47,416 nucleotides of DNA from an uncultured Clostridia bacterium (GTDB taxonomy: Bacteria > Bacillota > Clostridia > Christensenellales > Borkfalkiaceae). Below the pieces are notes generated by a model. The model did no database searches and was not told the origin of the DNA. It saw only the letters and a program-made list of their open reading frames with translations. The translations under genes and the position numbers were made by a program. Shown piece by piece: positions 1-47,416 of the stretch. Location of the stretch: contig CANRNP010000008.1 in the NCBI GenBank assembly GCA_947632015.1, positions 1-47,416 of the forward strand. The letters are read 5' to 3'. Each line of letters starts with the position of its first letter. The first letter of the stretch is position 1.

Positions 1-475
1 AGGCGCCGAGGTCCGCCTCCCCCACGCCGCCCGTCGGGACGAATTTCACCTGCGGGAAGGGCGCCGAGAGCGCTTTGAGCGCTTTCAGACCGCCGAACGC
101 GTCCGCGGGGAAAAATTTGACGGTGGAAATGCCGAGCGCGAGGGCGCGCATGATCTCGGTGGGCGTGACCGCCCCGGGAAGATAGGGAACGCCGCTCTCC
201 GCACACACGCGGGCGATCTCCTCCGAAAGCCCGGGGGAAACGACGAACCGCGCGCCGCGGGAAATGGCGCGCCTTGCCGTTTCGGCGTCGGCGACGGAGC
301 CAGCGCCCACGGCGATTTCGGGAAAGCGTTTGCGGCAAAGCCCGATCGCCTCTTCCGCGTAGGGCGTGCGGAAGGTGATCTCGGCGACGGGAAGTCCGCC
401 CGCAAGCAGCCCCGACAGCCCTTGCAGCGCCTCCTCCTCCGTGCGGAAGGCAACGACGGGAACGATGTGCTTCAT
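1..475 (-). CDS. eda: KDPG aldolase, 3' end cut by window edge
   Basis: 2-keto-3-deoxy-6-phosphogluconate aldolase splits KDPG into pyruvate and glyceraldehyde 3-phosphate in the cytoplasm. The 158 visible codons begin MKHIVPVVAF and show the family signatures in order: EITFRT with the catalytic Glu, VGAGSV, FVVSPGLS, YLPGAVTPTEIM, TVKFFPADAFGG with the Schiff-base Lys, and FVPTGGV. The family is usually about 210 residues, so roughly the last quarter lies outside the window. The start follows the kinase stop by one base, and an AGGAGA ribosome binding site lies inside the end of the kinase gene, so the two are translationally coupled. A 6-phospho-2-dehydro-3-deoxygalactonate aldolase role is possible, as the families share these motifs. 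Family assignment is firm; exact substrate is inferred. Confidence 0.93.
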   Translation of the reverse strand, partial: MKHIVPVVAFRTEEEALQGLSGLLAGGLPVAEITFRTPYAEEAIGLCRKRFPEIAVGAGSVADAETARRAISRGARFVVSPGLSEEIARVCAESGVPYLPGAVTPTEIMRALALGISTVKFFPADAFGGLKALKALSAPFPQVKFVPTGGVGEADLGA

Positions 476-476
476 A

Positions 477-1466
477 TTATCTCCTCAGACGGGTATCGCC
501 GCGCAAAACGGCGTCGATCTCCTCCGCGGGAACGCAGAAATTGTCCCCGTAGAGGGTGTGTTTATAGGCGTTCGCGGCGGCGGCAAAGGCGATCGCCTCC
601 CCTCCCGCAGCGCCGCGCAGAAGGGCGTGGAGCAGTCCCGCCGCAAAGGCGTCCCCTCCGCCCACGCGGTCTGCAATGTCCACCGTAAAGACAGGCGAGA
701 AGTAGGCTTCCTCCCCATACAGCACCCCCGAGAGGCGGTTCAAAGAGGCGGAAACGCTCTCCCGCACGGTGAGGGCGGCGGCGCGGAAGCCGTAGCGCTC
801 CTTGATCTCTTTCGCGGCGGCGCGGCATGCCGCAGGGTCCGTGCCCGCGGGGGAAAGCCCGAGAATGCCCAGCCCGTCCGAACTTGCGATGCAGAGATCG
901 ACATAGGGAAAGAGCGTGCCAAAGGCCTTCTTCGCCTCTTCTTCGGACCAGAGGTCGGCGCGGTAGTTGAGGTCGAAGGAGGTGGAACATCCCCTGCTCT
1001 TCGCCTCTTTGAGGGCGAGGAGGCAAAGCGCGGCGGCGTGGCTGCCGAGCGCGGGCGTGATGCCCGAGAGGTGCAGGTGCCGCACGCCCTCCAACGCTTC
1101 CGCAAGCGGATAGGCGGAAACAGGCGTTTGCGCAAAGACGGAGCCTGCGCGGTCGTAGATGACCCTGCCCGCGCGCAGAGAGGCGCCCTGTTCATAGTAA
1201 TACAGCCCTATTCTGCCCTTGTCGCGCACGCAAAAGCGGGTATCGACGCCGCAGCGGCGCAGGCTGTTTTCCGCGGCCTGCCCGAGTTCGCCCTCGGGGA
1301 GCGCCGTCACAAAGCGGCTCTTTTCGCCGAAGCCCGAGAGCGCCGTGGCAACGTTCGCCTCGCTTCCGCCGAAGCGGACGGAAAAGTTTTCCGCGTCCGT
1401 GAGGCGCACGCCGCAGGGAGGCGTAAGGCGGAGCAATAGCTCGCCGATCGTAAGGATTGCGTTCAT
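477..1466 (-). CDS. kdgK: 2-keto-3-deoxygluconate kinase (PfkB family)
   Basis: A PfkB/ribokinase-fold sugar kinase, most like KDG kinase, which phosphorylates 2-keto-3-deoxygluconate to KDPG, the substrate of the aldolase encoded next. It has the N-terminal substrate motif FGGSEANVATALSGFG and the C-terminal PfkB signature DRVGGGDAFAAGLLHALL with the catalytic Asp. I chose the ATG at 1466 (MNAILTIGE) because GGTGA sits five bases before it; an in-frame GTG at 1475 would add three residues and would lie at or upstream of the predicted transcript start. The promoter at 1484-1512 makes this the first gene of a kinase-aldolase operon. Together they complete hexuronate/pectin or Entner-Doudoroff type catabolism, in keeping with the plant-polysaccharide operon upstream. 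The fold is certain; the KDG specificity rests on similarity and on the aldolase neighbour. Confidence 0.9.
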   Translation of the reverse strand: MNAILTIGELLLRLTPPCGVRLTDAENFSVRFGGSEANVATALSGFGEKSRFVTALPEGELGQAAENSLRRCGVDTRFCVRDKGRIGLYYYEQGASLRAGRVIYDRAGSVFAQTPVSAYPLAEALEGVRHLHLSGITPALGSHAAALCLLALKEAKSRGCSTSFDLNYRADLWSEEEAKKAFGTLFPYVDLCIASSDGLGILGLSPAGTDPAACRAAAKEIKERYGFRAAALTVRESVSASLNRLSGVLYGEEAYFSPVFTVDIADRVGGGDAFAAGLLHALLRGAAGGEAIAFAAAANAYKHTLYGDNFCVPAEEIDAVLRGDTRLRR

Positions 1467-1483
1467 GATCTTCACCGTTGGAA

Positions 1484-1512
1484 ATTATAGCATACGTCCG
1501 TCAAAAAGGCAA
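1484..1512 (-). promoter_or_regulatory. sigma-70 type promoter of kdgK-eda
   Basis: On the minus strand TTGCCT (1512-1507) and TATAAT (1489-1484) are separated by 17 bases. The expected transcription start near 1477 leaves only about ten leader bases before the ATG at 1466, which just accommodates a GGTGA ribosome binding site. Confidence 0.75.
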
Positions 1513-1523
1513 CCTCTCGGGTG

Positions 1524-1555
1524 AAAAAACAACCGCGTTTCCGCGGTTGTTTTTT
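1524..1555. terminator. bidirectional intrinsic terminator
   Basis: A perfect stem ACAACCGCG/CGCGGTTGT with a short loop is flanked by A and T runs on both sides. It lies 16 bases after the stop of the LRR lipoprotein gene and so closes the 20 kb minus-strand operon before the kdgK promoter. Confidence 0.88.
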
Positions 1556-1570
1556 CCATCCGGTCCGGTA

Positions 1571-4500
1571 TCAACCGAGATCTGTGAGTTTGACATTGGT
1601 CAAAATGAACGTGCCGCACTCGTGCGCAAATTGAAGCGCATACACGGGCGCGCCGATGTTTCCGTTTGCTGTGGAAACATTGTTCTTCCAGCTGAGCCAA
1701 TCCGTATAAGGGCCGTCATTCGTCGACCACTCCCACTTAAACTCAACGACGTTGTCGCTGACGGTGTGCGTCAAACGGACATGGATCGGCGAGCCGATGG
1801 TCGCAGGAGGACAAGATTCGCCCCAGTGGATACCATCGAGCGCATCCTCCCAACAACCTGCTTTGACGATATCGTTCTCCGTATAGAAGGAGTTCTTGTA
1901 TCCGACCCAATCTTCGAATTTACTGCCTGCGCGATACTGCACCGTGAAAGAGGTCTTGTTTTCATTTGTCGTGCGTTTCAGGACAGTGAAGTCAAATTCT
2001 ACCGTGAAGTTGGTTTTGCCTTCGGGTCTCACGCAGAACGTGTTATCTTCGGGATTCCAATCTGCGCCCGTACGATGCTCGATAATGCCCTCCTTGGTCA
2101 AGATCGCATTTTCGCGGTTGCCTCTCTTCATGATGCAGTCGAAGTCGATATCATTGCTCTTATCGCCCATGACTTTCTTCGCGTAAGCATTCATACCCGT
2201 TGCGCTATTTGCGTCATGAAGCGCAGTGACGTCGAAGAACTTCGTCGCCGCGGCGGTCGCGCCGTCCTTGGTGGCGGTAAGTTTGACCGCGACTTTGCCC
2301 GTTTCGTAGCCCGTGCCGCCTTCGCTTGTGAAGCCGTTTACCATGACGTACCAAGGAAGCTGATCGTTCCCCGTAACATGTTCGACGATCAAAGGCCGAT
2401 TGGTCGTGTTCGCGCTTTCGACTTGCGCAAAGGAAACCTCAGCAAGCGTGAGCTGTTCGCCCTCCGCGCCGTCCGTGACGTCCCAATAGAGCTGCAAGCC
2501 GAGGGAATTGAGAAGTTCGCCGTATGTGCCGCCGAAGGGATCGGAGCCGAGCACGGGCGCCTTCGCAAGGTCGGTGACAAAGCTCACGGGGATCTCAAGC
2601 GTAAACACTTTCTCCGCAAGGACCTTGTGCGTGTAGACGACTTTGAAGTGAACGGTGTTCGCTTCGGCAAGGGAGAGCTGCACGGAATTGCCGTTGCCCG
2701 CCTGGATGCCCGCCGTTTCGACGTCCTTTTCGTAAGTGACCTCATAGCCACCGAGGTAGGTTGCGCTTTCGCCCAACGTGTAGTTGACCGTAACGCTTCC
2801 GCTCGTTGCCGCACGCAGCCAGCCGTGCGTGAGCGTGACCTCTTGCGCAAGTTCGGGATCAAGCTCCACCGCCTTCACGGTAAAGGTGAGTTCGCTTGTC
2901 GCATAGGCGCCCTTCGCCGTGATGACCGTTGCGGTGATCTGATAGTCGCCCGCGACGAGCGCACGGAAGGAGTTGCCCTCCAACGTGTAGTAGGAAACGT
3001 CCGCGTTGCTGTAAGTGTCGCCGCCCTCTTTGACGGAAACTCTGTAATTCGTACTGTGCGCGCTGTCGCCCTCCGCATACGTCACATTGAGGTGAAGTTC
3101 GATCGCTGCATGCCCCTCGGTGAGGTTTTCGGTGTCCGCCGTGAACGACGAGATCGTGGGCTTTGCAGCGTTGGGGTCGGTCGCAACGACGGTGAAGCTC
3201 TTCGTTTCCTGCTTGCCGTTGCGGGAAGCCGTCACTTCCACCGTGTACTCGCCCGCCGTCTTGAAGGTGATCTTCTTTTGCGCTGCATCGAGGGTGTAAT
3301 CGGTGGATTCCGTGGCGGCGGCGCCGTCCTTCTTGACCGCATAGGTGAAGGTGCTCTCGCCGTTGTCGTCGCAGGTGGTGGTGAAGGTAACGGTGCTTCC
3401 GATGTTGCAATGTCCGTCCTCCACGCCATCCACCACGGTGACTGCGGTAAAGTTGGGACCGTGAACGTCGACGGTGACCGTGACGCTCTCGCTCTTCTCG
3501 ATTCCGTTGTAAGTTGCCGTAACGGTGAGGGTGTAGGTGCCGGCCGTCTTGAAGGTGTAAACCAACCCTTCCACGGTGTAGTCGGTATTCAAAGCCGCGG
3601 CGGCGTTCCCCTTCTTCACGGTGACGGTGACCGTCGTCGTGTTGGGAGCCTCGTAGTTGGGTGTCGCCGTATAGCTGAGCGTGACCTGCTCGTCGACAAA
3701 GGCCGTTTGCTTATCGGCTTTGACGTCGCTGAGCGTCGGCCCGGGCAGGGTGCCTTCCCAGTTAAAGGTGCCCTCGTAGCCCGTGAAGGTCTTGGTCTGC
3801 ACCTTGACCGCCGCGTCGGCGTTCACGGTAAGAGCGCCGCAGTTTTCGAACGCGCCAAGCTCCACCGAGCCGCCCTTGACGTTGAGGGTCTTGAGCGTCG
3901 TGGGGATCGCATAGCCTTTCGCCGTCTTGCCGAAGAGGTAGCCGAAGTGGGTATCCGTCGCCTTCGCGGAATCGTTATAGTTGCCGACGAAGGGAAGGGT
4001 GAGCGTTTCGAGCTTCGTGCAACCCGCAAGGATGGGGCTTGCGAAGTACTGGATGCCGCCCGTGATGGAGAGCGTGGTGAGCGCTTCGCAGTTCTCAAAC
4101 GCGCCCTGCGCGATACGGCCGTTTTCTGCCATCTGCACTTCGAGGGTCTTGATGCCGCTCTCTGCGAACGCCTTCTGCCCGATGTAGGTGAGCGCGCCGT
4201 TCAGCGTAAGCCCTTCGAGCTTTTCGCAGCCGTAGAACGCCTGCGTGTCGATGTAGGTCACCGTGCCCTGGAAAGTCACGCTTGTAAGGTTCTTGCAGTT
4301 CTTGAACATGTTCTGCCCGATGGTGGTGATCGCTGCGGGCAGGGTGATCGATTTGAGCGCGGTGCAACCGTTGAACACCTGATAATCGAAGGTGCCGAGC
4401 TTGGTGACGCCGCGAAGTTCGATCTCTTCGAGATGCGTGCAGCCCTGGAAGGCGAAGTCGCCGACGGTCTTGATCGAAGCGGGAACCACAAGGCGGGTGA

Positions 4501-5428
4501 TCGCCGTGTTGCCGAGGAAGGCGCCCGCCGCGATGGCGGTAACGTTCTTGCCCTCGTACGTTGCGGGGATGGCAAATTCCGTCTTGTTCCCGAGATCGTC
4601 TACCATGCCCGTAACGGTGAGGTCGTTGCCGTTCTCCTCGTATTGGAAGTAATTGTCGATCTCCTGCGTGGCGCCGCAAGCGCATTCGCCCGTGACGGGA
4701 TCGAATTCATGATCCATCTTGGTCGTGTTCGCTTCGCCGCAGGTGTCGCAGACATACCAATGCTGCTCTTTGTCGTAAGCGAATTTCTTCTGCTCGAAGG
4801 TGTGCGCCGCCTTTTCCGTTTCCTTTCCACAGACGCATACCTGCCAATGGTTGGTGGCGTCGTGCTGATAGGTCGTGCCGTAGGAGTGGTCCCGAAGCGA
4901 ACCCGAGAGAACTTCCCCGCAGAAGCCGCAGACCTGTTGGTGCTTGTCGACGGGGTTCCCCTCTTCGTCCTCGGTGACGATCTCGTAGTGATAGTTGTGC
5001 TCCGTCTGGCGGATGACATTCTTATCGAGGACCTTTCCGCAGCGGCTGCACTCGCGGTAGGCGGTGTAGCCCTCGGTGGAGCAGTCGGCAGCCTTGCCTT
5101 CCTTATCCTGCCAATCGTGGCCGAGCGGCTCGGTCGTGTAGGTGTACGAATAGCCGCAGGTGCAGGTACGGGTGACGGTAGCGCCCTCGGTGCAGGTTTC
5201 CTCGCCCTCTTTTTTATCGGTAAAGGAGTGCGTCGCCTCGGCGCTCTTCATCCAATCGTGCTCGCAGGTCGCGGCGTGCCAATGGCTCTGCTCGTTGTAC
5301 TGCCAGCTGTCGGAATAGGTATGCGTATGTTCGGGCGGAACGTTTTGGGTTTCGCCGCATGCCGCAAAGGTGACCGTAGCGGCAGCCGCCAAAGACATAA
5401 ACGCCAAAATTTTCTTATAATTTTTCAT
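1571..5428 (-). CDS. Surface lipoprotein with Cys-rich repeats, LRR_5 and Ig-like domains
   Basis: A 1,285-residue secreted lipoprotein, last gene of the polysaccharide operon. The signal peptide ends in a lipobox (TFAAC, Cys about 23). Residues 30-280 hold repeats rich in His, Trp and CxxCG pairs (for example CSRCGKVLD, CGFCGEVLS, CDTCGEA). Residues 285-560 are BspA-type leucine-rich repeats with the pattern AFxGCxxLxxLxLP. Residues 565-940 form several Ig-like or cadherin-like beta-sandwich repeats. The C-terminal 220 residues look like a jelly-roll, carbohydrate-binding fold. No catalytic motif was seen. AAGGAG lies nine bases before the ATG and the gap to the GH43 gene is 18 bases. LRR_5 proteins of anaerobes are usually adhesins or surface scaffolds; with this operon context, glycan capture at the cell surface is my inference. 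The binding target is unknown. Confidence 0.85.
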   Translation of the reverse strand: MKNYKKILAFMSLAAAATVTFAACGETQNVPPEHTHTYSDSWQYNEQSHWHAATCEHDWMKSAEATHSFTDKKEGEETCTEGATVTRTCTCGYSYTYTTEPLGHDWQDKEGKAADCSTEGYTAYRECSRCGKVLDKNVIRQTEHNYHYEIVTEDEEGNPVDKHQQVCGFCGEVLSGSLRDHSYGTTYQHDATNHWQVCVCGKETEKAAHTFEQKKFAYDKEQHWYVCDTCGEANTTKMDHEFDPVTGECACGATQEIDNYFQYEENGNDLTVTGMVDDLGNKTEFAIPATYEGKNVTAIAAGAFLGNTAITRLVVPASIKTVGDFAFQGCTHLEEIELRGVTKLGTFDYQVFNGCTALKSITLPAAITTIGQNMFKNCKNLTSVTFQGTVTYIDTQAFYGCEKLEGLTLNGALTYIGQKAFAESGIKTLEVQMAENGRIAQGAFENCEALTTLSITGGIQYFASPILAGCTKLETLTLPFVGNYNDSAKATDTHFGYLFGKTAKGYAIPTTLKTLNVKGGSVELGAFENCGALTVNADAAVKVQTKTFTGYEGTFNWEGTLPGPTLSDVKADKQTAFVDEQVTLSYTATPNYEAPNTTTVTVTVKKGNAAAALNTDYTVEGLVYTFKTAGTYTLTVTATYNGIEKSESVTVTVDVHGPNFTAVTVVDGVEDGHCNIGSTVTFTTTCDDNGESTFTYAVKKDGAAATESTDYTLDAAQKKITFKTAGEYTVEVTASRNGKQETKSFTVVATDPNAAKPTISSFTADTENLTEGHAAIELHLNVTYAEGDSAHSTNYRVSVKEGGDTYSNADVSYYTLEGNSFRALVAGDYQITATVITAKGAYATSELTFTVKAVELDPELAQEVTLTHGWLRAATSGSVTVNYTLGESATYLGGYEVTYEKDVETAGIQAGNGNSVQLSLAEANTVHFKVVYTHKVLAEKVFTLEIPVSFVTDLAKAPVLGSDPFGGTYGELLNSLGLQLYWDVTDGAEGEQLTLAEVSFAQVESANTTNRPLIVEHVTGNDQLPWYVMVNGFTSEGGTGYETGKVAVKLTATKDGATAAATKFFDVTALHDANSATGMNAYAKKVMGDKSNDIDFDCIMKRGNRENAILTKEGIIEHRTGADWNPEDNTFCVRPEGKTNFTVEFDFTVLKRTTNENKTSFTVQYRAGSKFEDWVGYKNSFYTENDIVKAGCWEDALDGIHWGESCPPATIGSPIHVRLTHTVSDNVVEFKWEWSTNDGPYTDWLSWKNNVSTANGNIGAPVYALQFAHECGTFILTNVKLTDLG

Positions 5429-5446
5429 CGCCGTTTCTCCTTTTGG

Positions 5447-7228
5447 TTAATTCGCCGTATCCGCCGCATAGAGCTCGGCGACCGCGCTGTCGGGCATCGC
5501 GTAGTCATAGACGCGGAAGCGATCGAGCAGCATTTGGGAATACTCGCCTGCCCCCCAAGTTGCCTTGCCGATGTAAACCGTAGGGGTGTCGCCGAGAATT
5601 TGCGCAAGACTGAACGAATTTGCTACCGTCGGCTTACCGGTCGCAGCCCTACCGTTAATGAACATCTTGGTGGAAGTTTTGTAGTAGACGATCGTCACGT
5701 TGACCCAATCCATGCCGCACTTCGTGTCGTCATAAGCGTCAAGTTGGTCACTCCAACCTTGGTTCAAATAACGTTCCGCGGAGAAAACACCCGGATCTTT
5801 ATAAAGCGTGCCATAATAATTGCGAGGATCCTTCATCTCATTCGCATTCGGTGCCGCGAAGAAGAGCCAAGAAGTTCCGCCGGCTGTGATCTTCACGTCG
5901 AAGGAGATCGTCAGATTGTCTTTTCCCTTGAACAGGTCGCCTGCAAGGGTGAGGAACTTGTTATCCTTGAATTCCGCCGCCTTCGTGCCCGTTTTCTTAC
6001 CGTCCACAAAGGAGAAATCGGCGCTGGGCGTTGCGGTGAAATTCCCCACTTTTGCCGTGAAATCCGAGTTTTCGAAGTCGAGATCGAAAATAAGATCCCC
6101 TTCCGTCTTATCGGGCGTTTCGGGCTGAGGGTTGGGATATTTCTTCAAAAGCTCCTCGTACTCCGCCTGCGTGATCGGGAGCACCGAGCCGTGGCGGAAG
6201 CGGGGACCGTTGAAAGTGAATTCGCCCGCCGTCGTAAAGACGCCCTTGGTGATGTCGTCCGTTTCGTAGGGCTTATACGTCCAGTTATCGAGGAGCAGGA
6301 ACCACTTCTCTTCGGTGTTGCTCTTGTAGACCGTGGGTCCTTCTACGCCCGTCGTCTTGGAATAGTGCTGACCGTCGAGGGAATAGGTAGCGACCATTTC
6401 GAAGTCGCCGTCGAGGTGCGCGCCCTGTTCCATGAACACCCACTTGTTGCTCTCGTCCTTCGTGAAGCGGTAATACATTTCGTTCGCTTCGTTGTAGTAG
6501 AAGGTCGTATCGATGATATTGCCTTCCCGCTCCATGTACACTTCGGGCTCGGTGAAGGTTACAAAGTCCTCGGTGTAACTGCGGTAAATGCGGTAGTGCC
6601 AGTCGTAGCAGGTCTTGCTCGCGCGGTCGCCGACGATCGACGCCCACGTTACCATGTACTGCTCTTTATCCACGTCCCAGATAGATTCGGGCGCCCAGAC
6701 GTCGAGCGCGTCCTCGGTGCCGATCTCCACCGCCCTGCCTTCGCCCATTTCGGTGAGGCTGTCGCCCTTCCAGACGACGATATTGCGGCTTCCGCCCGTC
6801 TGCGCCGTGCTCCAATCGCCCTTGCGGTTTGCAATGGAAAGGTCGGTGGCGACGATCGCGAATTTGTTGTCCTGTGTGCGGACAATGTGCGGGTCGCGCA
6901 CGCCCTTCTCGCCGACGTCGCTCTTCAAGACGGGCTTGCTGTCGTTCAAAGTCGTCCAGTCGGTGCCGTTCTGAGAAACGGAGAAGTAAATTTGCTCCTT
7001 GTCGGCGTTCTCTTCGGTATCCACAAAGTGCACGAAGAGATAGGCGGAATAGCCGCCCGCGTCCTCCTCTTCCGCGGAAACGTCCGCCGCAGGTTGGACC
7101 GTTTCGGTCGTCTCCTCTGCGGAAGGGAGCTCGGCATACGGCTCCGCCGTACCCACGATCCCGGACGATCCCGTGATCATCGACGCAATGAGCAGCGTAC
7201 TCAATGCCGCTCCTGCCAATTTTTTCAT
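5447..7228 (-). CDS. Secreted GH43 glycosidase with C-terminal LamG-like domain
   Basis: A 593-residue secreted enzyme. It has an N-terminal signal peptide, an acidic linker (residues 30-60), a five-bladed beta-propeller of glycoside hydrolase family 43 (about 60-340) and a concanavalin/LamG-type sandwich (about 370-593). The expected GH43 acidic residues can be seen: the base Asp in GVRDPHIV near 111, the acidic residue in DVWAPESIW near 176 and the acid Glu in VEGPTVYK near 294. GH43 enzymes are inverting, mostly alpha-L-arabinofuranosidases, beta-xylosidases or exo-beta-1,3-galactanases. Beside a GH30 and a GH35 beta-galactosidase, arabinose removal from arabinogalactan or exo-galactanase activity is likely, but the subfamily cannot be read by eye. 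AAGGAGG precedes the ATG by seven bases. No cell-wall anchor was found, so the protein may be released or held by its sandwich domain. Confidence 0.9.
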   Translation of the reverse strand: MKKLAGAALSTLLIASMITGSSGIVGTAEPYAELPSAEETTETVQPAADVSAEEEDAGGYSAYLFVHFVDTEENADKEQIYFSVSQNGTDWTTLNDSKPVLKSDVGEKGVRDPHIVRTQDNKFAIVATDLSIANRKGDWSTAQTGGSRNIVVWKGDSLTEMGEGRAVEIGTEDALDVWAPESIWDVDKEQYMVTWASIVGDRASKTCYDWHYRIYRSYTEDFVTFTEPEVYMEREGNIIDTTFYYNEANEMYYRFTKDESNKWVFMEQGAHLDGDFEMVATYSLDGQHYSKTTGVEGPTVYKSNTEEKWFLLLDNWTYKPYETDDITKGVFTTAGEFTFNGPRFRHGSVLPITQAEYEELLKKYPNPQPETPDKTEGDLIFDLDFENSDFTAKVGNFTATPSADFSFVDGKKTGTKAAEFKDNKFLTLAGDLFKGKDNLTISFDVKITAGGTSWLFFAAPNANEMKDPRNYYGTLYKDPGVFSAERYLNQGWSDQLDAYDDTKCGMDWVNVTIVYYKTSTKMFINGRAATGKPTVANSFSLAQILGDTPTVYIGKATWGAGEYSQMLLDRFRVYDYAMPDSAVAELYAADTAN

Positions 7229-7256
7229 AGATTTTCCTCCTTACAGGTTTTCGTCT

Positions 7257-8141
7257 TTATCGAAAGTCTACATTATGCTCTTTGAGCCACGCATACGGGT
7301 CTGCCTCGTCCGAATTCGCGCGGTACTCCCGCGGGCTGACCCCTTTGTATTTTTTGAACAGGCGGGAGAAATACAATCTGTCCTCCACGCCGACCGCATA
7401 GGCGATGTCCCCGATCGGGACGTTCGTCTTTTTGAGCATCTCGCACGCCACGGAGACCCGGAAGCGGTTGAGATAGGTAAGCGGCGACATGCCGACCGAT
7501 TCCGCAAAGAGCGTCATCATTCTGCCGACGGAAATATGGTTGTTCGTCGCTACGTCCTGCACCGTCAACGGGAGACGGTAATTGTTGTTCATATAGGTAA
7601 CGATGTCGCGGATGTGCCGCTGTCTTACAGACGACTCTCCCCGCTCCTGCCGCAACCGCCCCGTGTGCTTGATGAGTTCCCCTAAAATGAGGAGGAAATA
7701 CGCCGAGCACCGGATCTGCTGGATGCTGCTCGCATCGTACGCTTCGTAAAGATCTTTGAGCAACTCGATAAACGCCGAGAGATCGCTCAAATGGATAAAA
7801 GGTTTTTCGGGCGTTAAGCCGCAGGGCGCAAACATTGCCTCCACGTCGCTCGAACGGAAGTCGATCCAGATATACGACCACGGGTCGTGCGAGACGGGAT
7901 AGTACTCGTATTCCCTGCCCGCAAAGAGCAGAAAGACGTCCCCTTTCGACAGCATCGTCTTTTTTCCGTTCGCATACAGAGTGCCGCTTCCGTAGAGAAC
8001 AAAGTGCAGGGAAGAATACATATCCCATTTGCGCATCTCATGCCTTTTCTTGGGGTCGCAATGCTCTTGCCCCACACGCTGGATCCGAAGCGATAACTCC
8101 TCGTTTGCAAGTGCGCCGCCCTCTATGTCCAGATGTATCAT
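7257..8141 (-). CDS. AraC-family transcriptional regulator
   Basis: A 294-residue one-component regulator. Residues 1-165 form the AraC-type cupin/sensor half, with a pattern like GSGTLYANGKKTMLSKGD typical of sugar-sensing members. Residues 185-280 are the double helix-turn-helix: LTVQDVATNNHISVGRMM for the first, and IGDIAYAVGVEDRLYFSRLF followed by KKYKGVSPREYR for the second. GGAGG lies six bases before the ATG. The gene sits inside the operon, between the malectin-like surface protein and GH43, so it is probably made together with the genes it controls. An activator answering to an imported galactan or arabinogalactan fragment, acting at the promoter before GH35, is the likely role; the target site is inferred. 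Family assignment is firm. Confidence 0.92.
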   Translation of the reverse strand: MIHLDIEGGALANEELSLRIQRVGQEHCDPKKRHEMRKWDMYSSLHFVLYGSGTLYANGKKTMLSKGDVFLLFAGREYEYYPVSHDPWSYIWIDFRSSDVEAMFAPCGLTPEKPFIHLSDLSAFIELLKDLYEAYDASSIQQIRCSAYFLLILGELIKHTGRLRQERGESSVRQRHIRDIVTYMNNNYRLPLTVQDVATNNHISVGRMMTLFAESVGMSPLTYLNRFRVSVACEMLKKTNVPIGDIAYAVGVEDRLYFSRLFKKYKGVSPREYRANSDEADPYAWLKEHNVDFR

Positions 8142-8171
8142 CCTTTCCCTCCGTGCGCAAGCGCCGATTTC

Positions 8172-8206
8172 GTCTGCGGTACGGGCAAAACCGCCGTACC
8201 GCAGAC
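8172..8206 (-). other. Long intercistronic stem-loop
   Basis: A perfect 13-bp inverted repeat (8172-8184 with 8194-8206, nine-base loop) lies between the malectin-like protein gene and the AraC gene. It has no T-run on the minus strand, so it is not a standard terminator. It may be an mRNA stabiliser or processing site that sets the level of the regulator message. Confidence 0.6.
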
Positions 8207-8214
8207 CGTTTGCA

Positions 8215-10683
8215 TTACGATTCTTTCTTCCTGGTAACGATGAGGGTCACGACGACCGCCGCCGCCGCGAGGACGATCCCGCCCACGCCGACGCCGATGC
8301 CGATCGCAAGCCCCGCTCCGTTGCCGTTTCCGCCGAAGGAGACGACGCCCGTGTGATCGGCGCTGAAATCCGCCTGCGTTACGTCGAGGGCGAAGATCTC
8401 CACCGAGCCGTCTTTGGTGAGCACGCTCACGACATAGGTGCCGGGGTCGTAAACGTCCATCGCGTTCCCGTCTGCGATCGTCATCTTGGAGACGCCGCGT
8501 TCGAGAAGCTGGTACGCCGTAACGGAATAGACGATGTAATCCGCGCTGTCGCCGAAGGAATAGCGGAGCTGGCGTCTTTCGAAGGATTTCCGCACGACGA
8601 GGGTCACGGGCTTTTCGCTCACGCGGAAGCTGCTCGTCGTAGACTGTCCCGCCGCCGTCTTTACAAAAACGGTGTATTCGCCCGTCTCGCCAAAGAGCAA
8701 AGTTTCGGGCGCGGCGGTTTCGGAAGCGATCTGTTTGCCGTCCTTATAGAGCTTATATTCGGTGACGGGCGCAACGGAGACCACTTCGAGCGAGAGATGA
8801 TACTCGCCCTTTTTCCAGCCGTCCTTCGAAGGAGTGATGTTGAGAACGGGCGCGGACGGGTCGATGGTACCGACGGTGACGGTATCCGAATAGGTGACGC
8901 CGAGCCCCGAAGTGACGACGATGAAGTAAACGCCGTTCTCCGTCGCCTCAAAGGTGCCGTTGAGCTTATAGGGGCGGTCGAGGACGATCTCGTGCGTCTC
9001 GCCGTATTCGCCGAGGCGGTACGACCAGCTCGCGATGCCGCTGTCCGCCAGCGCTTCCACGCAGACCGTAACGGCGCCCGTCGTGTAATTTTCGGAGGCA
9101 AGGTAAGCCTTGAACTCCTTGATGTCGGTGACGGAGACGAGGAGCGGAGCGCTCGTGCCGCCCGCGTTGATCTGCACGATGCGGAATTGCGAGACGCCGA
9201 GTTCTTTCTCCCAGGCAAGCTCGTAGGAGCCGTCCTCGCCGATCTTCTCCCCGTCTACCATCTCCTCATAGAGGAGCTGTAACGGTTTTTCCGCATTGTA
9301 GAGCTGGATCTTCGCTCCTGCCGCAACGCTCGTGAGGGTGATGGAAGTATCTTCCATGCCGACGATCGAGGGCCCTTGGGGAGCCGCGGGAGCCGCGGGA
9401 AGTTCCACCGACATGGGCTGGACGGCGATGAAGCAGATCGTGGGCTCGTTCTCGGAGCCAACCTGCGTCATGTGGATATCCACTTTGCCGTTGCCGTCGG
9501 GTTTTACGTTCTCGAACACCGTGAAGCCCTTGCTCGACCCGATGAGCATCGTATCCGACCCGACGACTTTATCGTTAAAGGTGATATTTACGGTACGTCC
9601 GTGCCAGTGGGAGAGGGTGCCGAACCAAACGCGGTAACTTTCCGAAGCGTTGAGCCCGGAGAGCATGTAGCCCATATCGTAGGCGCCCACGCTGCTGCCC
9701 GTCCACACAAAGCTGTTGTAGGGGAAGGTCGCGTCGCCGGGGGCGTTGTGCGCCGCCGCGGTGTAAATGCCCCAGTCGCCGCCCTTCGTCGTTTTGCGGT
9801 CGGGCGTGCCGTAGTTGATGAGGCTCTCTCCGTAATAATCGAAGATCGTCTGGTTGTACGAATAGTAGCCGTCCACCGTTTCTGGTTCGGAAAAGAGCGG
9901 ATCGGCAACGTCGTAGGACCCGCAGTTGATGAAGTAGACGAGACCTTCGGGCATGGTGGTGAGGTAGCGCTTTACGGGGATCGTAACGCCCTCCGCCTCG
10001 ACAGTGCCCGTAACGTCGATCGTGGTAAAGTTGACGTTGACGCCCGTGCCCGCATTGATCGGATCGTACGAGATCGGGAGTTCTTGCGTCGTGCCGTCGG
10101 AATAGTGCGCCGTGGCGTTTTCGAGTTCCTCTTCTAAAAGAGCGCCGTAGGAGACGACCTGACCGAGAGAATAATCCGCCGTCATGAGCACCTTGCTGTC
10201 TTTCGCGGTGATGAGCACGCCGCAGAGCGCGCCGTCATATTCGACCGCGACCGTCGTATCCGCCAGATTTTCGGAAACGGAGACGACGCAGTTGCCGCTC
10301 TTTCCCGCGAGGGAAACGGATTTCCCCGCCACGGTGAGCGTTTTGCCTTCCTCCGCTTTGAGCGCAACGGCGATCTGGTACTCTCCCGCCGCGGAGACGG
10401 TGAAGGTGTATGCCGCGCCCGTGCCGTAAGAGGCGAAGAGGGTGCTCCCTAAGGTAACTTCCCCTTCGCGGGTGACCTGGGCGCCCTTTGCGGCGAGCCC
10501 CAGCGCGCCGTCTAAGGCGATGGCGTCCGCATTCGCGCCGACGTCTATAAACGCTTCGACGGAGGGTGCGGCTGCAAGCGCCTCACGGGCGGGAGCGACC
10601 CCGCACACGAGCGCTCCGCCGAGACAGAGCGCGGCGGCGCCCGAAAGAAGCGCGATCATCTTTTTTCCGTTCTTTCCGTTCAT
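8215..10683 (-). CDS. Surface protein with malectin-like module and C-terminal membrane anchor
   Basis: An 822-residue extracellular protein without a recognisable catalytic site. The N-terminal signal peptide (MNGKNGKKMIALLSGAAAL...) is followed by a sugar-binding-like sandwich, a bacterial Ig-like domain, a malectin/galactose-binding-like module that starts VYFINCGSYD near residue 251, and further Ig-like repeats. It ends in a single hydrophobic helix (IGVGVGGIVLAAAAVVVTLI) and a basic tail RKKES, so it is held in the membrane. The start is the ATG at 10683, with AGGAGG ten bases upstream, and it overlaps the stop of the preceding GH30 reading frame by four bases (ATGA). The same module type and the same anchor occur in GH30, so the two probably act together at the cell surface. 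Glycan binding is inferred from fold resemblance. Confidence 0.82.
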   Translation of the reverse strand: MNGKNGKKMIALLSGAAALCLGGALVCGVAPAREALAAAPSVEAFIDVGANADAIALDGALGLAAKGAQVTREGEVTLGSTLFASYGTGAAYTFTVSAAGEYQIAVALKAEEGKTLTVAGKSVSLAGKSGNCVVSVSENLADTTVAVEYDGALCGVLITAKDSKVLMTADYSLGQVVSYGALLEEELENATAHYSDGTTQELPISYDPINAGTGVNVNFTTIDVTGTVEAEGVTIPVKRYLTTMPEGLVYFINCGSYDVADPLFSEPETVDGYYSYNQTIFDYYGESLINYGTPDRKTTKGGDWGIYTAAAHNAPGDATFPYNSFVWTGSSVGAYDMGYMLSGLNASESYRVWFGTLSHWHGRTVNITFNDKVVGSDTMLIGSSKGFTVFENVKPDGNGKVDIHMTQVGSENEPTICFIAVQPMSVELPAAPAAPQGPSIVGMEDTSITLTSVAAGAKIQLYNAEKPLQLLYEEMVDGEKIGEDGSYELAWEKELGVSQFRIVQINAGGTSAPLLVSVTDIKEFKAYLASENYTTGAVTVCVEALADSGIASWSYRLGEYGETHEIVLDRPYKLNGTFEATENGVYFIVVTSGLGVTYSDTVTVGTIDPSAPVLNITPSKDGWKKGEYHLSLEVVSVAPVTEYKLYKDGKQIASETAAPETLLFGETGEYTVFVKTAAGQSTTSSFRVSEKPVTLVVRKSFERRQLRYSFGDSADYIVYSVTAYQLLERGVSKMTIADGNAMDVYDPGTYVVSVLTKDGSVEIFALDVTQADFSADHTGVVSFGGNGNGAGLAIGIGVGVGGIVLAAAAVVVTLIVTRKKES

Positions 10684-12034
10684 GCTTTTTTCCTCCTCTT
10701 GATAACGATCAACGTGCACGCGACTGCCGCTGCGGCGATCGCAACGCAACCGATCACGATGCCGGCGATCATAACGGCGTCCGCGCCGCTCCCTTCGCCC
10801 GCGCCGATCACGCCGCTGCTGCCGCTGCCGCCGCCCAAAGCGGGAGACTGCACGTAGAGCACGACCGTTTCGATTTCCGTGCCGTTTAAGAGATTGAGAT
10901 AGTATTTGCCTGCCTTATCCGCCTTCATCGAAGGGATGGCTTCGTCCTCGCCCGCGCGGTAGAGGGTCGCCTCTACGTCCGCTCTCGCCTTGGCGGTAAC
11001 GGTAACGAGCCCGTCTTTCTCCACGGAAATATCGGCAAGTTGCGCCTTTTCTGCGCCGTAGGAGACGTAGTACACCATTTTTCCGGTGCTCTTGCCGAGC
11101 CCGTTGGTAAAGTAGATCTCGTATTTGCCCTCTTCGTCGAGGGTGAATCTGCTCTCCTCGGTGATCTCGCGGGTGGTGCCGTTGAAGTCGGCATAGAGCT
11201 TGCCGCCCGAAGGGGATTCCGCCGCGTAATCAAGGGTGATCCCGTTCGCGGTGAACGAAATGGTGAAGTCGAGGGCGGGATCGGTGCGGTCGATATTGCC
11301 GACGGTAAAGGTGCGTTCGTATTCGAAGCCCGCGTTCGTAACGATCTTCACAGTATGTTCGCCGTTCTCGGTCGCGGTGACGGTATATTTGCCGTCTGCC
11401 GCGGTCGCCTTCACGCCGTCGATTTCAACCTGCGCGACGCCGCTCACGGCGGTCGGCGTAAGGGTGATGACGACGTTCTCATCCGTCCATTCCTCGGTGG
11501 AATATTCCGCACCGTAATCGACGGCGTCGATATTTGCGATGTTGAAGGTCTTTACGCGCGTGTTGTCTTCGGAGACGAGGGTCACGCGGTATTCGCCGTT
11601 CGCCTTCGCGCGGAAGTAGAAGCCTTCGAGAAGGTTATAGTTGGTTCCGTCGGGAGAAGTGAGGGTGAACGAGGTGATGCTTTGGGTAACGTGCGGGACA
11701 AAGCGGACCGTCGTCGTTTCGCCGTCGCGCACAAAGTCCTCTTCACACAAGATCTCGAAGTCGAGTTTCGCATTCACCCCTGCCGAGAGCACGAGTTCGG
11801 GGGAAGGATCGGTCCCGTTTTCGCCAGCCGAAACCGCCTGCGTGATATGCAATTCGTAGGAATCTTCGGGCAGATAGTCGGCGACGGAGATCGTCTCAGT
11901 CTCCGCTTCGGGCTTGAAGGAGCCCGTCATCACGTTGTTCTCGTCGTAGAGGTAGACGGTCGCATTTGTTTTGAGCCCGGAGAGGGTCACTTCGCCGTTA
12001 CGCTCGATGTCCGTCTTGTCGGCGGTGACCGCTC
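10680..12034 (-). CDS. 3' part of frameshifted GH30 gene: Ig-like repeats and membrane anchor
   Basis: This is the downstream part of the GH30 gene, in a different frame. Open reading in this frame becomes protein-like at codon 12032 (AVTADKTDIERNGEVTLSG). It carries repeated Ig-like units, a glycine/serine linker, a membrane helix (MIAGIVIGCVAIAAAAVACT) and the basic tail KRRKKA. It has no signal peptide, ribosome binding site or plausible start of its own, and its composition continues the upstream protein, so I read it as the anchor region of one roughly 1,690-residue protein. The stop overlaps the next start as ATGA. If the frameshift is real, the enzyme would be released without an anchor and this part would not be made. 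Confidence 0.75.
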
Positions 12035-15000
12035 TTCGGCTTTCAGCGCGGGGGTCGTGGAATACACCTTGATGAAGCCGACTTGCGCGCCGTCGCCAAA
12101 GCTCTGCCGGCATCTTACGACGAGCTCGCCGTTTGCATCCGCCTTGACGTTTTCGCCCTCGAACGATTCCGTAATGGGATTCGCGTTTTGGATCAAGATC
12201 ACGTTGCCGACCTTCGTCTCATTTACGAGAACGTCGAACTCACGGGTACTCCATTTCTCACAATGCCCCGCTACTTCGATACGAAGGGGCTCATCTTTCT
12301 TGAAACCGGTCATCTTATACTCGACATACTTCTTGTCGGAGCCGTCTAAGCCTTCGCGGATGGACCACTTGTTCTCCTTGTCGTTCGCCCAGTTGACGCC
12401 GTTATTGTAGTTGTTGCCGACGTAGCCCCAGCTCGTGCCCGCCTTAGCGTCTGCGCCGAACTCTCTGTCGTGCGTGGTAGTCTGTTTGGAGCCAAGCTGG
12501 GTGGCGTCGTCGGGAGGAGTGCCGCCTTCCTTAATGTAGCCGCAGTCGATGTTGTAGTAGAGCTGCGAGCCGCCCTCCTGCATCCAGCGGTAGGTGTAGT
12601 AGCAGTTGACGCCGTTGCGGAAGGAGAATGTCGCCTTCGCCTCCTGGTTGACGGAGAGGCTCGTGATGTCCACGGTCACCTTCGCGTCCTCATAGGAGAG
12701 CGTTTCGTGCGTTTCGTCGGTATAGTAAAGTTCAAAGGATTTTTCGGCAAGTTCTGCAAAGATGTCCTCACCGATGAAGATGTCCTCCCGCATGCCCGCA
12801 TAAGTGCTGAGGTCGGAGGCGCCTTCGGTATAGAGCGGAAGTTTCACGTCCGGTTCGGTGATCGCGATGAGCGAGAGCAGAGCGCTCTTGCCGTCCTCTC
12901 CCGAATTCTCGACGCTGACCTTCACGATCTCGTTATCCTGCGCCGTTTCGAGGTCGAAGTAGAGCGCATTATAGGTGAACTCGTTGAGCGTGGCTTCTTT
13001 TTCCACGCTTCCGACCTTCGCCTTCACGGTGCGTTCTCCCCAGCCGTCCTCGCCGCCGAAGAAGCCGATCACGACCCGATAGCTTCCCGCTTCGGGAATG
13101 GTGAAGGTGTATTCGAGGGTGGATTCGGACGATCTTTCGGCGGGCCACATGGAGCTCATCGCGTCATCGGGACCGTAATAAGCCTCGGTGAAGGTGCCCG
13201 TATAGCCCCAACGGCATTCCGTGAAGGGGTCTGCCGCCAAGGCTTGGTCGGAACTGCTCTGCAAGGTGCCGAGCACAGCGCCCTTCGAAAGGGTGTAGGG
13301 ATCGGAAGTGCCGCAGTCGACAAAGTAGAGCACGCCCTCCGTCGCTTCCAGAGAGATCATCTTCAAAGCGGATTCGGGAGAGATCACGCGGTCGGAACCG
13401 TCCGTCGCCACAATGCGGAAACGGAGATCTTTGCCCGCGAAGCCGAAACTGCCCTCGCCGTCCTCGGCGAATGCGTCGTCGGGCTCCTTCCAGACGCCCT
13501 TTTCATAGACCTCGACGGAAAAGTCGAAGCCGTCGAACCCCTCTGCCGTGTAGCTGAACTTCACTTCGCCGTTGAAGCCGATCGCGTTTTCAATGAAGAG
13601 CTTTTGCTCGCTCGCGTCGATGTCGTGCGAGGTGTAGATCACCGCGCCGTCGAGGTTGGACCAAGAGCCTTTTGTGCCCTCTGCCGCCTTTACATACACG
13701 GTGTGCCAGCCCTCTTCGAGGGTGTTGTTGCGGTAGACGAGCTTGCCCGTCTCTTTCGTCGCCGAATAGATGTCCACATGCTCCGTCGCCTCCGCGGTAT
13801 CGGGATCGCTGTCGATGTAGATGTCGACCGCGCCCGAATCGCTCTTTGCGAGGAACAGAAGCCCGATGCCCGTACCGTAGAAGCGGTATGCAAGACAGCC
13901 GTCTTTCGAATAGGAGGTCTGACCGAAATATTTTCCGTCGCCGCCGTTTGCGGAGAAGCCCGTCTGGTAGAACTGTTCGGTGTCGCCGTTCTCTTCGATC
14001 GCAGTCTTGATCGCCGCGGCATTGCTCATGGGCTGCATCGCGCTCTCGTCGACGAAGTACCCTGCGCCCTTTTGGCTCTTGCCGTGGATGACGTACGTCG
14101 TGACGGAGTAGTCCGAAACGCTGTCCGTGAGGCTGCTGCCCGTGGTGGAGACCGCTTCGTGCTTCCAGTTGTTGTTCTTATCGGTATAGATCTTCTCCAC
14201 CGACTGCGCGGCAAAGCCGTCGAAATCGAGGGTGAAGGTCTCGCCCGAACTGCTGTTATTCTGCTTTACGACAACGAGCGTTTCGCCGTCGGGAGAAACT
14301 GCCGCCATCGTGTTGTCCTCGTTGACGTCCACGAAATGATAGCCGGGGCGGATGTATTTGGTGTATTGTCCGCTGAGGTAGTATGCCTTGGAGAGGACGA
14401 AATCCTGATAGGTGAGCCCCATGGAGGCAAGGTCTACGCCCTGCGCCTCCGCCTCTTCCTGCGTGTAATAGACGCCCTGGATGAGACCGTAGTTGGTGCC
14501 GCCCTTCATCTGACCGACCATGTCCTCCATGCCCTGCCAAAAGACGTAGGCGTCCACGCCGCCGTGTTTTACGGTGTCGATGATGGACTGCGTGTACTTG
14601 AAGCCCGTCTTTACCGAATCGGGATCGTACTCGGCTTCGCCGTTGTCGGCGCCTTCCGACCAGCAGATCTCGGACATGTAGATCTCTTTGCCGTCTGCCT
14701 TCGCGGCGCGGTAGAAGCGCTGTGCGCCGCTTACGTCGTACGAGTAGATATGATAGGTATAGCGATCCGCGCCCCTTACGATGTCCGCGCCGGAAACGGG
14801 GTTGCCCTCGCTGTCCGCCGTGTTATAAGAGGTCGCCGAGCCGTACTGCTCCCATGCGACGTCGGTATTCGTCTCGTCGCCCCAGTTATAGGGAACGTCG
14901 AGCCCGCGCTCTTCCATCCCTTCCCGAAGGAGATGCAAGACCTGCACCTTCTGCTGCGGGGAGAAGTAGCAACCCTCCTGGTCGCCGTTCGTGCCCCAGA

Positions 15001-15754
15001 AGTAGGAGCCCGATTCGTTGAACGGTTGCAGGTTTTGCAGGATGAAGCCCTGCGACGTGAGGTATTCATAGACGTCGAGGAAGTAATCCACGAAGTCCTG
15101 ATTGTACAGGGAATCGAGGTTCTGCCCTCCGCCTGCGCCGCCCGAAGAACAACCGGAAATGGTCATCCAGTAGGGAGGCGAGTTGGAGTAATACTCGCTG
15201 ATGTAGTCGTTTTGTCCGTTTTCGCCGTGCTCGTTCTGGATCCAGTCGAGCACCCAGAGCTGACGGTGATCGGGGACCTGCGTCCAGGAGAGGGTCTCTC
15301 CGTTCTCGCCGACCCAAGCGTAGTCGCCGAGGGTCGTCTCGGTATAGTCGTGTCCCGAAGGGTCCTGCTTCGTCTCCTGCGTGGCGCTGCGCCAGCCGGG
15401 GGTATTGCGGTCGTCGGACATATGGGTGTGCGCGGGATCGTCGCCGCCGCCCACGTTGTAGCGGGCGATGTTCAGATTCAGCCCGCTCTCTCCGTAGAGC
15501 GCTTCCGCGATCTCTTCGCGTTTTTCCTTGCCCGTAGAGCCCTTCCTCGTCCAGTCGCCGATCTCCGTAGCCCACCACGAAAGGGAGAGCCCCCAGCCGT
15601 CGAACTCTTGAAGCTGTTTTTCAAGGTTTACGCTGTAACGGTTGGCGGAAGCGCCCGCAACGGGAAGGGACGCGATGCCGCCTGCCGCAGTGCCCGCAAA
15701 GAGCAACGAGCATGTGAGAAGCGCCGCCGTCCTTTTCCAAGAATTTCTTTTCAT
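11987..15754 (-). CDS. Secreted GH30 glycosidase (endo-beta-1,6-galactanase-like), frameshifted near its 3' end
   Basis: A 1,255-residue reading frame with a signal peptide ending near VAGASA. Residues 35-560 are a GH30 (beta/alpha)8 barrel plus side sandwich. EFDGWGLSLSWWA, ARYNVGGGDDP, LQPFNESGSYFW (acid/base Glu 247) and YMSEICWSEG (nucleophile Glu 362) match the branch that includes endo-beta-1,6-galactanases. Two malectin-like modules follow: one begins VLYFVDCGTSDP near 806 and another YYNIDCGYIKEG near 1065. The original frame ends in an unrelated tail (SPPTRRTSSVTAK) after codon GAG at 12034-12032; the expected sequence continues in the -1 frame. No slippery heptamer is visible at the junction, so a one-base loss or an assembly error is likelier than programmed frameshifting. 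AGAGGTGA precedes the ATG. With GH35 and GH43 it should attack beta-1,6-galactan side chains of arabinogalactan. Confidence 0.85.
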   Translation of the reverse strand: MKRNSWKRTAALLTCSLLFAGTAAGGIASLPVAGASANRYSVNLEKQLQEFDGWGLSLSWWATEIGDWTRKGSTGKEKREEIAEALYGESGLNLNIARYNVGGGDDPAHTHMSDDRNTPGWRSATQETKQDPSGHDYTETTLGDYAWVGENGETLSWTQVPDHRQLWVLDWIQNEHGENGQNDYISEYYSNSPPYWMTISGCSSGGAGGGQNLDSLYNQDFVDYFLDVYEYLTSQGFILQNLQPFNESGSYFWGTNGDQEGCYFSPQQKVQVLHLLREGMEERGLDVPYNWGDETNTDVAWEQYGSATSYNTADSEGNPVSGADIVRGADRYTYHIYSYDVSGAQRFYRAAKADGKEIYMSEICWSEGADNGEAEYDPDSVKTGFKYTQSIIDTVKHGGVDAYVFWQGMEDMVGQMKGGTNYGLIQGVYYTQEEAEAQGVDLASMGLTYQDFVLSKAYYLSGQYTKYIRPGYHFVDVNEDNTMAAVSPDGETLVVVKQNNSSSGETFTLDFDGFAAQSVEKIYTDKNNNWKHEAVSTTGSSLTDSVSDYSVTTYVIHGKSQKGAGYFVDESAMQPMSNAAAIKTAIEENGDTEQFYQTGFSANGGDGKYFGQTSYSKDGCLAYRFYGTGIGLLFLAKSDSGAVDIYIDSDPDTAEATEHVDIYSATKETGKLVYRNNTLEEGWHTVYVKAAEGTKGSWSNLDGAVIYTSHDIDASEQKLFIENAIGFNGEVKFSYTAEGFDGFDFSVEVYEKGVWKEPDDAFAEDGEGSFGFAGKDLRFRIVATDGSDRVISPESALKMISLEATEGVLYFVDCGTSDPYTLSKGAVLGTLQSSSDQALAADPFTECRWGYTGTFTEAYYGPDDAMSSMWPAERSSESTLEYTFTIPEAGSYRVVIGFFGGEDGWGERTVKAKVGSVEKEATLNEFTYNALYFDLETAQDNEIVKVSVENSGEDGKSALLSLIAITEPDVKLPLYTEGASDLSTYAGMREDIFIGEDIFAELAEKSFELYYTDETHETLSYEDAKVTVDITSLSVNQEAKATFSFRNGVNCYYTYRWMQEGGSQLYYNIDCGYIKEGGTPPDDATQLGSKQTTTHDREFGADAKAGTSWGYVGNNYNNGVNWANDKENKWSIREGLDGSDKKYVEYKMTGFKKDEPLRIEVAGHCEKWSTREFDVLVNETKVGNVILIQNANPITESFEGENVKADANGELVVRCRQSFGDGAQVGFIKVYSTTPALKAEERSPPTRRTSSVTAK

Positions 15755-15780
15755 AATTCACCTCTAAGATGGTAATGGTA

Positions 15781-16692
15781 TCAACCCTTCACGGCAGAGA
15801 ACACGATGGAGCCGATGATCTTCTTCTGGAATGCCGCAAACACGATGATGATGGGCACGAGAGAGAGAAGAGACGCCGCCAAAACGCCGGGGATCTCGCG
15901 GGTGGACCCGCCCGATCCGCTCAATCTGTTGACGAGAAGAGGAAGCGTGAGCCAGTTTCTGTCGCCGATGAAGAGCAACGGACCGAGGAAGTCGTTCCAG
16001 TTGCCGATGAACGACAGGATCGCCTGCGTCGCGATCGCGGGCATCACGAGGGGAAGAAGCACGGAGAGGAAGGTGCGGGTATAGCCTGCGCCGTCGAGCC
16101 GCGCCGCTTCGGTAATGCTGTCCGGTATTCCGTAGAAGAATTGCCTCAAAAAGAATACCGTTGAAATAGAGCCGAAGAATTTGGGAATGATGACGGCGAG
16201 CGGACCGTTCGTGAGGTTCATTTCGCCGTACAACCAAGCCTGCGGCAACATGATGACCGCGAACGGGATCATCATCGTGCCGAGCATGATGAGGAATACG
16301 ATGTCTTTCCCGAAGAATCTCAGCTTCGCGAACGCATAGGCGGCAAACGCGGAAACAATGATCTGCACGATGACGACGGGGATCGTCGTCAGAATGCTGT
16401 TGCCGAAACCGCGGATGATGCCGCCCTCCATGAGACGGTTGCAGTCGTTCCACATGGAGACGAAACTTTGAAGGGTCCATTCATGCGGGAAGAAGGTCGT
16501 ATAGATCTCGGTATGGGGCTTCAACGTAGCGAATACCATCCAGATGAAGGGAAGAAGCATGATCACCGCGCCCAAAGCGAGCAGGATCGTTATCACGATG
16601 TCCGCAATGAGTTTGGGCGTAACGTGGAAGGAAGGCTTTTTCGCTTCGGTTGCCGCAACGGCGGCTTCGTTTTCGAGGATCTCGTTTTCCAT
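15781..16692 (-). CDS. Carbohydrate ABC transporter permease (CUT1, MalG type)
   Basis: Inner-membrane permease of a sugar importer, 303 residues with six predicted helices. The cytoplasmic loop that docks the ATPase is clear: EAARLDGAGYTRTFLSVLLP. A hydrophilic N-terminus (MENEILENEA...) precedes the first helix. I chose the ATG at 16692, with GGAGGAG upstream; the longer open frame to 16773 runs inside the preceding gene. Only two bases separate it from the stop of the partner permease. With the binding protein and MalF-like subunit it forms a CUT1 importer, a class that takes up oligosaccharides. The operon has no ATPase gene. Confidence 0.94.
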   Translation of the reverse strand: MENEILENEAAVAATEAKKPSFHVTPKLIADIVITILLALGAVIMLLPFIWMVFATLKPHTEIYTTFFPHEWTLQSFVSMWNDCNRLMEGGIIRGFGNSILTTIPVVIVQIIVSAFAAYAFAKLRFFGKDIVFLIMLGTMMIPFAVIMLPQAWLYGEMNLTNGPLAVIIPKFFGSISTVFFLRQFFYGIPDSITEAARLDGAGYTRTFLSVLLPLVMPAIATQAILSFIGNWNDFLGPLLFIGDRNWLTLPLLVNRLSGSGGSTREIPGVLAASLLSLVPIIIVFAAFQKKIIGSIVFSAVKG

Positions 16693-16694
16693 GA

Positions 16695-17684
16695 TCAGTC
16701 CTCCTCCCTTTTTCTTCTGTCGACGTACATCTGGATCGCCGTGATGATGAAGATGAAGAACGCCAGGATCCATGCGCCCGTAGAGGCGAGGCCAAGGTTC
16801 TTCTGCCCGAAGAAGTAATACACGAATCCGACCGCCGTCATGCCGTCCGGATTCCCGTCGCCGAGGAGGATGAACGGCTCGTTGAACATTTGCAGCGAGC
16901 CCATGAGCCCGGTGACGAACAGGTAGAAGATGGTGGGATAGAGCGCGGGCAGGGTGATCTTCATGAGGATCGTCCAGCTGTTCGCGCCGTCGATCTTCGC
17001 CGCCTCGATCTGGTCGGGCGAGACCGATTGCAACCCCGCGATGAACATCAGCGTCGTGTAGCCGACCCCCTTCCAGACAAGGAGCAGGTTGACGGTGAAC
17101 GCCGCGCCCGCGCGGGAGTCGAGAAGCATCAAACTATCCGTTGCGCCGTTTTTCATAAAGAGCTGGTCGATGGTGCCGCCGTACTTGAACAGGTTTTGCC
17201 AGACGATCGATACCGCGACGATGCTCATGACGCCGGGAAGATAATAGATGACGCGGAATGCCTGCACGCCCTTCATGTTGCGGTTCATTGCGACGGCGAG
17301 GAAGAATCCGAGCACAAGGCAAATGGGCAACTGTATGGCGAAAACAAGCGTGTTGAGGAAAGAGTTCCAGTAGTCGTGCGAATTTAGCCCGCCGAAAATG
17401 GACTGGAACCACTTCCAGCCGACAGGCTCCGATTCGAAGAGAGAGCGCAGTCCGTCCCACTCATAGAACATCGACATGATCGACATGATGAGCGGGATCG
17501 CCGTAAAGACGAGGATCCCGATGACCATCGGGGATATGTAGAGCCAACCGATGAGGTTTTCCTGGCGCTGCAAAGCATGGCTCAAATTCTGTTTGGGCTT
17601 TTTTGACGGCGCCTTCGCCTGCACATCCGCGTCCATCGGAGAAACCGCTTCCACGGCTTCTTGTTCGATGAATTCGTTTTCCAT
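16695..17684 (-). CDS. Carbohydrate ABC transporter permease (CUT1, MalF type)
   Basis: Partner permease of the same importer, 329 residues with six helices after a charged 40-residue N-terminus (MENEFIEQEAVEAVSPMDAD...). LIGWLYISPMVIGILVFTAI begins the first helix, and the ATPase-docking loop reads IEAAKIDGANSWTILMKITLP. The N-terminal MENE motif is shared with the other permease. The start has GGGAG eight bases upstream. The gene follows the binding-protein gene by 19 bases and is tightly joined to the MalG-type gene. Inferred substrates are galacto-oligosaccharides made by the operon's surface enzymes. Confidence 0.94.
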   Translation of the reverse strand: MENEFIEQEAVEAVSPMDADVQAKAPSKKPKQNLSHALQRQENLIGWLYISPMVIGILVFTAIPLIMSIMSMFYEWDGLRSLFESEPVGWKWFQSIFGGLNSHDYWNSFLNTLVFAIQLPICLVLGFFLAVAMNRNMKGVQAFRVIYYLPGVMSIVAVSIVWQNLFKYGGTIDQLFMKNGATDSLMLLDSRAGAAFTVNLLLVWKGVGYTTLMFIAGLQSVSPDQIEAAKIDGANSWTILMKITLPALYPTIFYLFVTGLMGSLQMFNEPFILLGDGNPDGMTAVGFVYYFFGQKNLGLASTGAWILAFFIFIITAIQMYVDRRKREED

Positions 17685-17703
17685 AATTATCTCCCGCTAC
17701 GGA

Positions 17704-19125
17704 TCACTTATTCTTGGTTCCGTCGTACTGTTGCTGCATGTTCTGCTGCACTTGCGTCCAGTTCGTCTGTTCGAATTTGGTGAGCGCACCGCCCTTGCCC
17801 GCTTTCCATACGGCTTCGAGCGCGTCGTCGAGGCTCTTCATCCAAACGCTGTCGTAGGTGTAGTATTTGGCGGGAAGGAAGCCGTGATCGCCGCTTACGA
17901 CGTCGAGGAATACGCCGCGCGTCTTGGGAGAATAGATGCTGTCGTTGCTGGGATCGCGGTAGCTGTTCTCCATATCGGTAAGAAGGGGCAGAGAGATCTG
18001 CTCGTCCTTGACCAGCTTGTTCTGGGCATAAGAGGACATGAAGGAGATGGCGACGCGCTTTGCGATGTCACCCTTTTCGGGGTTCTCCGCGTCCTCCGCG
18101 CAACTCTTGGAGACGACGTATCCTGCGGAAGTGATGACGCCTTTCCAGTCGGTCCCGCCGCTTACGGTCGGCCAAGGCATAACGCCCCAGTTCCCGTCGC
18201 CGAGGTGATCGTTATAGTCGGCAACTTCCCACGAACCGACAAGCCCGTAGAAGCAAACTCTGCCCGCGGTAAAGTTCGCATAGGTCGCGCCCATGTAGTT
18301 GCCCGCGCCGCAATCTACGAGCTCCGCCTGGTACTTGATCGCCTGTTGGAGGGGCGTTCCTTCCTCGATCGCGGCGACCTTCCCGTTCGCTCTGCCTCCC
18401 GTGAGGTCGATGAGCGGCGCGCCGTAAGAATTGACGAGCACTTCGACGGAAGGAATATCGCAGGCATATTCCGTGGGACCCTTGTTGGAGGATTCGGAGA
18501 TGATCTTGCAGATATTCTTGTAGTCCTCCCAGGTATAGGTGCTCTTGCTGAAATCCTTTTCGTAAGGCATTTCATAGCCCGCCGCCTTGATCTCCTTTTC
18601 GAACTTTGTGAGGAGCGTCTTGTTGTAGCCGAGCTGTTGGGTCGAAAGGTCCTTCGGGAAGGCATAGATGTCGTCCTGCGGATTTCCGAGTTCGCCCGTC
18701 GCGGGGTTGTAGCGGTACATGTCGAGCGCGGTCTTGTTGACCTTGTCGACTTCGACGATGTCTCTTCCCGCGCCGTCGAGATAGCTTTGGAGCGAGACGA
18801 TCGAATCTTTGTACTGCAACAGTTCGTTGGGACGGACATAGAAGATGTCGGGCACTTCGTCGCGGATGATCATGCCGCCGAGCCGATCGTAATAATTGCT
18901 CTCTTGCTCGTAGTCCGCGTCGATGGTGTAGTTGAGCCCTTCCGCTTTGAACTCTTCTTCCAGATGATCAAAGTACTCATCGTAGAACAGGCTCTCGTGA
19001 AGGTTCGCGAGCAGGAACACGGAAATCGTGTGCGCGGAGTCCTTCCCGCATCCCGCCAGAGCGCCCATTGCCGTTGCGGCGATCAGCATTGCCGCCGAAA
19101 TCGCTGCCAGTTTTGTCTTTTTCAT
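17704..19125 (-). CDS. Sugar-binding lipoprotein of ABC importer (SBP family 1)
   Basis: A 473-residue extracellular solute-binding lipoprotein. The signal peptide ends in a lipobox LAGC (Cys about 26). The mature protein has the two-lobed family-1 layout, with ...YDRLGGMIIRDEVPDIFYV and LYQYKD-like segments early, and VGSWEVADYNDHLGDGNWGVMPWP in the second half, a typical region lining the sugar cleft. It delivers sugars to the two permeases encoded just downstream. AAGGAGG precedes the ATG. A small hairpin at 19156-19169 stands just before the gene, as is common where the binding protein must be made in excess. The substrate, probably galacto- or arabinogalacto-oligosaccharide, is inferred from the operon. 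Confidence 0.93.
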   Translation of the reverse strand: MKKTKLAAISAAMLIAATAMGALAGCGKDSAHTISVFLLANLHESLFYDEYFDHLEEEFKAEGLNYTIDADYEQESNYYDRLGGMIIRDEVPDIFYVRPNELLQYKDSIVSLQSYLDGAGRDIVEVDKVNKTALDMYRYNPATGELGNPQDDIYAFPKDLSTQQLGYNKTLLTKFEKEIKAAGYEMPYEKDFSKSTYTWEDYKNICKIISESSNKGPTEYACDIPSVEVLVNSYGAPLIDLTGGRANGKVAAIEEGTPLQQAIKYQAELVDCGAGNYMGATYANFTAGRVCFYGLVGSWEVADYNDHLGDGNWGVMPWPTVSGGTDWKGVITSAGYVVSKSCAEDAENPEKGDIAKRVAISFMSSYAQNKLVKDEQISLPLLTDMENSYRDPSNDSIYSPKTRGVFLDVVSGDHGFLPAKYYTYDSVWMKSLDDALEAVWKAGKGGALTKFEQTNWTQVQQNMQQQYDGTKNK

Positions 19126-19155
19126 AACTTCCTCCTTACAATAATTTCTATTTTT

Positions 19156-19169
19156 TCGGGTTTCCCCGA
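19156..19169 (-). other. GNRA-loop hairpin before the binding-protein gene
   Basis: On the minus strand TCGGG-GAAA-CCCGA forms a 5-bp stem with a GAAA tetraloop, 30 bases before the binding-protein ATG. It is followed by A residues, so it is not a terminator. It may protect the 5' end of a processed message. Confidence 0.5.
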
Positions 19170-19171
19170 TA

Positions 19172-21697
19172 TTACCTAACCGATAAAAATTCGACTTGTT
19201 CGAGACAGGCGTCTGCGCCGAGCGCTTCCGCCAGAAGAAAGACTTTTCCGTTCCACGCGGGGCAGAAATAGAGCAGGTCGGCGTCGCCGCCTTCGAGTTT
19301 GGGCGCGTTCTTCCAGCCGACCAGCGCCCTGCCCGTCACCCTTCCGCCCGCAACGCAGGTGATTTTGAGGCTCTTGCCCGTAAATTTGAGGTAACCTTCC
19401 CGCGGGGCGGTGAATTCCGTGAAGAGCGCCCGCTCGCCTTCGACCCGCAGAGGGAGAGCGACCGCGCCGCCTGCTTCCGCCATGCCGAGAAGCTCCCGCG
19501 ACGTCCGCACGCGGACCGACTGCGGCTTGATGCCGTCTGTATGCCACAGGCGCAGACTTCCGCAGTCCTGCGTCCATACCTGTTTGCGGTAGACGACGGT
19601 AAGTTTCCCCCTCTCCCCCTTTTTGAGAGATTCGGTAAGTTCGAAGGTGCCGAAATCGCAACTGCCGAGTTTTTTCCCGTTGAGATAGATTACCGTCTCG
19701 ACCGCCTCCGTCGTCTTGACGAAGAGCCGCTCTCTGCGGCGCGTTACCTCCGTCGTATAGGCGCAGAAAACGGGCTTCCGCGTGCTGTTCCACTTGTTGA
19801 TCCCGATCCGCACGGGCATGCCGCCGTCCGTTTCGATGAAGTCCTCCCCGAACTTGTCGAGAAGGCAAAAATCACAGCGCTCCACCCGCTCTTCCTCTCC
19901 GACGCCGAACGAGAGGACCCCTTTCTTGCCCGCAATGCGCAGGGCGGGCGACTGCGGATCGTCGAAGTTGCAATGCCCCCACTTCTCCGCCTCTACCGTA
20001 ATTTCGCCGCCGCACGGCGGAAGGAGCAGATCTCTCCCGTCCGCGAAGAGGGTCTCCCCGCGCGTTTCGCCGATGACGCGCAACATGTCGCAGGGACGCT
20101 CGATAAAGAGCCGCGCGCCCTCCGGAATGCGCAACCGGTATTCCGCCAGCCCTTCCCCGGCGCAGAGCGCGCCGAAGTGGGTGCCCCTTTCCGCGTCCGC
20201 TTCGCGGCGGAAGGGAAGCGAGGCGGCGAAAAAGCGGGAGAGCGCTTCGGACGAATACTCCCCGCCGCAAAGCCGACCGCCCGCAAGCAGGGCGACCGCC
20301 TCCTTCCTTCCGGCAAAACGCACGCAAATGCCGTGTACGTCGGTATCTTTTTCGATCAGGATCTCGCCCTCGCCGAAATCGAGCCCGACGCGGGGAGAGC
20401 CCTCCGCGCAGAACACGAGGTTGCATTCATCCGAAAGGACGAGCTCGCAGTTTGCCTGCGTGAGCGTTGCGGGAATGCCGCAGGGGCGAAGGCTCAGCCC
20501 GAAGAGGAAGAAGGGCGCTCTCTGCGCGCCGACCGTTGCCGACACGCGGACGCCGCGATATGTAAACGTAATTTCGCCGTCCTTCGAAAAGTTCGGCACG
20601 CAGACGGCGGAGCCGCCGCCTGCGAGAGAGAGCACGCGCAGTCCCCCCTCCGCCGTCATAAAGGTACAGCGTTCCGGCACGACCGCCCCGCGGGCGGGAA
20701 GCGCGCCGCCGAATGCCCCGCGGGTCGCCCGAAGCAGGGCGGAAAACAGCACCGCTTCCTCCGCTTCCCCGCGGTAGTTGCCCGCCGCGTCGATCATCGA
20801 CTCGAAATCGTAGACCGACGTGATGAACGAATCGGGAGCGCCCCAGTTGTTGATCGCCTGAAAGTGGTCGAAGTTGTTGCCCGCGACCTGGTTATAAGCG
20901 CCGAGCAGCTTCGCCCCGCAGGAAAGTTCCCTGCGCAGAAGGAAATGATCGCGGTTGGTTTCGGAGACGAGGAGCGGTTTTCCCATCTCGCCGAAGCGGA
21001 AGGCATAGCCCTGCAATTCGGCGTCGAAGGTGGGATCGAGACTGTCGGGATAGCAATTCAGCGTCCCCTCGATCTCCTTGCGCGCATAGGCGCCCGCGCG
21101 GCGGATGTCGTACTGCCCCGCACAGCAGAAACGGGGGATGTCTGCGCAATATCCCCGCGCGGCAAGATACAGCCGCGAAATATATTCCTTCGGATCGGGA
21201 CAGTCGAAAAAGTCGAGCTCGTTTTCAAGCTGCAACAAAATGACCGTTCCCCCCTTGCCGTAAGTGAAGGGATCGATGCGGGAAAGGACCGCCGCGTACC
21301 AGCGTTCGACCTCTTTGAGATAGCGTTCGTCCGCACAGCGGATGGGCATATCCGATTCGAGGATGCGCGCGGGCAAACCGCCGCCGCTCCATTCCGAACA
21401 GATATAGGGACCCGGACGCGCGATGACGAAGAGCCCCGCGTCCCTCAATTCGCCGAGAAACGCCGAAATGTCCTTTTCCCCCGTAAAATCGAACGTGCCG
21501 TCCTCCCGCTCGTGATAATTCCACGGGAAATAGACGTCGACGCAGTTGTAACCGGTTTTCTTTAACTTTTCGATGCGCTCATGCCAGACCGCCCGCGGGA
21601 GACGAAAGTAAAAGAGGGAACCGCACAAAAGCACCTCGTACCTGTCCCCGATGAGCACCCCTTTCTCCGTGAGTTGTACCGTCCGCCGATCGTTCAT
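19172..21697 (-). CDS. Beta-galactosidase, glycoside hydrolase family 35
   Basis: An 841-residue retaining beta-galactosidase, first gene of the operon. The GH35 barrel fills residues 10-330: FYFRLPRAVWHERIEKLK, NCVDVYFPWNYHE, ARPGPYICSEWSGGGLP, LLQLENEL (acid/base Glu 160) and LLVSETNRDHF (nucleophile Glu 246). Sandwich domains follow. No signal peptide was seen, so the enzyme should act in the cytoplasm on imported galacto-oligosaccharides, releasing galactose. I chose the ATG at 21697, with AAGGCGG nine bases upstream; the open frame to 21733 would need a TTG start. A strong promoter with an embedded operator lies 64 bases before the ATG. Family and residues are clear; linkage preference (beta-1,3, 1,4 or 1,6) is not. 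Confidence 0.93.
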   Translation of the reverse strand: MNDRRTVQLTEKGVLIGDRYEVLLCGSLFYFRLPRAVWHERIEKLKKTGYNCVDVYFPWNYHEREDGTFDFTGEKDISAFLGELRDAGLFVIARPGPYICSEWSGGGLPARILESDMPIRCADERYLKEVERWYAAVLSRIDPFTYGKGGTVILLQLENELDFFDCPDPKEYISRLYLAARGYCADIPRFCCAGQYDIRRAGAYARKEIEGTLNCYPDSLDPTFDAELQGYAFRFGEMGKPLLVSETNRDHFLLRRELSCGAKLLGAYNQVAGNNFDHFQAINNWGAPDSFITSVYDFESMIDAAGNYRGEAEEAVLFSALLRATRGAFGGALPARGAVVPERCTFMTAEGGLRVLSLAGGGSAVCVPNFSKDGEITFTYRGVRVSATVGAQRAPFFLFGLSLRPCGIPATLTQANCELVLSDECNLVFCAEGSPRVGLDFGEGEILIEKDTDVHGICVRFAGRKEAVALLAGGRLCGGEYSSEALSRFFAASLPFRREADAERGTHFGALCAGEGLAEYRLRIPEGARLFIERPCDMLRVIGETRGETLFADGRDLLLPPCGGEITVEAEKWGHCNFDDPQSPALRIAGKKGVLSFGVGEEERVERCDFCLLDKFGEDFIETDGGMPVRIGINKWNSTRKPVFCAYTTEVTRRRERLFVKTTEAVETVIYLNGKKLGSCDFGTFELTESLKKGERGKLTVVYRKQVWTQDCGSLRLWHTDGIKPQSVRVRTSRELLGMAEAGGAVALPLRVEGERALFTEFTAPREGYLKFTGKSLKITCVAGGRVTGRALVGWKNAPKLEGGDADLLYFCPAWNGKVFLLAEALGADACLEQVEFLSVR

Positions 21698-21767
21698 TCT
21701 CTGTAACCGCCTTTCTGTGTTACTTCGCCACAAGTGTTATTTTTTCACAAAAAATGTTCTTTGCCAT

Positions 21768-21796
21768 ACTATACATGCAAGCGCTCCCGATGTCAA
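21768..21796 (-). promoter_or_regulatory. Promoter of the polysaccharide operon
   Basis: Minus strand TTGACA (21796-21791) and TATAGT (21773-21768) are 17 bases apart, close to the sigma-70 ideal. The leader to the GH35 ATG is about 64 bases. An AT-rich stretch upstream (about 21800-21920) may act as an UP element. No other promoter of this strength was found within the operon. Confidence 0.85.
21775..21790. promoter_or_regulatory. cre/LacI-type operator inside the promoter spacer
   Basis: ATGCAAGCGCTCCCGA fits the catabolite-responsive element pattern TGNAANCGNWNNCA except for its last base. It fills the gap between -35 and -10, where a bound CcpA- or LacI-type protein would block RNA polymerase. 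This would place the operon under catabolite repression or a substrate-specific repressor. Confidence 0.6.
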
Positions 21797-21939
21797 CAGA
21801 GACTTGAAAAAAGAGAATATTGTCCATATTTTTGGTGATATATACTCAAAGTTCCGAATAAAAATGTAAAATAATTCCTATTTTATAAATATTGTGAATA
21901 AATTTTGGACATTCTGTAATTTCCGCGGAACGCAAAAAA

Positions 21940-21973
21940 GCCGCCGCGCCTTCCTCGGCGCGGCGGCTTTTTT
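21940..21973. terminator. Strong bidirectional terminator after the alcohol dehydrogenase gene
   Basis: An 11-bp GC stem (21940-21950 with 21957-21967), six-base loop, and A and T runs on the two sides. It lies 11 bases beyond the dehydrogenase stop and shields the operon promoter region from read-through. Confidence 0.92.
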
Positions 21974-21983
21974 GAAAGACGGT

Positions 21984-23159
21984 TTATTCCTCTTTGAAAC
22001 TTGCGAGAAAGACGGAGCGGACCTCCTCTTTGGTGAGGACCTTATACCCGCCCTCTTTGATAAAGGTGCTCCCGACCAAGCCGTCGAGCATCTCCCGCGT
22101 TGCGCCGAGGTCGGAGATATTCATCACAAGTCCGAGTTCGCGCATCCACGCTTCCATGCGCTTTAAGCCTTCGAGCGCGACGGCGGTCTCCGTTTTGCCT
22201 GAGGGGTCGACCTCCCACACATTGACGGCATACCGCGCGAATTTCGCCACGGCGCAGGGCAGAATGAGTTTATAGTAGGGCATGGAAACGGCGGAAAGCG
22301 TCATGCCGTGGGTGGCGTTTGTAAACGCTCCCACCGCCTGCCCCAACATATGAACCATCCAGTCGGTCGTCTTTCCCTTCGCCACGAGGGTATTGAGCGC
22401 CCATGTCGCCGTCCACATGATGTTGCTCCGCGCTTCGTAGTCGAGGGGATCTTTCACGGCGACGCGCGCACTGCGGATGAGCGAGCGCAACAGCCCCTCG
22501 GAGATATAATCGCTCGTATTGTCGTCCGTGCCCGAAAAATACTGTTCGAGGATATGCGACATGATGTCGTAGATCCCTGAGACCATCTGGTATTTGGGGA
22601 GCGTAAAGGTAAATTCGGGGTTGAGAACGGAGAACACGGGAAAGACGTTATCCCCGAACACATGCCCGACTTTGAGTTTTTCCGCGGGGTTGGTGATGAC
22701 CGATCCGCCGTTCATCTCGCTCCCCGTGCCGACCATCGTGAGCACGCATCCGACGGGCACGACCTTGCAGGAGACGTCCTCGAAGCGGACGAAGTATTTT
22801 TCCCAGACGTCCTCTTCGCAATTTACGGAGACGGACACCGCCTTCGCGTAATCGCATACCGAGCCGCCGCCGACGGCGAGGATGAGATCGGCTCTTGCCG
22901 CCCTCGCCCGCGCGACCCCCTCTTTCACTTTTTCGATCGTGGGGTTGGGCATAACGCCGCCGTCCTCAAACACCTCTTTGCCGCATTCTTTCAAAATGCC
23001 GAGCACCTTCTCGTAAATGCCGTTCCGCTTGATCGAGCCGCCGCCAAACACGAGCAGCACGTTCTTTCCGTATTTGGGCAGTTCTTCGTGCAAGCCTTCG
23101 AGCGCATTCTTGCCGAAATACAGGCGGGTGGGATTGCAATAAGTGAAATTCCCCAACAT
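21984..23159 (-). CDS. Iron-dependent alcohol dehydrogenase (butanol dehydrogenase type)
   Basis: A 391-residue group III, NAD(P)H-dependent alcohol dehydrogenase of the BdhA/YqhD branch that reduces aldehydes to alcohols in fermentation. The N-terminus FTYCNPTRLYFGKNALEGL and the dinucleotide-binding segments VLLVFGGGSIKRNG and ILAVGGGSVCDYAKAV are typical. The metal site can be followed: Asp and His in YDIMSHILEQY near 195-200, then His in DWMVHMLGQAVG and His in NATHGMTLS near 268 and 282. Length is normal for the family. AGAAGGAG precedes the ATG and a promoter lies at 23218-23247. The gene is single, closed by a strong terminator. Function: redox balancing or aldehyde detoxification; substrate not determined. 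Confidence 0.94.
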   Translation of the reverse strand: MLGNFTYCNPTRLYFGKNALEGLHEELPKYGKNVLLVFGGGSIKRNGIYEKVLGILKECGKEVFEDGGVMPNPTIEKVKEGVARARAARADLILAVGGGSVCDYAKAVSVSVNCEEDVWEKYFVRFEDVSCKVVPVGCVLTMVGTGSEMNGGSVITNPAEKLKVGHVFGDNVFPVFSVLNPEFTFTLPKYQMVSGIYDIMSHILEQYFSGTDDNTSDYISEGLLRSLIRSARVAVKDPLDYEARSNIMWTATWALNTLVAKGKTTDWMVHMLGQAVGAFTNATHGMTLSAVSMPYYKLILPCAVAKFARYAVNVWEVDPSGKTETAVALEGLKRMEAWMRELGLVMNISDLGATREMLDGLVGSTFIKEGGYKVLTKEEVRSVFLASFKEE

Positions 23160-23217
23160 CTCTTTTTTTCTCCTTCTTTAAGCTCTTTCGGGGTCGGCTC
23201 TGCCGCACCGCAACGTA

Positions 23218-23247
23218 ATTATATCGCGGGAGGAAGGGAGCTGTCAA
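23218..23247 (-). promoter_or_regulatory. Promoter of the alcohol dehydrogenase gene
   Basis: Minus strand TTGACA (23247-23242) and TATAAT (23223-23218) with an 18-base spacer. It diverges from the hydrolase promoter about 90 bases away. Confidence 0.8.
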
Positions 23248-23338
23248 ACACTTTTTTTGCGTTTCGGGGGCGTTCTTTGAGGAAAAAGAGCGGTAGCGGC
23301 GAAAAAAAGTTTCTTTTCGGGCAAGGGGAAAAAATCGG

Positions 23339-23367
23339 TTGCCACGCAAACGCATTTGTGCTATAAT
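23339..23367 (+). promoter_or_regulatory. Promoter of the hydrolase-DUF3737 operon
   Basis: TTGCCA (23339-23344) and TATAAT (23362-23367) are 17 bases apart. The start codon follows after about 41 bases, with AAGGAGG in between. Confidence 0.8.
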
Positions 23368-23408
23368 CGCGGAAAAAGGCGCGAGCCTTTCCATAAGGAG
23401 GTTTTTCG

Positions 23409-24368
23409 ATGAATTTGGGAACAACGTGGGATAAGACGTTCGAAAAGAGCGACAAAGTGCTTCACGAGAAGGTGACTTTCCGCAACCGTTACGGAATCAC
23501 CCTCGCCGCAGACCTGTACGCGCCGAAAAACGGGGCGGGAAAACTCCCCGCCGTTGCGGTGTGCGGTCCCTTCGGTGCGGTGAAAGAGCAGGCTTCGGGG
23601 CTGTATGCCCAGACCCTCGCCGAGCGCGGCTTTCTCACCATCGCCTTCGACCCCTCCTTTACGGGCGAGAGCGGCGGGGAGCCCCGCAACGTGGCTTCTC
23701 CCGACATCAACACCGAGGATTTTTGCGCCGCGGTAGACTATCTCTCCTGCCATGCACAAGTCGACGCGGAAAAGATCGGCATTCTCGGCATCTGCGGCTG
23801 GGGCGGAATGGCGCTCAATGCCGCCGCCGTCGATACCCGCATAAAGGCGACCGTCGCCTCCACGATGTACGACATGACGCGGGTGACCGCCTACGGCTAT
23901 TTCGACAGCCTCGACGAAAACGGCAGATATGAAATGAAGCGCTCGCTCAACGCGCAACGGACGGAAGATTACAAGCGGGGCGTCTATGCGCGGGCGGGCG
24001 GCGTCGTAGACCCGCTTCCCGACGATGCGCCCTTCTTCGTGAAGGATTATTACGACTATTACAAGACGAAGCGCGGCTATCACGTCCGCTCCCTCAACTC
24101 CAACGAGGGCTGGAACACGACCTCCTCCCTCTCCTTCCTCAACATGCCCATCCTGCAATTTTCGCAGGAGATCCGCAGCGCCGTCCTCCTCATCCACGGC
24201 GACAAAGCGCATTCCTGCTATTTCTCGCGGGACGCATTCAAAAAATTAAAGGGAGACAACAAGGAGCTTCTGCTCATCGAGGGCGCCGTGCACACCGATC
24301 TTTACGACAGGACGGATATTATCCCCTTCGGCAAGATCGAGGATTTTTATCGGACGTATCTCAAATAA
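23409..24368 (+). CDS. Alpha/beta hydrolase (dienelactone hydrolase-like superfamily)
   Basis: A 319-residue cytoplasmic alpha/beta hydrolase of the group often annotated as YcjY-like or dienelactone hydrolase family. It has VTFRNRYGITLAADLYAPK at the N-terminus, the oxyanion-side segment AVCGPFGAVKEQ, and GILGICGWGGMALNAAA as the nucleophile elbow, where the nucleophile appears to be Cys rather than Ser. AVLLIHGDKAHSCYFS carries the acid region and EGAVHTDLYDR the catalytic His. AAGGAGG stands ahead of the ATG. It shares a promoter with a DUF3737 gene 17 bases downstream. The natural substrate is unknown; esterase or deacylase activity on a small molecule is the family expectation. Confidence 0.85.
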   Translation: MNLGTTWDKTFEKSDKVLHEKVTFRNRYGITLAADLYAPKNGAGKLPAVAVCGPFGAVKEQASGLYAQTLAERGFLTIAFDPSFTGESGGEPRNVASPDINTEDFCAAVDYLSCHAQVDAEKIGILGICGWGGMALNAAAVDTRIKATVASTMYDMTRVTAYGYFDSLDENGRYEMKRSLNAQRTEDYKRGVYARAGGVVDPLPDDAPFFVKDYYDYYKTKRGYHVRSLNSNEGWNTTSSLSFLNMPILQFSQEIRSAVLLIHGDKAHSCYFSRDAFKKLKGDNKELLLIEGAVHTDLYDRTDIIPFGKIEDFYRTYLK

Positions 24369-24385
24369 CGGAGCCTGAAAGACGC

Positions 24386-25237
24386 ATGAACATCATACGA
24401 AACAAAAATTTCGACGAAGAGAGGGCGCTCTACCGCCTTCAGGACGCGCTCGTCGAAAATTGCCGCTTTGCGGGCGAGGCGGACGGCGAATCCTTTCTCA
24501 AAGAGAGCGACCGCATCACCGTAAAGGACTGCTATATGGATCTCCGCTATCCGATGTGGCATACGACCGATCTCACCCTGCTCGGCTGTGAGATGACGGA
24601 GCGGTGCCGCGCCGCGCTCTGGTATGTCCGCAACGCGCGCATCGAGAACTGCCGTTTCGGCGGCATCAAGGCTCTGCGCGAATGCGAAAATATCCTGTTG
24701 AAGGAATGCGCCGCGGTCTCGCCGGAATTCGGATGGCGTTGCAGGCGGCTCCGCGTGGAGGGCGGGAAGATCGAGGCGGAATACGCCTTCTTCGAATGCG
24801 AAGATCTCACGGCGGAAGGGCTTACCCTCTGCGGGAAATATTCCTTTCAATACACGAAAAACGCCCTCGTTACAAATTGCAACTGCAAGACGAAGGACGC
24901 TTTCTGGCACGCCGAAAACGTGACGGTGAAAGACTGCGTCCTCGACGGGGAGTATATCGGCTGGTATTCGAAGGGGCTCACCCTCATAAACTGCCGCATC
25001 AAGGGCACCCAGCCGTTCTGCTATGCAAACGGCCTCACCCTCGTCGGCTGTACGATGGAGGACTGCGATCTCGCCTTCGAATACAGCGACGTGCAAGCCG
25101 ACATCCGCGGCGGGATCGTCTCCGTGAAAAATCCCCTGCGGGGGAAGATCGAGGCGGATGAGATCGGGGAGATCATTCTTTCAAACAGCAAATACGAAAC
25201 GAACGCCGAGATCGTGAGGCGGAAAGAACAAACATAG
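24386..25237 (+). CDS. DUF3737 right-handed beta-helix protein
   Basis: A 283-residue protein made of about twelve short coils, each with a pattern like NARIENCRFGG, NVTVKDCVLDG or GLTLINCRIKG. Regular spacing of the N/G-L-T-V-x-x-C repeats predicts a right-handed beta-helix, and the whole matches the DUF3737 family of Firmicutes and Bacteroidetes. No signal peptide or membrane helix is present. Its function is not known. The many Cys residues stack in the coil turns and may form an inner ladder. It is the second gene of the hydrolase operon and ends in front of a bidirectional terminator. The ribosome binding site is weak (GGAG twelve bases upstream). Confidence 0.85.
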   Translation: MNIIRNKNFDEERALYRLQDALVENCRFAGEADGESFLKESDRITVKDCYMDLRYPMWHTTDLTLLGCEMTERCRAALWYVRNARIENCRFGGIKALRECENILLKECAAVSPEFGWRCRRLRVEGGKIEAEYAFFECEDLTAEGLTLCGKYSFQYTKNALVTNCNCKTKDAFWHAENVTVKDCVLDGEYIGWYSKGLTLINCRIKGTQPFCYANGLTLVGCTMEDCDLAFEYSDVQADIRGGIVSVKNPLRGKIEADEIGEIILSNSKYETNAEIVRRKEQT

Positions 25238-25250
25238 AAACATATACACG

Positions 25251-25279
25251 GAAGGGCGGAGATACCGCCCTTCTTTTTT
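25251..25279. terminator. Shared bidirectional terminator
   Basis: GAAGGGCGG (25251-25259) pairs with CCGCCCTTC (25265-25273), followed by six T. It lies between the converging DUF3737 and GH31 genes and can end both transcripts. Confidence 0.9.
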
Positions 25280-25284
25280 ACCCG

Positions 25285-27783
25285 CTACTTCAAAAAAAAC
25301 AAGATCTCCTGCTCCTCGTCCGTCCGCGCGGAAAAGCGCACGGAGAGCACGGCGCCGTCGGGAGAAAAAGCCGTTTCCCCGAAGGGAACGGTATCCGCTT
25401 TGCCGAAAATGCGAAACGGGATCTCTTTACCGTTGAGGCAGACCCTTCCGACCCGTTCTGCCGCCCCGATCAGGTGGTATTTGAGCAGGATCTCGCGCCG
25501 TTCGGTCCCCGCATATCCCCCCTCCGCGGCATGCAACCGCACCGAAAACGCCCGCTTTGCGGGGAGATATTCCGCCGTGTAAGCGCTCTTGCAAAAGACG
25601 CCTTTTTTGTATGCCGTCGTCTCGCCGTCGTCCTCGTAGAGGAAGCCCTCGTCGCTCGCGTCCTGATCGGGATAGAAATCGAGGATGAGCTTCTCGCGGC
25701 TTTGCTCCGCGGTGTTTTGGGCGTTCTCCGCAAGCGGGATAAGAGCGCCGAGGCGGACGAAGAGCGGCATCGACCTTAGACCGCACTTTTTGACGAGGGT
25801 GCGCCTGCCCGGATAGACCTTGCCGTCGAACACGTCCATCCACCGTCCCGCGGGAAGATACACCTCCCTGCTTCCCTCCTCCGCCGTCTCCGCTTCGAAC
25901 AGCCCCAGATACGCCTCTCCTTCCGCCTGAAAATATTCGATCTCCACCGCATATTCCTCGCCCGCTTTCAGATCGATGAGCGGGGTGAGGGTCGCGGCGT
26001 GGGTCATTTCGTCTCTCATCACGCACACGCCGTTGATATACACCGTCGCGCCGTCGTCGTTTTTGATCAGCAGGCGCTTGGGGCGGTCCGTTACGATTTT
26101 TGTGCGGACGGTAGCGGAAAAATAGTACGCGGGCACGCCCTCGGCGGGCGGTTCGTGCCGAAGCGACATGGCGAGCGTTTTCCAGACCGCCCTGCCCAGC
26201 GGCTCCCCCTTTCTCTCCGTTCCGCCGAAAAAGACGACTTCGACGGGCGCCGCGTAATCGCCCGCGGCAAGCTGGCGGACGGCGGAGCCGATGACGGGAG
26301 CAATGAGGATGTTCCTGCCCAGGAGATATTCGTCCCGCCGCGCCGAACGCCTGTCTTTGGGGTATTCGAGGGCGAGCGAACGGAAGATCGGCATGCCCGT
26401 AAGGTAGGCTTCGTAGGCGTTCGCATAGAGATAGGGAAGCAAGCGGTAGCGGAGAAGGAGATACTCGCGCACGATCGCGAGCGTTTCCCCGTCGTAGAGC
26501 CACGGCTCGCGGGTACGTTTTACGGTTTTGGTGCAATGGGGGCGGAAAATGGGCGAAAGAGCGCCGTATTGCATCCAGCGGATGAACTGCTCTTTATCGG
26601 GGTTGCCCGTGTGCCCGCCGCAATCGGAGCTCATATAGGGGAAACAGTTCTCCGAACAGCGGACGAGGTTCTCCACTTCCTGCGCGAGGTCGGAGGAAGA
26701 GCTCCCGATGTCCCCCGTCCATTGCACGCCGTAGCGGTGGGAAGCGCTGTCGCGGAATCCGACATACTCCCCGTTGGTAATTTCGACGACGTTCCCCATG
26801 ATCACGGGGCGGCGGTAATTGCCTTCGCCCGCGGCGCTTTGGAAAAAGCGCTTCGTGACGTCGTGATAGAGGTAGAGCCCGAAGGTTTCGGGGCAGACGG
26901 AGGCGGTCGGCGAAAGAAGCCGCGTGACCCAGTTTCGGTCGTACCACCAGATATCCAGACCGAGCGCCATGAGCGCTTTTAAGTTCCGCTCGCGGTAGGC
27001 GATCTCGCGCGGATCGAATACCTGTGCGCCGCAAACGGGTTCAGGATGGTCGTTGAACGCGATCTCCACGTTGCGGCTGTGGGCAAAGTCGAAGAAGCGT
27101 TTCAGGTCCGGGAAGAGCCTGCGGTTGACCTCGTATCCCCAGCCGCCCTCGGAAAGGCGCCAGTCGGTGTCGATCACCATGACGTCGAGCGGCACGCCGT
27201 ACTTCTTGTAATCTTCGATGAGCTTTTTCGCCTCTTCTTCGGTATAGGCGTAATATTTGGAATTCCAGCTCCCGAAGGTAGAGCGGCGGACGAGCTCGCA
27301 CCTGCCCGTGAGCGCCACATAGAGGCTGCGGAGCTTCTTTGCGTCGCCGCGGGCGAAGAGAAGATAGATATCCTCGGCGTTCTCCTGCACGCAGAATTCC
27401 CCGCTGCGGGAGGCGGAATAGCCGCCCTGCGGAAGGAGGATGCGGGGGGAATCGGCGAGCGCGAACACTTCGGGCGTTTTGGCGGGAGGCGGGAGTTCGC
27501 CGCTGTTTTTTATCCTGCGGTAGCGGTAGACCGTTTTCCCGCCCCTTTTGAGGCACAGACCCGAAAGGGTGTCTCCCGTGGGCAGATACAGCTCGTATCC
27601 GCAAAAGCGCAAGAGATTGCCTTCCACCGAATATGCGGGAGGATCGCCCGCGAGCTCGCCGCGGGAAGGAATAAAAAAGGTGTCCCCGTCGAAGAACTCG
27701 CCCCGTTCGCCCCGCTCGACGCGGACAGCGTCCCCACCCAAAAAACTCACTCTGACGTTGCGAAAAACGATCTTTTCCTGCAT
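25285..27783 (-). CDS. Glycoside hydrolase family 31 with inserted PA14-like domain
   Basis: An 832-residue cytoplasmic alpha-glycosidase. The N-terminal galactose-mutarotase-like sandwich (1-165) is followed by the barrel with VPLDVMVIDTDWR, GLDIWWYDRNW (probable nucleophile Asp near 281), VQWTGDIGSSSSDL (acid/base Asp near 354) and MSSDCGGHTG. The nucleophile context differs from the common WxDMNE. Residues 550-645 (YYFSATVRTKIVTDRP..., DGATVYINGV) resemble a PA14 domain, placed between the barrel and the C-terminal sandwich. No signal peptide was seen. The substrate could be alpha-glucoside, alpha-xyloside or alpha-galactoside; GH31 includes all three. It is transcribed alone behind a long leader with a terminator-like hairpin. 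The start has AGGAG six bases upstream. Confidence 0.9.
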   Translation of the reverse strand: MQEKIVFRNVRVSFLGGDAVRVERGERGEFFDGDTFFIPSRGELAGDPPAYSVEGNLLRFCGYELYLPTGDTLSGLCLKRGGKTVYRYRRIKNSGELPPPAKTPEVFALADSPRILLPQGGYSASRSGEFCVQENAEDIYLLFARGDAKKLRSLYVALTGRCELVRRSTFGSWNSKYYAYTEEEAKKLIEDYKKYGVPLDVMVIDTDWRLSEGGWGYEVNRRLFPDLKRFFDFAHSRNVEIAFNDHPEPVCGAQVFDPREIAYRERNLKALMALGLDIWWYDRNWVTRLLSPTASVCPETFGLYLYHDVTKRFFQSAAGEGNYRRPVIMGNVVEITNGEYVGFRDSASHRYGVQWTGDIGSSSSDLAQEVENLVRCSENCFPYMSSDCGGHTGNPDKEQFIRWMQYGALSPIFRPHCTKTVKRTREPWLYDGETLAIVREYLLLRYRLLPYLYANAYEAYLTGMPIFRSLALEYPKDRRSARRDEYLLGRNILIAPVIGSAVRQLAAGDYAAPVEVVFFGGTERKGEPLGRAVWKTLAMSLRHEPPAEGVPAYYFSATVRTKIVTDRPKRLLIKNDDGATVYINGVCVMRDEMTHAATLTPLIDLKAGEEYAVEIEYFQAEGEAYLGLFEAETAEEGSREVYLPAGRWMDVFDGKVYPGRRTLVKKCGLRSMPLFVRLGALIPLAENAQNTAEQSREKLILDFYPDQDASDEGFLYEDDGETTAYKKGVFCKSAYTAEYLPAKRAFSVRLHAAEGGYAGTERREILLKYHLIGAAERVGRVCLNGKEIPFRIFGKADTVPFGETAFSPDGAVLSVRFSARTDEEQEILFFLK

Positions 27784-27795
27784 GTTTCTCCTCTT

Positions 27796-27814
27796 GCCCC
27801 GCCAAAGACGGGGC
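27796..27814 (-). promoter_or_regulatory. Leader hairpin next to the GH31 ribosome binding site
   Basis: GCCCCG (27796-27801) and CGGGGC (27809-27814) pair around a seven-base loop, four bases before the AGGAG of GH31. It could affect translation start or take part in switching with the upstream terminator hairpin. Confidence 0.45.
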
Positions 27815-27835
27815 GCAAACGTAATTTTATGCGAA

Positions 27836-27862
27836 GAAAAAAGCGGAGCAACCGTTCCGCTT
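27836..27862 (-). terminator. Terminator-like hairpin inside the GH31 leader
   Basis: On the minus strand AAGCGGA pairs with TCCGCTT around an eight-base loop and is followed by TTTTTTC. No minus-strand gene lies upstream for it to end, since its own promoter is at 27964-27992. It is therefore a candidate attenuator. No known riboswitch consensus was recognised. Confidence 0.6.
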
Positions 27863-27943
27863 CTCTCTCAGTTTTTCGCTATATTTTCAAGCTGAGCGGC
27901 GTGATCGCCACATTTCCTTTCCCCCGACGGCGGAAAATTACAA

Positions 27944-27967
27944 ACTATATTACTGCATACTATATTA
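27944..27967. repeat. Direct repeats overlapping the GH31 -10 box
   Basis: ACTATATTA occurs at 27944-27952 and again at 27959-27967, 15 bases apart. The second copy overlaps the -10 box. This spacing would place two bound proteins about one and a half turns apart, and makes the pair a candidate operator. Confidence 0.45.
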
Positions 27968-27992
27968 TAAGTAGTCTCACCCATATTGTCAA
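27964..27992 (-). promoter_or_regulatory. Consensus promoter of GH31
   Basis: Minus strand TTGACA (27992-27987) and TATAAT (27969-27964), 17-base spacer: a perfect match. The leader to the ATG is about 170 bases. The whole interval 27784-28160 otherwise holds only the divergent promoter of the next operon. Confidence 0.88.
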
Positions 27993-28107
27993 CTTAATTC
28001 GGCAAAAATATGGGAGGAAAATCGGGTAAAAAACGGCAAAGTCCGACACGGGAGCGATTCGAATTGCGGGAAAATGCGGGAAATGCGGGGGAAAACCGCG
28101 CTTCGGG

Positions 28108-28136
28108 TTGCATTTCCCGAAGGGATATGCTATAAT
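28108..28136 (+). promoter_or_regulatory. Promoter of the amidohydrolase/ATP-grasp operon
   Basis: TTGCAT (28108-28113) and TATAAT (28131-28136) are 17 bases apart. The leader is only about 18 bases and carries GGCGGTGAG before the ATG. Confidence 0.8.
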
Positions 28137-28160
28137 TTTTTGCAGATAAGGCGGTGAGAA

Positions 28161-28799
28161 ATGCTGGACCCTGAAATTGCAAGGCAGTATGAACAATATT
28201 TTTCCGTAGAGCGCGACCGTTCCTTCGAACTCCTCGAAGGCGCGCGGAAGATCATGCTCTCCGCGCCGCACAGCGTTGCGCAGACGCGGGACGGAAAACT
28301 CAAAACGGCGGAGCCGCAGACGGGCATGCTCGTAAAACTTCTGCACGACGAGCTCGCCTGCCCCGCGATCTACAAGACGAAAAATTGCGGCGACGACGCG
28401 AATTTCGACGAGGAGAGCGCCTATAAACGGGCGTTGCAACGCTATATCCGCACCCACGGCGTCCGCTTTTTGATCGATCTCCACCAGCTGTCGCCCGACC
28501 GCGAAGTGCAGATCGACATCGGCACGGGAAAAAGCAAAAATCTCGCGGGACAGGACTGCGTCAACGCGGCGTTGAAGGCGTTCACGCGCAGGAATCTCGG
28601 CGTCGTCCAGCTCGGAAAACCCTTCGACGCGGCGGAACCTTACACCATTTCCTCCTTTATCGCCGCCACTTGCAAGATCCCCTGCGTGCAGATCGAGATC
28701 AATTCCGCCCTCGTCTGCGAAGGATACGAAAATTATCGGCTCGGCGACGTTTACGAAGCGCTCAAAGAATTTATTCTGGCGGTAGAGGCGATCGGATGA
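28161..28799 (+). CDS. N-formylglutamate amidohydrolase-like protein
   Basis: A 212-residue protein of the N-formylglutamate amidohydrolase (FGase) fold, a zinc hydrolase related to carboxypeptidase-like amidases. Visible family features are MLSAPHSVAQTRDG (the PHS motif), GVRFLIDLHQLSP with the metal-binding Asp-Leu-His, and PCVQIEINSALV near the C-terminus. No signal peptide was found. It is the first gene of a four-gene operon and overlaps the next start by ATGA. No histidine-degradation (hut) gene is nearby, so a role in histidine breakdown is unlikely. Paired with two ATP-grasp ligases, it may cut an amide or acyl bond that the ligases form; this is inference. Confidence 0.8.
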   Translation: MLDPEIARQYEQYFSVERDRSFELLEGARKIMLSAPHSVAQTRDGKLKTAEPQTGMLVKLLHDELACPAIYKTKNCGDDANFDEESAYKRALQRYIRTHGVRFLIDLHQLSPDREVQIDIGTGKSKNLAGQDCVNAALKAFTRRNLGVVQLGKPFDAAEPYTISSFIAATCKIPCVQIEINSALVCEGYENYRLGDVYEALKEFILAVEAIG

Positions 28800-30118
28800 A
28801 AGACAAACAGGCAAAAATCGGTTACGACGGAGAGGAACTCTTCGTACGGTGCAAACGGAAGGTCTACCGCGGTCTTTTCGCCGATCCCGTCCGCGTGGTC
28901 TGCGTGAGCTGCCGCTTCGTCGACCGCTCTCTCTCGTGCGTCTGCGTTTCGCACGAGCTTTTCCGCACGCGGAAAGAGGAAAAACTCGTTCTCGTCAACG
29001 CGGAGACGGGAAATTTCATCAACGTGACCCTTCTTCCGCAGGACGGGCTCGGTGAAAACGAGATCCGCATCACGGGGCACGTCGCGGAGCAGCTTCTCGC
29101 TGAGGAGAACGCCGAGCTCCTCCTCTGCCGCTACAAAAAGATCTCGTTCGGTCGCGTTCTCACCCAAAAGATCGAACATATCCGTGAAAACGACGTCGTT
29201 CTCTCCGAGGAAGATTACCGCGCGTTCGGGCTCGACGCCCTCGGCTCGTTCTGCGATCTGTTCGAATTTTACAATACCGTTACCAAAGACAGCGTCATCG
29301 TAAAGAGCAGTCATATCTATACCGACGCCGCCCTGCCGCGCGGTTCCATCCGTCTGAACCGAAAACAGCGCTTCTTCCTCGGCATGGAATTGCCCCTCTA
29401 CCTCTCCCCCGTCCAGCGGGAGATCCTCGGCGAGCGGGCAAGCGCGGAGGAGCAGAAACTTCTCGGCGAGCTCTACGGAAAAGACCATACCCTCTTGCGG
29501 GAGACGACCTACGAACAGCAGGAGCGGGCGAAGAAGATCATCTCCGCGCGGCTCGGATGCGAGATCCGCGTCATTCCCGTGATCGAATCTGTCCTGAGCC
29601 CCGAACGGAAGAGCCTTTTGCACTGCATCACCGATTTTTACGTCGGCAAGAGCACCGTTTCGCTCATCTGCCGCCGTCCCTACGAAAACGACGAGGGGCT
29701 GAACGTGGTGCGGCTCACAAAGTCGAACATGAAACTGCTCGGCATCGAAGAGATGGACAAGGTCTACCTCAAATACAAAAAAAAGCAGGTCGCCTGCCGC
29801 GTGCTCGAACTCGATAACGAAAAAGAGTTCTTCCGCACCAACCTTCCCGCGCCGACCGAGCTTTCCATCGGCATTCCCAGCCATATCCGCAAAAAACTCG
29901 GCATCACCGCGCTCGACGTCACGGTAAAAGTGGACCGCGATACCGCCTTCATCCTCAAACGGAGCATGAACGAGCAGATCGTGCCCATTCTTTTGACCCT
30001 CTTTTCGACGAGTTTGTTCAGCCGCCTCTCGACGGTCGCGGCGATCGTCATCACCGTGCTCGCCCTCCCTGTGGTGCTCTACCTCAACCTTTCGACGAAG
30101 CGGAACATGCGGGCGTAG
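28796..30118 (+). CDS. Double-psi-barrel-like protein with C-terminal membrane hairpin
   Basis: A 440-residue protein of no named family. Residues 320-400 (VRLTKSNMKLLGIEEMDKVYL... LSIGIPSHIRKKLGITALDVTVKV) have the two-half pattern of a Cdc48-N/AbrB-like double-psi beta-barrel: polar strand, LGI, Asp-Val, arginine, then a second copy. Earlier segments near 60-110 and 130-190 (VVLSEEDYRAFGLDALG, SIRLNRKQRFFLGMELPLYLS) look like further copies. Two hydrophobic stretches at the C-terminus (IVPILLTLFSTSLFS and TVAAIVITVLALPVVLYLNL) suggest a tail anchor that leaves the barrels in the cytoplasm. The ATG at 28796 overlaps the amidohydrolase stop. I infer a membrane scaffold or substrate-binding partner for the neighbouring enzymes. 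Confidence 0.72.
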   Translation: MKDKQAKIGYDGEELFVRCKRKVYRGLFADPVRVVCVSCRFVDRSLSCVCVSHELFRTRKEEKLVLVNAETGNFINVTLLPQDGLGENEIRITGHVAEQLLAEENAELLLCRYKKISFGRVLTQKIEHIRENDVVLSEEDYRAFGLDALGSFCDLFEFYNTVTKDSVIVKSSHIYTDAALPRGSIRLNRKQRFFLGMELPLYLSPVQREILGERASAEEQKLLGELYGKDHTLLRETTYEQQERAKKIISARLGCEIRVIPVIESVLSPERKSLLHCITDFYVGKSTVSLICRRPYENDEGLNVVRLTKSNMKLLGIEEMDKVYLKYKKKQVACRVLELDNEKEFFRTNLPAPTELSIGIPSHIRKKLGITALDVTVKVDRDTAFILKRSMNEQIVPILLTLFSTSLFSRLSTVAAIVITVLALPVVLYLNLSTKRNMRA

Positions 30119-30128
30119 GAGGCGGAAC

Positions 30129-30995
30129 ATGACGGGTTGGTTGATCGTAAACGGATTTCTCGATTCCGCAAAATTCGACGGGATCTACGCAATGCTCCTC
30201 CGCGCCGCGCAGAAGCGGCCGCTCCGCCTCGAACTGAAAACGTCCGCCTCCCTGATCTGCGAGTCGGCGTCCCGTTTTTCCGAATACGGGCTGCCCGATT
30301 TCGTCCTCTTCTGGGATAAAGACATCTATCTCGCACGCAGGCTCGAAGAAGCGGGCGTGCCCGTATTCAACTCCGCCCGCGCGGTGGAGATCTGCGACAA
30401 CAAAATTTTGACGACCCTCTCCGCGCAGGGGAAGGTCCGCATCCCCCGCACCGTCATCGCCCCCAAGACGTTCGAGGGCGTCAACTACCGAAAGAAAGAT
30501 TTTTTGCAATACGTCTATGATAAATTCGGCTTTCCGTTCGTCCTCAAAGAGGCGTACGGCTCCTTCGGCAAGCAAGTCTATCTCGTCGGCTCCCCCGCGC
30601 AGGCAGAGGCGCTTTTAGATCGGCTCGGCTATAAAGAATTCCTCATGCAGGAATTCGTCTCATCGAGCCGCGGGAAGGATATACGGATCAACGTCGTGGG
30701 CGACGAAGCCGTCTCCTCCATGCTCCGCTATAATCCGAACGATTTCCGCTCGAACGTTACGGGGGGCGGGCAGACAATCCCCCATACGGCGACGGAGGAA
30801 GAGAAAAAACTCGCGCTCGACGCCTGCCGCGCGGTCGGTGCGGACTTTGCGGGGGTGGACGTTCTCCTCGGTCCCGAAGGCGAGCCTATCCTCTGCGAGA
30901 TCAATTCCAATCCCCATTTCGAGAGCAGTTATCTGTGCAACGGGATCGACATGAGCGGCTATATCCTCGACTATATTTTAAGGAAACTACGATGA
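30129..30995 (+). CDS. RimK-type ATP-grasp ligase
   Basis: A 288-residue ATP-grasp enzyme of the RimK/glutathione-synthetase-like group, which activates a carboxylate as acyl-phosphate and joins it to an amine. The ATP-binding segments are FPFVLKEAYGSFGKQVYLV (Lys and the glycine-rich loop), MQEFVSSSRGKDIRINVVGD, and the metal-binding end GVDVLLGPEGEPILCEINSN, with Glu and Asn in place. NPNDFRSNVTGGG is the RimK-type substrate-side motif. The N-terminal 100 residues are the usual pre-ATP-grasp domain. AGGAGG lies six bases before the ATG, ten bases after the preceding gene. The acceptor is unknown; glutamate ligation to a protein or small molecule is the nearest characterised activity. Confidence 0.9.
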   Translation: MTGWLIVNGFLDSAKFDGIYAMLLRAAQKRPLRLELKTSASLICESASRFSEYGLPDFVLFWDKDIYLARRLEEAGVPVFNSARAVEICDNKILTTLSAQGKVRIPRTVIAPKTFEGVNYRKKDFLQYVYDKFGFPFVLKEAYGSFGKQVYLVGSPAQAEALLDRLGYKEFLMQEFVSSSRGKDIRINVVGDEAVSSMLRYNPNDFRSNVTGGGQTIPHTATEEEKKLALDACRAVGADFAGVDVLLGPEGEPILCEINSNPHFESSYLCNGIDMSGYILDYILRKLR

Positions 30996-31789
30996 ACGGA
31001 ATTTTGATCTATGACGAATTCGGGGCGCGACGGAACGCCTGGTTTATCGACCGAATGACGACCTGTGCCCGCAAAAACGGGATCTCCCTCCTTCTGCAAA
31101 AGACCCCTCTTCCCCCGTCCGCGCTCTCTCCCCTGCCCGATTTCGCCGTGATGCGGACGATCGAACCCGACCTCGGAAAAAGACTGGAAGCGCTGGGCGT
31201 GCGCGTGTTCAACAATGCGGAAACGGAGCGCGTCGCCAACGACAAGTGGGAGACCTATCTCCTCGCCCGAAAACTCTCCCTGCCCGTTATGGAGACTATG
31301 CGGGCGGAGGAGCCCCTTCCCCCCTTTCCGTTCGTGATGAAATCGACGGACGGGCACGGCGGGAGCGAAGTTTTTCTCATCCGAAGCGGCGGCGATCTTA
31401 CCGCCGCGCGGCAGGCGCTGTACAAAAAAAGATATATCGTGCAAACTTTTTGCGACCATCCGGGCGTGGACATGCGGTTGTATATGCTCGGCGGAAAGAT
31501 CTTGGCGGGCGTTCTGCGGGAATCGGAGAGCGACTTCCGCAGCAACTATTCGCTGGGCGGGCACGTGCGGCAGGCCGAGCCGTCGGCGCGCCAGCTTTCG
31601 ATCGCCGAAGCGGTCACGGGGGCGCTCGGAGCCGACTTCGTCGGCGTCGATTTTCTGCTCCACGACGGGGAATGGGTGCTGAACGAGATCGAGGACGTCG
31701 TCGGAACGCGGATGCTCTACAAATGCGCCCCGATCGACGCCGCGGAGCGGTACATGGACTATATTGCGAAGCGGCTCCGCGCAAAATAA
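30992..31789 (+). CDS. Second ATP-grasp ligase (EIED type)
   Basis: A 265-residue ATP-grasp enzyme overlapping the previous gene as ATGA. It shows FPFVMKSTDGHGGSEVFLI, PGVDMRLYMLGGKILAGVLR, ESDFRSNYSLGGHV and the metal end VGVDFLLHDGEWVLNEIED. It is about 20 residues shorter than its neighbour. At the metal site it has Glu-Ile-Glu-Asp where RimK has Glu-Ile-Asn, so the two ligases differ in the catalytic end and probably in acceptor. DVVGTRMLYK after it is typical of uncharacterised Firmicutes ATP-grasp proteins. The pair may be two successive steps or a heterodimer. It ends the operon before a terminator. Confidence 0.86.
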   Translation: MNGILIYDEFGARRNAWFIDRMTTCARKNGISLLLQKTPLPPSALSPLPDFAVMRTIEPDLGKRLEALGVRVFNNAETERVANDKWETYLLARKLSLPVMETMRAEEPLPPFPFVMKSTDGHGGSEVFLIRSGGDLTAARQALYKKRYIVQTFCDHPGVDMRLYMLGGKILAGVLRESESDFRSNYSLGGHVRQAEPSARQLSIAEAVTGALGADFVGVDFLLHDGEWVLNEIEDVVGTRMLYKCAPIDAAERYMDYIAKRLRAK

Positions 31790-31809
31790 GGAATAAAGCA
31801 AAAAAGCAG

Positions 31810-31837
31810 AAAAGCTCCCGCGTTTTCGGGAGCTTTT
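31810..31837. terminator. Bidirectional terminator between ATP-grasp and RyR units
   Basis: AAAAGCTCCCG (31810-31820) pairs with CGGGAGCTTTT (31827-31837) around a six-base loop. It ends the plus-strand operon and, read from the other side with its downstream T run, the minus-strand RyR pair. Confidence 0.85.
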
Positions 31838-31883
31838 CGTCTGTCTCGTTTTCGGGCGCAAGGCAAAGCGCGGGCGCGCGCTA

Positions 31884-32168
31884 TCAGCGCTTTTCGATGC
31901 GGTAGCCGAGTTTTATGAGGAGTTTGAGGGTCTCCAACGACGTCCTGCGGTCGTAATCTTTATCGCCCTCGGTCAGTTCGTCGTAGGGAATGAGCAGAGG
32001 GTGGGTCTTTTTCTCGCGGTCGAGCGTTTCGCCGTACGCCCAACCGTCGTCCAGCTTCCCCTGCGCCCAGACCTCGTGCGTGTTCTCGGCAAGTTTTTCC
32101 GCCAACTCCATGATGTCTTTTCCCACGACAACGTCGCTCGTATCGATCGGATCCGGAATGTAACTCAT
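31884..32168 (-). CDS. Stand-alone RyR-domain protein
   Basis: A 94-residue protein that is almost exactly one ryanodine-receptor (RyR, PF02026) domain. It opens PIDTSDVVV, then LAENTHEVWAQGKLDDGW, YGETLDREKKTHPLLIPY and YDRRTSLETLKLLIKLGY, the order seen in eukaryotic calcium-channel repeats and in bacterial homologues. No signal peptide or membrane helix. AAGGAGA is six bases before the ATG, and the ATG overlaps the stop of the large membrane protein (ATGA), so both are made together. The role of bacterial RyR domains is not established; ligand or partner sensing for the membrane protein is inferred. Confidence 0.88.
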   Translation of the reverse strand: MSYIPDPIDTSDVVVGKDIMELAEKLAENTHEVWAQGKLDDGWAYGETLDREKKTHPLLIPYDELTEGDKDYDRRTSLETLKLLIKLGYRIEKR

Positions 32169-35161
32169 TTTTGTCTCCTTCTCATTTTTCCATATATTTT
32201 CTTACTGCTGTGAACGAGCCGCGGCTCGCCGTCCGCAGTGCTGAGGTAGAGATATTTACGGTCCTGCTCCCTGCCGATAAACCGCGTTCCCCCGTGAGGG
32301 ACCTCGAACAGGAAATATCTGCCGCCGTCGACGGTCACCGAGAGCATCTCCGAACGTTTTTTGCGCGAGAGGACGAGGAGTTCTTTTCCCCTCTGCTTTT
32401 TGCGAGGCTCCGCGTCCGTGCGCAGAAGGAAGAGATCTTCCGTTTCCCCGTGCGTCACGATGATGAGGTCGGGGGTCACTTCTTCCCCCGTTTCCTCGAA
32501 CACAGAGCTCTCCATCGCGCGGCGGATCTGCCCCACCGCTTCCTTGATGTTCTCCTCCTTGACGTCGGCAAAACCGCCCTCTCTGCCGCAGAGCGCATTG
32601 AAGTAACGCTCCAAACGCATTTGCAAGAGTTGCACATAGAGGTTGCGCGTCATATCGATGTCGTACCGCTTGAAGTCGGCATAGCGCTCTTCGCCGCCGT
32701 ACGATTTTCCGATGCAGAGGGTAACGACCAGACTGAGTTTATCGAGCGCGTCCGCTTGGATTTCGGGGAAGAGCCCGCCGAGCCAATCGCTCAGCGGAAG
32801 ATCTTCGCTCTCTTTGCTTCTGAGTAAGGCAATCTCCTTTTGCAGAGCTTTGCACTCCGCCTCCATCAGCGCGCGGATGCCGTCGAATGCTTCGTTCCGC
32901 TCCGCAAGGCAGTCGCCAGACCGTTTCCGCATGCACAGCGCGTCCGCCCGCGTCCGACGGATCGTCCTTACATACTGTAAAATATCCCCCAAGCGGTTGG
33001 GATCGTCCGGATAACGGGCGGTGGCATAGGCGAGGAGAAGCTGCTCCGTGGAGCAGTAATCGGGACTGCTCTCAAAGAGGCAGGCGTGGAGCATTCTCTC
33101 GTTGCTTTTGTGCCTTCCCGCGAGAAAGCGGTTTCCTACGTCGAACGCCATTGTCGCAAACTGCTTGGCGGTCGGACAGCGGAAACCCCGCGTCCGCATA
33201 TAGGCGCACCAGCGGTGGTGTTCCAGCCAGTAAAGCTGGTCCTTGCAGCTCTTCGTGTTGTCCTTTCCCATGATCTTGAAAAAGTATTCCGACTGCGTCT
33301 TTTCCCCTTGGTTGGGATCGAGGCAGAAGAGCTTATACGGGAAGTGCAGGGCGACCGCGACCGAAGAATCGCGGTTGTACGAGGAGAGGAAGCCTGAGAC
33401 CGTTTGGTTATAGTGGGTGCGCTCCGCCTGCAAGGCGCGGCGTTCGAGCGCGTCCATCCGGATGCTCGAATAGCTGAAACATTCCTTCATCGTGCTGAAC
33501 GGACGGACGATGCACCACGGCGTCCGTTGCAACGCCCCTTTCCCGCGGTCCATCATCTCGTAAAGCCCGTCGTTCTCCACGGCGTAATCGATGATGACGG
33601 GAGAGGGCGATTCAAGGTGGGCGCGGCTGTTGATGAGTTCGCGCTCCGCCCACTGCGCCGCTTGCAAATTCATCTCATCGTCGCCGAAGGCGATGAGGAC
33701 GCGCTGTGCGTTCGCCGCCCCGCTGTTATGGAATTTTTTGCAGAATTCCTCGGTGTTGAAACTCACTTCGTAAAAGGCGATCGTGCCGTACTGCGAGATG
33801 ATGTCGGGAAGCTCGAAAAAGAGCTCCTGCTTAAACCGATTTGCATTCTGCGAGAGCACGATGATCTCTATTTTTTCGCACGAATAGCTCTTTTCGGTGA
33901 GCGCGTTTCCCTGCGCGTCCTTTCGCGGCTCTTTCCGAAGGGAGGAGAGCATCTGCCAGCACCAGATGACCGTTTTAATACATTCTTTGGCGATACGGCC
34001 GCTCCCGAACACGACGAGGCGCAACGACCTGCCGTTTATGTCCTTTGTGATATAGTTCTTCCAGACGCGGTAGAAGGGAGAGAGCTCTTCCATTGTCTGC
34101 TCGTCCTCTTTGAGCCCGCCGAAGATCAGCCGGTCCATGAGTTCGCTGTCGTCCATCATGCGGTAGACGACGTTGCGGAATTCGTTGATCACCTTGACGG
34201 TGTTCTTTTTGCAGAATTTTTTCCGCGCGACATCGATGAGCGCGCCCGCGCCTTCGCTCTGTACAAAGACGAACATCTCCATGTTTTCCGTCTTGAACAG
34301 ATAGGGCGGCTTTTTGGAGAGGCTCATCCAAAGTCCCCTCTTTTCGGTGAGGAGAGAGACGGACTGGGTGAGATTCTCTTCCTCGGAGATGCTCATCATG
34401 AAATAGACGACCTTCTTGTTCTTCGCCGTGCGGACCCAGTGGAAGGGGCGCTCCAAAATGTCGTCTTTCAGACAGATGGCGCCGATGCGTTTTGCGCGCA
34501 TCAAAAGTTCGCTCCGCGTCTCGGACTGGTCGTCGGAATACACGTCGGTAAAGATGATGCAGACGCTTTTCAGCCACGGCTCTTCCTTGAAATCGATATT
34601 ATTCTTGGCAAAATCAAATTTACGGCGGCGGAAGAGCCCCAACTCCCACGAGATACGGGCGATGTCCTCCGCAATGGAAATGGAGCGCTCGTTGAGTTCG
34701 GAAAAGACGAACTTCGTCTTTTTGCGGTTAAACCAAAGGGTGCAGCGCGGCACGACGGCGCAGAGCAGCTGGAAGAGGAAGAATCCTCCCGCCATCGGCA
34801 CGATGACAGTGTACGCGCAGGAGAGGATATAAAAGAAGATCACCCCGCCGAGCGGATAGGCGGCGGCGCCGCCCGCGATCATTCCCGTATAGTCGGCGTC
34901 GAGCGTAAAGAACTGGAAGGTGTGGGAAAACACTTCCGCAACTTTTTGGGCGGCGGGAACGTCCTCGTTCTTCCCGATAACGAACCCCACTTCCAGCGCA
35001 ATGACCGACAATATGAGCGCCGCCATAAAAAGATATCCGCGCCGCGCCCGGTATTTGGAATCCCATCGGTACTGATGGAAGAGCGCAAAATAAATTCCGG
35101 CGAAGAAGATCGCGTAGGCGATGCCGAGAAAAAGGTAGGCTGAAACTTGATAGGCAGCCAT
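32165..35161 (-). CDS. Membrane protein with TrkA-N-like and RyR-like domains
   Basis: A 998-residue protein. Three or four membrane helices fill residues 5-140 (AYLFLGIAYAIFFAGIYFAL, YLFMAALILSVIALEVGF, GGVIFFYILSCAYTVIVPMAG). A cytoplasmic part follows with a first Rossmann-like unit (KFVFSELNERSISIAEDIA, near 157) and a TrkA-N/RCK-like NAD-binding unit (LRLVVFGSGRIAKECIKTV, near 384; VLIAFGDDEMNLQAAQWA later). Residues near 640-700 contain YWLEHHRWCAYMRTRGF and RMLHACLFE, an RyR-like segment. The last 200 residues are not recognised. No potassium selectivity filter (TxGYG) was seen, so it is not a plain potassium channel. A regulated conductance or nucleotide/ion sensor is inferred. The start has only a weak GGGGGT ribosome binding site; the promoter is at 35200-35228. 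Confidence 0.8.
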   Translation of the reverse strand: MAAYQVSAYLFLGIAYAIFFAGIYFALFHQYRWDSKYRARRGYLFMAALILSVIALEVGFVIGKNEDVPAAQKVAEVFSHTFQFFTLDADYTGMIAGGAAAYPLGGVIFFYILSCAYTVIVPMAGGFFLFQLLCAVVPRCTLWFNRKKTKFVFSELNERSISIAEDIARISWELGLFRRRKFDFAKNNIDFKEEPWLKSVCIIFTDVYSDDQSETRSELLMRAKRIGAICLKDDILERPFHWVRTAKNKKVVYFMMSISEEENLTQSVSLLTEKRGLWMSLSKKPPYLFKTENMEMFVFVQSEGAGALIDVARKKFCKKNTVKVINEFRNVVYRMMDDSELMDRLIFGGLKEDEQTMEELSPFYRVWKNYITKDINGRSLRLVVFGSGRIAKECIKTVIWCWQMLSSLRKEPRKDAQGNALTEKSYSCEKIEIIVLSQNANRFKQELFFELPDIISQYGTIAFYEVSFNTEEFCKKFHNSGAANAQRVLIAFGDDEMNLQAAQWAERELINSRAHLESPSPVIIDYAVENDGLYEMMDRGKGALQRTPWCIVRPFSTMKECFSYSSIRMDALERRALQAERTHYNQTVSGFLSSYNRDSSVAVALHFPYKLFCLDPNQGEKTQSEYFFKIMGKDNTKSCKDQLYWLEHHRWCAYMRTRGFRCPTAKQFATMAFDVGNRFLAGRHKSNERMLHACLFESSPDYCSTEQLLLAYATARYPDDPNRLGDILQYVRTIRRTRADALCMRKRSGDCLAERNEAFDGIRALMEAECKALQKEIALLRSKESEDLPLSDWLGGLFPEIQADALDKLSLVVTLCIGKSYGGEERYADFKRYDIDMTRNLYVQLLQMRLERYFNALCGREGGFADVKEENIKEAVGQIRRAMESSVFEETGEEVTPDLIIVTHGETEDLFLLRTDAEPRKKQRGKELLVLSRKKRSEMLSVTVDGGRYFLFEVPHGGTRFIGREQDRKYLYLSTADGEPRLVHSSKKIYGKMRRRQK

Positions 35162-35199
35162 GAATGTACCCCCGACGTTCTTTTGTGTTCCCTTTTATC

Positions 35200-35228
35200 A
35201 TCCTACCACGAAACGCGGGAAATGTCAA
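35200..35228 (-). promoter_or_regulatory. Promoter of the TrkA-N/RyR operon
   Basis: Minus strand TTGACA (35228-35223) and TAGGAT (35205-35200), 17 bases apart; the -35 is ideal and the -10 moderate. Confidence 0.72.
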
Positions 35229-35309
35229 GCCTTCTTCAACATCCGCCGCCCTATTCTATGCCGCGGCGGCGGGATTTTTCCCTGCGGCGGAAAAAATTCG
35301 AAAAATCGC

Positions 35310-35338
35310 TTTACATACGCGCGGAAATGGGCTATAAT
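35310..35338 (+). promoter_or_regulatory. Promoter of the VUT transporter operon
   Basis: TTTACA (35310-35315) and TATAAT (35333-35338) are 17 bases apart. The transcript start near 35345 leaves an 84-base leader. Confidence 0.8.
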
Positions 35339-35344
35339 TGCCCG

Positions 35345-35428
35345 TAATGAGATGTTTTCCTTGAAAAACCATCTCCGCCCCCCGCCGCAGCGCGGGTCGA
35401 GGCGCAATAAAAAACAAGGAGTTTTTTT
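35345..35428 (+). promoter_or_regulatory. Structured leader of the VUT gene, possible riboswitch
   Basis: The leader holds a hairpin (GAGATGTTTTC with GAAAAACCATCTC, about 35350-35376), then a GC-rich foldable stretch (CCCGC...GCGGG, CGCC...GGCG), then AATAAAAAACAAGGAG running into the ribosome binding site. An A-rich tail joined to the ribosome site, before a gene of the queuosine-precursor transporter family, recalls translational preQ1 riboswitches, but the spacing does not fit the class I consensus as I fold it. Confidence 0.35.
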
Positions 35429-36193
35429 ATGAAACAAAAGATTTTGGACTTTTTCTCCGAATGCGGCGTTTTGCTCCGCTCCCTCTCCCCGCTCGCTTTT
35501 TCCCTCTTTCTTCTGTCCGTCTTTTCCATGAACCTGCTCGCAAACAAGAGCCTCGATCTGCCCTTCGACTGGCTCGGACTCGACTGCGGAATCATCGTCT
35601 CGTGGGTGGCGTTCCTCTGTATGGACGTGCTCACCAAGCACTACGGCCCGAAAGCGGCGACCCTCGTCTCCCTCATGGCGATCATCATCAATCTGCTTGC
35701 CTGCCTCATCCTCTTTCTCGCGAGCCGTATTCCGGGCGTCTGGGGCGCCTATTTCGACTTCGGCGAACAACCCGTCGTCAATTCCGCCCTCGATTCGACG
35801 TTCGGCGGAACTTGGTATGTGCTCCTCGGAAGTACGGTCGCCTTTATCGCCTCGGCGGTCGTGAATAACTTTTCCAACTGGGGGATCGGCAAGCTCTTCA
35901 AGAAAAACCCCAACGGGTTTCTCGCCTATGCCTGCCGCACCTACCTCTCCACCGCGCTGGGGCAATTCTGCGATAACCTCATCTTCGCCTTCCTCGTGAG
36001 CTTTTTCTTCTTCGGCTGGTCGCCGCTCAAATGCTTCACCTGCGCGGCGACGGGGATGCTCGCGGAGCTTCTCGTCGAAGCGGTCTTTTCCCCGCTCGGC
36101 TATCGGGTGTGCCGAAGCTGGACGCGGCGGAACGTAGGGAAAGAATATCTCGAATATCGGGAAAAACGTTTGAAAAAAGAGGAGACGGTATGA
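35429..36193 (+). CDS. VUT-family transporter (possible queuosine-precursor importer)
   Basis: A 254-residue inner-membrane protein with six or seven helices, of the VUT/YhhQ (DUF165) family, whose studied members import queuosine precursors. Typical signs are ANKSLDLPFDWLGLDCGIIVSW, CMDVLTKHYGPKAATLVS (the conserved D-x-x-T-x-x-Y/H-G segment) and GQFCDNLIFAFLVSFFF. AAGGAG sits ahead of the ATG. The charged C-terminus KEYLEYREKRLKKEE is cytoplasmic. The dehydrogenase gene after it overlaps by ATGA. Substrate could be a queuosine precursor or another nucleobase or vitamin; no queuosine gene is in the window. Confidence 0.85.
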   Translation: MKQKILDFFSECGVLLRSLSPLAFSLFLLSVFSMNLLANKSLDLPFDWLGLDCGIIVSWVAFLCMDVLTKHYGPKAATLVSLMAIIINLLACLILFLASRIPGVWGAYFDFGEQPVVNSALDSTFGGTWYVLLGSTVAFIASAVVNNFSNWGIGKLFKKNPNGFLAYACRTYLSTALGQFCDNLIFAFLVSFFFFGWSPLKCFTCAATGMLAELLVEAVFSPLGYRVCRSWTRRNVGKEYLEYREKRLKKEETV

Positions 36194-36834
36194 AAATTCT
36201 TGTCACGGGCGCAAGCGGCGGGATCGGCAGGGCGATCGCGGACAAGTTCCTTAGGGAGGGGCACGAAGTGTTCGGGATCGACCTTCTTCCCGCGCCCTTT
36301 TCCCGCAAACGCTATACCCATTTCGTCGCCGATATTACCAAAGAACTGCCCGAAATCACGGGGGTGGAGATCCTCGTCAACAACGCGGGCGTGCAAAACA
36401 GCGGAAAGGATATCGACGTCAACTTGAAGGGCACCGTCCGCGTGACGGAAAAATACGGCGTTGCGCCCCCCATCAAGAGCGTTGTGTTCATCGCCTCGGC
36501 GAGCGCGACGACGGGCGCGGAATTCCCGGAATACGCCGCGAGCAAGGGCGGGACGGTCGCCTACATGAAAAACGTCGCCCTGCGCATCGCCCGTTTCGGC
36601 GCGACGGCGAACAGCCTCTCTCCCGGCGGCGTGACGACGGAGCTCAACCGCCATGTGATGGAGAGCGAAGAGATGTGGGGAGAGATCATGGCGCTCACCC
36701 CCTTAAAAAAATGGGCGTCTCCCGAAGAGATCGCCGAATGGACGTACTTCCTCGCCGTGAAAAACCGTTCGATGACGGGGCAGGACCTCATCGTGGACAA
36801 CGGGGAGAGCACCGACGCAAAATTTATTTGGTAA
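36190..36834 (+). CDS. Short-chain dehydrogenase/reductase
   Basis: A 214-residue SDR oxidoreductase. It has the NAD(P)-binding TGASGGIG at residues 6-13, ILVNNAGVQN, and the catalytic YAASKGG with an upstream serine-rich strand (FIASASATTGA). SPGGVTTELNRHV and the C-terminal GQDLIVDNGEST match the FabG-like classical group. At 214 residues it is about 30 short of the usual 245; the segment between the cofactor loop and NNAG is compressed. It overlaps the transporter gene by ATGA. Substrate unknown; a link to the imported compound is possible but untested. Confidence 0.9.
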   Translation: MKILVTGASGGIGRAIADKFLREGHEVFGIDLLPAPFSRKRYTHFVADITKELPEITGVEILVNNAGVQNSGKDIDVNLKGTVRVTEKYGVAPPIKSVVFIASASATTGAEFPEYAASKGGTVAYMKNVALRIARFGATANSLSPGGVTTELNRHVMESEEMWGEIMALTPLKKWASPEEIAEWTYFLAVKNRSMTGQDLIVDNGESTDAKFIW

Positions 36835-36888
36835 AAAGTTACCCCGACAAAAAAAGCGGAATTCGGGGCGTATGTCATAGGAAAAAAC

Positions 36889-36910
36889 AAGGGAGACGCT
36901 CGTCTCCCTT
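36889..36910 (+). terminator. Stem-loop terminator after the SDR gene
   Basis: AAGGGAGACG pairs with CGTCTCCCTT (10 bp, two-base loop), with A residues before and a short AAATTT after. The T run is weak. The following 146 bases to 37056 hold no convincing gene; one further hairpin (about 36932-36960) lies there. Confidence 0.65.
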
Positions 36911-37056
36911 AAATTTATCTTCGAAAGAAAGAATAGCTCACGCCGTTTATTGCATAAGCGGTGAGCCCCTTGCATAGCTCTCCTTTAATCGAACGCTCCC
37001 CTTTTCCGCTACGCCGGTTCCACGGGTGATCATGAGGGGAAGGCGTGTTTGCTCTT

Positions 37057-37716
37057 TTATTTTTCCGTATATCCGCGCAGAACATCGTCCGCTTCCCGCG
37101 CAATGATTTGGGACGGCTCCCCCTCCGCGGAGCAGACGGAAAGGAGATATTCCCCCGAAAAACCGCCCACAGGGCACAATTCCATGGCGCCCGTGAGCCC
37201 GTAAGAGAAGATCCTTTCGCCGTCCGTATCCAGCCCGCGCAGAGCGCCGAACCCCTCTCCCCGCTTTTTGAGCACGCTCTCCCGCCTCGTCCAAAACAGA
37301 TAGAAGGCGCGGAGAGGATCGTCGGAAGAGGCGATCTCTTCCCGCTCCGCGGCGGAAAAACATCTCTCGGCTACGGGGGAAAATTCCCGCGGGGCACACA
37401 GCTCCACGTCTACGCCGAGGGGAGAATCCCCGAACCCGCAGACGACCGCGTTGCCCGAATGGGAAAGATTGAAACAGAGCCGCGGCGCCTCCGCGAAAAA
37501 AGGCTTCCCCGCGCCCGTACGCGCGATCGTGACGTCAAGTCCGAGCGTGCGCCGCGCTTCGAGCCGAAGGAGCGCCTCGCCGACCGTCCTTTGCGCGCGC
37601 GCCCCCGCGTTTTTCAGCCGCCCGATCTCCTCCCGCCGCGCGGGGGGGAAGGCGGCAAGCGCCGCTTCGAGCAAGGCGGGCGAAGCCCTCTCTAACTGAA
37701 CAAGGCAGAGTTTCAC
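37057..37716 (-). CDS. 4'-phosphopantetheinyl transferase (Sfp type)
   Basis: A 219-residue enzyme that moves the phosphopantetheine arm of coenzyme A to a carrier-protein serine. Sfp-family motifs are clear: GKPFFAEAPRLCFNLSHSG, PLGVDVELCAPRE (metal-binding Asp and Glu near 103-106) and FYLFWTRRESVLKKRGEGF (near 138-156). Length fits Sfp-type enzymes. It is the last gene of a four-gene operon and overlaps the hydrogenase-like gene by ATGA. No carrier protein or polyketide/peptide synthetase is in the window, so the target is elsewhere, probably fatty-acid ACP if no AcpS exists. Confidence 0.93.
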   Translation of the reverse strand: MKLCLVQLERASPALLEAALAAFPPARREEIGRLKNAGARAQRTVGEALLRLEARRTLGLDVTIARTGAGKPFFAEAPRLCFNLSHSGNAVVCGFGDSPLGVDVELCAPREFSPVAERCFSAAEREEIASSDDPLRAFYLFWTRRESVLKKRGEGFGALRGLDTDGERIFSYGLTGAMELCPVGGFSGEYLLSVCSAEGEPSQIIAREADDVLRGYTEK

Positions 37717-39137
37717 GGCAGGAAGGCGTCCGTCGCCGCGGCGATCTCTTCGAACGCCGCCTCACGGGCATAGCGCGCCGTATCGCTCTTTCCCTTTTCG
37801 CCGTGCGTAAGGCAGCCCGCTCCGCCGATGCAACCGCCCGTGCATGCCATTCCTTCGATGAAGTTGCCTTGAAGCACCCCCTTTTCGGCAAGGATGAGCG
37901 CCGTGCGGCATTCCGCGATGCCGTTGCAGACGACGGGTTTGAAGGGCGCTTCCTTTCCGCTCTCCGCGATCGCGCGGGCGACCGCCTCCGCAACGCCGCC
38001 CGAACAGGCGAATCCCCTGCCGTAGGGCGAAGCGTCCGACAGCGGGGTCTCGGCAAGTTCGGTCACGGGGATGTCGCGGCTGTCGATGAGCGCCTGCAAC
38101 TCTTCGAACGTAATGACGCTGTCCAGAAGCCCGCGGTACTCCTCCCGCTGGAATTCCGCCTTCTTCGCGGTGCAGGGACCGATAAACACCGTTTTGCAAT
38201 TCTCCCGCTCTTTGAGGGCGCGCGCCAAAGTGCCCGCGGGAGAGAGCTGGCGGGAAATATGCTCTTTCAGCCCCGGAAAGTTCTTTTCGACATAGGAGAC
38301 GAACGCGGGACAGCACGAAGAGGTCAAAAATCCCTTTCCGCCTAGCTCTTCCGCCTCTCTCTGCGCCACCATATCCGCGCCGAGCGCGACCTCGATGACG
38401 CCCGAAAAGCCGAGCTCCCCGATCGCCGTGATCACCTGTCCGAGCTTTGCATAAGAAAACTGCCCCGCTATGGAAGGCGCAACGAGGGCATACACCTTCT
38501 CCCCGCTTTTTTTGCTCTTCAAAAGGAGATCTATGACGTCGAGAATATACGAGCGGTCGGTGATCGCCCCGAACGGACAGGCATATACGCACGCGCCGCA
38601 GGAGATACATTTTTCGTAGTCCACGACCGCCTCTTTTTCCTTTCCGACGGAGATCGCCTTCACCTTGCAGCTCTGTTCGCAGGGGCGCTTGTCGTTATGG
38701 ATGGCGGAATAGGGGCACGCCTTGGCGCACGCGCCGCATTCCACGCACTTCGTCTTGTCGATGTAAGCCTTCTGGCGGTGGTCGAAAAAGATCGCGTTCT
38801 GCTTGCATGCCTCCTCGCAACGGTGGGCAAGACAGCCGCGGCAGGCGCTCGTCACCTCAAAGCCGCCCGTGGGGCAGTCCTCGCAGGCGATGTCGATGAC
38901 TTGTATCACCTTACGGTTGTGGCGGTTGCCGCCGATGGCGAGGCGCACCCGTTCGCTCAAAATGGCGCGCTCCTTATATACGCAACAGCGCATCGTGGGG
39001 ATCTTTCCCGGCGCGATCGTCTTGGGGATCTCGGTCACGTTTTCGAGAAGTTCGTCCGTCCACGAGAGCCGCGCGACCTCTTTAAGTACCTTGTATTTGA
39101 GAAGTTGGACTTTTGTATCGAATTTATGCACGCTCAT
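37713..39137 (-). CDS. [FeFe]-hydrogenase-like protein, group B type
   Basis: A 474-residue iron-sulfur protein. The N-terminal 80 residues are unrecognised. Residues 85-118 carry a Cys-rich stretch (CEDCPTGG, CRGCLAHRCEEACK), followed by two ferredoxin motifs (CVECGACAKACP near 135 and CISCGACVYACP near 178). The C-terminal half is the H-cluster domain with variants of the three signatures: TSSCCPAFV near 271, IGPCTAKKAEF near 315 and GMACTGGCIGG near 429. CCP, rather than CSP, in the first motif and GPCTAKK in the second are typical of group B, whose members are little studied. All H-cluster Cys residues are present, so catalysis is possible; a sensory role is also possible. It overlaps both neighbours by ATGA. 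Confidence 0.9.
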   Translation of the reverse strand: MSVHKFDTKVQLLKYKVLKEVARLSWTDELLENVTEIPKTIAPGKIPTMRCCVYKERAILSERVRLAIGGNRHNRKVIQVIDIACEDCPTGGFEVTSACRGCLAHRCEEACKQNAIFFDHRQKAYIDKTKCVECGACAKACPYSAIHNDKRPCEQSCKVKAISVGKEKEAVVDYEKCISCGACVYACPFGAITDRSYILDVIDLLLKSKKSGEKVYALVAPSIAGQFSYAKLGQVITAIGELGFSGVIEVALGADMVAQREAEELGGKGFLTSSCCPAFVSYVEKNFPGLKEHISRQLSPAGTLARALKERENCKTVFIGPCTAKKAEFQREEYRGLLDSVITFEELQALIDSRDIPVTELAETPLSDASPYGRGFACSGGVAEAVARAIAESGKEAPFKPVVCNGIAECRTALILAEKGVLQGNFIEGMACTGGCIGGAGCLTHGEKGKSDTARYAREAAFEEIAAATDAFLP

Positions 39138-39886
39138 GCCTCCTCAAACGTCCAGCGCGTTAAAAGCGCCTTCTTTGCGGGATCGGAAGCCCGCTCCAAC
39201 TGCGCCGCCGCGATGAGCGGGATCCATTCTTCGGCATATTCCCGCGAAACGCCCGTTTGGCGGAGAAATTCCAGAAGATACTGCTCCGAAAATTCGTCGG
39301 CGCCCGCAAGACGGAAGAGAAGATAGCTCTTTACGGCGTCTGCCGTGGCGTTTCCCTGGCTTGCATGCGACCAGTCCAAAATATAGGGCGTGCCGTCGTT
39401 TGCGAGAATGACGTTGCTCGGCAAAAAATCGCCGTGCAGAATGTGGGTGTGCCGCCGCATCCCGTCCAGCCGCATGGAGAGGTCGTAGCGGGTGGAGGCG
39501 TCCAGCTCGGAACGCAAGATCTTCATTTTGAGTTTGTCGATATATTTGGTGAGCAACAAATGCTTCCGCGAATGCACGTCCCTCTGGATGGCGACAAAGG
39601 TTTTCAGGTAAAACTCCCGCTTTTGCGGATGTTCCTCCATGAGCGCGGCGAGCGTCTGCCCCTCGATATAATCCATCACGATCGCGGACTTCCCGCCGAT
39701 CACCGTCACTTCGCGGAAGCGGGGAATATTCAGCCCCGTCTCGGCTACGCGCGCCTGGTTGATCGCCTCGTTCAGAATCTCCGATTTGGAGTAGCTCTCG
39801 TCGAACAGTTTGATGAGCCTGTCCCCGTCGCGATAAACGATCTTATCCCGCCGTCTGGCAATGATCTGCTCCATTGTTCTCTCCAA
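39134..39886 (-). CDS. APH-family phosphotransferase/kinase
   Basis: A 250-residue kinase-fold protein of the aminoglycoside/choline phosphotransferase superfamily. Its catalytic loop reads ILHGDFLPSNVILA and the metal-binding motif YILDWSHAS, both intact. The N-terminal lobe (KIVYRDGDRLIKLFDESY, SAIVMDYIEGQTL) has the ATP-binding Lys and the hinge. The gene sits three bases after the flavoprotein stop and overlaps the hydrogenase gene by ATGA. Antibiotic resistance is unlikely given this operon; a small-molecule or protein substrate connected with the redox proteins is more plausible but unproven. Confidence 0.85.
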   Translation of the reverse strand: MERTMEQIIARRRDKIVYRDGDRLIKLFDESYSKSEILNEAINQARVAETGLNIPRFREVTVIGGKSAIVMDYIEGQTLAALMEEHPQKREFYLKTFVAIQRDVHSRKHLLLTKYIDKLKMKILRSELDASTRYDLSMRLDGMRRHTHILHGDFLPSNVILANDGTPYILDWSHASQGNATADAVKSYLLFRLAGADEFSEQYLLEFLRQTGVSREYAEEWIPLIAAAQLERASDPAKKALLTRWTFEEA

Positions 39887-39889
39887 GGA

Positions 39890-40510
39890 TCAGCGGATAA
39901 AATTCGTGCGGAGCTTGGGTTCGGCTACGGGGCGCTGTACCCCTTCCGCCCTGCCCGCGGCGATACACTTCAAGAGCCACGCCATCTCCCGCGCGAGGGT
40001 GCGCATCGTCTGCAACCCCTCCTTATCCTCCCGGACCTCTTCGGGAAGATTCCCGTGCACCTGGTTCCAGTACTGCGAGGAGACGACGGGCATGCAATTC
40101 ATCATAAAGTATTTGTTGAGGCGGTCGAACGCGGCGCTCGCGCCCCCTCTGCGGCAACTGACGACCGCCGCGGCGGGTTTCCCCGCCATCTTCGCCCCGC
40201 CCGTGTAGAACAGACGGTCGAGAAAGGAAGTGATCTGTCCGCTCGGTCCCGCATAATAGACGGGGGAGCCGACGATGAGCCCGTCGAACCCGTCGAGCCG
40301 CGCGAGCGTCTCGTTCACCTTGTCGTCGATCGCGCATTTGCCGTGCTCCCTGCAATACCCGCAGGCGATACAGCCCGAAACGGGCTTTTTGCCGAGCCAA
40401 AGGATCTCGCTCTGTACGCCCTCTTCCTTCAAAGTCTCCGCGATCTCCGCGAGCGCGGTATAGGTACAGCCCCTTTCGTTGGGGCTTCCGTTGATCAACA
40501 AAACTTTCAT
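39890..40510 (-). CDS. Iron-sulfur flavoprotein / NADPH-dependent FMN reductase family
   Basis: A 206-residue flavodoxin-fold protein. MKVLLINGSPNERGCTYTAL is the FMN phosphate loop and VGSPVYYAGPSGQ the flavin-ring loop. Between them, CIACGYCREHGKC spaces four Cys as C-x2-C-x2-C-x5-C, the compact motif of archaeal and clostridial iron-sulfur flavoproteins, so a [4Fe-4S] cluster is likely. It probably passes electrons between ferredoxin and small acceptors. First gene of the operon, behind an ideal promoter, with GAGGTG upstream of the ATG. Confidence 0.9.
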   Translation of the reverse strand: MKVLLINGSPNERGCTYTALAEIAETLKEEGVQSEILWLGKKPVSGCIACGYCREHGKCAIDDKVNETLARLDGFDGLIVGSPVYYAGPSGQITSFLDRLFYTGGAKMAGKPAAAVVSCRRGGASAAFDRLNKYFMMNCMPVVSSQYWNQVHGNLPEEVREDKEGLQTMRTLAREMAWLLKCIAAGRAEGVQRPVAEPKLRTNFIR

Positions 40511-40527
40511 CTTTTCACCTCGGTTCT

Positions 40528-40556
40528 ATTATAACCGCATTCCCCCGCGGTGTCAA
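40528..40556 (-). promoter_or_regulatory. Consensus promoter of the flavoprotein-kinase-hydrogenase-PPTase operon
   Basis: Minus strand TTGACA (40556-40551) and TATAAT (40533-40528) with a 17-base spacer; leader about 16 bases. Confidence 0.88.
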
Positions 40557-40566
40557 GCACGAAAAT

Positions 40567-41229
40567 TCAGACGAGCAGGAGCAGGATGCTCAAAAATTGC
40601 AGCGTGGTGCCGGCGAGGTCGAACAGGTGCCATATCGAGTGGAAGTAGCGCACCCTTTTCCCGAAAGCGAAAAAGACGATGCCGCCCGTATAGGCGATCC
40701 CGCCCGCGAGCAACAGCCAGAGGCTCGACGCGGGGATCACGTTCTTCACAAAGGGCAGGAAAAAGAGCGCCGCCCAGCCCATGACGAAGTACAGCGCCAT
40801 GGAGAGCCCCTTGATCACCTTGTTCTTCATGGCGATGGCGTTCATCGTGATCCCGCCCGCCGCGCAGACCCATTCGCCGATGAGCACGCCGAGCCCGACG
40901 GGCGTATTGCCGAGGGCGATGACGCAGATCGGCGTGTACGTCCCCGCGATCAGCAAAAAGATCGTACAGTGGTCGAAGATGCGGAATACCCCTTTCGCCC
41001 TGCCGTCGGGCAAAAAGTGGTAGAGCGCGCTCATCGTATAGAGCGTAACGATGCAGAGCCCGAACACGGACATCGCCGCCATAAAGGCGGGCGAGGGATA
41101 GGCGAACGCGAGTCCGAGCGCCCAGATGGCGAGCCCCAGACCGCCGCCCACAATGTGCGAAACGGCGTTGAAGATCTCTTCGCCGCGGGTATAAAAGGAA
41201 CAAAATCCCCTTTTCTCGGTCATTTCCAT
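40567..41229 (-). CDS. Hemolysin III (HlyIII/YqfA) family membrane protein
   Basis: A 220-residue protein with seven membrane helices, of the PAQR/HlyIII family. Conserved markers are EEIFNAVSHIVGGGLGL, SALYHFLPDGRAKGVFRIFDHCTIF with Ser, His and Asp of the zinc site, and FHSIWHLFDLAGT with the two later His. Despite the name, bacterial members are not proven toxins; PAQR relatives are thought to be zinc-dependent ceramidase-like or lipid-homeostasis proteins. AAGGAGGAG precedes the ATG. It is transcribed alone. Confidence 0.93.
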   Translation of the reverse strand: MEMTEKRGFCSFYTRGEEIFNAVSHIVGGGLGLAIWALGLAFAYPSPAFMAAMSVFGLCIVTLYTMSALYHFLPDGRAKGVFRIFDHCTIFLLIAGTYTPICVIALGNTPVGLGVLIGEWVCAAGGITMNAIAMKNKVIKGLSMALYFVMGWAALFFLPFVKNVIPASSLWLLLAGGIAYTGGIVFFAFGKRVRYFHSIWHLFDLAGTTLQFLSILLLLV

Positions 41230-41252
41230 AAAGCTCCTCCTTGCTTCTTTTC

Positions 41253-41281
41253 AGTATATCCCATTCGGGCGCAAAAAGGAA
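41253..41281 (-). promoter_or_regulatory. Promoter of the HlyIII gene
   Basis: Minus strand TTCCTT (41281-41276) and TATACT (41258-41253), 17 bases apart; the -35 is weak. Confidence 0.55.
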
Positions 41282-41290
41282 CCTACTCTT

Positions 41291-41324
41291 AAAAAATCCC
41301 GCTCTCTTTCCGGAAAGCGGGATT
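41291..41324 (-). terminator. Terminator downstream of the zinc-ribbon gene
   Basis: On the minus strand AATCCCGCT pairs with AGCGGGATT (9 bp), followed by TTTT. It lies about 60 bases after the small gene's stop. Confidence 0.85.
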
Positions 41325-41384
41325 CTCGCAAAAAAACGGGCACTCTACCCGAAGCAAAAGGAACTCTACTGTGCGTAGAGCGGC

Positions 41385-41651
41385 TTATTTCCAAAAGAGG
41401 TACCAGCAAACGAGCACCGCAACGGCGATCACCATGCCCACGGAAAAGGTGACGAGCCTGATCTTTTTGATCTGCTTGTCGGTGAGCGGCGTATAGCCGG
41501 CGGGGGTGAGCTGCCCCTTGCAATGGGGGCACTGCGTCATGTGGTCGAGAACTTTCTCGCCGCAATGGGGACAGCATACCGTATGCTTTTCCGCATACTG
41601 CCGCTGTTTTTCTTCCCGATCCTCATAGACCGTTGTCTTTTTGTTTTTCAT
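41385..41651 (-). CDS. Small zinc-ribbon membrane protein
   Basis: An 88-residue protein. A charged N-terminus (MKNKKTTVYEDREEKQ) precedes a zinc ribbon with two CPHC knuckles (CCPHCGEKVLD and CPHCKGQL), then one C-terminal membrane helix (VTFSVGMVIAVAVLVCWYLF). I chose the ATG at 41651, with GAGGT upstream; the open frame continues to 41864 but only through repeat DNA. Similar small ribbon-helix proteins are common in Clostridia and have no assigned function. Confidence 0.78.
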   Translation of the reverse strand: MKNKKTTVYEDREEKQRQYAEKHTVCCPHCGEKVLDHMTQCPHCKGQLTPAGYTPLTDKQIKKIRLVTFSVGMVIAVAVLVCWYLFWK

Positions 41652-41683
41652 AGATACCTCATAGCAGGGTGACGGATTTGGAA

Positions 41684-42039
41684 CAAGGCTCAAACCTTGC
41701 CCCCTCCTTAGGAGGGGGTGGAGCGGTGCCGTTCTCTCAACAGCCCTGTGGGCTGTGAGGGGCACCGCGACAGGCGGCACGAGCGGCATAGCCGCGAAGT
41801 ACGGGGTTTTGGCGGTCCCTGCCGCCAAAACAGGGGGTGGTGTCCTTTGTTCTTGATATGTCATTCCGCATTGACGCGACCTTGGTGGTAGCCCACCACA
41901 CCCGCCTGTGGCACCCTCTCCTCAAGGAGAGGGCAAGCTGAGCCCCCTTTCGGCACTTCGTGCCGCTTTCCCCCCAACAAGTTGGGGGACAACATAAGTC
42001 TGCGGCGACCCTTCGACTTCGCTTCGCTCCGTTCAGGGT
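41684..42039. repeat. Cluster of palindromes (dispersed repeat element)
   Basis: About 355 gene-free bases hold at least nine perfect or near-perfect stem-loops in a row: 41684-41699, 41700-41718, 41724-41767 (with an inner 7-bp stem at 41740-41756), 41807-41830, 41883-41898, 41914-41933, 41951-41965, 41971-41988 and 42008-42039. Reading frames across it are strings of short low-complexity peptides and are not genes. The mosaic layout suggests a multi-copy intergenic element; other copies cannot be tested here. Confidence 0.8.
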
Positions 42040-42174
42040 GACATGTTTTAGAATACTGCGCGTTGGAAAATCGCCATTTTCCATAAGCGCCCACAATTTG
42101 CCGCATACCTGCGGTTTCTTGCCCTTCAACGCGAACGAGAGGTTGAGCAAGTTAAACCGCCCAAACCTGTTTCC

Positions 42175-42253
42175 TCGAACGATTCTTTTCGACGACGCCC
42201 CGAAGGAGGCGGAGGAGCAAAGAATCGTTCGAAACCTAAGAATCGTTCGAAAC
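42175..42253. repeat. Inverted and tandem repeat after the FtsX permease gene
   Basis: AAGAATCGTTCGAAAC occurs twice in tandem (42220-42235 and 42238-42253). Its inverted form TCGAACGATTCTT lies at 42175-42187. Either downstream copy can pair with the upstream one to give a long stem ending the permease transcript, 8 bases after the stop. The rest of the gap to 42039 holds no gene I can support. Confidence 0.75.
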
Positions 42254-42260
42254 TAATCCC

Positions 42261-44690
42261 TTACTCCACGCTTTTCAGCGATTCCGTCATGCTGATACGC
42301 GAAATGGAAAGGGCGAAGATCAGGTTGATGACCGCCGCCGTGCCGAACGCGACCGCAACGGAGAGGACATACGACAGCGGTTTGATGGCATATACGAACG
42401 ACATCGTCGCCATTTCGTTGAGCTTCATGACGAGGTACATGAGCGGATACCCCAAAAACGCCCCGCACGCCGTGCCGATTACCGTGAGGAGCATGATCTC
42501 CACGATGAGGGCAAAACTCACCTGAAAATGGGTAAAGCCCAAAACCTTCATGGTTGCCATGTCCCGCGTGCGCTCCTTTACGTTGAGCAAGGAAAGATTA
42601 TACAGCACCACCACGGAGAGCAAGACAGCGAATACCATGAGGGTGTATTTCATGGCGTTCGTCGAGGAGATCAGATTTTCGATCTCCGCCCTGCGGTCCC
42701 CCATCGTTTTGGCGGTCCCCGTGCCGTTGATTTCGTTGAGACTGTCGCGCACCTCGTCGGGAAGATCGGTCTTTACCCACACGTTCTCCTGGTAGTAACA
42801 GTCCTCCGAGAAATGGTTCTGCGTGGTAAAAAAGCCGTTCCAGGTGGAAGTTTCCACGACGTCCTCGATCGTATAATCCGCCGTGCAGGAGCCGAGGGTA
42901 AAGGAGAGCGGCTCCCCTTTGCCCGTTTTGAGCACGTCGGCGGTGATCCGCGAAAGGGTGTTCCCGCCTCTTGCGATCGACGACATTTGCGAATCGGGCG
43001 GCAGGACGTACACGGTGATGTCCTTGTTCTGCGACCCCGTGTGCGCCGTGGCGACATAGGTCCGCACCCGTTCGTACGTTTGGATCTTCCCCTCCGCCTT
43101 CATTGCGTCGAGCGCCTCGAAGAAGGGAGTCTCCTGCCCCGCGGAATAGGGGCTGATCACGTCGTAATAGCACAAAACGCCGTAGTCGTTCTCGACGGAA
43201 TTGATCATCGTATCGCCGATGCCGAAGCTCGTAACGAGGAGCGCCGAACAGCCCATGACCCCGATGACCGTCATGAGCGAGCGCCACGGGTTGATGCGGA
43301 TGTTGCGGAGCGCCATGCGGCAGGAGAGGAGAAGGTGGCGGGATTCCTTGCTCCGCCCCGTCCCCCGCCTGACTTTGGGGGTGTAACGGATCTGCTTGGG
43401 GCGCATACATTCGGCGGGATTCTCCTTCATCACCGAGCGCGCCGCCCAAACGCCGATGAGAAGGGCGAGCAGGCAGACGAGCGCGGTAACGCCGAGCGTC
43501 CACGGAAGGCTGTAAACGGTGCCGATGAGCTTGGGCATGGAGAAGATGAGCCCGTATTTGATCGTCATGACGGCAGGCACGATGAGCGGACCGATGACCG
43601 CGCCGAGGATACAGCCGAAGAAGGTGACCGCGGCGCTCATGAACGCATAGTGAAAGACGATCCGCCCGTTCGTCATGCCGAGCGCTTTGAAGGTGCCGAT
43701 GTTGATCCGTTCTTTGAGCACGAGGCGGCTGATGCTCGTCATGATGACGAGTATGGAGACGAGAAAGAAGATGACGGGGAAGATATAGAGCATGTTTTTG
43801 CTCTGTTCGACCTCGTTATCGAGAATGACCACCGATTCCATCGTATCGCGGTCGTAGAGGAAGAGAAGGTTGTTATCCTCTTTTTCCGCGAAATAGCTGC
43901 GGATCTCCTCTTTGCGGGAGGGATCGCAACGGAGGAGCGCCTGGTTGCGAAGTTTGAGCAAGATCTCCTCCGTCCGCTCCTCTATGACTTCGCGGCGGAA
44001 TATGAAAAGCTGCGGCGCAACTTCGTCTGCGATCGCCTCTTTCACCGCCTCCGGCGTGAGAAAGACGGGAGAGTTGGAATAGATATTCACCCCCTCCACC
44101 GAGTGCATCAGCCCCGTGACGCGGAAGGTATATTCGGAAGGGATGTTTACTTCCCCGATGAGCGTGCCCAAGAAGGGAGAACTGCCTGCGATCTCCTCGG
44201 TGATCGTGCGCGACAGCTCCCCGGCAAACCCCGTAAACGCCTTGAATTGCACCGCGATCTCGTCCCCCACCCGATAGCCGTAGAGGTCCGCGACCGTTTT
44301 ATCGAGGAGCACGCCCGCTTCCCCCTCCACAATGTAGGGGCGGTTGATGCTCCCGTCGGCGACGAAGATCTTGGCGATATTGTGAACGCTGTCGTCCCCG
44401 GTCTTTGTAAATTCGCCGTCCGAATAGGTGCGGTACTCCAAAAGGTCGGCGCCGAACCCTTCCAGAAACCGCTCGTCCTCCTCGCCGAAGGCGGTGGACT
44501 GCACGATGAGGTCGGCGAGCCCCGATTCTTCGAGATAAAGCTCGGAGCGGCGGCGTAGCGTTAACGTGTTGGAGATGAACCCCAGGCACAGCGTTACGGC
44601 GAGCGCGGTGATTGCAAACATCGAGAGGTACTGAAACCAGTTGCGGAAGAGCTCGCGGACCATGAGTTTGAGCATGAGCGCGTTTACCAC
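42261..44690 (-). CDS. ABC exporter permease with two FtsX domains
   Basis: An 809-residue membrane protein of the FtsX/MacB type. A first helix (residues 15-35) is followed by an extracellular region of about 230 residues, three helices forming FtsX domain one (MLYIFPVIFFLVSILVIMTS onward, near 290-430), a second helix at about 470, another extracellular region and FtsX domain two at the C-terminus (FALIVEIMLLTVIGTACGAF). This layout is used for mechanotransmission or export of peptides, antibiotics or lipids. The GTG at 44690 has AGGTG before it and overlaps the ATPase gene by seven bases; an ATG at 44675 is the alternative start. Works with the ATPase next to it. Substrate unknown. Confidence 0.9.
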   Translation of the reverse strand: MVNALMLKLMVRELFRNWFQYLSMFAITALAVTLCLGFISNTLTLRRRSELYLEESGLADLIVQSTAFGEEDERFLEGFGADLLEYRTYSDGEFTKTGDDSVHNIAKIFVADGSINRPYIVEGEAGVLLDKTVADLYGYRVGDEIAVQFKAFTGFAGELSRTITEEIAGSSPFLGTLIGEVNIPSEYTFRVTGLMHSVEGVNIYSNSPVFLTPEAVKEAIADEVAPQLFIFRREVIEERTEEILLKLRNQALLRCDPSRKEEIRSYFAEKEDNNLLFLYDRDTMESVVILDNEVEQSKNMLYIFPVIFFLVSILVIMTSISRLVLKERINIGTFKALGMTNGRIVFHYAFMSAAVTFFGCILGAVIGPLIVPAVMTIKYGLIFSMPKLIGTVYSLPWTLGVTALVCLLALLIGVWAARSVMKENPAECMRPKQIRYTPKVRRGTGRSKESRHLLLSCRMALRNIRINPWRSLMTVIGVMGCSALLVTSFGIGDTMINSVENDYGVLCYYDVISPYSAGQETPFFEALDAMKAEGKIQTYERVRTYVATAHTGSQNKDITVYVLPPDSQMSSIARGGNTLSRITADVLKTGKGEPLSFTLGSCTADYTIEDVVETSTWNGFFTTQNHFSEDCYYQENVWVKTDLPDEVRDSLNEINGTGTAKTMGDRRAEIENLISSTNAMKYTLMVFAVLLSVVVLYNLSLLNVKERTRDMATMKVLGFTHFQVSFALIVEIMLLTVIGTACGAFLGYPLMYLVMKLNEMATMSFVYAIKPLSYVLSVAVAFGTAAVINLIFALSISRISMTESLKSVE

Positions 44691-45379
44691 TCTATTTCAC
44701 CTGCCTGTAAAGGGGTCTCGTTGAGGGTGTTGGAAACGATCTTGCCGTCCGAAAGGACGATCACCCGGTCGGCGATCTGCGCAAGTTTTGCGTTGTGCGT
44801 AACGATAATGACCGTCGTGCCGTATTCCTCTTTCAGCTCCCGCAAAAGCGCGACGATCTTTCTGCCCGTTTTCGAATCGAGCGCGCCCGTGGGCTCGTCG
44901 CAAAGGAGCAGGGGGGGCTTTTTGACGATGGCGCGGGCGATAGACACCCTCTGCTGTTCTCCGCCCGAAAGCTGGGAAGGAAAGTTGTTCCCGCGCTCGG
45001 AGAGCCCCACTTTTTCGAGCGCCGCGCTCTCTTCCATACTGCCCGCGCAACGCGCGATGGCGACGTTTTCCCGCGCCGTAAGATTCGGCATAAGATTATA
45101 AAACTGGAATACAAAGCCGATGTCCCGGCGGCGGTAAGAGACGAGCTCCTTCGCGGAATATTTCGTGATGTCCTTTCCGAACACGAAGGCGCTCCCGCTG
45201 TCGGCGCGGTCCATTCCGCCCAAAATATTGAGAAGGGTGCTCTTTCCCGAACCGCTCGGTCCCAAAATGACTGTAAATTCCCCCGCGCCGATCTCAAAAG
45301 AGACGCCGTCGAGCGCCGTGACCGCGCGGCTGCCGCTTCCATAACATTTTTTCAGATCGGTGATCTTCAATCCTTCCAT
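44684..45379 (-). CDS. ABC exporter ATPase (LolD/MacB type)
   Basis: A 231-residue ATP-binding subunit. Walker A GPSGSGKST, signature LSGGEQQR, Walker B LLLCDEPTGALD, and switch His in IIVTHNAKLAQ are all intact. The DEPTGALD form is typical of the LolD/MacB/BceA exporter group. GGAGGGG precedes the ATG. It is the first gene of a two-gene exporter operon with a strong promoter and an operator-like palindrome at the transcript start. No two-component system is adjacent, unlike many Bce-type antibiotic exporters. Confidence 0.95.
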   Translation of the reverse strand: MEGLKITDLKKCYGSGSRAVTALDGVSFEIGAGEFTVILGPSGSGKSTLLNILGGMDRADSGSAFVFGKDITKYSAKELVSYRRRDIGFVFQFYNLMPNLTARENVAIARCAGSMEESAALEKVGLSERGNNFPSQLSGGEQQRVSIARAIVKKPPLLLCDEPTGALDSKTGRKIVALLRELKEEYGTTVIIVTHNAKLAQIADRVIVLSDGKIVSNTLNETPLQAGEIEW

Positions 45380-45393
45380 ACTTTTCCCCTCCG

Positions 45394-45405
45394 GGAAGCG
45401 CTTCC
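45394..45405. promoter_or_regulatory. Perfect palindrome at the ABC exporter transcript start
   Basis: GGAAGCGCTTCC is a perfect 12-base palindrome with the AAGCGCTT core of LacI/CcpA operators. It overlaps the predicted start point (about 45405), where a bound repressor would block transcription. Confidence 0.55.
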
Positions 45406-45411
45406 GTCTTT

Positions 45412-45440
45412 ATTATACACGCTTTTCCCGGTCTTGACAA
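45412..45440 (-). promoter_or_regulatory. Promoter of the ABC exporter operon
   Basis: Minus strand TTGTCA (45440-45435) and TATAAT (45417-45412), 17 bases apart. Confidence 0.85.
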
Positions 45441-45510
45441 GCGGCATCGCATCACAATTTCATATGACGTCCGTAAAGATTTTGTGAAAAGAGCGCCCGT
45501 TTGCCCGCGC

Positions 45511-45533
45511 AAAATAAAACTCCCCGAAGGGAG
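45511..45533 (-). terminator. Terminator after dnaJ
   Basis: On the minus strand CTCCC-TTCG-GGGAG, a UUCG-loop stem, is followed by TTTTATTTT. It begins four bases after the dnaJ stop. Confidence 0.8.
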
Positions 45534-45536
45534 CCG

Positions 45537-46676
45537 TCAGTACGGATTTTTACCGTAGAGCGCGGAGACGCCGTCTGCGAACTTTTTCGACTTTTCGTAT
45601 TGCTTCAATTCGAAGTTCGCCGCCTCTTCGAGTTTTTTCCGTTGCTCCTTGCTGAGTTTTGTGGGGATCTCCACGAACACTTTGAGATAGAGATCGCCCG
45701 TGCCGCTCCGCGTTCTGAGCCCCTTGCCCCGCACGGTAAATACCGTGCCCGATTGCGTTCCTTCGGGAATGGAATAGTCGAACGTGTCGTCGATGTCGGG
45801 CACTTTGACCGTCCCTCCGAGCGCCGCGACCGAGAACGGAATGGGCAGATCGAGATACAGATCGTTCTTTTCCCGCTTGAAAAGCCTGTGCGGCTCCACG
45901 CGAAAGACGACGATGAGATCGCCCGCCTCGGCGCCGTTCGCGCCCGCCTGCCCGTATCCGCGTTTGCGGATGTAGGAGCCGTTGTCTACGCCCGCGGGGA
46001 TGTTGAAGGTCACCTTCGTCTCCCTGCGCTGATAGCCCCTGCCCTTGCAGTCGGGGCATTTTTCGGTGATCGTCTTGCCCGTGCCGCCGCAGGCGGGACA
46101 AGCGCCCACCCGCACCGTGCGCCCGAAAAGGGTATCCTGCGAATAGCGCACTTGTCCTCTTCCGCCGCACTTCGAGCAAACGGAAAACGCCTTTCCGCCC
46201 TTTGCACCCGTGCCGCCGCAGGAAGCGCAGGGTTCGTTCCGCGTATAGGAGAGATCTTTCACGCAGCCCTTCGCGGCGTCCATGAACGAGAGCTTCATCT
46301 CGATCTGGATATCTTCGCCCGTGTCGTCCCTGTGGACGGCGCTGCCGCCGAAGCCCGAAAAGATCGATTCGAAAATATCCCCGAATCCGCCGAAATCGGA
46401 ACCGAACCCGCCGCCGAAGCCCGCGCTGCCCATTCCGCCCATGCCTCCCATGCCGGGATGCGCGAGTTCGTAATCGTAAGCCGCGCGCTTTTGCTTATCG
46501 GAGAGGGTCTCGTTCGCCTCGTTGATCTCCTTGAACTTCTCCGCCGCCTGCGCGTCGCCGGGGTGGAGGTCGGGGTGATACTGCTTCGCGAGTTTTCTGT
46601 ATGCCGCTTTGATCTCGTCCTCGCTCGCGTCCTTGGAGACGCCGAGGATCTCATAGTAATTTTTCTTCTCTGCCAT
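45537..46676 (-). CDS. dnaJ: Chaperone protein DnaJ
   Basis: A 379-residue Hsp40 co-chaperone that brings unfolded proteins to DnaK and stimulates its ATPase. The J domain (residues 1-70) has the essential HPD in [11 protein letters not shown] Gly/Phe-rich linker ([17 protein letters not shown]...) follows, then four zinc-finger repeats ([32 protein letters not shown]) and the C-terminal substrate domains. Length is normal for type I DnaJ. It lies downstream of dnaK with a long GC hairpin between them. The bases before the ATG are a T run, with no ribosome binding site at the usual distance, which is odd for this gene. Confidence 0.98.
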
Positions 46677-46681
46677 AAAAC

Positions 46682-46724
46682 AAAAAATTGCCTCGCCCGC
46701 CCGCGCTTCCTGCGCGGGCGGGCG
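46682..46724 (-). terminator. 13-bp GC hairpin between dnaK and dnaJ
   Basis: A perfect 13-bp stem (46694-46706 with 46712-46724, five-base loop) is followed on the minus strand by GAGGCAA and TTTTTT. Its T run ends six bases before the dnaJ ATG. It should stop or slow part of the transcription from dnaK into dnaJ. Confidence 0.75.
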
Positions 46725-46768
46725 GAGTGTCTCCGGGAAAAATCAGATTTTGATTTGCGCTCTGCGGG

Positions 46769-47416
46769 TCACTGGTGGAATTCCTCGTCGCCCGCGCCGC
46801 CGCTCGCGCCGCCGTTTGCGTCGTCCCCGCCCGCGCCTTGCGCGCCTTGCTGGGACTGGCTGTACAGCTTGGCGAAAATGGGCTGGACTTTGTTCGAAAG
46901 GGTCTCGAACGCCGCCTTGTACGCCTCTTCGTCGTCCGATTCGAGCGCCTTTTTCGCCTCTTCGACCGCGCTATTGAGCTCCGTCTTGTCGCTGTCGGTG
47001 AGTTTGTCGCCGCTCTCTTTCAAGGTCTGCTCCACGGAGAAGATGAGCCCGTCGAGCTTGTTGTGCTCCTCCACCTTCTGTTTCCGCTTCTTGTCCTCTT
47101 CGGCATAGCGCTCCGCGTCTTTCACCGCCTTATCGATCTCCTCTTCGCTGAGGTTGGTGGAAGAAGTGATCGTGATATCCGTGCTCTTGCCCGTGCCGAG
47201 GTCCTTTGCCTGCACATGCACGATGCCGTTGGCGTCGACGTCGAAGGTGACTTCGATCTGCGGGATGCCGCGGGGCGCGGGCGCGATGCCCGTGAGCATG
47301 AACTTGCCCATCGTCTTGTTGTCGCGGCAGAATTCGCGCTCGCCTTGAAGGACGTGGATCTCCACGCTCGTCTGGTTATCCGCCGCCGTGGAGAACACCT
47401 GGCTCTTGTGGGTGGG
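46769..47416 (-). CDS. dnaK: Chaperone protein DnaK, C-terminal part (cut by window edge)
   Basis: The last 215 or so codons of the Hsp70 chaperone; the N-terminal ATPase domain is outside the window. The reading frame is open to the right edge ([15 protein letters not shown]). It shows the substrate-binding sandwich (GERE... [36 protein letters not shown]), the helical lid ([21 protein letters not shown]) and the disordered Gly/Ala/Gln-rich tail of bacterial DnaK. The tail ends GDEEFHQ rather than the frequent EEVKDDK-like end. It is followed by dnaJ. Confidence 0.97.

Follow-up and report, generated by a model that had tools for sequence, protein, structure and literature searches.

In the RimABK system of Pseudomonas, a RimK-family ligase is encoded with a hydrolase, RimB, that removes what the ligase has added; RimB belongs to the retropepsin-like aspartic proteases, and the system modifies ribosomal protein S6. 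Tubulin glutamylation offers a eukaryotic parallel, in which TTLL ligases are ATP-grasp writers and CCP carboxypeptidases are erasers of the zinc-carboxypeptidase fold; unlike the set described here, it acts on a cytoskeletal target and lacks a membrane barrel protein. The Rlo operon of Pseudomonas aeruginosa combines a hydrolase (RloA), a membrane protein (RloB), and a cytosolic ATP-grasp protein (RloC). RloA is a secreted retropepsin, RloB is a transglutaminase that is inactive and spans the membrane with seven helices, and the defects seen when the protease is mutated are rescued by mutations in RloB and RloC (PMC12239564). A hydrolase and a ligase also occur naturally fused, as RimBK (PMC11957791).

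The window, a 47,416-nucleotide stretch of DNA from an uncultured Clostridia bacterium, carries a four-gene set that resembles these systems in encoding ATP-grasp ligases together with a hydrolase and, as in Rlo, a membrane protein, but here the hydrolase is FGase-like (gene A), there are two ligases (genes C and D), and the remaining protein is a membrane barrel protein (gene B). C, moreover, scores far below the cut-off for S6 ligases. No retropepsin was among the Pfam and NCBIfam families listed for the four proteins, and RloA- and RloB-type families were likewise unmatched. We found no paper in which an FGase or a double-psi barrel occurs together with an ATP-grasp enzyme; broader literature searches gave only analogues among the papers listed, and the closest survey is reportedly that of Iyer 2009.

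Gene A (28161..28799, 212 aa), gene B (28796..30118, 440 aa), gene C (30129..30995, 288 aa), and gene D (30992..31789, 265 aa) all lie on the plus strand. Their joints, coordinates, and strand are as an earlier note on this DNA had given them: A and B share an ATGA overlap, a gap of 10 bases separates B from C, and C and D share a second ATGA overlap. The listed open reading frame of D starts from a GTG at 30935, whereas the ATG at 30992 fits both the overlap and the relatives. Promoter-like hexamers, TTGCAT-17-TATAAT with a TG before the -10 element, are visible by eye on the plus strand at 28108..28136 and may serve the set, but they fell below threshold in a promoter scan that required four of six matches in the first hexamer. 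For the terminator-like hairpin of 12 pairs at 31809..31838, between D and a convergent RyR gene, the scan gave a hit on the minus strand alone, and such sites occur in the region at shuffle level (6, versus 5.8 from shuffles). No hut family was found in the eight neighboring ORFs scanned, in agreement with the note. Between the relatives L014 and L015, pN/pS values were 0.16/0.61 for A, 0.16/0.69 for B, 0.06/0.56 for C, and 0.21/0.67 for D, whose copy in L015 is truncated by the contig end; on this comparison, the four-gene observation is more than chance.

The named families closest to A are HutG (N-formylglutamate amidohydrolase) and the phage hydrolases PghP and PghL. The next structural neighbors of PghL after PghP are 2odf, a hypothetical protein, and the FGase 2q7s (PMC6506827). 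Window A itself matched the FGase family (PF05013) with an E value of 1.3e-4 and 22.6 bits, below the Pfam gathering cut-off of 28.9, although its relative in genome G807 reached 33.3 bits, above the cut-off, and 17 of 22 family members matched at E ≤ 0.01 (best, 3.4e-11). The FGase-like assignment survives at the level of profile HMMs, and A is a predicted zinc amidohydrolase, its activity likewise predicted. A model for poly-gamma-glutamate hydrolase was matched by a single member of the 22 (E = 0.0045), and a profile search of PDB sequences with the A family yielded no true relative. H37, E/D51, H108, and E179 are kept in 21 of the 22 rows of alignment A9; in the window protein, H37, E51, H108, and E179 form the predicted site, with putative metal-binding or catalytic roles. 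All four are lost in L049, the most divergent relative (17% identity), and this joint loss is as expected of an active site.

B had been read as a series of double-psi-barrel-like units followed by two membrane stretches. The best-supported element is a double-psi β-barrel like the N domain of CDC48/p97/VAT at residues 286 to 384 (29651..29947, plus strand), found both by HMM and in the structure model: CDC48_N (PF02359) matched window B with an E value of 8.5e-6 (26.3 bits, below the gathering cut-off of 35.1) and 11 of 12 B relatives at E ≤ 0.01. With VIA-align, a CDC48-type barrel was the sole match listed, and the N-terminal half was hardly covered. In that half, residues 48 to 194 (28937..29377, plus strand) are modeled as four strand-helix-strand-strand units, which may be further barrels. 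An internal repeat (residues 47 to 98 versus 132 to 193) aligned with an hhalign probability of 81%, but the profile of the N half does not resemble the C-terminal barrel (probabilities, 0.5 to 2.9); the single barrel is well supported, and the N-terminal repeats are only suggested. Both C-terminal membrane stretches were borne out for the window protein by hydropathy and by the model, in which helices at residues 383 to 408 and 413 to 437 (29942..30106, plus strand) form a predicted membrane hairpin, followed by a basic tail. B differs in this from CDC48, p97, and VAT: Pfam found no AAA+ ATPase domain, and the hairpin follows the barrel instead.

C and D both match RimK (PF08443) above cut-off, with E values of 6.6e-34 and 1.5e-17, respectively. 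C exceeds the cut-off of 143.4 bits for RimK family α-L-glutamate ligases (TIGR00768) with 178.4 bits, and D, at 92.2 bits, falls below it; the solved structures nearest C are RimK/LysX-type enzymes. The motifs previously noted, EIN in C (CEINSNPHF) and EIED in D (NEIEDVVGTRM), were both confirmed. Relatives of D, a divergent RimK-type ligase, carry NE(I/L/M)ED in 21 of 22 rows, the remaining row having SEIED; the EIED of D could also mean altered chemistry. C reached 81.3 bits against the model for the ribosomal S6 ligase RimK (NF007764), whose equivalog cut-off is 331, and the NCBIfam search gave weak matches to glutathione synthase-type and LysX-type RimK relatives. The window's genome holds no RimK genes other than C and D. 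The C-D pair recurs in 17 of 381 genomes of the window's class; weaker D matches in three of 299 genomes (E ≤ 1e-20) lay closer to the C model and were left out of the D count. We found no description of this recurring ATP-grasp pair in the literature.

The genes remain neighbors in distant genomes. The hydrolase, the membrane-anchored barrel protein, and the two ligases occur together in six genomes, in the order A-B-C-D in the window, L010, L013, L014, and L015 (where the contig end truncates D) and as A-C-D-B in L016; L002 has A-B-C. A adjoins B or is fused to it in all 13 B-bearing bacterial genomes found, one of which (G807) was found through A and two of which (G318 and G441) are nearly identical. 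Of the 17 D-bearing genomes, two have A as well as B and the other 15 have neither, and a single locus within one genus illustrates the difference: G312 has rnhA-A-C-D-B-spoIID, versus rnhA-C-D-spoIID in G270 (rnhA and spoIID named by eye). The set is rare, also in near relatives (B is found in 3 of 101 relatives and in 5 of the 391 class genomes, the window's own genome being in both counts), and A occurs alone in 15 of the 17 A-bearing genomes of a phylum sample, a search of those 15 finding no B. Partial sets also occur. In G069, A-B is accompanied by just a distant C and D is missing; G026, which is 71% complete, contains C but lacks D; and no ligase lies beside A-B in G764. In three near-related genomes, a fused A-B protein (669 to 684 aa) is encoded beside a FolC-like ligase with Mur-ligase domains, and A, B, and FolC are consecutive in G807; this FolC is a second paralog (223 to 240 bits), a stronger one lying elsewhere (351 to 393 bits). 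A short RimK-like ATP-grasp gene is convergent to FolC in G807, so the swap of ligase folds is not clean there. In a tree of D, the five rows linked to A-B fail to group together, and a distant archaeal B relative, found among plasmids, has no A within 10.5 kb. The linkage supports the reading of hydrolase, anchored barrel protein, and ligases as one functional unit, which consists of two separable cassettes, A-B and C-D. The idea of a self-contained four-gene unit proved too narrow, since the two are found apart and A-B has the FolC paralog as an alternative neighbor.

We favor, at a probability of about 45%, a system that reversibly forms amide bonds on the cytosolic side of the membrane. 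C and D would spend ATP to add amino acids to a carboxyl-bearing target, with C attaching the first residue and D another, or the two acting in turn. Glutamate would be the most likely residue, as it is the usual amino acid of the RimK family, FolC, and the FGase and poly-gamma-glutamate hydrolases, although the RimK-type relatives LysX and glutathione synthase act on other substrates. The FGase-like zinc hydrolase A would then remove the added residue. Because some genomes encode A and B as a single polypeptide, B probably keeps A at the membrane through its C-terminal hairpin, and the CDC48-type barrel may bind the target or partner enzymes. The target may itself be held at the membrane; no gene for it is visible. 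In some lineages without an adjacent C-D pair, the second FolC-type glutamate ligase may be the writer instead, and the 15 of 17 genomes with C-D and no A-B indicate that the eraser is not obligatory.

What the ligases act on could be read differently. It is doubtful that the genes edit, at the membrane, a small molecule or a precursor linked to lipid, for instance a cofactor or a stem peptide of the cell wall. In favor of this, peptidoglycan precursors and cofactors are substrates of ATP-grasp ligases as well as of Mur/FolC ligases, the FolC-like partner carries Mur-ligase domains, B is predicted to lie in the membrane, and small glutamyl amides are substrates of FGase-fold relatives. However, no wall or cofactor gene common to the A-B loci was seen by eye in the stretches fetched. 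Folate polyglutamylation by C-D is disfavored, an argument that does not extend to the FolC-linked A-B loci. C-D as a replacement for FolC, an idea prompted by G000, G069, and G312, which have no FolC above cut-off, was rejected: FolC is found in none of the 19 genomes examined from the window's genus (E ≤ 1e-25), with or without B, and G486 carries both FolC and the four genes. It is improbable that B itself is the substrate of C and D, although its tail would suit that role. The segment after the hairpin is unusually conserved: seven of the 12 B rows read S(S/T)KRxMR plus one or two residues there, and its arginine, R436, occupies one of just 11 columns that are invariant across the 12 rows; by the positive-inside rule, the net-positive tail of those seven rows is predicted to be cytosolic, and A stands beside B throughout the 13 bacterial genomes. 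Against this, L016, with C as well as D at its locus, has lost the motif, the FolC-linked forms have a different one, and the presence of C-D without B in 15 of 17 genomes means that B is not the sole substrate.

That the genes are a biosynthetic kit for building a small peptide metabolite and for exporting or recycling it is likewise improbable. Pairs of ATP-grasp ligases do serve small-peptide pathways in other bacteria. Graspetides offer a comparison (PMC8939145). C, however, reached only 19.9 bits against 350 for one graspetide maturase model (TIGR04187) and 11.4 against 475 for another (TIGR04184), and none was listed for D; no transporter or tailoring enzyme kept beside the genes was seen by eye in the stretches fetched. 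As for a precursor gene, gaps within the unit are at most 10 bases, and the ORF listing outside it covered frames of at least 60 aa. That the four genes are unrelated neighbors is very improbable: other genomes do contain one half without the other, but the six-genome linkage with its reordering, the stop/start overlaps, the A-B fusion, and the paired presence and absence contradict it.

If the reversible amide-bond system is right, ligase-protease modification systems, RimBK and Rlo among them, would gain another hydrolase fold, together with a membrane adaptor derived from a CDC48-type barrel without its ATPase. The natural series of C-D alone, A-B plus FolC, and A-B-C-D would make writer and eraser roles testable. 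A bolder version, in which the set is a bacterial counterpart of tubulin glutamylation, with a CDC48-N-type adaptor tethering a zinc hydrolase that serves either the paired ATP-grasp enzymes or the FolC paralog, two unrelated kinds of glutamate ligase, and with reversible glutamylation of a membrane-proximal protein, is unlikely. Neighbors of the C-D pair, which recurs across genomes of the window's class, differ by family; judged by eye, they include VTC with DUF4956, CotH-like, ftsK, and RNase H genes and point to no single pathway.

An origin as a mobile element or defense system was rejected: one scan of viral contigs gave no relative of B, neither the four proteins nor the A-B fusion matched a PADLOC defense model at E ≤ 0.01, and the three phage scaffolds fetched (L056, L057, and L058) carry neither A nor B. 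D matched 19 phage records, of which 16 are cyanophage or Synechococcus phage and align with three quarters of D at about 25% identity. The remaining three are those same scaffolds, labeled "Bacteriophage sp." and derived from human feces; by eye, L056 and L057 also have bacterial-looking genes (purH and ftsK), whereas in L058 a single gene of the C type is present.

The four genes lie on the plus strand of the window at 28161-31789, with the joints that the earlier note had described: ATGA overlaps at two of them and a gap of 10 bases at the third. A encodes an FGase-like protein of 212 amino acids, B a barrel protein of 440 amino acids with a membrane hairpin, and C and D ATP-grasp ligases of the RimK type, the only RimK-domain genes found in a search of the window's genome. 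Amino-acid change was far below synonymous change in all four genes when the loci of two Lachnospiraceae relatives (L014 and L015) were compared. They sit between a gene for a family 31 glycoside hydrolase and one for a RyR-domain protein; in agreement with the earlier note, no hut family was matched in Pfam by any of the eight neighboring ORFs scanned (21984-36834), and four of the eight gave no Pfam match of any kind. The minus-strand stretch 31884-35161 holds an odd pair for bacteria, in which the 94-amino-acid RyR-domain protein (PF02026, E = 3e-34) overlaps a protein of 998 amino acids; the larger one matched nothing in Pfam at 0.001 and, judged by eye, has hydrophobic stretches near its N terminus.

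The match of the window's A to Pfam FGase fell below the cut-off; the family was matched by 17 of 22 relatives of A, with E = 3.4e-11 at best. One of the 22 matched the poly-gamma-glutamate hydrolase family (E = 0.0045). H37, E/D51, H108, and E179 are conserved in 21 of 22 rows of the A alignment, and the most divergent relative, at locus L049, lacks all four; they would make up the set required by a zinc hydrolase of the FGase fold, and hence a putative site. The published structure of PghL is similar to FGase 2q7s, with His-Glu-His as zinc ligands (PMC6506827). C passed the RimK-family cut-off and D failed it. Where C has E-x-N, 21 of 22 rows of D-type proteins read NE(I/L/M)ED and the remaining one SEIED; from this replacement we infer that D represents a distinct subfamily, in which the presumed last metal position would be acidic.

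Searches with B gave matches in 3/101 relatives, 5/391 genomes of the class, and 2/299 genomes of the family of the Lachnospiraceae relative, and at six loci in a genome contig collection, two of which (L011 and L012) lie on contigs equal in length to those carrying the loci of genomes G026 and G069 and were taken to be identical with them; a search of the phylum with A matched 17/398 genomes and added G807. These counts are samples and no census, and many relatives, including all six loci from the contig collection, are metagenome bins. Pooled, the searches gave 13 B-bearing genomes, which share ancestry and are not independent events; the B copies of G318 and G441 are nearly identical, so these two are to be counted as one lineage. 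A adjoins or is fused to B in all 13, and B is absent from 15 of the 17 A-bearing genomes in the phylum sample of 398. The self-contained four-gene unit proposed in the earlier note is too narrow a description: C adjoins A-B in 7/13 genomes and D in 6/13 (adjacency is incomplete at the contig ends of L002 and L015), but G069 and five others have no C-D beside A-B. G069 carries A-B at one site and a lone C at another. In four of the other five, A-B is adjoined by a FolC (folylpolyglutamate synthase-type) ligase, a second, divergent paralog scoring 223 to 240 bits versus 351 to 393 for the stronger one; in the fifth, G764, a second FolC is located elsewhere in the genome. Genome-wide searches for C and D in G318, G373, and G441 gave a single match, partial and weak (G373, E = 7e-4), and D had no match in G807 at 1e-20; a short ATP-grasp gene of RimK-like type does lie convergent to the FolC of G807. 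In the window's own genus, FolC was matched in 0/19 genomes examined (E up to 1e-25), which is unusual for genomes whose completeness reaches 99%.

D was found in 17/381 genomes of the class (E up to 1e-40), again related by ancestry and not independent, and C adjoins D in every one; searches for A and for B found both in two of the 17 and neither in 15. G312 has rnhA-A-C-D-B-spoIID at a locus that in G270, of the same genus, is rnhA-C-D-spoIID (rnhA and spoIID named by eye); there G105 and G332, also of this genus, have an rnhA-like part fused to C, followed by D (by eye). Comparison of G312 with the other three indicates that A and B came or went as a pair at this locus, jointly gained or lost despite flanking C-D on opposite sides. 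In a tree of 26 C proteins, nine sequences form a well-supported group (100/99) that takes in all seven A-B-linked ones plus two from loci without A-B, and the A-B label needs three changes. The D tree, of 22 proteins, clusters four of the five A-B-linked rows (97/95) and pairs the sequence from L016 with that of its genus mate G270; here two changes are needed. A single joining of A-B with C-D followed by losses and repeated joining are both possible histories.

As a hydrolase that either forms one polypeptide with a membrane barrel protein or accompanies it, and that is teamed with two unrelated ligase folds, A would most simply be the eraser that goes with writers able to replace one another. 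The best-known relatives of both ligase folds add glutamate, and the hydrolase families nearest A act on glutamyl amides, which together point by analogy to glutamate as the amino acid handled; RimK-type relatives with other substrates also exist. Folate was considered as the target of C and D and is disfavored by the distribution of FolC.

A plan of ligase plus hydrolase is already known from RimB-RimK (PMC11957791), and one that also includes a membrane protein from Rlo (PMC12239564), both of Pseudomonas. A-D share this plan, with Rlo also alike in having a membrane protein, but differ in the folds of the protease and the membrane protein, which places them outside both systems. We found no FGase or double-psi barrel joined in this way with ATP-grasp genes in the literature covered, outside which lie most subscription papers, including the main ligase survey.

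Several further neighbors were noted, with genes named by eye except for the archaeal protein below. A-B of G764 (L051) and the lone C of G069 (L050) both lie a few kilobases from trigger factor, clpP, and clpX, perhaps by coincidence. A mechanosensitive channel-like gene is convergent to the A-B fusion (L017 and L019), and one is also found near lone A genes in another family (L037 and L040). An archaeal relative of B (WP_082687272, L059:4611-5693, profile E = 5.9e-27) is encoded on a Halobacterium hubeiense plasmid; none of A, C, and D was matched within the stretch L059. C is fused to an N-terminal RNase H-like part in L079 and L080 (G332 and G105), L094 (6107-7795), and L095 (5978-7765), and a gene of this type lies directly upstream of A or C in L016 and L083. 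C-D are followed by VTC-type polyphosphate polymerase-like and DUF4956 membrane protein-like genes in L089 and L090 (G224 and G350), and by a gene for a large CotH-like protein in L091 (G063); in L057 and L093, from two sources, they lie immediately downstream of an FtsK/SpoIIIE-like gene. L056 and L057 (MT838010 and MT838360), filed as "Bacteriophage sp.," carry bacterial-looking genes and are probably mislabeled bacterial contigs.
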